Part shown: one piece after another, positions 1-64,000 of the stretch
How the letters are laid out: each line of letters begins with the position of its first letter
How positions within the stretch are numbered: the stretch's first letter is position 1
Assembly: GCA_903813345.2 (NCBI GenBank)
Contig: CAIIXF020000003.1
Location: 18,058,931 to 18,122,930, forward strand
Direction: 5' to 3'
From: Owenia fusiformis
Taxonomy: Eukaryota; Annelida; Polychaeta; Sabellida; Oweniidae
Length of the DNA stretch: 64,000 nt
Notes under the pieces: generated by a model
The model's input: the letters and a program-made list of their open reading frames with translations, nothing else
Databases searched by the model: none
What the model was told of the DNA's origin: nothing
Translations under genes and position numbers: made by a program

Positions 1-60
1 ATATGTATGGTTTTATAGTGTGAAACTAATTAGTAAAAAATAATTAAGATTGATTTGAAG

Positions 61-264
61 AAAGTTTAAGGATTTTAAATGAGTCCAAAATTTGAAGAAT
101 TGTACAATATCAGGTCTGAATTTATGAATTTCAGGTATGACCTTGGATGACCCTTATGTTTTTTAAATCCTTCCCTCTTTGATGGTATTTATGGTTTTAT
201 AGTGTGGAACTAAGATGTAAAATATAATTTAGATGAATTCTAAGAAGGTTTAAGGATTTTTAAC
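61..264 (+). repeat. 180-bp satellite, first unit(s)
   Basis: One full unit and flanking parts of the degenerate ~180-bp tandem repeat that fills most of the first 3 kb. Landmarks are TTGTACAATATCAGGTCTGA, 'GACCTTGGATG', a 'CCCTCTTTGATG' block and 'GGAACTAAGATGTAAAA'. The array is cut here by the inverted-repeat element that begins at 265 and resumes at 1049. Confidence 0.85.
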
Positions 265-1048
265 TACCGTATTCTCTGTGATTAGCGCCCACTCTCTAAT
301 AAGCGCCCACCCCGCTTCACAAAGTTCAAGAAACATTGAGGAATCAACAAGAATTGAAGAATATATCAGGAAAAGAATATTTCTCAAAATCCAGGAGCGG
401 GCGATAATAGAGTACTTACCCTAAAACTGCTGTAAACACGACGCGTTTTGTAATTCTATGCATCCTCTCGATACATATCTATCGATGGGTGCTTCCCACA
501 CCATACCATGCTAATATTGTCTCCAAATAGTCCATAATGAATGAAGGAATTGTTCTTTATCGGCATTCAGAAATTTCAAAAGCTACTGCGCAGATGTTCT
601 GCGCATGTCAAGGTCGTGAACTTTCTGGTTTCTTTTTAATGTTTCTCGACTTTTACACGACTTTTGCACGAATAATGATGATCTCTCATCAAATTAGAAA
701 TAATGTATAACTTTAGATCGATATCCAGCAGTCTCTAGTGGAAATATTGAAGGTAATCGGCGATAATGACAAAGTGGGCGTGCCGGAAATAAATTAGACA
801 TAGACGGGTCTTCAACCACTGTCAATATTGTCTAAGCGATCTTTACCGTATTCTCTCCAATAACAGCACTTGTCATATTATTATAAAAATATGTTGAAGA
901 AAATGCATTCTTGTCAAGAAAAATTGCCATACATGAAATTCCTCGGGATTTCTGATTTCTTTCATACATGGGCGCTTATTAGAATGGTCTAAATAATGTA
1001 TTTTCAATTTTCTAAACGCCCTGGGCGCTAATTACAGAGAATACGGTA
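265..1048. mobile_element. Inverted-repeat DNA element interrupting the satellite
   Basis: The ends are inverted copies: TACCGTATTCTCTGTGATTA then GCGCCC on the left, and on the right the reverse complement of TACCGTATTCTCTGTAATTA then GCGCCC. Satellite sequence continues on both sides, so this ~784-bp block is an insertion. No open frame of useful size was seen, so it is probably non-autonomous. A similar terminal motif recurs inside at about 846 and again near 43921. The superfamily is not assigned because the target duplication is unclear. Confidence 0.7.
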
Positions 1049-2975
1049 GTTCAAAATTTGAAGAATTGTACAATATCAGGTCTGAATTTACGAATTTCAG
1101 GTAAGACCTTGGATGGCTCTTATGTTTTTACATCTGTCACTCTTTGATGATATGTATTGTTTTGTAGTGTGAAACTAAGATGTAAAAATGGTTTAAATGG
1201 TTTTGAAGAGTTTTTAGGGATTTCAATGAGTCCAAAATTTGAAGAATTGTACAATATCAGGTCTGAATTCTCTAATTTCAGGTATGACCTTGGACGACCC
1301 TTTTGTTTTTTACATCTGTTCCTCTTTGATGATATTTATGTTTTTAAAGTGTGAAACTAAGATGTAAAATATAATTTAGATGAATTTTAAGAGATTTAAG
1401 GATTTTAACAAGTTCCAAATTTGAAAAAATTGTACAATATCAGGTCTGAATTTATGAATTTCAGGTAAGACCTTGGATGGCTCTTATGTTTTACATTTGT
1501 CACTCTTTGATGATGTATTGTTTTGTAAAGTGGAACTAAGATGTTAAAAATGATTAAGATGGTTTTGAAGAGTGTTTAGGGATTTTAATGAGTCCAAAAT
1601 TTAAAGAATTATACAATATCAGGTCTGAATTTTCGAATTATAGGTATGACCTTGGACGACTCTTTTATTTTTTACATCTGTCCCTCTTTAATGACAGTTA
1701 TAGTTTTAAGGTATGGAACTAAGATGTAAAATATAGTTTAGATGAATTTAAAGAAGGTTTAAGGATTCTAACAAGTTCAAAATTTGAAGAATTGTACAAT
1801 ATCAGGTCTGAATTTGCAAATTTTAGGTAAGACCTTGGATGAGCCTTATATTTTTTTACACCTATCCCTCTTTGATGATATGTATGGTTTTGTAGTGTGG
1901 AACTAAGATGTAAAAAATAATTTAGATGCATTTTAAGAAGGTTTAAGGATTTTAATTTGAAGAATTGTACAATATCAGGTCTGCAATGAATGAATTTCAA
2001 GTATAACCTTGGTTAGTCCATATGATTTTAACACCTATCCCCTTTTCATGATATATTTGGTTTAGTTGTGTGGAAATATGTATAACATAATTTACATCGA
2101 TTTTAAAGAAGCTTAACATTTTAAACAAGTTCAAAATCTTGGCGTATTGTACAATATCAAATCTGAAATTAATGAATTTAAAGTATAACCTTGCTTGGCC
2201 CTTATATTTTTTACATCTATCCTTTTTTGATGATACATATGATTTAGAAGTGTGGAGCTAATATATAAAACATAATCAAGATGGGTTTTAAAGAAGTTTA
2301 AGGTTTTAAATAAGTTCAAATTTTCACAAATTGTACAATATCAGAGCTGATATTAATGAATTTTAGGTATTATGTTTTTTACATCTATCCCTTTTTGATG
2401 TCATATATGCTTTAGTAGTGTTGAACTAAGATGTAAAACAAAATTTAGACAGGTTTTAAAGAAGTTTAAGGTTTTAAACAAGTTCAAATTTTGACGAATT
2501 GTACAATATCAGAGCTGATATTAATGAATATTGGGTATTTAGGTGAGCCTTATGTTTTTTTACATCTATCCCTTTTTGATGACATATATGCTTTAGTAGT
2601 GTTGAACTAAGATGTTAAACACAATTTAGACAGGTTTTAAAGAAGCTTAAGGTTTAAACAATATAAAAAATTGAAAAATTGTATAATAACAGGTCTGGAA
2701 TTTATTAATTTTAGGTATAACTGTGAATGGCCCTTATTCGTTTTTTACATATATCTCTCTATGATAAAAATATGGTTTTGTAGTATGAAACTAAGATGTA
2801 AAACATAATTTAGATGGGTTTTAAGGAGGTTTAGGGTTTTAAACCTGTTCAAAACTTGACAAATTGTACAATATCATATCTTCTGACATTAACGAATTTC
2901 AGGTATGTATCTCTCTATGATTTAGTAGTATGGAACTTAGATGTAAAACGTAATTTAAATGGGTTTTAAGGAAGT
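1049..2975 (+). repeat. 180-bp satellite array, forward orientation
   Basis: About ten to eleven imperfect head-to-tail units. The landmark TTGTACAATATCAGG recurs near 1067, 1249, 1432, 1610, 1794, 1967, 2148, 2330, 2500, 2678 and 2860, so the period is 170-184 bp. Units grow more diverged toward the right. Small open frames in both directions here are by-products of the repeat. The same family returns in the opposite orientation at 8955-10080. Confidence 0.9.
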
Positions 2976-3215
2976 TTAAAGGCAGAATCAGATCTATGGG
3001 TGTGACAAAATTACAAGCAACATGTACAGTTCATGTATCAATCTATTCCTTACAATCTCAAATACAATATCTCCAAAAAGATTCACGATGTGTTAAGTTT
3101 AAAGGCAGAATCAGATCTATGGGTGTGACAAAATTACAAGCAACATGTACAATTCATGTACCAATCTATTCCTTACAATCTCAAATTCAATATCTCCAAA
3201 AAGATTCACGATGTG
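2976..3215 (+). repeat. 123-bp tandem duplication
   Basis: Two direct copies of a 123-bp block that starts 'GGCAGAATCAGATCTATGGG', at 2981 and 3104. They differ at only a few positions. The second copy is cut at 3215 by the LTR retrotransposon, whose 5-bp target duplication ATGTG is the last motif of this block. The short frame across both copies is explained by the duplication. Confidence 0.85.
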
Positions 3216-3516
3216 TGTGAACGAAAGATTACCTTAGCATGTTGTTCTTGTCTCCTTGTTGGTAAGATGTTTCTTTCGTTTGTAATTTGTAACTTATCTT
3301 GATTATCTAACTTATCTAAAGTGTGCACACCTAAAATTATATCTAAAACTAATCTTCAACTGCCTATGTCTTTACATGTGGACAACCTGGGCTCAACTGA
3401 CTAGTTTGGCCTCTATAGCATAATTAGCCCTTTTAAATCTCTGGTTACCTTTAAAATAACTTGGTATTGAGGCAATTTAGCCCTTGTAGTAAGTTTCTCT
3501 TCTTATTTATATTACA
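3216..3516 (-). repeat. 3' LTR (left copy on + strand)
   Basis: 301 bp from TGTGAACGAAAG to TTATATTACA in + orientation. It is the 3' LTR because the element is read on the minus strand. No difference from the 8283-8583 copy was found by eye. Confidence 0.93.
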
Positions 3517-3532
3517 TCTCCCCCCTTCTTGA
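3517..3532 (-). promoter_or_regulatory. Polypurine tract next to the 3' LTR
   Basis: Read on the minus strand, the bases just before the 3' LTR are AAGAAGGGGGGAGA. This is the purine run expected to prime plus-strand DNA synthesis. The position directly against the LTR fits the family. Confidence 0.75.
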
Positions 3533-3713
3533 GTTTGTCGTTACTCAGACAAGCTGTCATTTTAAAAACATAAATCCTGCTACTTGCAACGATAAAATTA
3601 AAAATTAATTTGGATGAATTTTCCAAAATGCAAAAGTACTTCTTCCTTCTTTCCGTCAATTTACAAATTCAGCTTCTAAATGTCAATATCATTTTACTAA
3701 TCATACATTCAGG

Positions 3714-6700
3714 TTATAGCCTGGATAGACAATCAGCTGCTGCATTGTACTTTCCTGGTCTGTGTTTCAATTCAAATTTGTACTGCTGCAGAATGAGTAT
3801 CCATCTACTAAGTCTTTGATTTGTGTTTTTCATTTCATTCAACCATTTCAATGGGTTATGGTCAGTGACTATTTCAAATTGCTTACCAAGTAAGTAATAT
3901 CTCATGTGTTCTACTGACCAAACTATTGCTAAGCATTCTTTTTCTATAACTGCATAGTTTCTCTCTTGTGGAAGCAGTTTCCTACTGGCATACATGACAG
4001 GGTGTTCACCATCGTCAAATATTTGACTCAATACACCGCTGATTCCAACTTCAGAGGCATCAGTTATCACGATGAACATTCTGCCAAAATCTGGACTTCT
4101 CAGAATTGGTTCAGTAGCCAGTGCTTCTTTCAGCTTCTTTGTAGCATCATCTACTTCTTTACTGTATGGTAAGTTTGTTGGTACACTCTTCTTGGTAAGT
4201 TCTGTCAATGGAAAAGCTATGTGAGCATAATCTGGGATAAATTTCCTGTAATATCCAGTCATCCCCAGGAAGGTTCTCAGCTTCTTCTTGGTAGTTAGTT
4301 TTCCTAATTTCTCTATGGCTTCTATTTTAGAATTGCTTGGTTTCACTTTGCCATCTCCTACTATGTGTCCAAGGTATTCAATCTCTTTGTAGCCAAACTT
4401 ACACTTTGATGGTTTCACTGTAAGGTTATGTTTTCTCAGTTTCTCCATTATAACTTGTATGTGTGTAAGATGATCTTCAAAATATGTACTAAAGATGACC
4501 ACATCATCGAAATAAGCTGCGGCAAAATCTTCAGATCCTTGGATCATCATATCCATAGCTCGTTGAAAAGAAGCAGGGGCGCCATGCAGCCCAAATGGCA
4601 TTCTAACGAACTGGAATGTTCCAAATGGCGTAAGGACACTAGTCTTCTCTTTGTCAGCCTCATTCAAGGGTAGTTGCCAAAATCCTCTACAAAGGTCAAT
4701 AACAGATATAAACACTGCCGTTGACAGTCCATCAATGATGACATCTATTCTGGGCATGACATATGCATCAAATTGTGTCACTTTGTTCAGGTCACGGAAA
4801 TCAACACATAGCCTGATATCTCCATCTTTCTTTGGAACAATAACTAAATTCGATCCCCATTCACTGTTTGATGGTTCCATGATACCATTCTCAACTAGTT
4901 CGAGGATTTTAGTTTTCACTTTCTCTTGGTATGCATTAGGAAATCGTCGCAGTCTCTGTCTTACAGGTTTTGCATCTTTCGTTATGATGTGATGTACAAC
5001 CAAATCAGTAAGGCCTGGCTCGTCAGAAATTACATCATCATATCTGCTAAGGAGGTTTGTCAATTGAGTTTTCTCTGCTTCGGATATATCATTTGATGTA
5101 TCAACCATAGCTTTAGTCATCTTGTCAGCATTAATGATGGGCCATTGTTCTGTGGCAGACTCTTCATCTAAATCTCTCTCATCAATTGTATAGGAGAAGA
5201 AACTTGCATTTTCTCTCTCATAGTACTTCTTCAGTAGGTTAACATGGTACGTCTTTGTTTTCTTCTCATCTACTTGTATTTCATAGTTGACCTTGTTGAG
5301 TCGTCTGATCACAGTGTAAGGACCTTGCCATTTTGCTTCTAACTTCATCTCACTCGAGGGTAGTAGTAGTAAGACCGTTTCACCTGGTGTGTATTCAATA
5401 TCTCTCGATTTCTCATCATAATATCTCTTCTGTTTTTCTTGCGCACTTGCTGTATTTTCTTTACAAAGTTCTGCCATTGAGTCAAGCTTCTCTCTCATCT
5501 TGGTTACATAAGTGATGATGTTTTCTGGACTAGTTGCATTAGTTATCCATTGTTCACTTAGTATGTCAATAGGACCTCTTACTTGTCTCCCATACAACAA
5601 CTCAAATGGGGAGAATCCTGTTGATGCATGTGGTACTTCTCTGTATGCAAAGAGTAAATAGGGCAAGTAAATATCCCATCTTTCTGGTTCATCGCTCACA
5701 AATTTCTTCAGCATTTTCACAAGAACTCCATTAAATCGCTCCACTTGTCCATTTGTTTGTTGGTGGTAAGGAGTAGACTGTATTCCCTTGATTCCCATCA
5801 TGTTGTAGAGTTCTTTCAACAGTTTGGACATAAAGTTGGTGCCTTGATCAGAGAGTATTTCTCTCGCTACCCCAACTCGGCAAAATAGCGACATCAGTTC
5901 TTCTGCTATCTTCTTAGCATCTATCGTCTTCAATGGTACAGCATCAGGAAATTTTGTTCCATAGTCACCAGTGACAAGAATAAACTTGTTGCCTTTCTTT
6001 GATCTTGTGAGTGGACCAACAATATCCATGGCAATCTTGGTAAATGGCTCAGTGATGATGGGAAGAGGAATTAATTTCGCTCTGTTTGTTGTCATCTTTC
6101 TGGAAGTCTTTTGGCAAATGTCACACGACAGGCAAAATAATTTCACATCTCTGTGAATACCCGGCCAAAAGAATCGTTTTAAAACTCTATCTGTGGTCCT
6201 CTTGATACCCATGTGACCTGATAATGGTATATTATGTGCGAGTTCTAGGACTTTTCTTCTGCAACATCTTGGTAGTACTAACTGTTGTACTCTTTCACCA
6301 CTCATTTTGGTCGTCTCTCTCATCATCAAACCCTCCTTCATAATGAAGTATGGTGTTTGATTAGTGTCAAGGTCTTCTTTAAGTGATTTCTTGATAGTAC
6401 GAAGTGATGAATCATCATCTTGTAGAGTTGCAATATCTGCTTTTGTCAGCGTCTCAATATTAATAGTACTATCAGGAACAGTATTCATTTCTGTATATCT
6501 GTGTTTATCATGGCGTCTTTCACTCTTGGGTTTTCTTCTCTTTACTACATCAGCATCTTTGTTGAACAGATCATCATCAAACTTGAATGGAACATCACAA
6601 AAATCATCATCATCTACATCTACATCTTTAACAGGAGTGAGTTTCACATCAGCTTCAGAGTTCATCTTGTTATCATCAGCTTCACTCTGTATTGTCTGTT

Positions 6701-8234
6701 TCCATTGCTGCCGTGTAGTTACAAATGCATCATTCCTTCTTTTGTAAACATATTTGTTCATCTTATCAGTGTCCAGTTTGCTAAGAATATCTTGTCCAAT
6801 GATAACAGAGGCTGGCAAATCCTCTGAAACTACAGCTTGTACATTGTATGTCTCATCACCAATCTGTATGTCAGCAGAAGTAGTAGGATATGCCTTGCTG
6901 TCTCCGTGAACACATGTCATTCTTACTTGATCATTGTGCTTGACTGCATCTTGGTCAATAAGATCTCCATGCACAATAGTTTTACAGCTTCCTGTATCCA
7001 AAATCACCTCAATTTCATCATTGTTTAACATAGCTAAAACTGTTCCATCACCTCTTTGTAAATACTGTGTAAATATGTTATCAGCTGCTCTGCACAAGAA
7101 ACCACGTTTATTTCCAACATAACATTTTGAAGTGGTGTGCCCAAATTGACTGCATTTTTCACATTTAAGGGATGTGTCAACCTTACAATTTTCTGTAGGG
7201 TGAGCCTTGCCACAATTGTTGCACTTGACAGAACTTTTACTTTCAGTCCTGAGTCCTGATTTGCACTCATCCGACTTGTGCCCACTTTTACGGCATTTGA
7301 AACAAAGCGTTTCATTAGGGCAAGCTTTGGCTTGGTGCCCTGGCTCATTACAATTGTAACAGTTGTTGTGAGCGCCATCTGTCTTGTTGGCGTTGACATT
7401 TTTCTTCAAAGTTGTAATCTTGGTTTTGTTCCATACTGGTGGGTCACTTTTTCTGGCTTCTAAGAAGTTGTCAGCAAGCTTAACTACATCATCTGTTGTT
7501 TTAGCATCGTTTTCTTTCACCCATGTTTGAACATCAGTTGAAAGAGTATTAAGTAGTTGCTCCTTAAGAACTCTGTCTTTGATTTTGTCAATTGTGTCAG
7601 CATCTTTCATCCACTTCTTAAAGGTATCTTCCAGTCTGATTGTGAATGCTTTAATTCCTTCACCAGTGTTCCTCTTTAATGATCTAAAGCGTTTCCTGTA
7701 GGTTTCTTCATTGATAGAATATCTGTGAAGAATGGCTTCTTTAACGACATCATAATTTTTGGCATCTTCAACTGCAACACTCGCATATGCAGACTGTGCT
7801 TTACCAGTGAGATTTGGTCCTAATTTTAGTGTCCAGTATTCTCGCTTCCATTTGCACATCTCTGCAGTCCTCTCAAATACTGTGAGATAATTCTCGATGT
7901 CTTCATCATCCTTCATCTTCTGGATTTGTGGATCAGTTGGTTTCTTTCTTAACTCCAACTCTTGTTGTCTAAATTCCGCTCGTAATCGCCTTTCTTCCTC
8001 GAGTTCATCTCTGTGGATCTTTTCTTGTCTTAATCTCTCCTGTCTCTCTGCCTCTAAGAGGTTATGTTGTTCTTTAAGTTGGATCTGCATCATCATTTGT
8101 TGATGTTGACGTTCTGCTTCACTGTTTTTCATCATAGCAGCCATCATTGTCATCATTTGTTTCATTGGGTCCATGGTATCTCCTTGAGTCCCTTCTTCAT
8201 CAGCTTCATAAAATTCTTGTTTTTCTGTTGACAT
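3714..8234 (-). CDS. Gag-Pol polyprotein, integrase upstream of reverse transcriptase
   Basis: A single 1506-residue frame carrying all retrotransposition functions. Residues ~1-110 are glutamine/glutamate-rich and likely coiled coil. Gag follows, then CCHC-type knuckles from ~292 (CYNCNEPGHQAKAC) and ~311 (CFKCRKSGHKSDEC), with two more to about 375. The aspartic protease motif ILDTGS is near 412. The integrase zinc domain (H-x-H near 665, CLSCDIC near 700) and catalytic core follow: IAMDIVGP, LSDQGTNF and NGQVERF, with 35 residues between the second Asp and the Glu. A Pro/Trp-rich tail comes next. Reverse transcriptase then carries CVDFRDLN, MPFGLHGAPASFQ and YFDDVV (~1242), and RNase H carries TDASE (~1394), TDHNPLKW and AADCLSRL at the end. 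Standard gypsy elements place integrase last, so this order is the notable trait. The start chosen is the first Met after the leader. No stop or frameshift separates gag from pol, so how the Gag:Pol ratio is set is not visible. Confidence 0.95.
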   Translation of the reverse strand: MSTEKQEFYEADEEGTQGDTMDPMKQMMTMMAAMMKNSEAERQHQQMMMQIQLKEQHNLLEAERQERLRQEKIHRDELEEERRLRAEFRQQELELRKKPTDPQIQKMKDDEDIENYLTVFERTAEMCKWKREYWTLKLGPNLTGKAQSAYASVAVEDAKNYDVVKEAILHRYSINEETYRKRFRSLKRNTGEGIKAFTIRLEDTFKKWMKDADTIDKIKDRVLKEQLLNTLSTDVQTWVKENDAKTTDDVVKLADNFLEARKSDPPVWNKTKITTLKKNVNANKTDGAHNNCYNCNEPGHQAKACPNETLCFKCRKSGHKSDECKSGLRTESKSSVKCNNCGKAHPTENCKVDTSLKCEKCSQFGHTTSKCYVGNKRGFLCRAADNIFTQYLQRGDGTVLAMLNNDEIEVILDTGSCKTIVHGDLIDQDAVKHNDQVRMTCVHGDSKAYPTTSADIQIGDETYNVQAVVSEDLPASVIIGQDILSKLDTDKMNKYVYKRRNDAFVTTRQQWKQTIQSEADDNKMNSEADVKLTPVKDVDVDDDDFCDVPFKFDDDLFNKDADVVKRRKPKSERRHDKHRYTEMNTVPDSTINIETLTKADIATLQDDDSSLRTIKKSLKEDLDTNQTPYFIMKEGLMMRETTKMSGERVQQLVLPRCCRRKVLELAHNIPLSGHMGIKRTTDRVLKRFFWPGIHRDVKLFCLSCDICQKTSRKMTTNRAKLIPLPIITEPFTKIAMDIVGPLTRSKKGNKFILVTGDYGTKFPDAVPLKTIDAKKIAEELMSLFCRVGVAREILSDQGTNFMSKLLKELYNMMGIKGIQSTPYHQQTNGQVERFNGVLVKMLKKFVSDEPERWDIYLPYLLFAYREVPHASTGFSPFELLYGRQVRGPIDILSEQWITNATSPENIITYVTKMREKLDSMAELCKENTASAQEKQKRYYDEKSRDIEYTPGETVLLLLPSSEMKLEAKWQGPYTVIRRLNKVNYEIQVDEKKTKTYHVNLLKKYYERENASFFSYTIDERDLDEESATEQWPIINADKMTKAMVDTSNDISEAEKTQLTNLLSRYDDVISDEPGLTDLVVHHIITKDAKPVRQRLRRFPNAYQEKVKTKILELVENGIMEPSNSEWGSNLVIVPKKDGDIRLCVDFRDLNKVTQFDAYVMPRIDVIIDGLSTAVFISVIDLCRGFWQLPLNEADKEKTSVLTPFGTFQFVRMPFGLHGAPASFQRAMDMMIQGSEDFAAAYFDDVVIFSTYFEDHLTHIQVIMEKLRKHNLTVKPSKCKFGYKEIEYLGHIVGDGKVKPSNSKIEAIEKLGKLTTKKKLRTFLGMTGYYRKFIPDYAHIAFPLTELTKKSVPTNLPYSKEVDDATKKLKEALATEPILRSPDFGRMFIVITDASEVGISGVLSQIFDDGEHPVMYASRKLLPQERNYAVIEKECLAIVWSVEHMRYYLLGKQFEIVTDHNPLKWLNEMKNTNQRLSRWILILQQYKFELKHRPGKYNAAADCLSRL

Positions 8235-8261
8235 TGTGTTTGGTTTTTTCTTCTTCTGCCT

Positions 8262-8282
8262 TTAATCCCACCGCTGCCACCA
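8262..8282 (-). promoter_or_regulatory. Primer-binding site
   Basis: On the minus strand the bases directly after the 5' LTR read TGGTGGCAGCGGTGGGAT. The TGG start, complementary to a tRNA CCA end, is what a tRNA primer site should show. Which tRNA is used cannot be told without a tRNA set. Confidence 0.65.
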
Positions 8283-8583
8283 TGTGAACGAAAGATTACC
8301 TTAGCATGTTGTTCTTGTCTCCTTGTTGGTAAGATGTTTCTTTCGTTTGTAATTTGTAACTTATCTTGATTATCTAACTTATCTAAAGTGTGCACACCTA
8401 AAATTATATCTAAAACTAATCTTCAACTGCCTATGTCTTTACATGTGGACAACCTGGGCTCAACTGACTAGTTTGGCCTCTATAGCATAATTAGCCCTTT
8501 TAAATCTCTGGTTACCTTTAAAATAACTTGGTATTGAGGCAATTTAGCCCTTGTAGTAAGTTTCTCTTCTTATTTATATTACA
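8283..8583 (-). repeat. 5' LTR (right copy on + strand)
   Basis: 301 bp, identical by eye to 3216-3516. It holds the promoter of the minus-strand element. No clear TATA box was picked out. Confidence 0.93.
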
Positions 8584-8588
8584 ATGTG

Positions 8589-8954
8589 TTAAAAATTGAT
8601 GAAGTAATAATGGATTCAAAAAGCAAAAATGGGTGAAAATGTTTAAATTCTCCCAAATGGAAAAATAATACATTATTGTGGAAATCTTTATAGTTTTCCT
8701 GAAATATAGTGTGCACTTTGGGGATTATTAGCAAATAGACATGAAAAGGAATGACATAAGCCAGAAATATTCAAAAAGGTCCATGTGCAGTATGGCAAGT
8801 GATTTTAGACGGTCATATATTTCACCATGAGTACTTTCTCATGTTTCTGGGCATAAATACAGTGGTTTTTATTAAAAAATATATATTTCCTTTCAAGTGT
8901 AGTCCTCATGAAAAATTATAAATTGGGACCTCATGTCAACAATTTTTTCTAAAT
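8589..8954. other. Unannotated flank of the retrotransposon
   Basis: AT-rich sequence between the LTR element and the inverted satellite. No gene, RNA or clear repeat boundary was seen. Confidence 0.5.
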
Positions 8955-10080
8955 GTTTAGAGCCAACCAAGGTTATACTTGAAATGTAGTGTTAATTGCC
9001 AAATTAATATTGTACAATGCACCAAGATTTTGAACATGTGAAAATCACTAAACCTTCTTAAAATCCATCTTAATTGTTTTTTTACATCTTTTTTACATCT
9101 TAGTCTACACTACAAAACCATACATATCTTCAAAGAGGGACAAATGTAAACAATATATGGCTCACCAAAGGTCTTACTTGAAATTCGTAAATTCAGACCG
9201 GATATTATACAATTTTTCAAATTTTGAACATGTGAAAATCACTAAACCTTCTTAAAATCCATCTTAATTGTTTTTTTACATCTTTTTTACATCTTAGTTC
9301 CACACTACAAAACCATACATATCTTCAAAGAGGGACAAATGTAAACAATATATGGCTCACCAAGGGTCTTTCCTGAAATTCGTAAATTCAGACCGGATAT
9401 TATACAATTTTTCAAATTTTGAACTAGTTAAAATCCTTAAAGTCCTTAAACACTCTTAAAATTCATCTAAATTATATTTTACATTTTAGTTCGTTACTTT
9501 AAAAGCATAAATATCATTAAAGAGGGACAGATATAAAAACATAAGGGTCATCCAAGGTCATACCTTAAATTCGTAAATTCAGACCTGATATTGTACAATT
9601 CTTCAAATTTTGGACTCATTAAATTCTTTAAACCTCCTTCCACACCATCTAGGTTATTTCTTACATTTTAGTTTCACACTACAAAACCATAAATATCATC
9701 AAAGAGGGACAGATGTGAAAAATATATGGCTCACCAAAGGTCTCACCTGAAATTCGTAAAATCAGACCTGATATTGTACAATTCTTCAAATTTTGAACTT
9801 GTTAAAATCCTTAAACATTCTTAAAAACCATCTAAATTATTTTGTACATCTTAGTTCCACACTACAAAGCCATAAATATCATCAAAGGGGGACAGATGTA
9901 AAAAATCTAGGGCTCATCCAAGGCCTTACCTAAAATTTGTAAATTCAGACCTGATATTGTGAAATTCTTCGAATTTTGAACTTGTTTATATATTAAACTT
10001 CCTTAAAACCCATGTTAATTATTTTTTACATCTTAGTTCCATACTTCAAAACCATATTTATCATCAAAGAGGGATAGATC
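8955..10080 (-). repeat. 180-bp satellite array, reverse orientation
   Basis: About six units of the family seen at 61-2975, inverted. The landmark reads as GATATTGTACAATTCTTCAA near 9012, 9204, 9396, 9587, 9770 and 9952. The two leftmost full units share a long near-identical block ('GAACATGTGAAAATCACTAA'), so local duplication is recent. Together with the left array it forms a large, imperfect inverted arrangement around 2976-8954. Confidence 0.88.
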
Positions 10081-10798
10081 TGGAAACCATAGGCATCAGC
10101 TATAGTCATACACAAAATCACCCCTCTCAAAAATGTCAATTTTTCAAATAATCAACATTTTTTTTCTCGGCTCCTACAAATTCAATTAGTTTGAACCTTT
10201 CAGGGCTTATAGCCCTGCTACTGGGCACTTCACATGAAATTTTTCAATGTCTTCTAGTGTCTGATTGAAAAGTGAGGCTCTAAATAGTAAAAAAACGGAT
10301 CACGAATTTGCCCCCTGGGGTACATACTTTGTACTATTTTTCAAATTCTGTAGGAGTGATTGGCATTATTTATTTTGCAAATGATTCATATATATAATGT
10401 CTATGTATGTAACTTAAAAACATCAAGATATCTAAAATTATTGAAGATGAAAAAATTATTTTCCAGGGTAGGGGTGTTTTAGGGTGGTGGGGGGCTAACC
10501 CCTGAAAAAAAAGAATTATGTACCACTCTGTGAAGCTATCACCTAGGTAGAATTTTCATCCAAGACTTCCCTCTAACTGAAAATGCTGCCAAACCAACTA
10601 TACTCCATTTATTAAGAATTTTCCTCCTCGCTCTTAGAGTAACTATACAAGCATCAATTCATTTAGATTTTTTGGGATTTCATGAATAGTTCTTATACCA
10701 TTCATTAACATGGAATGGCGCTTTATGTTCATGAACAAATCTTGAACATGTTATAGTAATAATGTAGAAACAGAAAAGAACAGAATTGTTCAATTATT
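10081..10798. other. Unannotated AT-rich spacer
   Basis: No coding signal. A short G/T-rich stretch near 10465-10500 precedes an A run. Nothing else stands out. Confidence 0.5.
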
Positions 10799-10806
10799 GT
10801 TGTAAT

Positions 10807-12036
10807 GGGGTGCACCCCAGTTGTCCGAAACCCAGTTCTCCGAAACCCAGTTGTCCGAAACCCAGTTCTCCGAAACCAAGTTCTCCGAAACCCACTTGTC
10901 CGAAACCCAATTCTCCGAAACCCACTTGTCCGAAACCCATTACTCCGAAAAATATAGTCAGAGAAAGGGGAGACGTACTTAAGCTTAGGCCAGTTTCATG
11001 CCATGTATTTGGCCAAATTCATGGCATGGACGCATTCTGATGTTCATAGATCTCTCTCTCTCTCACTTTGAATTGCATCCATTGCACGCGTTACCAGAAT
11101 GGCAGGAAATGGGGGATTTATTTTACATTGTGATTCTAAAAAAAGGTTATCAAAACACAATATATATTACGGAACAGTTTATCTTATCTTCTTCAATCTC
11201 TCTTATATAGGCAAAATAAAATGAATCATTTTGAAACAGATAAAATAAGTTTACGCAAGCGTTGTCAAAATATTTCGTCGCATTTAATTTCTTAGTCTCT
11301 GTATTTTATCAAATCGTAAAAGTACAAAACATTCGAAACTTAATCACTTGGGATCAACTGTGAACGAAGGCAGGCTGTCCTCTCATATCAAAATGGATGT
11401 TCTCCCATTCGCAAGAAGTTTCATTTACGCCATGTAAGCCTACTCACTTCATCCTTTTAATTTAATCTCTATTTCTCGAACAGAGTACGTAAATGAAGAA
11501 TAAGTTTTGGTTTCGAAAAGATGTACATGTCAACTTTACTAAATAAATGCCCACTGGCTTGGGAAAGCTATTTTTCCTTTTATGAACGCTCATCACCCAT
11601 TGGAAAAATGTTGTTCCCTCTCAAAAAAGGCCCATGGGCCATAAAGAAAATTGGTTTAAAAATTGTAGACCCCTATGTATGTTGTGTAAACGCCATTTCA
11701 CAATGAGAATAACATAATTTAACTTTGTTTGTTTGAACATCTATATCACCTGTATATGAACTTTCGTAGGCTAAACATTAAACAATAACGTCTTAACTTC
11801 GCATATGTAGCCTAATTTTGCAATGATGTCAACGTTATTCCAATGTTATGTTGTGATTCGCAGAGGTTGCGACAACGAGATTCGTTTAAAAAAATTGTAT
11901 TTTTCAAATAAGATCCCCCTAATTTTCGGAGAACTGGGTTTCGGAAAACTGGGTTTCGGAGAACTGGGTTTCGGACAACTGGGTTTCGGAAAACTGGGTT
12001 TCGGAGAACTGGGTTTCGGACAACTGGGTTGACCCC
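10807..12036. mobile_element. Non-autonomous DNA transposon with tandem-repeat termini
   Basis: A 1230-bp element flanked by the 8-bp duplication GTTGTAAT (10799-10806 and 12037-12044). The left end starts GGGGTGCACCCCAG and the right end, reverse complemented, starts GGGGTCAACCCAG. Inside each end is an array of a 15-bp unit: about nine copies of the (A)GTT(G/C)TCCGAAACCC type at 10818-10950, and about seven inverted copies at 11927-12028. An 8-bp duplication fits hAT-like or P-like elements. No transposase is present. The two proline- or glycine-rich frames across the arrays are translations of the repeat. Confidence 0.8.
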
Positions 12037-12223
12037 GTTGTAATGCACCTTATGAAATGAGTAATATTAACACACTTTCACAACATGATCTTATACGATG
12101 GACTCATTGGCTTATTCATGCCATGTTTTACCCTCTTACTCTATTATCTGGCCACACCCCACTGACTATTACATATGATTTCAGTTTTGATTCTTATTCA
12201 ATCACAATAAGCTGAAATGCATC

Positions 12224-12541
12224 TTTCATGGAATTAAATGGGAGTTTTAATGTGAAATAAATGTAGCTAATTATAGCCAAAAATGTAGATATACATTCTA
12301 ATAGGATAGGAAGGATCAAAGAATTATCTCTCCTCTTAAGAGTGCAAATAAAGTTCAACTCTTGGAAAGAGTTCATGATAAGACAATATTTTTCATGGAA
12401 TTAGATGGGAGTTTTAATGTGAAATAAATGTAGCTACAGTATAGCCCAAAAATGTATAGGATAGGAAGGATCAAAGAATTATCTCTCATCTTAAGAGTGA
12501 AAATAAAGTTCAACTCTTGGAAAGAGTACATGATAAGACAA
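12224..12541 (+). repeat. Tandem duplication, ~160 bp
   Basis: Two direct copies: 12224-12386, and 12388-12541 with small deletions. Both share GATAGGAAGGATCAAAGAAT and AAGTTCAACTCTTGGAAAGA. No function is suggested. Confidence 0.8.
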
Positions 12542-12741
12542 CATTATTCATCATAAAGCCAAGTAAGCACCCATAATCTATAGAGCATAGAATAAATGAG
12601 ATATTCAAATATTGTTAATCTTTCCAAGAAGATCATGAATCAAGCATAAAAATATGTAAATCAAGAAATCTTCTTTAATAGCGAATTGCTTCTTGACATT
12701 TACCAAATATGTAACGAGTCTAATGAATCGTTAGATGTTTT

Positions 12742-13000
12742 CTTAGATGTAACTAAGATGAAAAGCGTATCTACAAGAATAATCTTGTATCTGTCAGATA
12801 TATTTTTTCAACACATTCACACACGATTAACATCATAAAAATATCTTTCATGACCAGCATTGACCAGCTCTTTGATGTAACTAAGATAAAAAGCGTGTCT
12901 ACAAGAATGATCTTGTTATCTGTCAGATATATTTCTTTAAGACATTCACACATGATTAACATCATAAAAATATCTTTCATGACCAGCATTAACCAGCTTA
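12742..13000 (+). repeat. Tandem duplication, ~129 bp
   Basis: Two direct copies (about 12743-12871 and 12872-13000) sharing GATGTAACTAAGAT, 'ATCTGTCAGATATATTT' and ATCTTTCATGACCAGCATT. The minus-strand frame spanning both simply reads the repeat twice. Confidence 0.8.
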
Positions 13001-13435
13001 TTTAAGTATACACTGACATTATCACAATAGGATTGACTGACATGTTAAACCATATAGATTAGTTTTCTTTCTAACTGACAAGGAAATGCTTATGGAAATC
13101 CCATACTCACTGACAATATAAGTGCAACTGTCCCTTATAAAAATATCATGAAAAATACTATAAAAATAGTCTTGCTACAAGCCCTTGTGATCGCCCACTA
13201 TGAAGTCAATAGGGGGGGGGGGGGGTTCCAGAGACTTGATGCAAGACTATATAAAGAGTAAAATAAGAATAAATAAAAACTGTCTTGGTTCGTAATCATC
13301 CATCATGATAAACAATGACATCTCATTTCTTCTCAGCCCTCAGGTGAAACAGAAAGATGCTATGAGTATAGAATGCTAATCATCACGCGCGTTCCTCAAA
13401 AGATATTATAAGAACAAGAACACAAATGTGTACAA
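13001..13435. other. Spacer with a poly-G run
   Basis: No gene seen. A run of about 14-15 G residues lies at roughly 13211-13225. It may be length-variable or hard to sequence. Confidence 0.6.
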
Positions 13436-14931
13436 TATGTCCCCACCAAGTGGTGATCCCGTCAAATGGTTATCCTGAAAATGAGTAGACAAGACTTTAC
13501 CAACACAATTTGAGGACGGAAAATCCAAAGTGGCCACCTTAAAATTTACCCAGAATGCCAAAAATTTAGTCAGTTCTAGATTTTCATACTAAGAACCACC
13601 CTTGAAAATTTGAAATTGATCCGTCACACAGTTAACCAGAAAACATGTAAACAAGACTTTACAGACAAGATTTCAGGATGGAAAATCCAAAATGGCTGCC
13701 TTAAAATTTACCCAGAATGTCAAAAAACTAATCTGTTTGTAGATTTTCATACTAAGAATCAACCCTGAAAATATGAAATTGATCTACCAAACGGTTAACC
13801 TGAAAATGGGTAGACAAGACTTTCCAGACAAGATTTTAGGACAGAAAATCCAAAATGGCTGCCTTAACATTTACGCAGAATGCAAAAAAACTAATCAGAT
13901 GTAGAATTTCATACAAAGAATCATCCCTGAAAATTTGAAATTGATCTATCAAACCGTTCACCTAAAAACGCGTAGACAAGACTTTACAGGCAAGATTTTA
14001 AGACGGAAAATCCAAAACGGCTGCCTTGACATTTACCCAGAATGCAAAAAAACTAATCAGTTCTAGATTTTCATACTAAGAATCATTCCTGAAAATTTGA
14101 AATTGATCTACCAAACAGTTCACCTGAAAACGAGTAGACAAGACTTTACAGACAAGATTTTAGGACGGAAAATCCAAAATGGCTGCCTTGACATTTACCC
14201 AGAATGCCAAAAAACTAATGAGATCTAGATTTTTATACTAAGAATCATCCCTGAAAATTTGAAATTGATCCACCAAACGGTTCACCTGAAAACGCGCAGA
14301 CAAGACTTCACAGACAAGATTTTAGGACAGAAAAATCCAAAATGGCCGACAATAAAAAAGTCCTTATGAGTTTTTGCTGATTTCTTTTTACAAAATTATC
14401 ACATATAACTACTGTTAACAATAAAGTAGGCTTTTACAACAAAGTACATCTGAAATTATTTATAAAGCTACTAAATAGTTAAAGTATGAAAACTCAAAAA
14501 CACCATTCAATATGATACAAAGTATTATCGCGCGCTAACTTTTCTTAAGACACTCAAAATGGCTGACATGACTGAGCTAGCAGGTCCAAAACCTAATCAG
14601 ATCTAGAATGAAGTGAGCTGAACAAGATGTTAAAGTTTTAAAAGCAACTGTGAAGCAGTTTTTCTTAAAGTTTGCAGACAAGGATTTTAGCATTTGACTT
14701 CAAAATGGCCGACAGGAAGTAGGTTTTGAGTTAAATTTTTTTCATCCACATCTATAGGCACTCATAAGTTATCCCTGAAAATTTGAAGGTGATATCTGTA
14801 GCGGTTTTGGAGAAAACTCCCGGACGTACGGACGGACGGACAGACGGACGGACGGACGGACAGACGGACGGACAGACAGTCGGACGCGCCTAGGCCGACA
14901 ATATGGCCCCACACTATGTGGTGGGGACATA
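13436..14931. mobile_element. Inverted-repeat element with internal 160-bp repeats
   Basis: The left end reads TATGTCCCCACCA and the right end is its reverse complement TGGTGGGGACATA at 14919-14931. Between them are about six direct repeats of ~160 bp (landmarks 'AGACAAGACTTTA' near 13480, 13650, 13808, 13969, 14131, 14298, and 'AAAATCCAAAATGGC'). A GGAC/AGAC tetranucleotide tract follows at 14826-14885. No transposase frame was found. The element looks non-autonomous and partly expanded by tandem duplication. Confidence 0.7.
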
Positions 14932-15416
14932 ACAAAGTACACCTGAAATTATTTATAAAGCTACTAAAAAGTTAAAGTATGAAAACTGAAAAACACCATT
15001 CAATATGATACAAAGTATTATCGTGCGCTAACTTTTCTTAAAACATTCAAAATGGCTGACATGACTGAGCTAACAGGTCCAAAACCTAATCAGATCTAGA
15101 ATGAAGTGAGCTGAACAAGATTTTAAAGTTTTAAAAGCAACTGTGAAGCCATTTTTCTTTAAGTTTGCAGACAAGGATTTTAGCATTTGACTTCAAAATG
15201 GCCGACAGGAAGTAGGTATCAAGTTAATGTTTTTTCATCCATATCTGTATGCACTCATAAGTTATTCCTGAAAATTTGAAGGCGATATCTGTAGCGGTTT
15301 TGGAGAAAACTGCCGGACGTACGGACGGACAGACAGACGGACAGACAGACGGACAGACAGACAGACGGACGCGCCTAGGCCGACAATATGGCCCCACACT
15401 ATGTGGTGGGGACATA
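14932..15416 (+). repeat. Duplicate of the right third of the preceding element
   Basis: A direct copy of about 14438-14931, including the GGAC/AGAC tract (15315-15370) and the end TGGTGGGGACATA. The two copies abut, so a ~490-bp tandem duplication is the simplest reading. A frame rich in Ser-Val-Cys-Pro on the minus strand is a translation of the tetranucleotide tract. Confidence 0.8.
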
Positions 15417-16084
15417 AAAAGCGTAGATAAAGCCGTGTTCAAAAAAAATGTTCAAGTACCTATAGAACATACACAATGTTGAAATCTACAAGTTAATAAG
15501 CGTAAAAGAAAACATACTTAATGGGTGAGTTATTGTAATGTACGGACAACATGAAAGGAAATGTCAACTGCCTTCCGCAAGTGATGTCAATATATAACAA
15601 GATCACAACTAAATGATTCCTCAAGGACAAATTAGCGATGAATCTGATAAAGGAGATGTTTTATCCTTAGGAAAAATATGTTTCGCGAAAGTGACATATA
15701 TGTTCAACTTCCTAACTCCGAAGTGAATCTACTATTGGATATGTCAGACCGTAATGGTTATTGACCACTGAAATAGAAAAATAAATAGAATGATTATTCC
15801 CTATAGGAATTGACATCATAACAAGCACAAATTTCCGAGGACTGACACACTAACTATTTTGAACGTTGTCATGTAAACATGAATTGTTTGAGTATAATAT
15901 ATAAATCAATATAATATAAGGTCAGATTCACATGCTTAAATTCTTGTCATACATATGCTGCAGAAATTCTTGAACAGTGTCCTTAAAAACTTCATTTTTA
16001 AAAGGCAATTAATTTACTTATCACATGAGCAAAAATTTTCAATATCAACAGAAATGAACCAATCAAAGTCTTGGTCAAGTTACA
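15417..16084. other. Unannotated spacer
   Basis: AT-rich, with no supported feature. Confidence 0.5.
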
Positions 16085-16089
16085 GATCA

Positions 16090-16354
16090 CATTGGCGGAT
16101 CCAGAGGGGAAGGGGGGTCCAGGTCCTCCTGGATATACCCAGAATGGACCCAAAAATCTTTGGAGGGCCTCAATTTGTGTGCCTTTTTGGGCATTACTTG
16201 GCCTTTTAAGGACTTATTTTTTACTTAAGACCAAATTATCAAAAATGGGCATTAAATGTTCAAAATGTGGGCCCAGTTTGTGGTTTAAAGGGCCAAAAAT
16301 ATTTTGTGCTTTTGAAATGTGGCATTCCCTTGTTAGCCTCTGGATCCACCAGTG
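16090..16354. mobile_element. Small inverted-repeat element (MITE)
   Basis: A 265-bp element with ends CATTGGCGGATCCAGAGG and, reverse complemented, CACTGGTGGATCCAGAGG. It is flanked by the 5-bp duplication GATCA (16085-16089 and 16355-16359). Non-coding: the Gly/Pro-rich frame here is chance. Confidence 0.75.
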
Positions 16355-16359
16355 GATCA

Positions 16360-16870
16360 TTATGAATTAAAAACAATTTGAGGTTTTTTGCCAAAATTAA
16401 TAACAAAGACAACCTTTACAACATAAAAATCATACCAGGTCATTTCAACAAGCAGAAGAAAGACTGAAGAAAGAACCTCTTCATCTTTTGTAAAGGTAAA
16501 ACAATTGTTAAGGTTAAAACAATACACGCAATCTTGGGAAATAAGCTACATTAACCTCATAGATATAGCTTTGAGCTTTTACACAATTCTCTCGTTAACA
16601 ATTTAGCTGCTCCAATAGTAAAACAGAATTTCACACAATTATATGTTAAAGCATTCTGATTATTCTGTATTGATTCTAACATTTGCTCTTCAGGCTCTTG
16701 CTACCAGGAAATTATTATTTACTTACACTCAGCTAGTGTTCAGTTATCAGAGTAAGAAGTTACAGAAGAATATGTTCAAAGTGAACATTAATAGTATATT
16801 CTCTTGCTTAGGATGTTCAAAATGAGAGGTATTAAAAATGAGAGATAGGTGACTCTTTGAAAATGGTGGT
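16360..16870. other. Unannotated spacer
   Basis: No gene or repeat boundary was supported. Confidence 0.45.
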
Positions 16871-17176
16871 AAAGGACAAGTCTCGGTTTGGAGAGCAGTC
16901 TCCTGGGCTAATAATTTGTTTGATGAAAGATTTAGAAATATCACCCAAATTAAATTATGAATATTCAAAAGAGAACATTTAAATCTACAAGATGTAAAAA
17001 TATCACTATTGTCCGAAGTAGGGGTAACGGTGCAATTTTTTTAATGAAAAATCTAGAAATATCACCTAAATTAAATTATGACAATTCAAAAGAAGACATT
17101 CAAATCTATATTTGGAGCAGGGGAAACGCTCAATTAGAGTGATGAACTTCATTGTCCAAACCGAGAATAGCCCTTT
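16871..17176. mobile_element. MITE, 'TCTCGGTTTGGA' family, diverged copy
   Basis: A 306-bp element with ends AAAGGACAAGTCTCGGTTTG and, reverse complemented, AAAGGGCTATTCTCGGTTTG. The interior shares 'CAGTCTCCTGGGCTAATAAT' and 'AAATATCACC' blocks with the better preserved copy at 35822-36214. Confidence 0.75.
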
Positions 17177-19339
17177 GAATATTTCAGAAATAAAAAGCGG
17201 CCATTTTTTTAGAAAAAAATCTCTACAATAATTTTAAAGTCATGATTAATAGTACAATAAATGATTAAAACATATTTTCTGTACATGGTTTAAGTTAGGG
17301 CAGCTGTGCTTTAAAGGCAACTTGCATGCTACCCAAGTCTACTTCAGTATAAGCATGAACCTATGCAAAGCTTTCCCTCGGTATATCACCAAGGGTGATG
17401 CATGGATGGTGATGGTATGAGATCAATTCTTTTGTCTGATAAAAGACTACATTTTGAAATATCTATACTGCAGATACTATGAGGCCCCCACAAAGGGTCA
17501 TAGTGACAGTATTGCAGTCTAAGTGGTATATAACTTTACCAACCCCTTTTTTATTTTTATACATGTATTTACTTTAGCCGATCAATTGCACTGATTGGTT
17601 CAAACCCTTTATTGTATAAGGATGTGGAACTCTTACTGATCTGTCTGAGGTAATAACACTTCGACTTCAATATTACAGGGTACTATAAAGGCAGTGGCGG
17701 GTTGAAGGGATTGACATTTTTTTAAATTTTTTAATTTGGAGAGCAATATCATGTCTATGTCAACACTGAAATCCTAATTTTCATATTTTTGGCCCATATA
17801 TACCAACTCTAGTGTCTAATAGCATGAGCAATTCACCTGTAAACACGCATAGGAATTATTTCATCAGAATTTTTTCAATAAAAGCAAAAGCTACACAGAG
17901 CATGATACTGAATTCACATAGGACACCCACTGAACTTAAAAAATAACTTTCCAAAGGTGAATGTAGCACTGTGGCAAAAATTATGCAGCTTGAGAATATC
18001 ACCATACATACGCCAAAACCACTTGTTTTAATGCTGGGGAGATCACTGAAATGGTATTTGATATGGGTCCCATATGGCCAATTGGGGCACTTGTGGTTAC
18101 TATCTATATTTGATGGAACTTTTCTCTTGCCACTAATTACCATAGTATACCTTCCTCACTGGGATGGAACAGAGGGAAGAGAGCTCACATCAAAACAGAA
18201 TTTGTTGAACAACTGTTCCATGTCAAGAGTCAGAAAATCGTATACCCTTGCAAAGAGATTGTATCTGTTTACCCTCTTTAAACTGTAAAATCATTTGTAA
18301 TAGTAAGAGGGTTATGTGAACATTCAACTCATTCTAAGTTGTAACATATACATGAAATATTGAAGACCAAACAAAGAATACCAATAGAACAACAGATATA
18401 ACTTCTATGTGAATTTTTCATTCTCTTCCTCAAAAACTCAAAAAATAGTTCCAAATTCTCTGGTTTGTTATTGAATTTGTATAAGCAAACCGCAGTGATA
18501 TATGGTGAATACTGCCACTGCCACTGCCGCTGCCGCCATGTGAGAATGGATTGCTAACCTTCATCTGAAGGATATTTACTTCAGTACCTTAACTACTTGT
18601 AACTGATAGCGTACTTCAGTCCTATTGTGCCTAATGAAAATAAGCGCAATTAAGATAGAGTTACAGAATAATCATGACTGTGTGCTTGAGTAAACTCACT
18701 GAGCAATGGCTGGAAGAGTGTATTAAATTATCTCTGTTAATTTTGCGCTATCATTTTACAGGATTTGCTTGGCAATACTAATTACATAAAACAACATTAT
18801 TTGCATATTAGTGATACAATTTCTTTTTTCAGAACAAGTAAAAGCTAATAAATTTTCACTATACAGGTTTCACTATGTAGTCGAAATCTTTATAATAAAA
18901 TTAACTGTTCTGTCTATTTCTCCCAGCTATATCTCATATTTTACATAATTTCTTCAGAATATTAACTGATTTCTGTTTAACCATTGGATCCTGGATGATA
19001 AGAACCCATTTTATCATTTTTCTCTTATATTAATGCCTTTAAAGGGATCAGATCGTTCGGATTTATCTCCCGGACAACCAATAATGTCCTAATATAACTG
19101 CTCATATAACATCATATATACCTTAGATATTTTTTGAGACCAAATCATGAGCACAGTTTTGCCAATATATTGAGTAAATCAACAGGACAATCAAAGAACA
19201 ACCAAATGTCTAGAACACAATAAGCCTAAAACAACTTACAATTTTTTTTAGATTAATTTATATTGTAAAACCCTTTTAAGTAATCAAAATAACATTCCCA
19301 AAGGATAAAAATGAGTTGTAATAAAAAAGAAAAAAGATT
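17177..19339. other. Unannotated region upstream of the EF-hand gene
   Basis: No coding exon or clear transposon end was recognised. A short run of CTGCCA/CTGCCG triplet-like repeats lies near 18510-18538. Overlapping frames on opposite strands near 17.9-18.3 kb have no motif and are not called. Confidence 0.45.
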
Positions 19340-19424
19340 GCCTACGCCGGGAATCGAACCCCCACCTTTGGACAAAACAATAAGATGAGAAAAGTCTGAC
19401 GCGCTACCTACTGCGCCATAAGAT
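19340..19424 (-). tRNA. Decayed tRNA-like sequence (pseudogene or SINE head)
   Basis: The minus strand shows a good D-arm block (GGCGCAGTAGGTAGCGCGTC) and a T-loop block (GGGTTCGATTCCCGGC). The middle is enlarged (about 30 bases around CTCAT/TTTTG) and forms no standard anticodon arm. The 3' acceptor strand CGTAGGC finds no partner at the 5' side (TATCTTA). It resembles an elongator methionine tRNA in the D arm. It is probably a pseudogene or a tRNA-derived SINE remnant, not a working tRNA. Confidence 0.45.
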
Positions 19425-19659
19425 AACAGCATGTGAACTGGTCAAATTTTATAACCATATGAATAATTGAAAAAAAGTAATATAAGTGCGCTTCTTTTAT
19501 TTCAAAATGATCAATATATATGACTGATATTGTTGAAATGTATGTTTTTTGGAAGTATTTTCATCTGAATTAATAAATAACAATGTTTTATTGAGCATCG
19601 AACTTCCGTCGTCAGTCTTGGCAAATACAATCGGTTGCCCGGATATTGAGCCCAGGCAG

Positions 19660-19664
19660 CCAAT
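19660..19664 (+). promoter_or_regulatory. CCAAT box upstream of the EF-hand gene
   Basis: CAGCCAATCACAG lies ~85 bp before the first coding ATG, in a stretch locally richer in CpG than its surroundings. No TATA box is evident. Position and motif fit a promoter; this is inference. Confidence 0.4.
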
Positions 19665-19746
19665 CACAGATCGGAGCACATTGAAGCGGGTTATTTCAAT
19701 TTTATTTCGAACATTTGTCGAATTACAACTGATGGAAGTGGAAATT

Positions 19747-19806
19747 ATGGCTGAGAACAATCATCAAATTGATACCGTTAATGAATTGTCTGAAGCCCCA
19801 ACATTG
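19747..19806 (+). CDS. SCGN: EF-hand gene, coding exon 1 (tentative)
   Basis: Twenty codons, [20 protein letters not shown], then the donor GTAAGT, phase 0. It is acidic and has no EF-hand. It is chosen because it joins exon 2 in phase, follows promoter-like sequence and lies on the right strand. It is the least certain exon of the model; transcript data could replace it. Confidence 0.5.
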
Positions 19807-22800
19807 GTAAGTCGATAGAAATACTTCTTTTACATAATATAACACGAAAATACCAGAGGGGTTACTCTAATTGTGCTTTTGGACGACCTGATCCTTTTAA
19901 TATTTTTCTAAACCAGTTATATTTGCCATTACAAAGAGTATTATATGTGAGTACAGATATTGTTTTTGTTAAGAACGGGCACAGAGAAAGTATAAAAGCA
20001 AAACACAGAATTAACTTCCTCTGGTCTGAGCGCAATGTGCTCAATTAACCTAAAAATATGTTTTTATTAATCAAAGCCAACACGGTTAAATAATGGTTCA
20101 TTATGACGAAAATTACTGGACGTGCGCTTCACATCTCAACAAATAATTGACCAGTAAGCAGGTTACCTTATTATTACCATATACAAGAGTAATTTAATTA
20201 ACTATGAATGAAAATGGAACCTAACAAGTACTTATGGTATAATCACTTGCATACTACTACAACCCAGCCAAAAAAACTCGCTGGTTTTCAAATAGCCCGA
20301 AGCATGCAAAATTTTATAAAAATTGGAAAAAGCTTAAGTGTTCATTATGACTCATATGAACGTATGGTTAGCTCACTTAAAAATGTATGATTGTTTGATT
20401 AGTGGAATCCTTCATTCCAATTTTGCTGAGAAATATTGGAAAATATCTGTTTATTATTTTGAGTAGGAAGCAACGTCCCAGTGATAATGAAGACGAAGAA
20501 TGCATAATCGCTGTTATTATCAACTCGTAATGCATATACATGATTAATGGCATACATTTCCGCATCATGATAACAACATCTTTTTAAAACTATACAAGGA
20601 AGGAAAATTGTAGATTTTGCATAAGTGCATTTATAACCACATTGATCAAATTACATAGTAAAACAATTGGAGTTGATGGAAAAGTAGCAAGGCTATATAC
20701 TATGCCTGTACTATATGGCATACCTAGCATATATGTATGTCATTGTTTTGAAGTCAATATGAACTTTACAGGTATAGCCGCCCTACTTTCATTACCATGA
20801 CAACCTTATGACATCATGTTTCATTTTAATCATATTCTAATTAGACGTAGTAACCATGGTTATGTAGTTCTTCAGTATGTAAGTACCATGTGAAAAATGT
20901 TATTGGTTTTGCCAAAATATAGGTCTCTCGAGGTCAAACACTATTGCCAGAACTGGCATTTCTAACACAGTTAAATAACCTCCATTCACCTATGTTACCT
21001 TCTATTACCGTAACAACCTTTTGTTACCATAACAACATGTACACAGTATAGCAATGTTTCATTTCCAACAATGTGTAATATATCTCTCAAGTCTCTGTAA
21101 TGTGAAATATGTCTTCTTAATTTGCAATAATAAACACCTCATAATAATGTTGTTTTACTATAACTTCTATCTGCAAATATACCCTTAACATTTATATGTG
21201 GATGCACTCGAGATCATCAGCACAATTTTTCTTTCAACTTAAAACACTTGTATGGAGATGGTACCAAAACAGAGTCACTCTACTATACCTAACCCCTAGA
21301 AATGCATAAGATACTCTGTTTGTCTAATTGTATTAACTAGTATACTTTTGCAAGTACCTTATTAACATCTAACAGTCTTCCGATAAACCATTCATAAGGA
21401 ACAGACAAATAAAAACAAATAACATAATCATTACTATTAGCCAAATGGGTTGCTTATGAACACTAAATGCAAGGTAAAGTAGAGTGAGAGTAGTTAAATG
21501 AAAATACCAATTGGAGCTTATCCAAAACTGAGTGAAGAATCTTGAATCAATATACAACCAAGACTAAAAAGTATCAAAAACAAAAATAGAAAAGGAATTT
21601 TTTCAGAGAACAGCCAATCATAATGGGAAAACCCCCAACATCCCACACAATAATATAACATGAAGAAACAGTGCCTACCAACACCTTCCACCACCATTCA
21701 ATAAGTGATTACAGCACTAAATAATGCCTCCTAGAGAACATGTCATATGGAAGAACAATAAACTTATTTATTCCCATATAACTACAGATACACTTGCTTA
21801 TTATATATACAGGGTGATCACTAAGTTCTGGGAATTTATCTGTCATTTCATTATTTTTCAACCAATTTACTTGAAATTTTCAAGGTAAATGGGGAATGTA
21901 ATTTTGGGTTGGATTAAACAGTCTCATTGTCATCTGATGTCACAATGGATAATTATTGTTACTATAGCAACATGACAAATGGCGTAGCGGGTCAAGTAAA
22001 ATAAAAATGAATTCAAATTTTGCTTGATACAAAAGTATGGTTAATAAATACCTATTTGGTGGACATATTTCTGTGATTTTTTATATTTTTTCTGATTTTT
22101 TTTATATTTTTTCTAACTTAAGTTTCTAAAGTAACATCTTTATTGTTATATGAGAGTGTACTTTGCTCTATTTTCGTATCTTTCATCAGCATCTCAAAGT
22201 CACAATCATGACTAAAAAGAGCGGGGAGTTATCTTCCATTATGTCTATGCTCCTTCCCATTACTCAAGCTGCCCATACTACTCTTGAAGAATTAGGGTTC
22301 ACACAAGTTATTACTGCCCCATATTCACCAGACAATATTCACCAGATGAAGCACCATTAGGCTTCACTACATTTTGGGTGCTAAAGCATTATATGAGAGG
22401 TCATAAGTTTGATTCGAATAAGGGACTGATTTCAACGGCTTGAGCAAATCTTCAAGGGATACCAAAGGGAGGACTGGAACACATCATTATGGACTAAGGT
22501 TTTCAACAACGTATGTGCGTCCAGGCTAATGGAAACAATTATAAATGAAATGATCCTCTCAGCAATTAAGAATACTTCTGAATAAATGATTTCAAAAGTA
22601 CTGTTCTGCCTCTAGTACAAGTAGTTTGAAGCAACCATCTAGGCAAGATGAATACGTTTTGGCAGGAATTTTCAAATTAACATCAGTCAAAATTTGCTGA
22701 CCCGCGAACCACTTTTACTTTTTTTGTAATTACAATAAAATAAATTGTAGAAGTGGTATGTATATGAAACATTGCTTGTCAATTCAGAATTATACAATGT

Positions 22801-25800
22801 ACACCTGCTGAAAATTTCAACTCAAATGGTTGAGAAATCTTGAAATGGCAGACCAATTCCCAGAACTTAATGATCACCCTGTATATAGTATGTTATATGA
22901 ATGCCACAGTACTGGAACTGCGTTCCATATACCTGCACTTTTCATATAAATCACTAATTAATGACGTAGTATGTCCATTCCAGGCTATTATCTATATTAA
23001 GTTAACAAAATATATTGCATGACGCAGTTAATTAGATTTATCAGTGTTTTATGTCTATTTATTGAATGTTGACTTGACAGTGATCTTCACATTACTTTTC
23101 AACCTTTTTTTATATTTTATCATAGTTACCTATTTTAAGACTAAGAAATGCAAGATTTTTGGTAATGGGCTGATTTAATCTGCAACAGTAATGGTCCACC
23201 TTAAGGTTTGGTGTTTACTTGCAGATTCAATTTGATAGAGTATCAGCCCACCTTAAGGGTGTTTGATGTTAACTTGCAGATTTTATCCGAAACAACATTA
23301 GTCCACCTTAAGGGTGTTTGATTTATATTTGAAGATTCTATTTGATACAGTATCAGTCCACCTTAAGGGTGTTCCACGTGTACTTGCAGATTCAATTTGA
23401 TATAGTATCAGCCCACCTTAAGGGTGTTTCATGTTAACGTGCACACTTTATTTGAAAAAGCATTTAGCCCACTTTAAGGGTGTTTCATGTTAACTTGCAC
23501 ATTTATTTGAAACAGCATTTAGCCCACTTTAAGGGTGTTTTATGTTTACTTGCAGGTCTTATCTGAAACAGCATTAGCCCACCTTAAGGGTGTTTTATGT
23601 TTACTTGCAGATCTTATCTGAAACAGCATTAGCCCACCTTAAGGGTGTTCTTATCTGAAACAGCATTAGCCCACCTTAAGGGTGTTTTATGTTTACTTGC
23701 AGATCTTATCTGAAACAGCATTAGCCCACCTTAAGGGTGTTTTATGTTTACTTGCAGATCTTATCTGAAACAGCATTAGCCCACCTTAAGGGTGTTTTAT
23801 GTTTACTTGCAGATCTTATCTGAAACAGCATTAGCCCACCTTAAGGGTGTTTTCATGGATGCCTTCGATGAAAATTGTGATGACAAAATTGAAATTGGGG
23901 AGGTAAGTCACATTTTCACAGTCCAAACCATATATTTCAAAAACACACTTACTGAGAATTATGGTTGGACGATTGGTTGCTTGGTTTAGATGAGACCATG
24001 TGATGTCACAGTAAAATAGTGACATCAACATATCCCATTGTCTCCCAAAGGAGAAGTCCCTCAGCTCGATGCCACTCCTCCTTCTGCCATTTACCTAGTT
24101 CCCATATCTCCTTACCTAGTTATGGCCCTGATACCTACCCTTCATTCTCGATTTTCCATCACATCTCAACCCCAACTCATTCTCCTGCTTCCGTTCAGGA
24201 AATTTGTCACATCAAAAAACAAAAAACAAAGAAAAGAAATTCTTTCCACACCAAGAATACTGATACTTCTCTGCCTACTTAAGGTAGTTCTACACTTTCA
24301 GAAAAAATTGAGAAAATAATTTGAGGAAATGTCATTGTGACAAAATTTGAACAAAATATTTTGATTTTGACAATATGTACAGGGTGATCATTTAATAAGA
24401 TCAAAAGTGCTCTAATTTTTGTAAACATTAATGAATCTGGCTCATTTTCTGACAGAATGTTGATCTAATAATCATACACACACAAATTCAATTTCATCAC
24501 GTTACATGTAACATTCTGCATTCTATGGTAACCATGGAAACCAATGTTGATGGTACACGGAAAAAATAAAATGAGCCAGATAAGAGCACTTTTGATCTTT
24601 ATGAACACCCTTTCTATCCAAATAAGGTATAATTATCCACATAAACAATTCTTAAGAACTGAAGTGTAATCAAGAGAGTATTGTAAAATATAAGTGTTCT
24701 TTGTAACATTGTAATTGCTTTAACATATTTTTTCTCTGAAATAAATTTTTTTTTAGAAAAATATCGCCTTTTTCATTAAATAATAGAAGTTGTGAAAATT
24801 ATATGAAAATACGCATCATATAGATCTACCTTAATGAGCCTACCACATACATGTGTAAGAATGTAAAACAACACAGTAATTTCACAATGTATGATTAATA
24901 CATTGAAATGCCATGGTCATGTTCTTTCATCATATTTTAGAAAGAAAGAGTCTTTTCAATTATGATGTCACCGCCAAGCAATAACTAACAGGAAATACAA
25001 GGTCTTCGATGTTGAAATAAATCACCCCGACAAAAATTTCACTTCAGAATCTATACTTATTATAATTTCCATAAAATAAGGATCAACCCAATTTGTTTAT
25101 TTCTATAGACAATTTCAATGGCATGGAGTTCCTAATATCATCAAATGTCAAATACAATGAATTTCTCCATTTTAGTTCCTTTTTTGTTTGTTTGTGATTA
25201 GATACTATGTAAGGTTTAGGTGATTTGCTGTTCCACAAGTCGATGTGATCTATATTGTGTAATCATGCATAGTGTTACATAATTGTCAGAGCAATAGATA
25301 GTCTGAAGCTTGATTACCAAATGAGTGCCTCACCAAAATGTAGCAGAAATATATCTATTTAGACATTTCAAAATACTGTAAGTTGCTTTACAATTGTAAT
25401 TTAGCACAATTTTATTTGTCGGATTGGGCAAATTTTGAAATTTTGGCTGTTATTTAATTTGGCTGTTTTACTCAATGGTAAAATGCAGATATTAGAGAGT
25501 TCATAAAAAGATACAAATAATGCTTTCGTTATTCAAAAAATACCCAGCGCAGTGGATCTAGATCTTTGAAAATAATTAAATAATGACATTTTAGTAGAGT
25601 GTTTTCAAATGTTTTTATCCCGAGGATTTATTATAAAAATAAAAATTAGCGGAGATTTAATTTGGCGATTGTCATCAATCCGCCAAATGCGCCAAATTAA
25701 AATGGCCGTCAAATTAAAGCAACTTACAATATATCAAGTTCAAGGCCCATATGCCATCTATTCTTCAACCTAAACAGCTAATTGTTGCCTACTTGCCCAA

Positions 25801-28800
25801 TCAGAGGGGGAGAAACACCAGGGTTCAAAGATGACATACGCTTATAATGTAAATCTGTATTGAGATGACATCGTCGCTGATTGGTCAAAAGTCGACAAAC
25901 AAATGACGTCATCAATGGCGGTTTCAAAATTTTCGAAATACACTTGGAATAATATTATGTTCATTTCTGGCGTGTTAACCAATATCATATCTTCTCAATT
26001 CACAACAAGATAAAGAAAGGTGTATGGAATATGCCTATGTCAATTAAAACATCCCATCGAAGTGTAGTATTTGATAACTAGCCGATGAAAATTCGAACGA
26101 ACGAAGGTGGTAAGCAAGAGAGGTAATTATGTCTGTCATCTTTAAACTCTGGGGCTTTCCCTCCTCTTTTGCCCAATGATCCAACCTACCTATGCCCCTG
26201 TAATGATACAATCTCATTGATCTTAAATGCAGCTTTTCTGGGAATTTAAAGAATGTGAAATATGTTTGCAAATGGCAGAAAAATTGCAGAAATGTGAAAC
26301 ATGTAAAATTTTCTAGGTTTACAATAAATCATCAATAAAGCTTATGAGGAGTTAGTATGTATCTTAATACATAGACTTTTGGGTCACGTTTCATCACTCA
26401 GAGAGGCAATAACTATAGAACAAACAAGGGACATAGTAATACTGTCTACTTTAAAATTTACAAAGCATGCCCTCAAGGAGGAAGGGGAAGATACTATTAT
26501 AACCCTTATACCTTACTTTTATACCCTCTTATGACTTGTTTTGTTGCACCTTATTACCTCATACCTATCATCTCTAAAATTTACCTAAAGTGAAGCTGTA
26601 AATCATTATGAGGTGTTATTTGACTCAATCAGCCCTCATGTACATCTCAATCAGGGGTTTCATTAGCAGCAGGCAATTTTAATTTTCACCGATTGTTTTC
26701 ACAAAATCGACTGTTGTTTTAAGGGACGTAAATGTTCCATGTTAAGTTCATGATTTTCATTAATTTAGCCTGTTGTTTTCATTTATTTAGTCTGTTGTGA
26801 GAAATTCTATTGAAACCCCTCCATTCTCCTTTAGACAAATGCTTCTTATATTTCATTTTGAAGATCTTAGTACAAAAACAAGTTCAGCACATTGACATTT
26901 CTCTTCTCAATACTTATATACTCCATGTTGTTAATAGAGTACCCTTACATTTGTTTGACTTCACTTCTTAAAAGAGAGCTTCGTCTTCACTCTTTCACAC
27001 TAAAATAAACCTGTGAACTCACCGCGCCAATCAGTGTTCGTCGGCCAAATTTGACCGACGTTCTATATATGGTCATTCCTTCTGACGTCACCGTTGAGCC
27101 CGGAATTGACCAATGTCATGCGCATATTTAATTAGAACGCATTTGGCGTATGTTTCTTCAAGCTCGCTGATTGGTGGAAGAAAGGTCAGCGCGTAGGTCA
27201 GAAGTGATTTACTACCCAAACTGTCACCGGTACCCGTCGTGGGGGCGGGGCTTCTAGACTGTAATATGGTCTCTACAAGGCAGAGTGTATTTTAACTAGA
27301 CTCTCCTCGCAGGGTATTAATAGAGAAATATTGCCATCAAATTGAGTATTACCCATGATTAGACAGGAATTATATCACTATGTCATGTCTCAACATTAGC
27401 TAACAGACTTTTAACAGAATCGTGAGTATCTAAATGAAGCTACCTGAAACGGATGCTGTGTCTTTTACGGTAGACATTATTTCATTAAAACTATAAAACT
27501 AAATATACGAATATAAAGTTGAAGTCTGTAGACTTGTCGTTGGTATAATAAGGTATAATCGTTGGTATAATTCCCTTTCTACATGTACTTGTAGAAATCA
27601 TTTAATTTCAGAATCATAACAAAGATTATCTGAATATGCAATAATATTAATTTTAAGCAATACAATTATATACAGAGGAATGTGTTAAGAAAGGGTCATT
27701 GAATAAATTAAACATAGTAAAACCTGTGTGATCCGAATGCCACTGGGACAAGCCGAAATGTTCAAATAGCAAGATTGCTTGTGAATATTAAAATGAGAAG
27801 AAATTGGGCAAAGGAAAAGTGTTCACATCTTGACATGTACAGATTAGAAAAGTGTTCACATCTTGACATGTACAGATTAGAAAAGTGTTCACATCTTGAC
27901 ATGTATAGATTAGAAAAGTGTTCACATCTTGATATATACTGATTAGAAAAGTGTTCACATCTTGACATCCCAGCCCATTGCCAGGTATGGTCAGTATATA
28001 CTGACAGGTATACTTTCAGTCTATACTGACAGGTCAACTTTTAGTCTAGTTTCAGTATACTTTCAGTATATGTCCCATGTTAAAATTCCATTGACAGGTA
28101 TGTTTCAATTATGGTAATTAGACTTACCAGTATGGTTTCAGTATACTTTCAGTATAAACCAATGGGTATACATTCAGTATACTTTCAGTATATACATACC
28201 AGTATGGTTTCAGTATAATTTCAGTATATACCAATGGGTATACATTCAGTATATACGTATAGGTATACTTTCAGTATGGTATCAGTATATACCTATAGGT
28301 CGACATTTAGTCTTTACTGACAGTCTTAACGTGTCAGTCTGTAGACTGATATAGATGAATATGACTCTACCAATGAGATACCTTAAATTTTAAATCATTC
28401 TGCAGATGAGAAAAATTAGTACATGTAATTTGGATAGCAGTCTTATTTTCTAGCATTACATTATCTAATTAATTAGATGCAGGATTATGAAGACTTCTAA
28501 AAGACAAACCACAAATAAATTAATATTCTTATATTAACTATATTCAAGTTTTATTCATGATGTATTTTTGATGCAAAGTTTTAATTTTCAAATTTTAACT
28601 GTATTTCTTTTTTAAATTTTACTATGACTGTATCTTTCATATCTTTCTCTCATTTTTTGTGTTTTCAATGTATAAAACATTCAATGTAATTATGAGCAGG
28701 AATGCTCCCCTGCCACCTAGTCTGGTAGGACAGGTTGTGGAAACTAGTACATTGTCGCGATGTGCCATAATCGTACATCGATGCATCGGCAATTTTCAGT

Positions 28801-31800
28801 AGTAAACATCGATGCACATCGCGATGTACATCGAGAAAAAGTCCGCGAAAAATGCACTGAAATACCGAACGCTAATGCACTAAAATACCGAAAAGTTTAA
28901 ATTAATAAGTGTACGCTGGTACATCCGGGAACTTCTAGTAACGGTGAAATGAAAGTAAAGTAAATTGTTTAAGATTAATGGTTCATTTCGACTAGCTTAA
29001 ACAGTTTTAAAGCGAAAGAATATCAGAAAACATCGGAAAAGGAAATAAGACATAAGAAAGGTAAGCGATTTGCGTCAAAATAAGATAAGAAAGGGTGATT
29101 TTTAGCAAATGAAAGTTTTTTAAAAACATCAATGTTTTGTTCAGACATCGATGCATCGCCAGAATCAGCTTTGGCGATGTATATCGCGATGTATCGATTA
29201 ATCGCGACAACACTACCTATTATTAGTGTTGTCGCGATGTGCCATAATCGTACAATGATGCATCGGCAATTTTCAGTAGTAAACATCGATGCACATCGCG
29301 ATGTACATCGAGAAAAAGTCCGAGAAAAGTGCACTGAAATACCGAACGTTAATGCACTAAAATACAGAACGCTGGTTCATCCGGGAACTTCTACTAACGG
29401 TGAAATGAAAGTAAAGTAATTTTTTTAGATTAATGGTTCATTTCGACTAGCTAAAACAGTTTTAAAGCGAAATAATATCAGAAAACATTGGGAAATGAAA
29501 TAAGACATGAGAAAGTTAAGCAATTTGCGTCAAAATAAGATAAGAAAGGGTGATTTTTAGCAAATGAATTTTTTTAAAAAACATCGATGTTTTGTTTCAG
29601 ACATCGATGCATCGCCAGAATCAGCTTTGGCGATGTATATCGCGATGTATCGATTAATCGCGACAACACTAGTGGAAACAAATGGTCATAAAATAGAACT
29701 TACATATGAATAATTGTTGACTTATAGTTTTATCGTGAATTTTGCATTTGCCGTTTATATTATAAAATGATAAAGTAAAACTGGTATACGTTCAGTCTAA
29801 TCATTATTTATCAGAGTTTATTTGGTATGCTTTCAGTATACTATTGAAAATCATAAGTAAAACTGGTATGCTTTCAGTATATTCAGTCTATTCAGTATCT
29901 TCATACCTATTTACAGATCTATATTCAGTATATATACCTATTAATTGGTATGGTATCAGTCTGGTATCAGTATACGAGGGTTGTCCCAGAAGTAATGCAC
30001 TATATGTTCTAACTTTCTTTAATATTCTTCAATTCAGCTGAAATTTTGTGTATATAATAATTAAAGTTTTATCTATTATATCCTCAAGTTTCAGCATCAA
30101 ACATTAACATTAAGTCTCAATCTGGTTGCTATAGCAACATGGGGGTAGGGGCGGGCGGGGCAGGTACCAGTTTTTCTAATTATGAAAGATCCAAAGTGTT
30201 ATTTTTCTTAATATTTCTTTCTTTTAAATGATCAAAATGTTTTGGGAATTGTTTAATTTATTCAGCATGATGTTAACCAAGTACAAATAATGACATTTAG
30301 CACTGTGATGTCATAATACCACAGTTCAATAGTCACAAATTCAAATACAGTCACTGTCAAGAAATTGCAAAAATGGCAGTAATTCTCACCTGATAACAGA
30401 AGGCCTTGCGTTTGGTGGCCTAATTTCATACTTCACTTGGACTCATAGCCACGCAAAACTTATGCTACCATGAAGAAAGTATAAAAGGAGTATATACTAG
30501 ATAGAACTACAATAATGAGGTGGCAGAAGAGATTTAAAAGAGATGACTGGACCCTGGATGACAACTCCAAAGAAAGGAGGCAAAAACTCCACAAGTCACA
30601 GTGGAAGAAATTGCTAAGTGTGTTTGACCTTACAGGCATCAAAAGTACATAACATGCAAAGGGCAATGTTTTGAGAAAATGTGAATTAGGACACTGTGCA
30701 TTATACATGCATTTAAATCTAGGATGTGCTCATAGTAATTTAGTATCTTAAAATGTATTTTTGAGCATATTTCTTAAAGCTACACAAAATGGTATTTGTT
30801 CATTAATTATTTCATATTTTCAATTTTTTATTCCTTTTGACGTGACTGTATAACCTGCCCCGCCCTACCCAAACTCACCAACTTGATTTTATTATAACAT
30901 CAATATAGTTTTATCAGTCAACATGAAAATTTGTAGAATAATCAAAATGTCTCTAAGGAACATTTACTGAAAATTTCATGGGAAAATATTGATTATTGAT
31001 AAAGTTAGAGCATATAGTGCATTACTTCTGGGACAACCCTCGTATACCTATCAACAAGGTATATTTTTAGTATACTTTTGGTATATACTGACTATACCTG
31101 GCAATAGGCTGGGATGTACTGATTAGAAAAGTGTTCACATCTTGACATGTACAGATTAGAAAAGTGTTCAGATATACAGATTGTTTTGTACATGTACTTT
31201 AGAAAGTTATAGTTATCAAAAGAGCAGGTCCATTTAACAGACTATTGGTCCACTTAGACTTTTTCTGAAAAACTCATTCTTCCATTTACTTTTAAATCTG
31301 ATTGCAAGTTGTAGATAAACCTTTGTTCTTGAGATGTGCAATTTCAAAAAGTGCCATAAGTTTTCTGTTTCTTTGAAAAATTGGCAGTAAGAACCCCTAT
31401 CACAAGGCTGTCTGAATATGGGTACACACTATGTTTACCATCAAAATAATATCAAAATTTATCATTATACAGAATTTAATATATGGAACATGGCATACAA
31501 GTATTCGGAGAAGAAAAATGACAAAATCTAGCTATGTATGTAGTTTACCTATGCAAATCTAGAAAACATTGTCATTTTCGTTCACTTTGTTATCAAGTTT
31601 TAGCATGGTGCTCATTCCCTTTCATTGAAAAGTTAACTGTCAGCCCAAACTCCCACAAAAGATATATTGAAACTGTATAATGCAGATGCAAAGTAGCTTC
31701 TCTGCAAATATCATTTTTGTGGGAGTGTGGGCTCACCACTGAAACTTAACTTTTGTGATGAAAATAAGCCTGACTGGTTTATGTTTTCAATATGGCTGCT

Positions 31801-34800
31801 AACCTGGGCATACATGTACATGTACACTACATAACTGCATATACAGATTAGGCCATCCAAAATTAATTATATGTTGGCATTCTGATGAAGAGCCAATATT
31901 AAAAACTACAAAACCTTCATTTATTTAAAGGGTTTTATATATTATTTAAGAGTGAAAATGCAATAACACATTGTGGCAAGGCAAGTAACACACCCCTTGA
32001 GTTCAGAAGACCTTGTTATGTAGTTCATATACATGTTGTTTTTAATCAATCTTGGAACTCATTTCACTACATTATAATCCAAGATCACAATTCCCTTTGT
32101 CATTTATATACATTACAAGTAGAGAGTACATGGGAACTTTTTGTTTTTTCTGAAAACATAGAATTTAGTGACATTATTTTAAGAAAATCTTTGAATGGAC
32201 GAAGTGTTTTTCTAAATAGGGAATAAGTAGAAATTATTTTAGGCAATCCTTTGAGTGTCATGCCATTTATACATGATGCTGCCTTATATTTTATATTTTA
32301 TGATATATATTGAGAGAGGATTTCTCTGAATTATTTGTGCTTCAAATATGGGAACTGCAAATTGGCAAATAATTTTAAATTTTAGTGTACATTCAAACAT
32401 TTTATTTCAAATGCCAAATAAAATGCCATATGCCAATGGGCATTTAGTAAAAGTGACCCTATAACTATTTAGAATATGGCAAACATGTTTAGAAAACTGG
32501 TGAGAAGCAATTGAAATAAGAAAATCCATTCTTTTTGAAGTGCCCTTGAGTGCATTTAATTTCAGTCATTCTATCCTAATTGCCCATGGGCATTTAAAAT
32601 AATAATCACATCCCAACTCTTAAAACATGCTTAGGATACTGTTAGAGTCAAAAGGCAACAAGAATATTCATTTTTGAAACAAGAAAATTTAGTCCCCCTA
32701 AAAATGCCCATATTGGTATTTATTCTCAAGATTTTCAGGTAATTGCCCGTTATAATTTATCAAAAATATTTTTTATTTCCATTCACATGTCTTATTATCA
32801 GTCACAATCAAAATAAAGCCAATTACTTTCATTTCTTGGATTAGAAACAGTAAAATTTACACAAAAATAACAACTCTCAAACTTGACCTTTAAACCACCC
32901 TAGTGTCAAGGTCAAAAGTAAAAACTCTCAGAAATCACATTTTAAGTAATGAGTCATACTTCCTCTTCAATTCCATGTCAATATATACTTGTTTTGTAGG
33001 GGGGCTAAAAGAGGGGTTTACCGCCACCTGTCCTTTATAAGACTGAGCTATAATTTTATTTAGCTGGAAATATGCTTGAAACTCTTATATTTTACTCAGT
33101 TTACAAAAATACATGCCTTATTATTGCTTCATTGGTACATTTAAAATTAGATTTTCAAAAGGTATCCACGATTTTTGATAAAAAATAATGATCCTGGAGA
33201 CAATTCTCCTTTAGAGGCTGTTTGATATCGTGTATGATATAATTAATCTTCATCCCATAAAATACCAATGAAAATTAATATTTAATATTAATTTTGTAAT
33301 GGCAATAATTCTAAGATTAAAAATTTCTTTTGATCATCTATTTTGCGAGGAAAATTTTGAGTCGATGAAAATGTTTATCGTTGATGTTTTACATGCTATT
33401 CAATCAGGATGATGTTATCATGATTGTACATCTCCCGTCAGAAAAAAGTTCCAATGGTCACATTTTAAAATGGAAAATAGAGTGAAAAGGTGTGAAAACA
33501 GCAAGGAATAAAGTAAACAGGCATATAGTCAACACTCTAAATTGTATAGAAACGCTTATAAATTAGGGCGTTCATTCAAATTTTAGAGAAAAATTGTGTA
33601 GTTGGCATGACTTATTTGGAAGTTGCCGCATGGGTTCCCAATGCAAATATTAGTTCATACTACATAGGAAATTACTCCAAACAAAAGATCAGAAGATTGC
33701 TTTTTCTAGCTCATACGAAAATTAATTACTTTAAGTACATTATGTCATGCTTCAGGACATTTTTTTGTTAAAAAACGAAGCCAAATGAAATTTATTTTTC
33801 AATGCACTCACTATAACTGACAAGATAATATATGTTCTGATTCTTTCTGAAGCACTTTCCCAGTTTTTTTAAATCCTATGTTCCGCAAATGTTATGGGTC
33901 TTATAATTATTGTTGCCCTTTATACTTTTAATCGAAGTATATGCATTACGGAATACCATGGGAAATATCTGAAGTTACCTCTCTACCTCTCAGTCCCAGT
34001 AGATAAAAAATTTGACAGGTTTTACTGTAGAGTAAAAAATGGATGATATAATCTGGCATTATTCTTTTTCAGATGGCTCAAATTCTGCCTACAGAGGAAA
34101 ACTTCCTTCTGCTGTTCAGGAGAGACAACCCAGTAGAGTCTTCGGTAGAGTTTATGAGGGTAAGTAAATTAACATCCTCCTGAGCAGGTGTCCAGAATCC
34201 GTACCTCCTTCTTCCCCCTGCTATAACCAGGGGGGAAGAAGCGTTGCGACAGCCAATCAGATTGCCAGTTCTTAATCGGGGAAATGCTAACTGCTTATCA
34301 CAGGGAGTAAAAAGAAAGAATATATTCTGAATTTTGAAGCCCTGTGATCGGAGGTTGGTAAATTAATGGGAGGGAGTAAATTGGGAGGATTTTTTATAAC
34401 TTCCCTCGAGTCCTCATGCCTTAAGGCCCTCATCCTTACACAGATGCTTCAACATTGACCAAAATTATGAGTTCTTTTTAAATTATGCGAACAATTATGT
34501 ACCTGCTACATGGTGAACTTTGTATAGAGGGTTTCAAGGTTTAGCCTGTATTATCCAAATGACAAATTGGTCCCTTAAGGAGAACACCTTTATAAATATT
34601 ATCATATTACCATTACGACAAAAGTACCATTGATTTCTGAATAAAATTTAAAGGTTTTCTTGTATACTAGTATAGTGGCTCATTAGCTTGAGATGTTCCT
34701 ATGAGTATTCTGTTAAATAGTTTATGTGGCACACACGATGCTTTTAGTAGATACCCATCAGATATAACGTCTGCTTTTGTGCTGAGCATTATGGGAAATG

Positions 34801-37800
34801 GTGGATCATCAAATAATATTTTTGGGACAGAATCTCCCAGTGATTAATCTATATTATGCTATAAAAAACTACTGTTTTTTATCTATTTATAAAGATCACT
34901 AAACATATTTGCATAACAGTGATATAGAGATAGATTGATAGAGATGTATGATATTTAGTGCAAGCATTCTTTTGTATAATGTAAAAAATTCTTTATCTAA
35001 AGTTTGTATGGAATTTATATATTTTTCTTAATCTTATTCAATATAGTCTTTAAGTACTACATGCACCTTTTACTTGAACTCATCATACGATGACATTGAT
35101 TTTTTTTGAACAATGTCATATATTTTGACATATTTCCTAGATGTGAAGATCAGAATATTGATCAAATAAAGAGTATACATTTTAATAGAAAAAACTACTT
35201 TTCATATATGAACTGAATACTCTTAAAGTTTATCCGAGAAATATTTGTCTGAAGAAGCAATCGTTAACTGTGGAGTACCCCAAGGGTCTGTTCTAGGCCC
35301 CCTCCTATTTATCATATTTGTAAATGATTTCTATCTAGTTTCTGATAAACTCAAACTGGTGATTTATGCGGATGACACTAATATATTATGTAGTGATTCC
35401 AATCTTGATAATTTGACCACAACCGTAAATTCTGAACTTTGTGACATCAATGATTGGTTGTTGGCCAATAAACTCACTTTAAATGTTAAGAAAACAAAAT
35501 ACATGGTCTTTGGAAATAAAAGAAATATATCTGTGAACAATGAAATAAAAATTGCAAAATTCTAATCTTGAAAAAGTAGATGAGATAGGATTCCTGGGAG
35601 TAATTATTGATTCAAAATTATCTTGGGCTCCCCATATCAATGCTTTTCATAGAAAAGTTTCAAATGTTATAGGAATGTTATATCGAACAAATTATGCTCA
35701 TACTTTAAATTCAAAGATGATAATATATAACTCTCTGATTTTTTCTCATCTTAATTACTGTAATATTTTATGGGGAAATGCTTGTAAGAATCTATTAAAT
35801 AAACTACTGATATTGCAAAAGAAAGGACGATTCTCGGTTTGGAGAACAGTCTCCTGGGCTAATAATTTTTTCATGAAAAATATAGAAATATTACCCAAAT
35901 TAAACTATGAATATTCAAAAGAGGACATTTAGATCTACAAGATGTAAAAATAACAAATTGGTCTGAAGCAGGGATAACGCTCAATTTGACCGATTCAATA
36001 AATTACAAGTCTCGATTTGGGGAAAGAAGTTCATCAGTGTACTGCGCGAATATTTTTTTGCGAAAAATCTAGAAATATTACCCAAATTAAATTATAACTA
36101 TTCAAAAGAAGACATTCAAATCTATATTATGTAAAAAAATCAAATTTGTCCGAAGCAGGGATAATGCTCATTTAGATTGATGAACTTAGTTCTCCAAACC
36201 GAGAATCGTCCTTTGTTAGATTAATAACAAATTCAGATAGATTAGCTCAAACATTCCCAATTTTTCAAGATCTTAAAATACTTAATATTTATCATATTCA
36301 CACAATCCAAACTGTTTCATTCATGAAAAAAGTTATAAGCAAATCTGTACAGTTCCCTTCAAAATTATACGATCACTATTTCAAAACTAGAGAAAACATA
36401 CATCAACGTATAACTCGATTTGGTCATAACTTAGATATTCCTAAACATAGAACCAGAATTGGTGAAAATTCTATTAAGGTCCATGGTTCATATATATGGA
36501 ATTCCCTCAATGAAGATATTAGAAATAAACCATTAAATTCACTCATATCTCGTTTGAAAATTGACCTCTTGAGTACAGAGTAACCAAAACATTTATTTCA
36601 TTTCTTTATTGTCTCATATTATTGTATTTGTATATTGTATTTATATTATATTATTGTATTGACCTATGTACCACTTTAAATGTTCACAGTTTATCATGTT
36701 TATTGTAAATTTAATTATGGGCAGTCATACACCCCTGGGGTGTCATAGCCTGTATAATGTTGTAATTTTTGTAATGAAAACTGAAATAAATTATTTTGAA
36801 ATTGAATTGAATTGAAAAATATAATATCCGTAAAGTCAAGAACTACAAAAGACTCGTTCAATATGGGCTACTGTGTCAAAGTTGCCAGATAAGAAGTTTC
36901 ATCGAGTTTATATGCAGAAATGAAAAGAGCAATTTAGTGTTGCTTTGATAAAAAGTCGAGACAACATTCTGGCTTTGCGTATCTGATACTCAGTATAGCA
37001 CTATAATTTATATTGATAAATACAAAGCTGTAGTATCTTTAATTGCATATGTGAAAAGACTTGTAATTAGCCGGATGCTTTTCTGCAAAACTGCCATTAA
37101 GAGCAAATTCTGTCTTTCATTTAGGTATGTTGACTTATTTTTCAATGAACATTTCCATTTTGAACTTTTTGCACTTACACTTGAATAATTGAGTGATCTC
37201 ACCCGGTTCAGTAATCTTCAGGGTGTTAGTTGCTTGTTTTTTTCTGTTGTGGAAAATACCAAAATATTTCATCTTTTTGTAGGGGGGCCAACAGATTATC
37301 TACAGGGTGGCATGAACTTGTCATATTTTCAACAGAGTGGCATGAACTTGTTATATTTTCATCAGGGTGGTATGAACTTGACATATTTTCAAAACGGTGG
37401 CATGAACTTGTCATATTTTCAACAGGGTGGCATGAACTTGACATATTTTCATCAGGGTGGTATAAACTTGATTATTTTCATCAGGGTATGAACTTGTCAT
37501 ATTTTCAACTAGGTGGCATGAACTTGTCATATTTTCAACAGGGTGGAATGAACTTGACATATTTTCAACAGGGTGGCATGAACTTATCATATTTTCAATT
37601 AAGTGGCATGAACTTGTCATAGTTTCAACAGTGTGGAAAGAACTTGACATATTTTCAATAGGGTGGCATGAACTTATCATATTTTCAATAAAGTGGCATG
37701 AACTTGACATATTTTCAAAAGGGTGGCATGAACTTGTTATATTTTCAACAGGGTGGCATGAACTTGTCACATTTTCAACAGGGTGGCATGAACTTATATT

Positions 37801-40800
37801 TTCAATAGGGTGCCATGAACTTGTCATGGGGTGGCATGAACTTGTCATATTTTCAACAGGGTTACATGAACTTATATTTTCAATAGGGTGGCATGAACTT
37901 GTCACATTTTCAACAGGGTGGCATGAACTTATATTTTCAATAGGGTGCCATGAACTTGTCATGGGGTGGCATGAACTTGTCATATTTTCAACAGGGTGGC
38001 ATGAACTTATATTTTCAACAGGGTGGCATGAACTTATATTTTCAATAGGGTGCCATGAACTTGTCATGGGGTGGCATGAACTTGTCATATTTTCAACAGG
38101 GTGCCATGAACTTATATTTTCAACAGGGTGGCATAAACTTATATTTTCAACAGGGTGGCATGAACTTATATTTTCAACAGGGTGGCATGATCTTGTCATA
38201 TTCTCATGAGCATACATCACTTGGTTGCTATTATCTTTATATCAATGATTTCCCCACCAAATGCTACTTGGATATATAGAGATTATCCTATATGAGGTTC
38301 AGGATATTGGGATTATCCCGAGGCTAATATAATATATTTGCCCGAGGGCCGCAGGTCCCGAGGGAAAATATATTATATTCACTGCTACCCATCTAATTAC
38401 ACAGACGTGTCGTCGGTGTATCATGGCGGAACTTCCTCCGGGACTAGGTTTCGGTAAGATTTTTTTATTTCCCAATTTACACCTACTTATAAGTCACGTT
38501 GTGGATAATAATTTGGCTCGAAGTTAAGGAGGATAGTCTAGTTTGAGAATGTGTCGATGGTTTTAGGTTGCATATGTTAACAAAGACACAATTCACGTAT
38601 TTAGTCCCTCACTTTTCTTACACTGACGATCGGCATTAATATTGCCAATATTACACTGATATTGGTCGTTCGTCAGTGTAATTTCAAAAAGTGGTTTTTG
38701 ATAGACTTTTTGTTCCAAAATTTGTGAATTTATTTAAAACCAACTTTTAGAGGTCACTCATATCTTCTAATTAGCCACAATTCATACCAATGCATAGCAT
38801 TCATCCTCCCGTGTTTTTTGCTGAAAAAATTAAGAAAATCGGTTCATAAATAAGCGAGAAATGAACTTATCAGTGCATGAAAATGGTTCTGAGAAAAATG
38901 CATTTCAAAATTTTAGTTCTCATAGAAACCAATGGTACAATGATATCTAAAACATAATTTATTCTTCGTTTTAACCTGGTTAGACAATCAACATTGGTTT
39001 TTTATGAAAGTCTAACATATTTAGAAAAGATTGACATCGAAAAAGTTTTTGGTACCTTAGTGACATCACTAATGTTTCAAAATATTTTTGATATACTAAA
39101 ACATTGAAGTGGCCCATTAAATATGGCATTTTATTATTGAAATAGTGTGTCCTTTGTTCAACCTTTGCATTGGGGTTAAAAAGATAATCTTTTTTGAAAT
39201 GCATTAAGAAATATTTGATGATTAAGAAATTTCAACTTTTTTTGAAAAATGGCGGGAAATTTGAATATTTGAGAAATGAAATGCTCACAACTTTTTTTTC
39301 CAAAAAATTTTTTGTTCAAAAATCTCTAAAATCACTTTTTAAGTCCTGACAAATAGTAAATGAATGATAAAAAAATATTTTCAAACTTAAGACGGGGACT
39401 TTAAAGAGAAAATATGCTGTCTTTAAAATGCAAGGGGAGACATATAATGAGTATATGATGTAGTCCTTCCTGTATGGTCACTTTGACCATTCTGCCTGTG
39501 TAAGATATGTGTTCTTGATCTCCACAATCCTTTGATATTCAAAATAACATAAATAACATGGTATTAACACAGGGCTAGGAATAACTAAGGGATTACTAGT
39601 TGAACTTTAGGGACTTAACATTTTCAGACAAATATTTTTGACTACAGTTAAAGACATGAAAATGTGGAAATTTCTCCTAAAGATTTTTAGTAAAACTCTA
39701 TATTGTGAATTTCATTTGGAGAAATAACGAGATCAGTTTAAAATCGTTAACCTGATGCATGAGGAATATGAAAGGGAAAATACATGTGAGATAAATATTA
39801 TGGAAATGATAAAAAAGTTGTATAGCAAAAGTATTAATAGATTAACAGATATTGATCCAAATATACATGTGATAAATTGTACGTGCACAAATGCATATCC
39901 ATTTGGAAGATTGATTACCATCCCATATGTAATTGAAAAAAGGCATTAAATTAATGACGATACCACATATAATTAAGGCCAGGAAAAATAGTCAGGTTTG
40001 TGGATGTCGGATGGATGTCAGAACATCAGAGGCATTTTGGCTAAACAAAATGTTGTTTTCAACTTCTCAATCTTTTAAATGACTAAAAAGAAAAAACATT
40101 TTCAAAAGAAGAAAAATATATACATGAACTATGTGGGCAGGTTTAAAATATGAGACCCTGGAGACGGGAAACAATAATATTTTAATATTTTTCCTGGCCT
40201 AAGTCATATTTGATACCATAACCATACAGAATGATTGATGATTCATAAAACATTAGCTACTCTTCAAATAAAACAAATTTGTCAGCATGTCAATATTACT
40301 TCAAAACAATGTAGTAATTCAAATAATAGAAATGTTCTCGTGACTTTCTAAAAATGTTATTGTGACTTTCAATTTCAAAGGGCAGATATGTGTAACTGAT
40401 CACATATAAGTTAAAGAATTCCCATTATCTATAGGTTCTGGGGTTTTATTTAAAATGGTTTAGTGTAAATGTTATTGTGACTTTCACAGGGCAAAAATGT
40501 ATAATTGATCAATCACATATAAGTTAAAGCATTCCCATTATTCATGGCTTGTTGGGTTTTATATAAAACAGTACAGTTAAACCTGTATATCTGAACACCT
40601 GGCTAATCCAAACACCTTCCAATTTGAACACTTTTTTTCGGTCCCATTTTTTCCTCCCATTGACTCCCATGTTAAAAAAACCTTGAAATCTGAACACCTC
40701 CTAATCTGAACAGTGAACAACCAGATTTGAAAAACTGACTGACCTGTCTAATCTGAACATTTTATCAGAAATCAAATGTCTGGACATTGTTATGATAGCT

Positions 40801-43800
40801 AGGATTCAATCAGTAAATGTTTCATAATCACAAAGACAACACAGACACATTTGCAGACAAGATTATATCATGAGAAAGAGAAAAAATTCAACTTCGTAAT
40901 ATCCTATCACTAAAATGCCTCCTAAAAAGGCACATCTGACATCCTGAATGCCCTTGATATTTTGAAAGATTATGCATCATCTCGAATGAGCACTCGTGAA
41001 AAATTTATTGAAGAGGGTATCTACTCAAATATTGCTAATGCCAACAACAATGAACGACTTTTTCAAGCTAAAGTAAAGCAGTGCTATGTAACCATAATTT
41101 AATTTAATAATTTAACAAGTCATTTAATAAGCATAAGATTTCGTACAAGACTATCATATACTTATTCAGTGTATTACAAAGTTTTTGCCAAAATTAAAGA
41201 GTTATTTTTCCAAAAATAATGAAATTGTTCAAAATGTAAATAAAACATAGCATATACATGTAGGCTATAGGCCTATTGTAGAATAAACTCATCAACAACA
41301 TGTATTGTTTTCTGACTAAGTATTAAGTGTTCAATATAGTGGACTGAACAATGAAAATCCCCCCCCCCCCCCCCGACCAACAATATCCTCGAAATTTGAA
41401 CACCTGCCAATTTGAACGCTTTTGGCTGATCCCATGGGTGTTCGGATTAGACAGGTTTTACTGTATAGTTTAGATAAAAATACATAATTATATAATTTGT
41501 GATGTATAAGTTAATCATTCCCAATTATCCATAGTAAGTGGAATAGTGGGGTTTTATATAAAACATGTACATAATGTTATGTTAGTGTAACTTTAGAAAT
41601 GCAGGCATGTATAGCATAGATAGGTAAAGTTGTAATTAATATAGACTATACAGTTGTATGTTAATATAATATAGATACTATAGTACAGCAGTATGGTTTG
41701 TAGAATATGATACAATTAAAAGAGATGAAAGCGGGAAGAAAGTAATCAGAAGGGGTGTATTATGCTGCCATACTGTATAAGTGGTAATATTGCCTAATCA
41801 TTTAATTTGCCTATTGCCTAATTTTTGTCAGGTTTGGAAAATGAAATGTTAGAAATATAACTTCATAATGTTATCCAATCGGAAAATTAAAATTAGGAAA
41901 ATGATCAAATCTGACCATTCAGCAAACTAACCACTCGATTTAAATACCACTTACAGTATTAAAAGCCGGGTTGCCGTATCAACTTGAAAGTTAAATGGAT
42001 TCGAGTGAAAACTTTCACTGCGCAGAACAATCATTTTCTTATTAAAATGTTAAAGATATATACACTATAGTATATTACAGCTGTATGGTGTGTTGAATAT
42101 GATATGATATAAAATAGAGGATAAGTTATAAGAAGACATGCACTACATATATGGCCATTCATCTGCATCTACTGTCTTATAAACTGAATACAGAAAAACC
42201 TCCAAAGTTTAACACTTCTACAAATGGAACATCCCTTCGTGTTGGTCTTGGATTGTGTCATTGTTGTACTTAAATGGTGGGGTGGGGGACTTAGACACAT
42301 ATAAGTGCTTGAAATAATTTCTGGAATTTCTGGTTTCTTACTTTATTTATATAGAGTGTTTAATTTAGAGCCTAACAAAAACTCATGCTTTACTCCTTGC
42401 TAATTCCACAAGTTTCCACTATATTTTCATGGTTCTTTTCAAAACGACCACAATTTCACTTGTTTAATAGGTTCCCTATCAGTCAATGTAGAGACAGATT
42501 ATTAATTCCCTCCAGTGTTTAGACCAAGGAGGAACTAAAGTTTGTAATAACCGCATGTTTTCAATTAATCAAGCAATCTTGAAGAACTCTTGCAATATTT
42601 GTCAAGAGAAAATAATGCATTAATCTACTCGTGAACTCTGTCAAGTTTGTTGTTATGCAGTGATATGTTCATTATCGAGTCAAGATGACTAAATGCCCTC
42701 TATCTGGAGATTAAACAATGTTTTGAATGATGTAACAAGAATCAAATTTATCACTAAAAACATGACTATTGGGAAATATGGGGTGGACTGACTTTTTCCC
42801 ATCAGCCCTTAGCTCAGGATTTCATTCTGTGTTTTCATTAGCCAATGAATGATGGGAATGAATTCTCTGTTTCAAACAATCCTGTACATGACTAACCTCT
42901 GGTGGTTTAATGTATAGACACATCTCACGATGTTATTCCAAAAGTTTCAGAAGTAACTAAATTATACACATTTATATTATACTATACCGTACCGTACCGT
43001 ATTTTATCATATCGTATTATATCGTATTGTATCATATTATATTGTATCGTATTATATCATATTATATTGTATTATATCATATTATATTATATCGTATTAT
43101 ATCATATTATATTATATCGTATCATATCATAATAATTATATCGTATTATATCATATTATATTATATCGTATCATATCATAATAATTATATCGTATTATAT
43201 CATAATAATTATATTGTATTATATCATAATATATTATATCGCATTATAATATATTATATCGTATTATAATATATTATGTATAATTACATCATTATATTAT
43301 ATGATATCATATTATACATTAAATGTACATGGCATATCTTCTGTTTGCAGGTGTGGCGGCAGTTTGACAAAGACTGTAGTGGTTACATAGAAGCTGATGA
43401 ATTAAAGGTAAATATCAATGGTAATTAAATCATTAAGGTGGGCTTAGCTAGCTTTTGCCCAGGAGGTTTACTTTTCAAAAAAATCAGGGGGTTCACTTTT
43501 GACAACTTTGGCCCAAAATCACTTGAAAAGTGTATAGAATGGTAAAAACTGCATGATTTTGAAAGAATCTTTGGCAAAGAGGAGGGGGAATACTGAACCC
43601 CCCTGGCTACGGGCCTGTATGTGTATGTTAAACAAAAAGAAATTGCATAATACATCCCACTAGATTTCAACTATATAACAAAATAAATAAATAAAACTAT
43701 GACAATTTTTATTTTTAAGCATTTCTGCTTTTCTTAAAAAAAATAAAACCATTTCCTTTTCTTTATAGGCATTTCTGCGCCACTTATTAAAGGAAAATAA

Positions 43801-46800
43801 AAAAGACATAGAAGTCACAGAAGAGAAACTCATAGAATATACAGGAACAATGGTAAGTTTTATAACTTACATAACTTATATATAACTTATAAGTTTTATG
43901 AATAAAATTAAACTGAGCTACCGTATTCTCTCTAATTGGTGCACAGTGTGGTTTCCAAAATTGAAATTTAAAAGGGTAAGATATTGAGAGATTCCAATAA
44001 GTACACATACAAAAACATTTAGAAAAAAATATCACCAAAATCTCTTTAGTTGTTATCACAACAGATATTTGAGGAAAACAATCAAAACAACCTAATATTG
44101 AGGATATGTGTAACTACTAGATCAATGCCATACCATAAATGTGAGGTAACATATTATCCATGACCATTCTCATACTCGAAAGTGGAAAAATCTGACCATT
44201 ACTATTCCTCAAAGGTCATAATTTGGAGGGCATTCTCATACCAGATTCTAAATTTTGGGTCCATTGCCATACCAAATGTCATTAAAGGTACCCATGTGTG
44301 TGTGCCGAGGATCTCTGTCAATGTTTATATACAGTGAACCCCCCGGGATGTTCGGAGGCTACCTTCTTCTAAGGCCACTGTATCGTGGCCTTCGTCCAAA
44401 GATAAATTCCTGCATGTATAACTGGTCATGTCTTAATCATAAAATTTAAAATCAAATGTCCGCCATTTTTCCACATCACAATTTGAATTGCGAGTTTTGG
44501 TCTTATTACCTCACCAAAAATTCCAAAACACACATGAAGTGATCACAGTATAAGTTCACATCTTCTGGATCGCTAACCGGTCACATTTTAATTAATGATT
44601 TATTTATCTGGCGATTTTTAAAATATTCAATGAATTTATGACACGCCGGCCAGCTTTTTTCAAATGGAGTTCACAGTATTCCAGATGAAATTACCTCTAG
44701 CCAAGAATTGGCTCGAGACTTGAGTAATTCGGAGGATGAAAAACATATACCCAGCTATTTTCATTCAAGTTGTTAAAATTGCACAAAATACAAATGATTT
44801 TCTCGATTGGAATGACAGAAACTCGGTCAATATAATTAAAATAATCCATCAAGTCAAATGTTAAAATTTGCCTTTCACTGGGCTTTCGTCTAATTAGAAC
44901 GTAGTAGAATGTGCTAATGTTTATGAATGAGGTGTATGTAACCCCTACTCCGAGGCAAAGGAACAATTCCCTCACGCATCATTATTATCATCACTGTACA
45001 GAATTCTTACGAGTTTCAATGACAATATACTATTACTATTATTACTATGGCAACAAAACCTTTTTAACGTAGCATTGGAATTGGAAGATAATTTTTCTGT
45101 AGAAAATCTTGCAGAACTGTGACTTTTTTTTCATTTAGAATATGATGTGTAACTATGAGCTGTGGAGTCCCCAAGATTAGATTGACTTAAATTCATCTAT
45201 TGATTACCTTGATATTGATAGGCATATAGGAATCTCTAGATTTTAGATAATATTAATAACTAAATATGACAAATTACTTACACTAGTTTAATCCTGCTAA
45301 AAATTCACTTAACTGTGAATTTCAATATTAAGTTACAAATAGGTCACATTGACCTCCTATATATTCCCATCAAATGTTTTTTAAATGCACACAAATTACA
45401 AGTATATTGCATAATATTGTTATAGAACTAAATTCTTGGATGAGGAAAATTCAGATTACCAAGCTAAAATACATGTAACTTCTGTTCTAAACAGTTCAAT
45501 ATTTGATTGACAGCTCTATTTTAGCACCTTCCATATTTGGGCATGAAATTGATGGCCTATGTTAAAACTCCAAGGTCAAGCTGATCTGGTCACTCTCTAA
45601 GACAACTTTAGAACATAGATTTGACCAAAATTGACCAATTCCACCTTTATTTTTCTCAACTGAAACATATTTATAGCTATAGTTTACCTTTCAATTCATT
45701 GTGAGCTATCTAATACCAGTTTATTTGAGGTGTTTCATCATTATCATTTACATCTTGAAAGGAGAATTTTGCAGTATTTTATTTGACTATTTTGTCAAAA
45801 TATTTTGGAGAACAATTTCATTATCTTCACTAGTTAAGGGTTTCACTCAGGTTGAATGACAATTTCAAAGTTGAGCATTATGGGCAGAGACCATGTTTAA
45901 CTGAGACCAACCACTTATAAATGATATAGTGTATAATCGTTCAACGATCTATCTATTCCTATGCTTTATATAATGTACAACTAAAAGGTTTCCATATGGT
46001 ATTGTTATCTAAAATCTTAATGAAACAAATACAAAGTAAAAATATCTTGGACTACGAACCCTTTAATATGATTTCCAACTATAAATCGTTAGATCTACCC
46101 TTTTCATGGAGCATTTCTTACATTTTACTCAGTTAAGATAATTACCATCGATTTCTAGCACACAGTGAAACCTGTCCCAGTGGAACACATTTGGTACTTC
46201 TAAAGGTATTCTAACTGGAGGTGTTTTACTAATAGGAGTTCATTTTACATTAAGTCAGTTTGTCTTGGGACTCAAAAAGGTGTTCTACTTACAGAGGTGT
46301 TCCTCTTTATAGGTTTCACTGAATATCAAATCAAAATAAGTAACAATAAAACATTTTCTGTCTTTATGTAGCTAAAGTCACTCCTATTCCTATAGATGAA
46401 AGTAAGTTCCATTAGAGATCATTAAAATCTCATCAATACAAGAATTGTTAAGTTGTTGGTGATACTCAAGAGGGTCTGGTACATTACAGCGAAGCTTGAA
46501 AATATTGTTTATTTACAAAGTTAATTCAATGTATTACTTTTTAAAACTGAACAAAGAGCAAATAAATTTCAATTTCGGAACTTGTATGAACTTTTTTTGA
46601 ACTTTTTCAAACTTTGATATTTCCAGAAATTCAAGGTTTGTTGAATGAGAAGTCAAATTGTGTTAAAGACAAGCTGTTTCTACTATTAGCATCAATAGAA
46701 TTTATGACTAATTAGTATTTTCAATCTTGCATCCTTGTATCCTTGTTTATATAGGTAAAATGTCAGTGGTAATGATGGTTTATTTGATTTTTTTTTGTGT

Positions 46801-49800
46801 AATGCTGCAAGGTCAATAGTAAGTCACTCTGTCATTCTTAGCATTAATCATGTATACCTGTATCTATATCCTCATTTAAATCTCTGTTGAAATATGTTTA
46901 GTCTGAACTCGGTGAGAAAATCCTCGGTCAGAACTACATATAAGTGTGGATATCCTCAGTAAGAAAATCATCTGTCAGAAATAAGTGAGAATATCTTCAG
47001 TAAGAAAATCCTGTCAGAAATAAGGGAGAATATCCTCAGTAAGAAAATCCTCTGTCAGAAATAAGTGAGAATATCTTCAGTAAGAAAATCCTGTCAGAAA
47101 TAAGGGAGAATATCTCAGTAAGAAAATCCTCTGTCAGAAATAAGTGAAAATATCCTCAGTAAGAAAATCATCCATCAGAAATAAGTGAGAATATCCTCAG
47201 TAAGAAAATCCTCTGTCAGAAATAAGTGAGAATATCCTCGGTAAGAAAATCCTCTATCAGAAATAAGTGAGAATATCTTCACTTAGAACTCTGTGGGAAT
47301 AGCCTTAGTCACAACTCATCTCAACTCATCAGAAAAGCATTTCAGACTCACATAAATGTTCAAAACTTATTCACATTGCTGTTTTAATCTCAAGATTTGT
47401 GATGCAATACAGGGTGTCCTGAAAAAATTGAACCAAAATGAGATGAGAATAACTCTTTTTTCCTTCATCAAAAAAGTTAACCTTTTCTATGATGCTACTA
47501 GATGCGAGTAGAAATAATCTTGATTATTATCATTAAATATTCAAATTTCAGTCAAAGTGATGCCATATTTGGAATCTAGATGTAAAATTCCATCTTAAAA
47601 GATGGTTTGAAAATTGTTTATCAACTTCGAAAATTTTCTTTTTGAAAATGTGACTTCTAGTTTGGGGAGATTCCCCATAGACCCCATGTTACAAAATCAC
47701 AAAATATGAAATATCTTTTTTTGTCTTGGACAGATAACATTTCCTTTACTGGACATATTTAAATTTGTATAACTATTAGATACAAAAGTGTGATATAAAA
47801 ATTTCTCAATTAAAACAGATGTAATTTAAATTAAAGGGAACTTTCTATTATTTGGGACACCTTGTAATTACATATACACATGTGTGATCTTGTCACTTGT
47901 CAGTATAATAAATTCCATATTGCTCCCCCTCTTATCTACCCCTATCTATTGCTAAACTGAATAACTTTCCTTACCATATTTCTATATACAATAAATTAAT
48001 AATTATCTTTTTGTTTTTCAGCTCCAGTTATTTGACCAAAATAAAGATGGCAAACTCCAGCTTAGTGAAATGGCAAAGTAAGTGAAAGTGTTTTGTTTCT
48101 TATCATTTTATTAACAGAATTTATGATGGAAAAGTTGATATTCTTATGACCTATAAAATATATGGCATTATGATCAATATTCTTTTTGTTAAAAAGACTT
48201 TAATTTATACAATGTACATTAGATCTCTAAATTCATTGTACATATAACTGATGCCTATGCATGTTTATACACTGTACAAAATGCATCCTGTATAATACAG
48301 GTATATCAGAACGATTCATGAATAAAGCCAGGGGGAAAAGCAAATTTGTTAATGTTTTTTTCACAAAAAGTTTGAAATATTTGGAAATGCATTGAAATGC
48401 AGCATTTGAACAATGTAAAAACATTTTTATTTATAAATTTATTTCAATGACTGTTTCATACTGGCATTACTAGCCATGTCTTTATATATGTATTTCATAC
48501 TTACAGAGGTTCTAGGTACATAACGAGCGGGAATATATACTGTATCTAGCCAAGGCCAGGGGCGGGATGGATACACGCTGTATCCATCCAGGTCCCGCTC
48601 CTGAAATTTTTTTTCAAAAAAATTTTCACATTCTTTTTCAAAAATTTTTTTTCACATTTTTTTCACAATTTTTTTTCAAATTTTATTTTTCAAAATATGA
48701 GTTATATGAGCTTGAAAATCTCAGAAACTTAAAGAACCACTTTATAAAACCAAGAAAATGCGTATCTTAAGTATATTTTTGAATTTTGGAACTTTATAAG
48801 GTATATGACGTACCTAGAACATCAGTAGGTATGAAATACATCTGTTAAGTACGGTCGGTTTCGGATACAGGGTTTATCCCTCGGGAAATATGTGTATATC
48901 CCTCGGTCCCTGCGGTCCCTCGGGATATACACATAATTCCCTTGGGATAAAACCTGTTTCCAAAACCTCCCAGTACATAACCCTTATATATTAAACTGAC
49001 ATATGATATAAATAATATAAATAGATCAAAGATACAATAAAATATTTCTGACAAACCTTCATACCCCCTTTTTGGGGATAGCTTTGTTAACAATGATGCA
49101 AACTGAAAAAATAGCACCCCCTTGACAATTGCTGGCTAGGCCCCTGAGATTGATATGGTTATGAGTCAATGAAAGATAAATGTATATATGGATTTTCAAG
49201 TCTAAACAATTAGTTCAATTACATTCTGCAAAGTTTATTAGAATGATCATTTTACAACATTGAATGTCCTGAGATCGATAACTGATTCCAGTTTAATAAG
49301 GTCATCCAAGGAAATCTTTGCACAAGAATGGTTCTGAACTTTGGAAATTTCATTATAACAGCATATTACAGATTCATTCATTAATACAGAAAAAGCAATT
49401 GTCTACTGTCATGACATCTATATGTCGATACATCTTTGACTTTTAAGAGCAGCTTAGAGCTTTTTTGAATTAAAATAACCACATTTCCGATCCGGTTTTG
49501 GCAACACAGCCTAATAATGCAGCAAAACATATAACTAGTTGACCTAACAATATTGAAAAATAGATTTGTTTAATTGCATTATTATATCTTTGTAGATTTT
49601 GTATTTTGACAGGACAAAACATTAACTTCTAATCTTCCCGGTTGACTAAATATCAGAGATTGCATTTCCGACTTTTATATCAAATTTTGTCTTTTTCAGA
49701 CTTCTTCCAGTTCGTGAAAACTTCCTTTGTAGACCTATATTTAAGGTATGCCCTTATATAGGAGTAAGTACTTTATTTATAATTTTATATGGATCTATAC

Positions 49801-52800
49801 AGCAGAAGTTTGCTTTCAAAGTTCCCACGATTAAAATTTCAGATTGGCCATGCTTTTCCCATACTGTATAGAGGGGGTCTACTGTGGTTTTCTCTTGATA
49901 GATCCATTTTATAATAAGTCAACATTTTCAAATACAGATGGGGTATATAAGGATCAGCCATTATACACTTCCAGAATTGAGCATCACCTCATGCTTAGCA
50001 TAAAAGATAACTGATGTTGGACTATATACACAATATCGAGGTCACATCATTGGTCTGAATCCAAATCTTCAGAATCCCTATCATCCAAATCCCATTGGTC
50101 CGAATCCCATTGGTCTGAATCCTGCCTAGTAATGCTTAATTTTAATGTCTCATTGTTTTAACATCAAGATAAAATGCAAGAAATGTAAGAACATGGAATA
50201 AAACATCAATCGGACGAATAGGATTTAGACCATTTGGATTTGGACCAATGGGATTTAGACCATTAGGATTAGGAGCAGTGGGGCAACCCCACACCATACC
50301 ATGTAATTAATCTCAAATTAACTTGACCCCTCCCATCATCCTCAATGAAAACAAAACTTAAAATAGATTTCCTAACTGAATTTGGCAAAACGCATCATTT
50401 ATAATTTGAACGCATCTTATACGATATGTTGAATATCATAATAAAGCATGGCCAAGGTGAAATTCAAGGCACATACACCGTGAGTAGCTTCATTTACTGC
50501 AAAAGTTGTGTTACAACTCATTAAAAGCAAACAACTACATCACATATTCAAAACTAAGTTTTGAGATTATACTTTTCTAAGTTATTTTTAAATATAGATT
50601 GATCATTTTTATTAATGAATATTTAGAATGAGTTATTTGATTTACTTTATATGATTAGATAAACTGAATAGATGCACTCACATTTAGTTGCCTTTTTATT
50701 CTTATTTATATTACAGGGTGTCCCAAAAAATGTAACCTATCATAAATAAAAAATTCATAACTTCATGACATTCATTCATAACAAGTTATAGTCCAAGTTA
50801 TGATGCATCAAAGATAAATGTCATAATCTGACAAAGTTACACTCATTTCAGAGCATGCCCCAGTCGTCAAAAATCATCAATAGATTTCAGAAATTTTGAG
50901 GCTTTAAAATTGATTTTATCATCATATATGCAGGGTATCATGAAAAAGATACTTCAAAGATTTCTGAAAAGAATCTAAAAATGATATGCTAAATAATTTG
51001 GCATATAATTCTTTGGAATTGTGACCAACATTTCTTAGTGATTTTTTGAATGCCAGATAAAACCATGTTTTGAGACAAAAATATTGTATCCCAAACCCAA
51101 GTTGTGGATACTCAATCACTAGACAATGAGTATTCAAATAAGAAAATCAAAAAGATTCCATCATTATTGATAAAGTTATTTACAAAAATGGTTGCATTTT
51201 TAGAGTTACCCTGTATATTGAGACCTTTCAATGCTTTACTAGAATACTCTAATACTTTTATTTTATTCCTCATTTCTTTCGATATAATATTTCAGAGAAT
51301 TCTTGATAACCCTGAGGTAACCAAACCACACATTTAATTTTTCTAAAATTTGGGACTTCAATCTTTCATCAGTTACAATTTCTAGCTTTTTCACTTATTG
51401 ATATATGTCAAGGCTTTATTTTCAAATTGGGAATATATTTATTACAAACGCTGGTGGTATAGTATCCAATTTTAAATATATGTTGTCCCCTATGTAAAGC
51501 AATACATATCACATTAACACAACATTTATGTTGTAGAATAGCACATAATGTTGAACCTTGTGTTACCCCTATAATAACATGCACATCATAGCCTGATACC
51601 CATGCTACATCATATGCATGTCATATGTCATCCCACTTGTCACCCTCTAATATAAACTAGCTCTTTGATACCCACAGCAGCAGCCAAAGCCTATGATAAA
51701 TGATATCATACAGATACAAACTCATTCTATAGAGAAAATAATGAGAAATCAGCTACCCTCAGGTTAAAATATTTACCCATTTTAGTTATTCCTTCCTTTT
51801 TATGCTGCCACTATGCCATTACCATTTTGTTGTTAGATCACTTTAATTTCCCTATATAAGATACTTTTTGTGCAGTCACTTAGTTTTACACCAACATGTT
51901 ACAACTTGTGTCCTTGTGTTACGCTTACACTATATATTTATTCAATGTTATCACTTTCTATAGTCAAATCACTTAGTAATTTCTTCATTTTTGCTTTATT
52001 GTTATAATTTGAACCCATATTAGACCATCCAGATATGAGCTTAGATCACAAATAAAACCAGACAGATGAATTGAATTGTATATATATAAGTTTAGGTGCC
52101 AAAAGAAGAATGGTGTGATTTACGAATTGTAAGGAAAAACAAATCACCCATTTATGATCTAATGGGCAAATAAACAACACCAAGTATCCTCACCTTTGGA
52201 GAACCACAAGACCATCTGCCATTTTATTCATACTGACAGTAGTGACAGAGGAATTCAAATATAGCTTCTTCAATATTTGAGATCGTATGTATGGTCAAAT
52301 AAAAACATTGTGGAGGTTCATATAATTAGTGTCTCTCTCAAGCGTACTTTTACTTTATTACATGACTGAAAACTACTTGTACTTATTGAATTTGGAATTT
52401 AGGCCTATGGTCCAATTTGGGTTTTGAGATAGGTCCAGCAGAATAAGAATTTACATGTAATTAAGGCATTTGTCATTCTGCTTTGTCCCTCTTTTGTAAC
52501 GCTTTTGAGAGAAGTATCTTCACTCTTCCAAGATCCTCCGATCACAGGGCTTCAAAATCCAGAATATCTTCTTTCTTTTTACACCCTGCTATAAGCACTT
52601 AGCATTTCCTCGATTAAGAACTCGCAATTTGATTCGCTGTCCCAACACTGCGACAGCAATCATATGTACGTCATCGGTGCATAATTAGATCACATGACTG
52701 AGTTTAATCGGGCGCTTCCAAATTGGTTATAGCAGGGGGGAAGAAGGAGGTACGGATTCTGGACACCTGCGTCGGAGGATGCTCTTCCAGAGATAGTAGA

Positions 52801-54188
52801 GACTTTGAAGCCCACAATATGCCTGCAAATTGATTTCACAAGCAAACACGTCTTAGATTTATCCTTCTGGACCTACTTTAATTTAACTGTTGCATGGCTT
52901 GATTCTTACAATTTAGATAACTTTCTTTAATATAATAATGAATGTATTAATATTGTAAAGAGGAAGAGGTCCGGGAATATCTAATACCTTATGTTTCAGG
53001 GATCCTATATTTTATCTCAAAAAGACCTTACCCTTTAAGTATATGAAATCAAATGATGTATTCCCAATTTTATACAACTTTTTAATTTAAAGTCAAAGTG
53101 ACCTCTATTAAAAATAGAGATTACAAATCTGAATCTGTTTTGCTTTTTCTAAACTTACATGTATTTTCTGTATAGTTTTCTCAACATGTATTTCTTCTCT
53201 TATACTTAAAGAATCAGGATGTATTACATTTTCTTTTACTTCAACAATGCACTCATTAAAACTAAAAGGCATTATACCAAATGCAATTTTTAAATTTCAA
53301 ACTAATATGAATGTTAAACACCTACATTTCCTTTATTACAATGTGCTTTAATATAATGAGTATGACATCTCTCCAGCATTGGAACAAGTCTTTTGCACTC
53401 TCTTGATGGATATTGTCTGAGGAGAAAACCAGACATAAAAATCTGTATATCCGAACACCTCTCTTATATGAACACCTCTTAATGTGAACACTTTTTTCAG
53501 TCCCATTATTCAATCTCATAAACACTAAAAACCATGCAATGCACATCTGCCAGTCCAAATACTTTGATTCTGCAAGGAATACTGAACAAAATATATTTTT
53601 TCAGGGTGCCAGGATTACACGTAAAGACATAGATAGAGTGTTTGCCCTATATGATGTAGATAACAATGGTACTATTGAAAATGATGAACTAAATGGGTTC
53701 CTCAAAGACCTTCTATCCCTTGTCAATCAGGTTAGTGTTGAAGGCTAGACCACTCATATTCTTGCTAGAAGAGCCCTTCAGGCTTCGTAGAATATCACTT
53801 GTGAAAGATGCACAGGTATTCACCTCAAGAGAATTAAATATTTGCATAATATTTCAATCTGAATCATCATATAGAAAAATATCCATACAGATTTTTTCAA
53901 TTGAAATTATGATGGTGAAGTCTAATATAACTTATCTACCTGGCATTTGCATCACCTTCATCTATTTTAGGCATTTTAGCACAGAATTATATCTAAAGAA
54001 ATGTAAAAATTTACTTACTTTTTGTTTTCCAGGACTATGATAATGATGATATAGACTTTATGAAAAGTGCCATTTTGGATAAATGGGACCTCAACCACGA
54101 TGGAAAAATCAGTCGGGATGAATTGAGTATGCTGCTCCTTCAGCAGGGCAGAATGTCTTTGGGACTGGAAGATGAAGAGAATGAATAA
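19747..54188 (+). CDS. SCGN: Secretagogin-like EF-hand calcium-binding protein (spliced)
   Basis: A calcium sensor of the calbindin D28k/calretinin/secretagogin family, cytosolic, with no signal peptide or membrane segment. Coding exons: 19747-19806, 23813-23902, 34073-34159, 43351-43407, 43769-43852, 48022-48077, 49700-49745, 53605-53730, 54033-54188. All have AG/GT borders and compatible phases (all 0 except the 48077/49700 junction). The model is ~253 residues. Five EF loops lie at about 39-50, 85-96, 131-142, 177-188 and 221-232, four with Asp1, Gly6 and Glu12; the first has Asp in place of Gly6. The blocks [16 protein letters not shown] and EYTGTM match vertebrate secretagogin better than calbindin, from memory. 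Vertebrate secretagogin is ~276 residues with six EF-hands. The first hand is missing here, so either an exon was missed in the first intron, or exon 1 is wrong, or it was lost. An in-frame ATG at 19732 would add five residues. Confidence 0.85.
19807..21809. other. Intron 1, left part
   Basis: Searched by eye for the missing first EF-hand exon (a phase-0 exon of about 90-120 bp with a D-x-D-x-x-G-x-I pattern). None was found. No other feature is supported. Confidence 0.5.
21810..22881 (+). mobile_element. Decayed mariner-like transposon
   Basis: A 1072-bp element with ends CAGGGTGATCACTAAGTTCT and, reverse complemented, CAGGGTGATCATTAAGTTCT. It sits in a TATA context, consistent with a TA target. 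A transposase remnant at about 22190-22420 contains [15 protein letters not shown] and a later KHYMRGHKF in another frame, resembling the C-terminal half of mariner transposases. Frameshifts and lost N-terminal coding make it inactive. Confidence 0.8.
22882..23189. other. Intron 1, spacer
   Basis: AT-rich, no feature seen. Confidence 0.45.
23190..23855 (+). repeat. 55-bp minisatellite built on the exon 2 splice acceptor
   Basis: Thirteen imperfect units, counted by the block CCCACCTTAAGGGTG near 23198, 23248, 23303, 23359, 23414, 23469, 23523, 23578, 23634, 23671, 23726, 23781 and 23836. Each complete unit holds intron end (TTTATGTTTACTTGCAG) plus the first ~40 bases of exon 2 (ATCTTATCTGAAACAGCATT and on). 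The last unit is the true exon. Units nearest the exon are almost identical; those farther upstream are diverged, some having lost the AG. One unit (near 23650) is shortened. Confidence 0.92.
23813..23902 (+). CDS. SCGN: EF-hand gene, coding exon 2
   Basis: Thirty codons, phase 0 at both ends, donor GTAAGT. Encodes a helix and the loop [12 protein letters not shown], matching the second EF-hand of secretagogin. Position 6 of the loop is Asp, not Gly, so calcium affinity may be reduced. Its first ~40 bases belong to the upstream minisatellite. Confidence 0.88.
24380..24612. mobile_element. Mariner-type MITE
   Basis: The left end is CAGGGTGATCATTTAATAAG after TA. The right end, reverse complemented, is AAAGGGTGTTCATAAAGATC. 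Both continue into ATCAAAAGTGCTC. ~233 bp, non-coding. Confidence 0.65.
24613..25376. other. Intron 2, spacer
   Basis: No feature supported. Confidence 0.45.
25377..25729. mobile_element. Small inverted-repeat element (MITE)
   Basis: ~353 bp. The left end reads TGTAAGTTGCTTTACAATTG and the right end, reverse complemented, TGTAAGTTGCTTTAATTTG. The interior near the right end has repeated 'GCCAAATTAAA' blocks. Non-coding. Confidence 0.65.
25870..25925. promoter_or_regulatory. Intronic CCAAT/CRE motif cluster 1
   Basis: CGCTGATTGGTC (an inverted CCAAT box) is followed by ATGACGTCATC, a perfect CRE/ATF palindrome at 25904-25911. CpG is locally raised. This could be an enhancer or alternative promoter of the EF-hand gene, or the end of an unrecognised transposon. 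Confidence 0.35.
25930..27020. other. Intron 2, spacer
   Basis: No gene or repeat supported. Confidence 0.45.
27021..27255. promoter_or_regulatory. Intronic CpG-richer CCAAT/CRE/GC-box cluster 2
   Basis: Contains CCAAT (27027-27031), a TATATA-like stretch (~27064), TGACGTCA (27083-27090), inverted CCAAT in CTGATTGGTGG (~27168-27176) and a GC box GGGGGCGGGG (27241-27250). It is much richer in CpG than the rest of the intron. Inferred alternative promoter or enhancer. Confidence 0.4.
27816..27968 (+). repeat. 33-bp minisatellite, left part
   Basis: About five units of AGATTAGAAAAGTGTTCACA then TCTTGACATGTAC. The array is interrupted at 27968 by a transposon and continues at 31114-31170. Confidence 0.85.
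28745..29671. mobile_element. Tandem dimer of a hAT-like MITE
   Basis: Two head-to-tail copies (28745-29215 and 29224-29671) of an element ending TAGTGTTGTCGCGATGTGCC / ATCGCGACAACACTA, separated by 8 bp (CCTATTAT). The pair is flanked by a single 8-bp duplication GTGGAAAC (28737-28744 and 29672-29679). The first copy's left end has a small substitution (TAGTACATTGTCGCGAT). Subterminal 'ACATCGATGCATCG' motifs are repeated. Short frames here are not genes. Confidence 0.88.
29975..31042 (+). mobile_element. Mariner-like element, deleted
   Basis: 1068 bp with ends CGAGGGTTGTCCCAGAAGTA and the matching inverted end, TA on both sides (29973-29974, 31043-31044). A weak transposase-like stretch near 30460-30690 is full of stops. 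The ends are related to those of 55477-56538. Confidence 0.82.
31114..31170 (+). repeat. 33-bp minisatellite, right part
   Basis: Continuation of the 27816-27968 array after the insertion: GATTAGAAAAGTGTTCACAT then CTTGACATGTAC, with a final truncated unit. Confidence 0.8.
31171..34072. other. Intron 2, right part
   Basis: Almost 2.9 kb of AT-rich sequence with no supported element. A motif around 'GCCCATGGGCATTTAAA' recurs loosely at 32.4-32.7 kb. 'TTTGACAGGTTTTACTGTA' near 34011 looks like a single pogo-family end. Confidence 0.45.
34073..34159 (+). CDS. SCGN: EF-hand gene, coding exon 3
   Basis: Twenty-nine codons, phase 0, acceptor TTCTTTTTCAG, donor GTAAGT. Encodes the linker with [13 protein letters not shown] and SSVEFM, a family signature between the second and third EF-hands. 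A small inverted-repeat element begins 13 bp after the donor site. Confidence 0.93.
34173..34354 (+). mobile_element. MITE, 'CAGGTGTCCAGAATCCG' family, copy 1
   Basis: Starts CATCCTCCTGAGCAGGTGTC and ends GTGATCGGAGG. The same sequence in inverted orientation lies at 52533-52781. It is a shortened copy: a middle segment of the other copy is missing. Confidence 0.7.
35229..36800 (+). pseudogene. Broken non-LTR retrotransposon (LINE) reverse transcriptase, 3' part
   Basis: Reverse transcriptase remnant of jockey/CR1 type. 35245-35562 encodes [16 protein letters not shown] and YADDTN motifs. A frameshift near 35555 moves to the next frame, which has [12 protein letters not shown]. At 35821 the reading is cut by a 393-bp DNA element. 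Coding resumes after 36214 through VRLIT, FMKKV and [12 protein letters not shown] to a stop at 36581-36583. A non-coding tail with AATAAA and ATTGA repeats ends near 36800. The 5' part (endonuclease, first RT motifs) is absent, typical of 5'-truncated LINE copies. Confidence 0.88.
35822..36214. mobile_element. MITE, 'TCTCGGTTTGGA' family, inserted in the LINE
   Basis: 393 bp with perfect 26-bp inverted ends beginning AAAGGACGATTCTCGGTTTG. It disrupts the LINE frame, so it is younger. The interior includes two related blocks ('AAATATTACCCAAATTAAA') and shares sequence with 16871-17176. No transposase. Confidence 0.9.
36801..37297. other. Intron 3, spacer
   Basis: No feature supported. Confidence 0.45.
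37298..38205 (+). repeat. 30-bp minisatellite, ~30 copies
   Basis: The unit is GGTGGCATGAACTTGTCATA then TTTTCAACAG, with variants including a shortened form lacking 'GTCATA'. Because 30 is divisible by three and the unit lacks stops in several frames, it produces long repetitive frames on both strands, including a 269-codon one on the minus strand. No start context, splice link or domain supports a protein. Confidence 0.92.
38306..38395. mobile_element. Hairpin element 1
   Basis: Arms AATATAATATATTT and AAAATATATTATATT surround a GC-rich core with CCCGAGGGCCGCAGGTCCCG, which would fold into a strong hairpin. Related cores occur at 48855-48975. Likely a foldback element. Confidence 0.6.
38423..38453 (+). 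other. Candidate orphan first exon
   Basis: ATGGCGGAACTTCCTCCGGG leads into a 31-nt open segment encoding [10 protein letters not shown] and a donor GTAAGA. It sits in a CpG-richer patch (GACGTGTCGTCGGTG just upstream). It could be an alternative or unrelated start exon, or a captured fragment. No downstream exon was found, and its phase 1 end does not fit exon 4, which starts in phase 0. Confidence 0.3.
38618..38681. repeat. Short foldback repeat
   Basis: TTACACTGACGA and its inverted match TCGTCAGTGTAA flank 'TTAATATTGCCAATATTACA'. A ~64-bp palindrome-like element. Confidence 0.6.
38682..40571. other. Intron 3, spacer
   Basis: No supported gene. A 64-codon frame at 39755-39949 looks protein-like but has no recognised motif. 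Near 40380-40560 a ~100-bp block with 'CACATATAAGTTAAAG' occurs twice. Confidence 0.4.
40574..41463. mobile_element. Pogo/Tigger-like element, non-functional
   Basis: 890 bp with ends CAGTTAAACCTGTATATCTG and, reverse complemented, CAGTAAAACCTGTCTAATCC, between TA dinucleotides (40572-40573 and 41464-41465). The subterminal 'TGAACACCT' repeats are typical of this family. A short coding-like remnant near 40950-41095 ([12 protein letters not shown]) may derive from a transposase or host gene. A poly-C run lies at about 41359-41374. Confidence 0.75.
41466..42978. other. Intron 3, spacer
   Basis: AT-rich, no feature supported. Confidence 0.45.
42979..43315. repeat. AT-rich microsatellite before exon 4
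   Basis: Begins with ACCGT pentamers, then long runs of TATCGTATTA/TATCATATTA. It ends about 35 bp before the exon 4 acceptor. The Tyr/Ile-rich frame is a translation of this repeat. Confidence 0.9.
43351..43407 (+). CDS. SCGN: EF-hand gene, coding exon 4
   Basis: Nineteen codons, phase 0, acceptor CTTCTGTTTGCAG, donor GTAAAT. Encodes VWRQF and the canonical loop [12 protein letters not shown]. Confidence 0.94.
43438..43617. mobile_element. MITE, 'GGCTACGGGCCTG' family, left-truncated
   Basis: Right end CCCCCTGGCTACGGGCCTG and interior 'AACTGCATGATTTTGAAAGA' match the complete copy at 58837-59022. The left inverted end is not recognisable. It lies 30 bp after exon 4. Confidence 0.7.
43769..43852 (+). 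CDS. SCGN: EF-hand gene, coding exon 5
   Basis: Twenty-eight codons, phase 0, acceptor TTCTTTATAG, donor GTAAGT. Encodes the exit helix AFLRHLLKE and the linker ending EYTGTM, a secretagogin-like signature. Confidence 0.93.
43921..43980. repeat. Relic of the TACCGTATTCTCT element
   Basis: TACCGTATTCTCTCTAATTG then GTGCAC resembles the terminal motif of the 265-1048 element. The partner end was not found. Confidence 0.4.
43981..46162. other. Intron 5, left part
   Basis: Over 2 kb with no supported feature. Confidence 0.45.
46163..46321. mobile_element. Pogo-type MITE
   Basis: 159 bp with ends CAGTGAAACCTGTCCCAGTG and, reverse complemented, CAGTGAAACCTATAAAGAGG. The interior shares 'GGGACTC' and 'GTGTTC' blocks with 54833-55010, in the opposite orientation. 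Confidence 0.7.
46900..47300 (+). repeat. 41-bp minisatellite
   Basis: About nine units of AGAATATCCTCAGTAAGAAA then ATCCTCTGTCAGAAATAAGTG, with small deletions. Non-coding, within intron 5. Confidence 0.88.
47410..47864. mobile_element. Mariner-type MITE
   Basis: 455 bp with ends CAGGGTGTCCTGAAAAAATT and, reverse complemented, CAAGGTGTCCCAAATAATAG, and TA at both sides. Non-coding. Confidence 0.7.
48022..48077 (+). CDS. SCGN: EF-hand gene, coding exon 6
   Basis: 56 nt ending in phase 2; acceptor TTTGTTTTTCAG, donor GTAAGT. Encodes LQLF, the canonical loop [12 protein letters not shown] and MA. The split Lys codon is completed by exon 7. Confidence 0.93.
48078..48510. other. Intron 6, left part
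   Basis: No supported feature. Confidence 0.45.
48511..48640. repeat. Hairpin element 2
   Basis: GCGGGATGGATACACGCTGT is followed by ATCCATCCAGGTCCCGC, so a strong stem can form at about 48561-48597, then a T-rich stretch. It looks like the hairpin elements at 38306 and 48855 in style but not clearly in sequence. Confidence 0.45.
48850..48975. mobile_element. Hairpin element 3 with inverted ends
   Basis: Outer arms GGATACAGGGTTTATCCCTC and the inverted match GGGATAAAACCTGTTTCC. Inner arms ATATGTGTATATCCC and GGGATATACACATA surround TCGGTCCCTGCGGTCCCTC. A foldback MITE of ~126 bp. Frames here are not coding. Confidence 0.7.
48976..49699. other. Intron 6, right part
   Basis: No supported feature. 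Confidence 0.45.
49700..49745 (+). CDS. SCGN: EF-hand gene, coding exon 7
   Basis: 46 nt starting with the last base of a split codon; acceptor GTCTTTTTCAG, donor GTATGC. Encodes [15 protein letters not shown], the linker after the third loop that matches LxxxENFLLxF of the family. The Cys-Arg-Pro insertion is unlike the usual hydrophobic run. Confidence 0.88.
50053..50290. mobile_element. Element with tandem-repeat inverted ends (small)
   Basis: The left half has GGTC(T/C)GAATCC(C)A repeats (about 50053-50130). The right half has the same in inverse (GGATTTAGACCATT repeats, 50218-50272), ending GTGGGGCAACCCCAC. The design resembles 10807-12036 but the unit sequence is different. Confidence 0.5.
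50714..51213. mobile_element. Mariner-type MITE
   Basis: The left end CAGGGTGTCCCAAAAAATGT and a short right end ACCCTG, both next to TA. A further CAGGGTATCATGAAAAAGAT motif at 50932 suggests a second, internal end. Non-coding. Confidence 0.55.
51214..52532. other. Intron 7, middle part
   Basis: AT-rich; no feature supported. Confidence 0.45.
52533..52781 (-). mobile_element. MITE, 'CAGGTGTCCAGAATCCG' family, copy 2
   Basis: ~249 bp with ends ATCCTCCGATCAC and GCGTCGGAGGATG. Inverted relative to 34173-34354, and longer in the middle. Shared blocks include CACAGGGCTTCAAAATCCAG and ACGGATTCTGGACACCTGC. Confidence 0.75.
52782..53604. other. Intron 7, right part
   Basis: Contains a fragment of the pogo-type family at about 53445-53510 ('CTGTATATCCGAACACCTCT'). 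No complete element or gene was seen. Confidence 0.5.
53605..53730 (+). CDS. SCGN: EF-hand gene, coding exon 8
   Basis: Forty-two codons, phase 0, acceptor TTTTTTCAG, donor GTTAGT. Encodes an EF-hand with the canonical loop [12 protein letters not shown] and the exit helix [14 protein letters not shown]. Confidence 0.94.
54033..54188 (+). CDS. SCGN: EF-hand gene, last coding exon
   Basis: Fifty-one codons plus TAA; acceptor TTGTTTTCCAG. Encodes the last EF-hand, loop [12 protein letters not shown], and an acidic tail LGLEDEENE. The LGL near the end recalls the C-terminus of vertebrate secretagogin, followed here by a few extra acidic residues. Confidence 0.95.
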   Translation, partial: DYDNDDIDFMKSAILDKWDLNHDGKISRDELSMLLLQQGRMSLGLEDEENE

Positions 54189-54323
54189 ATTAGCATATAT
54201 TTGCATTAATTTGTATAAATTTGCATATATTAGCCAAATTTTCATAAATTACCATACATTTCACTTATTAAAGTTGCATACTTATATTGTATCACACTTG
54301 GTTCTTTTTTTCATTCTTAACTA

Positions 54324-54329
54324 AATAAA
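54324..54329 (+). terminator. Polyadenylation signal of the EF-hand gene
   Basis: AATAAA 136 bp after the stop codon, following a T-rich run. Another AATAAA overlaps the stop (54184-54189) but is less likely to serve. Confidence 0.5.
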
Positions 54330-54832
54330 ATGTAAAGATTCTTTTGAAATAGCAAATTTTCATTGGATGCATTGCAGTTTTGCAACCAATTTAGAATTCT
54401 AAAGCAAGAATGCTTATGCAAGAAGGCTATTTCAAAATAATTTCTTATAAACTTAAAAAACAAGAATGCCATTATTATGGATAAAGTATACATAAAATTG
54501 TAATGAACTCAAACCATAGGATAAGTTTAATATATCAGTTATATTATTTGTTACAACTTTGACTGTTACAGTTAATCAGACAAAATGAGTGGAAGGGGAT
54601 GATGCGATTTTATAACATTTCTTTTTTCATGAGAAAATTTATTAATAATACCTGACATTTGGTTAGTGAGTTCCAACTATATATCATTCCATAATGTTCT
54701 TTCAAATACGTTCCTGTAACTTTTTCAGAACAAAATTCCCTGATATGTTCTATATCAGTGATCAATATAAGAGCAAGCTACCCCACTCAGCCATTTAAAA
54801 CTGATCTCAAAATGGACTACATATAGATATAC
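54330..54832. other. Downstream flank
   Basis: No gene or repeat supported. Confidence 0.45.
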
Positions 54833-55010
54833 AAGTGAAACCTGTAAAGTGGAACACCTTCAGGAGTGGAACACCTCTGTTAGTTGAGCACTTTTTTCAG
54901 AGTCCCAAGACAAACTATCTCAATGTTAAATAAACCTATATAAGTGGAACACCTCGCAAGTGGAACACTTTAGAAGTACCAAAGGTGTTCCACTTAGACA
55001 GGTTTTACTT
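54833..55010. mobile_element. Pogo-type MITE
   Basis: ~178 bp; ends AAGTGAAACCTGTAAAGTGG and, reverse complemented, AAGTAAAACCTGTCTAAGTG. The interior repeats 'AAGTGGAACACCT'. Related to 46163-46321. Confidence 0.72.
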
Positions 55011-55288
55011 GCTAACGCTAATGATATTTTAGTGATGTTTCCAGGTACATTGAGGCTCCTGTTCAAAATATACCAAAATCATTACAGGTGATATGTCACC
55101 ACTGTCCCGAAAAGTCACCCCAAAAAATCTAGTCTTGAAATGTATTAATTGTACATATTTATTTTGTACTTTCTTTATATAATATAAAATATATTACATA
55201 CACTTAGTGTTTATTTTATGCATTCCTTTATGGATATGGATTCTCTCTTATACATTCCTATTATTTTGTTGATGTATTTATACTCATA

Positions 55289-56602
55289 CAGGGTGTCAAA
55301 TAAGTCCCTGCTATAGCATAAACCTCAATAGATGGTACCTAATATACCATTGGAAAGATCATCCAACGTTACTTTAACTTACCAACTCTGCATGTAGCTA
55401 TTTGTGACATTGATTGACAGGTATCAGATATATACCAATCAACCAAACATTGCACAATCTTTCCAATGATATATTACGAGGGTTGTCCCATAAGTCTTGA
55501 AATTTTTATTCTAATTCAAAATGATTTTAATGAATTTGGCTGAAAATTGGTATGTATCAAGATCAATCAATTATCTTTAACACGGTATAGTTCCATAACA
55601 AAATTATGAACTTGAGTAACTATTATGGTTGCTATGGTGACCAGAGGAGCTGAGGGGTGGGGCAGTAATGAAATATAGTAAAAGTGCAAAATGGAACCAT
55701 GGGAGTATTAAGGATTTTAAAGGATGGGATGCATATTAATTTGTGAAGCGCCTGTCAAGATTGACAAAAACACTATATTCTTAGTATAATCTTGTGAAAT
55801 ACCTCTGTGATGTCATAATAAACTAGCACAATTGCTCAATTTTGGTACAGAGACACAGCATTTTGTAAATCAAAATGGCAGGGATTTTGTCACGAGGTGT
55901 TAAATCTTTGCATGCAGTTGCGCAATATAAGGCATTATATAGGGCATTCACCTAAATAAACAAGAAAAGCCATGGAAAAAGTGTATAGACAGTATACTCC
56001 GAGTGCACCTACAATATGGAGGTGGCAGAAGTAGTTAAACACTGGAGATACCAGCCTGGAGGATGCTCCTAGAAGTGGAAGGCCAAAATCCAGTGACAAT
56101 CTCATACCACATATTGCAGAGAGAATAAGGGCTGAAAGGAGAACTACTTGTAGGAAGATTGCCATAGACTTTGATATTAGTGAGAATACTGCTCACATAG
56201 TGATGAAGAGAGACCTTGGCATGTCAAAGGTAGCCCTTAGATTAGTGCCACATATTCTGACAGAGGAGCAGAAAAACATAGAATGCAACTTGGGATGTGC
56301 TCCCAAATCCCTATTTTTTACGTCATATTTTGTATTTTTTATCCTGTTTTCTGCCCCGGGTACCGCCGACATACCATTTTCAATCATCTGTAACATTGCC
56401 AAATGATCTTATTATGCTATGAAATTTACGGAGATAGTAGAAATATATCTAAGTTACAAAATGTGAAGATTTTATCATTGCATCTCAAATATTCTATAAA
56501 TTAGAATAAAAATTTCAAGACTTATGGGACAACCCTCGTACACTTGGTACCATATATCTGGTTTTGGCAGTAAAGGGGAGACAGGACTTATTTGACACCC
56601 TG
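55289..56602. mobile_element. Mariner-type MITE carrying a nested mariner
   Basis: Outer ends CAGGGTGTCAAATAAGTCCC and, reverse complemented, CAGGGTGTCAAATAAGTCCT, with TA at each side. Without the inner element (55477-56538) it is about 250 bp and nearly palindromic. Confidence 0.85.
55477..56538 (+). pseudogene. Mariner element with N-terminal transposase remnant
   Basis: 1062 bp with well-kept inverted ends starting CGAGGGTTGTCCCATAAGTC (about 40 bp match) and TA at each side. A remnant at about 56055-56280 encodes DAPRSGRPKS, RKIAIDFDIS and SKVALRLVPHILT, the paired helix-turn-helix and linker region of mariner transposases. The catalytic part is missing or destroyed. The ends match those of 29975-31042 in their first ~15 bases. 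Confidence 0.85.
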
Positions 56603-56934
56603 TACAATATGTATTTTAAGTAATAATATTCAATTAATCCTGATGTAATGCTAATACTTCAATCAGTGGCTGAAGTGTATCATTCTTAATTAAATAAAGA
56701 TTTAAAAATATCTTATATAAATATATATAATTATTCGGTACTACTTATGTATATATCATAAATGTGGCATGATTATTTTAATTTATTTACAATTGTATGT
56801 TTCTCTTTTTTTATCATATATAAATAAATAAAAAAATCTAAAGTATACAACAAAATGTTTAAGTTCATATTCAGGTTATATATATTTTAGAGCGCACTAG
56901 TATCTGATCTGCATACCATTGATTTAAATAGATA
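56603..56934. other. Spacer
   Basis: AT-rich, nothing supported. Confidence 0.45.
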
Positions 56935-58230
56935 TATAAAGACTGCCACACTCTATACCATAGATGTATGAAGACTAACAGACTCATTACCATAGATGTA
57001 TGAAGACTAAGAGACTCTTTACCATAGATGTATAAAGACTGCCACACTCTATACCATAGATGTATAAAGACTAACAGACTCATTACCATAGATGTATGAA
57101 GACTAACAGACTCTTAACCATAGATGTATGAAGACTGCCACACTCTATACCATAGATGTATAAAGACTAACAGACTCTTTACCATGGAAATATAGAGACT
57201 AACAGACTCTTTACCATGGAAATATAGAGACTAACAGACTCTTTACCATGGAAATATAAAGACTAACAGACTTTATACCATAGATGTATAAAGACTAACA
57301 GACTTTTTACCATGGAAATATAAAGACTAACGGACTTTATACCATAGATGTATAAAGACTAACAGACTTTTTACCATGAAAATATAAAGACTAATAGACT
57401 CTTTACCATGGAAATATAAAGATTACCAGACTCTTTACCATAGAAATATAAAGACTTCAATACTCTTTACCATAGAAATACAAAGACTACCAGACTCTTT
57501 ACTATGAAAATATAAAAAATACCAGACTCTATACCATAGAAATACAAAGACTAATAGATTCTTTACCATGGAAATATAAAGACTACCAGACTCTTTACCA
57601 TAGAAATACAAAAACTAACAGACTCTTTACTATGGAAATATAAAGACTAAAAGACTCTATACCATAGAAATACAAAGACTAAAAGACTCTTTACCATGGA
57701 AATATAAAGACTACCAGACTCTTTACCATGGAAATATAAAGACTACCATACTCTATACCATAGAAATACAAACACTAACAGACTCTTAACCATGGAAATA
57801 TAAAGACTAAAAGACTCTTTACCATGGAAATATAAAGACTACCAGACTCTTTACCATGGAAATATAAAGACTACCATACTCTATACCATAGAAATACAAA
57901 CACTAACAGACTCTTAACCATGGAAATATAAAGACTAAAAGACTCTTTACCATAGAAATATAAAGACTAACAGACTCTTTACCATGGAAATATAAAGATT
58001 ACCAGACTCTTTACCATGGAAATATAAAGACAAACAGACTCTTTACCATGGAAATATAAAGACAACCATACTCTATACCATAGAACTACAAAGACTACCA
58101 GACTCTTTACTATGAAAATATAAAGACTACCAGACTCTATACCATATAAATACAAAGACTAACAGACTCTCTACCATCGAAATATAAAGACTAACAGACT
58201 CTTTACCATAGAAATATAAAGACTACCAGA
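56935..58230 (+). repeat. 32-bp minisatellite, ~40 copies
   Basis: Unit CTTTACCATGGAAATATAAA then GACTAACAGACT. The left end is dominated by a 'CATAGATGTATAAAG' variant and the rest by 'CATGGAAATATAAAG' and 'CATAGAAATACAAAG' variants. A higher-order block of about 130 bp repeats near 57690-57960. Non-coding. Confidence 0.93.
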
Positions 58231-58836
58231 CAAATCATGATAAAAAGGACATTATTTGATTAAATAGACTCTATACTGCATATTAGAGCACAATCAAGAC
58301 CCCCAGGACTTAATCTCGTATTGAGCTTTACCACATATTCACATATCTACTTATTGACAAAGAAGTCTAGAATCCTCCACTTTCAGTGCTAATTTAACGA
58401 CTGCACTGACTGATAGAATTACTATTGCAGAAATTAATATATCTAAAGTTTGAATGCATCCCTGTTATCTGATTGGTTGTTAATATTTTTATCATGAATC
58501 TGATTGGCTGCCTGGTTCAAGGTGCTTGTTGGCCCTTGAGCACTTGATGGAAATTTCCCTCGATGGCTGCCGAACCAAATATGTTCAATTCTGACAGTTT
58601 GTTGTTCTGTTGATTATTTCAAAATATCTACAATAATATACCTGAATTTAGAGAAAAAAGAACTTGAGTAATTGATATAAAATGATGAATACCTCAGCAA
58701 ATATTTCTCCAATGAGATAAATACTATTTCACTTTACAATGTAGTCTAATTATGTTTTCTTTACACATGTTTTCTTTTGAAATAAGTAATGGGAAGGAAA
58801 GGTGATTAGTGATTACATATTGTTTGTAAGCCTCCA
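58231..58836. other. Spacer
   Basis: No feature supported. Confidence 0.45.
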
Positions 58837-59022
58837 CAGGCCTGTAGCCAGCTCTTACCTGGGGGAGGGGGAGTGGTTCTTCCAAGGCGTGAGATTTTGC
58901 CAATGGGGGAGCGTTTTGACAGTTTGGGCTAAAAGATTGTGTGAAAAGTGCTCAGAATGGTGAAAAACTGCATGATTTTGAAAGAAGGAAGCGTCCCTCC
59001 ACTCCCCCTGGCTACGGGCCTG
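58837..59022. mobile_element. MITE, 'GGCTACGGGCCTG' family, complete
   Basis: 186 bp with ends CAGGCCTGTAGCCAG and, reverse complemented, CAGGCCCGTAGCCAGGGGGA. Same family as 43438-43617. The minus-strand frame is incidental. Confidence 0.75.
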
Positions 59023-59708
59023 CTTCATTGTATGTTGCAATACATTAAACTGAAACTGAAGTTGAAATAGATGATCTGTTGGAAAGAGACAAGCTGTTAA
59101 ATTAATTCTTAATCTGTAAAAATATTCTAGATTCCATATTTATTTTTACAGAAACAAGAAAAACATGGAACTATTGATTCATTGACACTTCCTTTGCATA
59201 GAAATCATACTGTAAAACAAGGCATTAACATGCAAAATGTCAACACCTACCATTTGTTGCAGATGCCAAACTCTGAATACCAGACTACAAACACCAGCCA
59301 CCAAATGCTTACCACTTATATTTATTTATTTTATTCTATTTTATATTTCATTAAAACATTATAACATTTGTACATATTTGTGGCCGTGACACCTACATAG
59401 GTATATGATTAACCACTTTTAAAATCCTTAATCTAAAATTTTTGAGTGCTTGAAAGTTTAACACAATATGACACTGGGTAAACCATAATTGTCTGATGAA
59501 TTATAAACAATGGTAAAAAATAATGTATAACATAGAGGATGGAATCACCTTATGTTTGCTGAACATCAAAATCAATACTTAAATGTATTATACGTATACA
59601 TATAGTTTAAAGGGTCATGTCGAACTATTATATTTACTAAAATCAATTTAAATTGTACTTAATGGAACATAACTATTCCCGTTATAGAAAAGCTCCATCA
59701 ACTAGAGA
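59023..59708. other. Spacer
   Basis: A 60-codon frame near 59182 has no motif. Nothing supported. Confidence 0.4.
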
Positions 59709-60653
59709 CTGTGAATGCACTGTCATATGCACGTTAGTGTTGTCGCGATGTGCCATAATCGTACATCGATGCATCGGCAATTTTCAGTAGTAAACATCGA
59801 TGCACATCGCGATGTACATCGAGAAAAACTCCGAGAAAAGTGCACTGAAATACCAAACGTTAATGCACTAAAATACCGAAAAGAACAATTAATAAGAGCA
59901 CGCTGGTACATCCGGGAACTTCTAGTAACGGTGAAATGAAAGTAAAGTAATTTTTTTAGATTAATGGTTCATTTCAACTAGCTAAAACAGTTTTAAAGCG
60001 AAAGAATATCAGAAAACATTGGAAAATGAAATAAGACATGAGAAAGGTAAGCAATTTACGTCAAAAATAAGATAAGAAAGGGTGATTTTTAGCAAATTAA
60101 TTTTTTTAAAAACATCGATGTTTTGTTTCAGACATCGATGCATCGCCAGAATCAGCTTTGGCGATGTATATCGCGATGTATCGATTAATCGCGACAACAC
60201 TAATGCACGTGTAGACTATGCACATTATAATTAAATGCTTGCTTCTGTGTCCTTGTAGTTGTAGTGTATTATATAACACGATCCTTTAAAGTGAGTCATG
60301 ATTCTTTAAAGTGAGTCATTACATAAACAAGTTGATTATTTCAATGTTTTCATGATCAGTATAAGTTCAATGAACTTACAAAACGGTATATTTACGTAGA
60401 TTATTACGTATACAGTTGGATCTCCGTATAAAGATTTGCCTACATGTGTGTGGAACAATTGACCGCAAGCATTTTTTGAAATTAATTGGCTGAGTGGGAA
60501 CTGTCATGTAATTGTCTGATTGTATTGTTGGGCTGGCAAGCCATACTTATTTTGTATTACGTCATGATCGGGGCTTCCGCCATATTGAAATAAACTGGAC
60601 AAAGTCAGCCAATATATCTCTTAGTGTTATTCTAAATATAACGTAACAGAACA
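59709..60653 (+). repeat. Probable 5' LTR of the second gypsy element, with a MITE inside
   Basis: The right border is clear: ...CAGAACA at 60653 followed at once by a TGG-starting primer site. The left border is a guess: TGTGAATGCACTG at 59709, which would give ~470 bp once the hAT-like MITE and its duplication are removed. A TATATAA-like box lies near 60271. The partner LTR is beyond the window, so the left end cannot be verified. Confidence 0.5.
59735..60202. mobile_element. hAT-like MITE (single copy)
   Basis: 468 bp, ends TAGTGTTGTCGCGATGTGCC / ATCGCGACAACACTA, with the 8-bp duplication ATGCACGT at 59727-59734 and 60203-60210. Same family as the dimer at 28745-29671. Confidence 0.92.
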
Positions 60654-60671
60654 TGGTGTCAAACGTTGGAT
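60654..60671 (+). promoter_or_regulatory. Primer-binding site of the second gypsy element
   Basis: TGGTGTCAAACGTTGGAT directly follows the LTR-like CA end. The TGG start and position fit a tRNA primer site; which tRNA is not determined. Confidence 0.6.
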
Positions 60672-61019
60672 GCGAGCCTACGGGGATATAAAACCACAGA
60701 GAAAAAGTAGGACATGTAAAACTTGTCTGAAAGTGACCAGATTAGAGGTATTTTTGGTGTTTAACTTTGATTGCCGGTGAAATTTTGTGCAAATTTCGAG
60801 CATGACATTTTTGCGCACGACACGGATTACATCATTGCTTCGTGCACACGACACGGATTACGCCATTGCTTCGCGGAGATATGCAAATGCCATGGATTGC
60901 GTCATTGCTGCTGTACTACAGTAAGAATTTGAGTCCAACTGATATTTAAACTTGTGAACTGTACTTCTACTCTTGTGTATTAACTATCGTGATTATATTG
61001 TCATCTTTGGATTATTATA
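60672..61019 (+). other. Leader of the second gypsy element
   Basis: Untranslated region with two or three imperfect direct repeats around ACGACACGGATTACATCATT (60818 and 60850, with a weaker third near 60892). It may hold packaging signals. No start codon with a long frame precedes 61020. Confidence 0.5.
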
Positions 61020-64000
61020 ATGGCCAAGATACAGCCTCCAAACCCTTTTAACTTTGATAAACCCAATGAGTGGATTGCTTGGAGAGAAAGGTTCCTGAGG
61101 TTTAGGCTAGCTACAAAACTTAACAAAGAGGATGATATTACACAAGTCAGTCAACTTATATATATTATGGGCCAATCTGCAGAGGACATATACAAACAGT
61201 TTACGTTTGAGCCCTTACCAGTTGCTGAAGATGGCCAAATAATTGATCCGCCAGACAACAGGTACAATTTTGATGCCGTTTTGGGCAAATTTGATAACTA
61301 TTTTGTGCCAAAGATAAACATTATTCATGAACGAAGGGTCTTCAACCTTAGACAACTGGGAGAGTCAGAAACAATGGAGGAATATATCCGAGATTTGTAT
61401 AAACTGAGTCAACATTGTTCATTCGTTGACAGAAACGAAATGATTCGCGATAAGATCATCGTTTCCATCAAAGACAGAGACTTGTCAGAGCGAGTCCAGA
61501 CACTTGCCATGACGTGTGATCTCACCCTAGAGAAAACTATTGAACTAGTTCGTAGTCATGAACTTATAATATCACAGTCTCAAGCTGAAGGGAGACCTAC
61601 TGATACAAGTAACGTTGATTTTGTTCGTAAGCGACCCCCGCAACAGAGAGCTACACGACAAAACTACAGAAAACAAGACCAGGCACAACACAAAGCAGAC
61701 AAACACAAGTGTGACAGATGTGGCTACATTCACAGAAATGATAAATGCCCTGCTAAAGGAAAAACCTGTCATAATTGCAAGAAATTAAATCATTTCTCAA
61801 GTGTGTGTAAATCAAATAAGAAATCTGTTGATAAAAGAGTTGTACATGAATGTTATGATGAATGTGCTGATGCCGATCTTGACACTACTGAGTTTCATGT
61901 AGGTGAGCTTGTGCATTTGGTTGATTCTGCCAAGTCACTGATTGTAGATAGGCACACAGAGCCACCATGGCGTGTGACCTTACCCATTTGTGGTAAATTG
62001 ATGAGTTTCAAGATCGACACAGGCGCTGATGTAAATGTTATGAGTAACAAAGCATATGAATGCCTTACACCAAAACCTAGGTTACAAAGGCATGATGGTC
62101 CTCCACTGAAGTCAGTAGGTGGGGTAATAGATACAAGAGGTTACTTTATAACAAATAGCAATCTTGATGGTACCAAATTCTCAATGAGAATATTTGTATT
62201 AAATGGGCCAAAGTGTGATAACTTATTATGTCGCAGATCTGCTAAAATGTTGAATCTAGTTACTAAAAATGTACATGTTGTAACTCAGACCTCTCAGAGC
62301 GAGGCAGGTAAAATTGGTTCTGATCCTGGTAACCATAGAAATAAAACTACAATGCCCCCTAGTAACAATACTTCTGAAATGCCAGGTCATGTAAAAGACC
62401 CCATAAATGATAATGAATTGTATGGGGAAGTGGGTACAATGAAATGTGAGCCTGTCAAAATTGAGTTGAAGCAAGATGCTGAACCATATGCTGTTGTGGT
62501 ACCGAGGCGCGTTCCATTTCCTATAATGAAACCATTACAAGAAAAACTCGAATCAATGGAATCCAATGGTGTTATTGCCAAGATAACTGAGCCTACTGAG
62601 TGGTGTTCACCCATGGTCCCGGTAGTTTCAAAATCAGGAAAAATTCGCGTGACGGTTGACTTTAGAAAACTTAATAAATCAGTTAAGCGCGAGAGATTTG
62701 TCCTACCAACCATTGACTGTATATTACAGAAACTTTCGGGAAGTTCTGTCTTTTCCACCCTCGACGCCACAGGAGGTTTTCATCAAGTGCCACTTAGCGA
62801 GGTAAGTCAGCGTTTAACAACGTTTATAACACCCTTCGGTCGTTATGTATACAAGAAGATGCCACAAGGCATATCGCTTGCTCCAGAAATCTTTCAAAGA
62901 GAAATGTCGCGCATTTTGCAAAATTGTCCTGGAGTAGCAGTATTCATGGATGATATTATCGTTCATGGTAAGAATGTAGAAGATCATGATAAAAATCTCA
63001 AACAAGTCTTACAGAAAATCAAACAGTCCGGTCTAGTTCTCAACAAGGCGAAGTGTCATTACCGGAAGCCCGAGCTCGTATTTTTAGGGCATAAAATTAG
63101 CGCTAATGGAGTCTCGCCAGACCCAGCCAAAGTCGCCGCGATAGTGGAAATGGAAATTCCTGAAAATGTTGAAGAATTACGACGATTCTTAGGCATGATA
63201 AATTGGATAGGTAGGTTTATACCAAACTTATCTACAATGCTTCACCCATTGAATGAACTTTTGAGAAAAGACACAATTTGGACATGGGGAAAAGCACAAA
63301 TGGATGCCTTTGAAACAGTGAAACAGAAGGTAAGTAGTAAGCCTGTTCTAAAATACTACGACATCAATAAGCCATCGCGTGTTAGTGCTGACAGTAGCTG
63401 TTACGGGTTAGGCGGTGTCTTAGAGCAACAGCATGGAACAGATTGGTTTCCTGTTCATTACTGTTCTCGTTCATTAACTGATGCCGAACGCCGCTATGCT
63501 CAAATTGAAAAGGAACTTTTGGCAGGGGTGTGGTCAATGGAAAAATTCAGTCAGTATTTGGTCGGACTAGAATCATTTGTATATGTGACTGATCACAAAC
63601 CTCTGGTGCCAATTATAAATCAAAAGGATCTTGATCAAACACCGGTGCGATGCCAGAGAATGCTAATTCGTCTCATGAGGTTTAATTGTATCGCTGAATA
63701 CAGACCCGGAAAGACATTAGTCATAGCAGACACATTGTCTAGAAAACCGCTTAGTAGCATGGAATCAAACACTGTAGAAAGTGTGACGGAATATGAGAGT
63801 TTCATATATGATAACCTACCAGTCGCGAAGTCGCGTCTTGAGAATATTCGTGACTTGTCACAGATTGATCCCGAAATCTCAACAGTCATGAATTATGTTC
63901 TTCATGGTTGGCCGGAATATTACAAAGACGTGAAAGAAGTTGCCAAGCGATACTATGATTGTAGAGAATCCTTGAGTGTTGTCAATGACATACTTATGTA
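61020..64000 (+). CDS. Gag-Pol polyprotein of a gypsy LTR retrotransposon, 3' end beyond window
   Basis: One uninterrupted frame of 993 codons, starting MAKIQPPNPFNF and still open at the window edge. Gag occupies residues 1 to ~225. Two zinc knuckles follow: CDRCGYIHRNDKC (~231) and CHNCKKLNHFSSVC (~250). The protease motif KIDTGADVNVM is at ~333. Reverse transcriptase has TVDFRKLN (~547), MPQGISLAPEIFQREM and FMDDIIVHG (~644). RNase H has SADSSCYG (~791), VTDHKPL (~858) and a closing ADTLSRK (~907). The last ~85 residues are the spacer before the integrase zinc domain, which should follow outside the window, so the order here is the usual gypsy one. Gag and Pol are fused without frameshift. 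The sequence resembles Mag-type or K02A2.6-like elements, from memory. The intact frame suggests a young copy. Confidence 0.95.
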   Translation, partial: MAKIQPPNPFNFDKPNEWIAWRERFLRFRLATKLNKEDDITQVSQLIYIMGQSAEDIYKQFTFEPLPVAEDGQIIDPPDNRYNFDAVLGKFDNYFVPKINIIHERRVFNLRQLGESETMEEYIRDLYKLSQHCSFVDRNEMIRDKIIVSIKDRDLSERVQTLAMTCDLTLEKTIELVRSHELIISQSQAEGRPTDTSNVDFVRKRPPQQRATRQNYRKQDQAQHKADKHKCDRCGYIHRNDKCPAKGKTCHNCKKLNHFSSVCKSNKKSVDKRVVHECYDECADADLDTTEFHVGELVHLVDSAKSLIVDRHTEPPWRVTLPICGKLMSFKIDTGADVNVMSNKAYECLTPKPRLQRHDGPPLKSVGGVIDTRGYFITNSNLDGTKFSMRIFVLNGPKCDNLLCRRSAKMLNLVTKNVHVVTQTSQSEAGKIGSDPGNHRNKTTMPPSNNTSEMPGHVKDPINDNELYGEVGTMKCEPVKIELKQDAEPYAVVVPRRVPFPIMKPLQEKLESMESNGVIAKITEPTEWCSPMVPVVSKSGKIRVTVDFRKLNKSVKRERFVLPTIDCILQKLSGSSVFSTLDATGGFHQVPLSEVSQRLTTFITPFGRYVYKKMPQGISLAPEIFQREMSRILQNCPGVAVFMDDIIVHGKNVEDHDKNLKQVLQKIKQSGLVLNKAKCHYRKPELVFLGHKISANGVSPDPAKVAAIVEMEIPENVEELRRFLGMINWIGRFIPNLSTMLHPLNELLRKDTIWTWGKAQMDAFETVKQKVSSKPVLKYYDINKPSRVSADSSCYGLGGVLEQQHGTDWFPVHYCSRSLTDAERRYAQIEKELLAGVWSMEKFSQYLVGLESFVYVTDHKPLVPIINQKDLDQTPVRCQRMLIRLMRFNCIAEYRPGKTLVIADTLSRKPLSSMESNTVESVTEYESFIYDNLPVAKSRLENIRDLSQIDPEISTVMNYVLHGWPEYYKDVKEVAKRYYDCRESLSVVNDILM

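Follow-up and report, generated by a model that had tools for sequence, protein, structure and literature searches.

A minisatellite composed of a 3' splice site and the start of a coding exon in an EF-hand gene of Owenia fusiformis

The stretch of DNA analysed (64,000 nucleotides of contig CAIIXF020000003.1, referred to below as the window; G+C content 33%) carries exons of an EF-hand gene (table 1) which, judged by its homology, is of the secretagogin/calbindin type. The peptide joined across three introns gave colinear matches to secretagogin (6jlh, 7.9e-37) and calbindin (2f33, 2.5e-34) and also matched Pfam EF-hand models, in agreement with the original prediction of an EF-hand gene. The exons located, which do not account for the whole gene, were the one that adjoins the repeat array described below, five more in the window and one upstream. 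The array exon is flanked by introns of about 25.4 and 10.2 kb. It had been numbered exon 2, but the upstream exon (locus L018, donor at window position -1581) precedes it, and since that exon starts inside the first EF loop, a further one probably lies before it. The array exon aligns with secretagogin from its seventh residue, its first six residues being weakly conserved, and its start has four extra residues relative to that alignment. Its 30-amino-acid peptide alone had no match in PDB, and in the genome (E up to 10) it matched only itself. A search of the window against Rfam gave nothing over the gathering scores.

Table 1. Positions of the array, its splice sites, the exons of the EF-hand gene and a second array of the same kind (window positions unless a locus is named).
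Feature	Position	Strand	Basis or remark
Array units 1-7, older, acceptors partly decayed	23173..23555	+	78-93% identity to unit 12
Array units 8-12, young	23556..23812	+	98-100% identity; unit 9 missing 18 bp that include its acceptor
Unit 13, first 41 nt of coding exon	23813..23853	+	sequence identity and homology
True 3' splice site (predicted), ACTTGCAG	23805..23812	+	open frame and homology
Decoy acceptor, ACTTGCAG	23217..23224	+	same sequence as true 3' splice site
Six further ACTTGCAG decoys	ends 23279, 23389, 23555, 23610, 23702, 23757	+	identical sequence
Coding exon of 90 nt, phase 0/0, GAG then donor GTAAGT at 23903	23813..23902	+	open frame and homology
Next identified exon, same gene (...VEFMR)	34073..34159	+	ends read by hand from junctions
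Exon, same gene	43351..43407	+	ends read by hand
Exon, same gene, last codon split	48022..48077	+	ends read by hand
Exon, same gene (GARITRKD...VNQ)	53605..53730	+	ends read by hand
Last coding exon with stop (DYDNDD...EDEENE*)	54034..54188	+	ends read by hand
Second mirage, last exon of ARFGEF-type gene	L011:511-821 (G000 C11:28587300-28588700)	-	63-bp units end in acceptor and exon start

The array had been described from the sequence as thirteen 55-bp units made of a splice acceptor and the start of a coding exon, and this description was borne out, the last unit being the true site with its 41 nt of exon. Thirteen units lie head to tail, and nine of the 12 spacings are exactly 55 bp (in order 52, 55, 55, 55, 56, 55, 55, 55, 37, 55, 55 and 55, the 37-bp unit being unit 9). 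Tandem Repeats Finder reported two rows with a 55-bp period, one of 7.9 copies (83%) and one of 3.7 copies (100%). The bounds originally given, 23190-23902, needed adjustment, as the array starts slightly earlier, at about 23173, and the repeat ends at 23853 within the exon, leaving 23854-23902 as exon outside the repeat. When the region of the true acceptor was compared with the 600 nt upstream, the score was 91, against 18 for the best among 100 shuffles; across the 12 edges of the six EF-hand gene exons in the window, the acceptor at 23813 was the only one to beat every shuffle in this local-duplication test.

With gaps left out, identity to unit 12 was 78–85% in units 1-6, 93% in unit 7, 98% in units 8 and 10, and 100% in units 9, 11 and 13, so that the predicted contrast between almost identical units near the exon (98–100% in units 8-13) and decayed distant ones (units 1-6) was recovered. 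In the old units (23173-23555), CCACCTTAAGGGTGTTT had changed in 3 of 119 cells compared with 60 of 266 elsewhere (p = 0.011 in a permutation test that ignores the relatedness of the units).

The sequence TTGCAG is present at eight of the 12 unit junctions, i.e. at seven decoys and the true site, which accords with the original count of at least seven units. The remaining junctions comprise one with TTGAAG, two without AG (GTGCAC and TTGCAC) and one that is deleted, so that the acceptor has been lost or altered at four of the 11 decoy junctions (two AG lost, one deleted, one altered). The local identity claimed for decoys and true site also held: the nearest decoy matches the true site exactly across 109 nt on the upstream side and 41 nt on the downstream side, and for the second-nearest the figures are 54 and 41 nt. 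Given this identity to its nearest decoy, the true acceptor cannot be chosen on the basis of nearby sequence, and the choice must depend on donor distance, transcription order, or features deeper in the exon.

Translation from ten upstream sites, eight of which still have AG, met a stop in all ten cases, after 10–21 codons and 79–636 nt before the donor of the exon. From the nearest decoy, the original prediction had expected 18 codons, a frame shift and then TGA; the shift and the stop were found, and the same event reads 21 codons before the TGA. By a simple consensus score, no donor-like site other than the true donor was present in 23190-23910. Whether RNA structure hides the decoys was also considered, and the result was unconvincing (fold of 23173-23902, z = -1.67, with two of 20 shuffles folding equally well or better).

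Arrays of this anatomy have been described in amphioxus as mirages, a term that is reportedly credited to Canestro 2002. The available text of two reports names Adh3, the globins BflGb6 and BflGb9, troponin C and PGBD5 (PMC3087553, PMC3902484), troponin C and PGBD5 being additions of the latter (PMC3902484), and describes minisatellite-like tandem duplications across an intron/exon boundary which, as far as that text goes, do not disturb regular splicing. The window array shares this organisation. Each of its head-to-tail units contains an intron end and an exon start, its terminal unit coincides with what open frame, donor and homology indicate to be the authentic boundary of a coding exon, and splice signals are kept in many but not all units, as is reported for the amphioxus mirages. 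In BflGb6, as described, the unit likewise consists of the 3' end of an intron and the 5' part of exon 2 (PMC3087553). Undisturbed regular splicing, a unit number that differs between haplotypes and somatic instability are also listed as features of the class.

The window array differs from the amphioxus mirages in lying in an annelid, in a secretagogin/calbindin-type EF-hand gene, and in having 13 units of 55 bp. Moreover, the copy within the functional exon does not differ from the neighbouring units; in BflGb6, by contrast, the boundary of the cluster is described as excluded from homogenisation (PMC3087553). A host outside the cephalochordates is a matter of the range of the class and not of its structure. 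In the genome, three matches over the cut-off, one with an internal stop, were obtained for the C-terminal domain of the erythrocruorin linker, a domain family that to our knowledge is annelid-specific. In the part of the open-licence literature that the searches covered, no report of acceptor-side mirages outside the cephalochordates was found. Within that literature, the window array appears, by its sequence, to be a new case of the known mirage class outside lancelets.

Two other systems are comparable in part. In human IFI6 (6-16) a minisatellite at an exon edge also has repeated splice sites, and two of its repeat units are reported to serve as donors (Turri 1995 as cited in PMC4526556). 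That case is on the donor side, with use of the repeated sites reported in the citing text, while the window array is on the acceptor side and its decoys are predicted only. Intron gain by tandem genomic duplication, as outlined in the literature available, similarly involves the duplication of intragenic sequence that carries splice signals, but the window array lies in an existing intron and no new intron is evident.

The mirage class recurs in this genome, with a frequency that is poorly measured. A genome search (498.3 Mb in 525 contigs) with the 14-mer AGCCCACCTTAAGG gave 14 matches at four loci and led to the second array in table 1, which has about 4.9 copies of a 63-bp unit at 98%. The host was assigned to the ARFGEF type by a match to Pfam BIG2_C (28.3 bits, cut-off 27); against PDB, the only match of its peptide was weak (E 0.017) and to another protein. 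Six acceptor-like upstream sites were found in this array, five giving open in-frame extensions and one a stop.

Edge duplications were also searched for at 55 loci, consisting of 30 of 121 RRM matches, with overlap among several of the loci, and 25 of 153 Ras matches, of which 13 of the 25 were nearly full-length unspliced matches whose edges are mostly not splice sites; the RRM and Ras matches listed were all on C1-C12. Four of the 110 edges tested scored above all of their 100 or 200 shuffles, three of them by the preset margin. At the start of L041, an RRM gene which we take to resemble hnRNP Q/R, a 54-bp two-copy duplication (1412-1517) contains an acceptor and exon start, and its upstream copy is decayed; this appears to be a single old duplication with the same anatomy as the window array. 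The end of L029 differs from a mirage in being a tandem whole-exon duplication (1480-1940), in which a donor-like GT follows each of two RRM-coding stretches. The end of L072 has decayed copies at a donor-like edge (1740-1890) beside a Ras-family match with internal stops, and is possibly a donor-side mirage. The fourth edge, the end of L022, was below the margin (15 against 13).

The genome is rich in minisatellites. Arrays with a period of at least 10 and a span of at least 100 make up 13% of the window, and the corresponding figure for the RRM loci is 3.5% (span at least 60, overlaps counted twice). The Owenia fusiformis genome is reported, in the available text, to have 505.8 Mb in 12 chromosome-scale scaffolds with 43% repeats (PMC9977687). 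At 13%, randomly placed exon edges would be expected, very roughly, to lie in arrays in one or two cases out of 12, and thus an overlap of array and exon is not astonishing as such. The notable point is that the repeat unit would take in a working splice site together with coding sequence.

A special core CCTTAAGG driving the arrays was considered and rejected. In these searches, where the figures count matches and not arrays, tandem triplets of CCTTAAGG gave 78 matches and the reversed pattern GGAATTCC one, but control palindromes reached comparable counts (CCAATTGG 49, reversal GGTTAACC 30; CCATATGG 87, reversal GGTATACC 6), which indicates that the motif is not special. The 11-mer CCACCTTAAGG, common to several unrelated arrays, gave 195 matches as opposed to 97 for its reversed control, and four more arrays were read among the matches listed.

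Several other repeats were observed. At L016:230-620 a 38-bp array stops some 20 bp short of an acceptor-like site and an open coding frame, and on its far side there is a fragment resembling the adjoining exon (GAGGCCAGGGATA). In the window, two 15-bp arrays (10816-10950 and 11924-12030), about 1 kb apart, are mutual reverse complements (CCCAGTTCTCCGAAA and TTTCGGAGAACTGGG); a 30-bp array of about 32 copies (37295-38206) has open frames on both strands; and perfect 42-bp inverted repeats (55475-55516 and 56499-56540), also about 1 kb apart, resemble the ends of a small DNA transposon. Long open frames at 3714-8234 on the reverse strand and around 61857 on the forward strand are presumably Ty3/gypsy-like retroelements.

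We consider it probable that the window array is a mirage, i.e. a mostly neutral minisatellite born from the exon border, with its newest units beside the exon and splicing at 23813. It would have been seeded when 55 bp around the 3' splice site, comprising the last 14 nt of the intron and the first 41 nt of the exon, were duplicated in tandem, and later growth by slippage or unequal exchange would have left the newest units adjoining the exon. The identity gradient toward the exon would fit ongoing duplication, and the array is probably still growing; alternatively, the near-identity of the units close to the exon could reflect homogenisation of the array's 3' half and not growth there. The true acceptor would win by exon definition, the exon being recognised across its 90 nt with an advantage for the acceptor nearest the sole donor, and splicing at 23813 is expected because both flanking introns are long. 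In the available text of one study, long flanking introns favour the splice sites that lie closest to each other across the exon; among competing acceptors, upstream sites are preferred overall, and this preference is reduced but not reversed in the long-intron class (PMC9225289). As the upstream preference is merely reduced, some use of the decoys is to be expected, and any such use would leak into early-stop transcripts removed by decay, i.e. wasted transcript.

The early stops and the local identity of the nearest decoys to the true site would also suit a regulatory role, in which regulated decoy use leads to nonsense-mediated decay at a level set by unit number. Such tuning of expression, proposed in the original prediction, is possible but was left unsupported, and we regard it as unlikely: with four of 11 decoy acceptors lost or altered there is no sign that decoys are kept, the loss of some of them in older units would argue against a retained regulatory role, and the amphioxus mirages are, in the text available, reported to splice regularly (PMC3087553, PMC3902484). 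In this array, loss through neutral decay would look the same as loss under weak selection against decoys. About equally improbable is that units are now and then taken up as exon sequence, the array thereby supplying exon segments, length variants or new introns. This was proposed for the amphioxus globins in the part of that report available (PMC3087553), and in the ARFGEF array five of six acceptor-like upstream sites would extend the protein in frame with no stop; in the window array, however, every translated upstream site runs into a stop, and the simple score detected no donor-like site inside the array.

The direction of events also bears on the interpretation. The exon start might have been captured from a pre-existing minisatellite, and not the reverse, given that with about 13% of the window in arrays, arrays beside exons should be common, and that conservation is weak over the exon's first six residues. 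This is very unlikely, as the secretagogin alignment holds from the seventh residue on and the repeat identity stops within the exon while the EF-hand continues. Since the exon and its neighbours are colinear with the secretagogin and calbindin chains, the exon start is likely to be ancestral, with the upstream units derived from it. An artefact of assembly or a wrong number of units is hardly to be expected either. Tandem arrays are hard to assemble, but the older units have unit-specific changes and one unit has a deletion, the same anatomy is found at the ARFGEF-type gene, and a genome search with the array tract, which skips common words, returned the window itself as the single match.

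A wider proposal may be put forward, which we hold tentatively and think rather doubtful: mirages would occur genome-wide at acceptor and donor edges, and the coding exon would join the turnover of the array, so that a minisatellite can rewrite coding sequence. Were this true, in arrays whose unit is open and divisible by three, such as the 63-bp ARFGEF array, the length of the protein could be set by how many units are present, and each locus would be a natural test of the choice among locally identical acceptors. Mirage loci, if frequent, would be ready-made experiments in exon definition that also show the growth of arrays at exon borders where the coding sequence is constrained. Mirages outside lancelets would make the class a general by-product of minisatellite-rich genomes.
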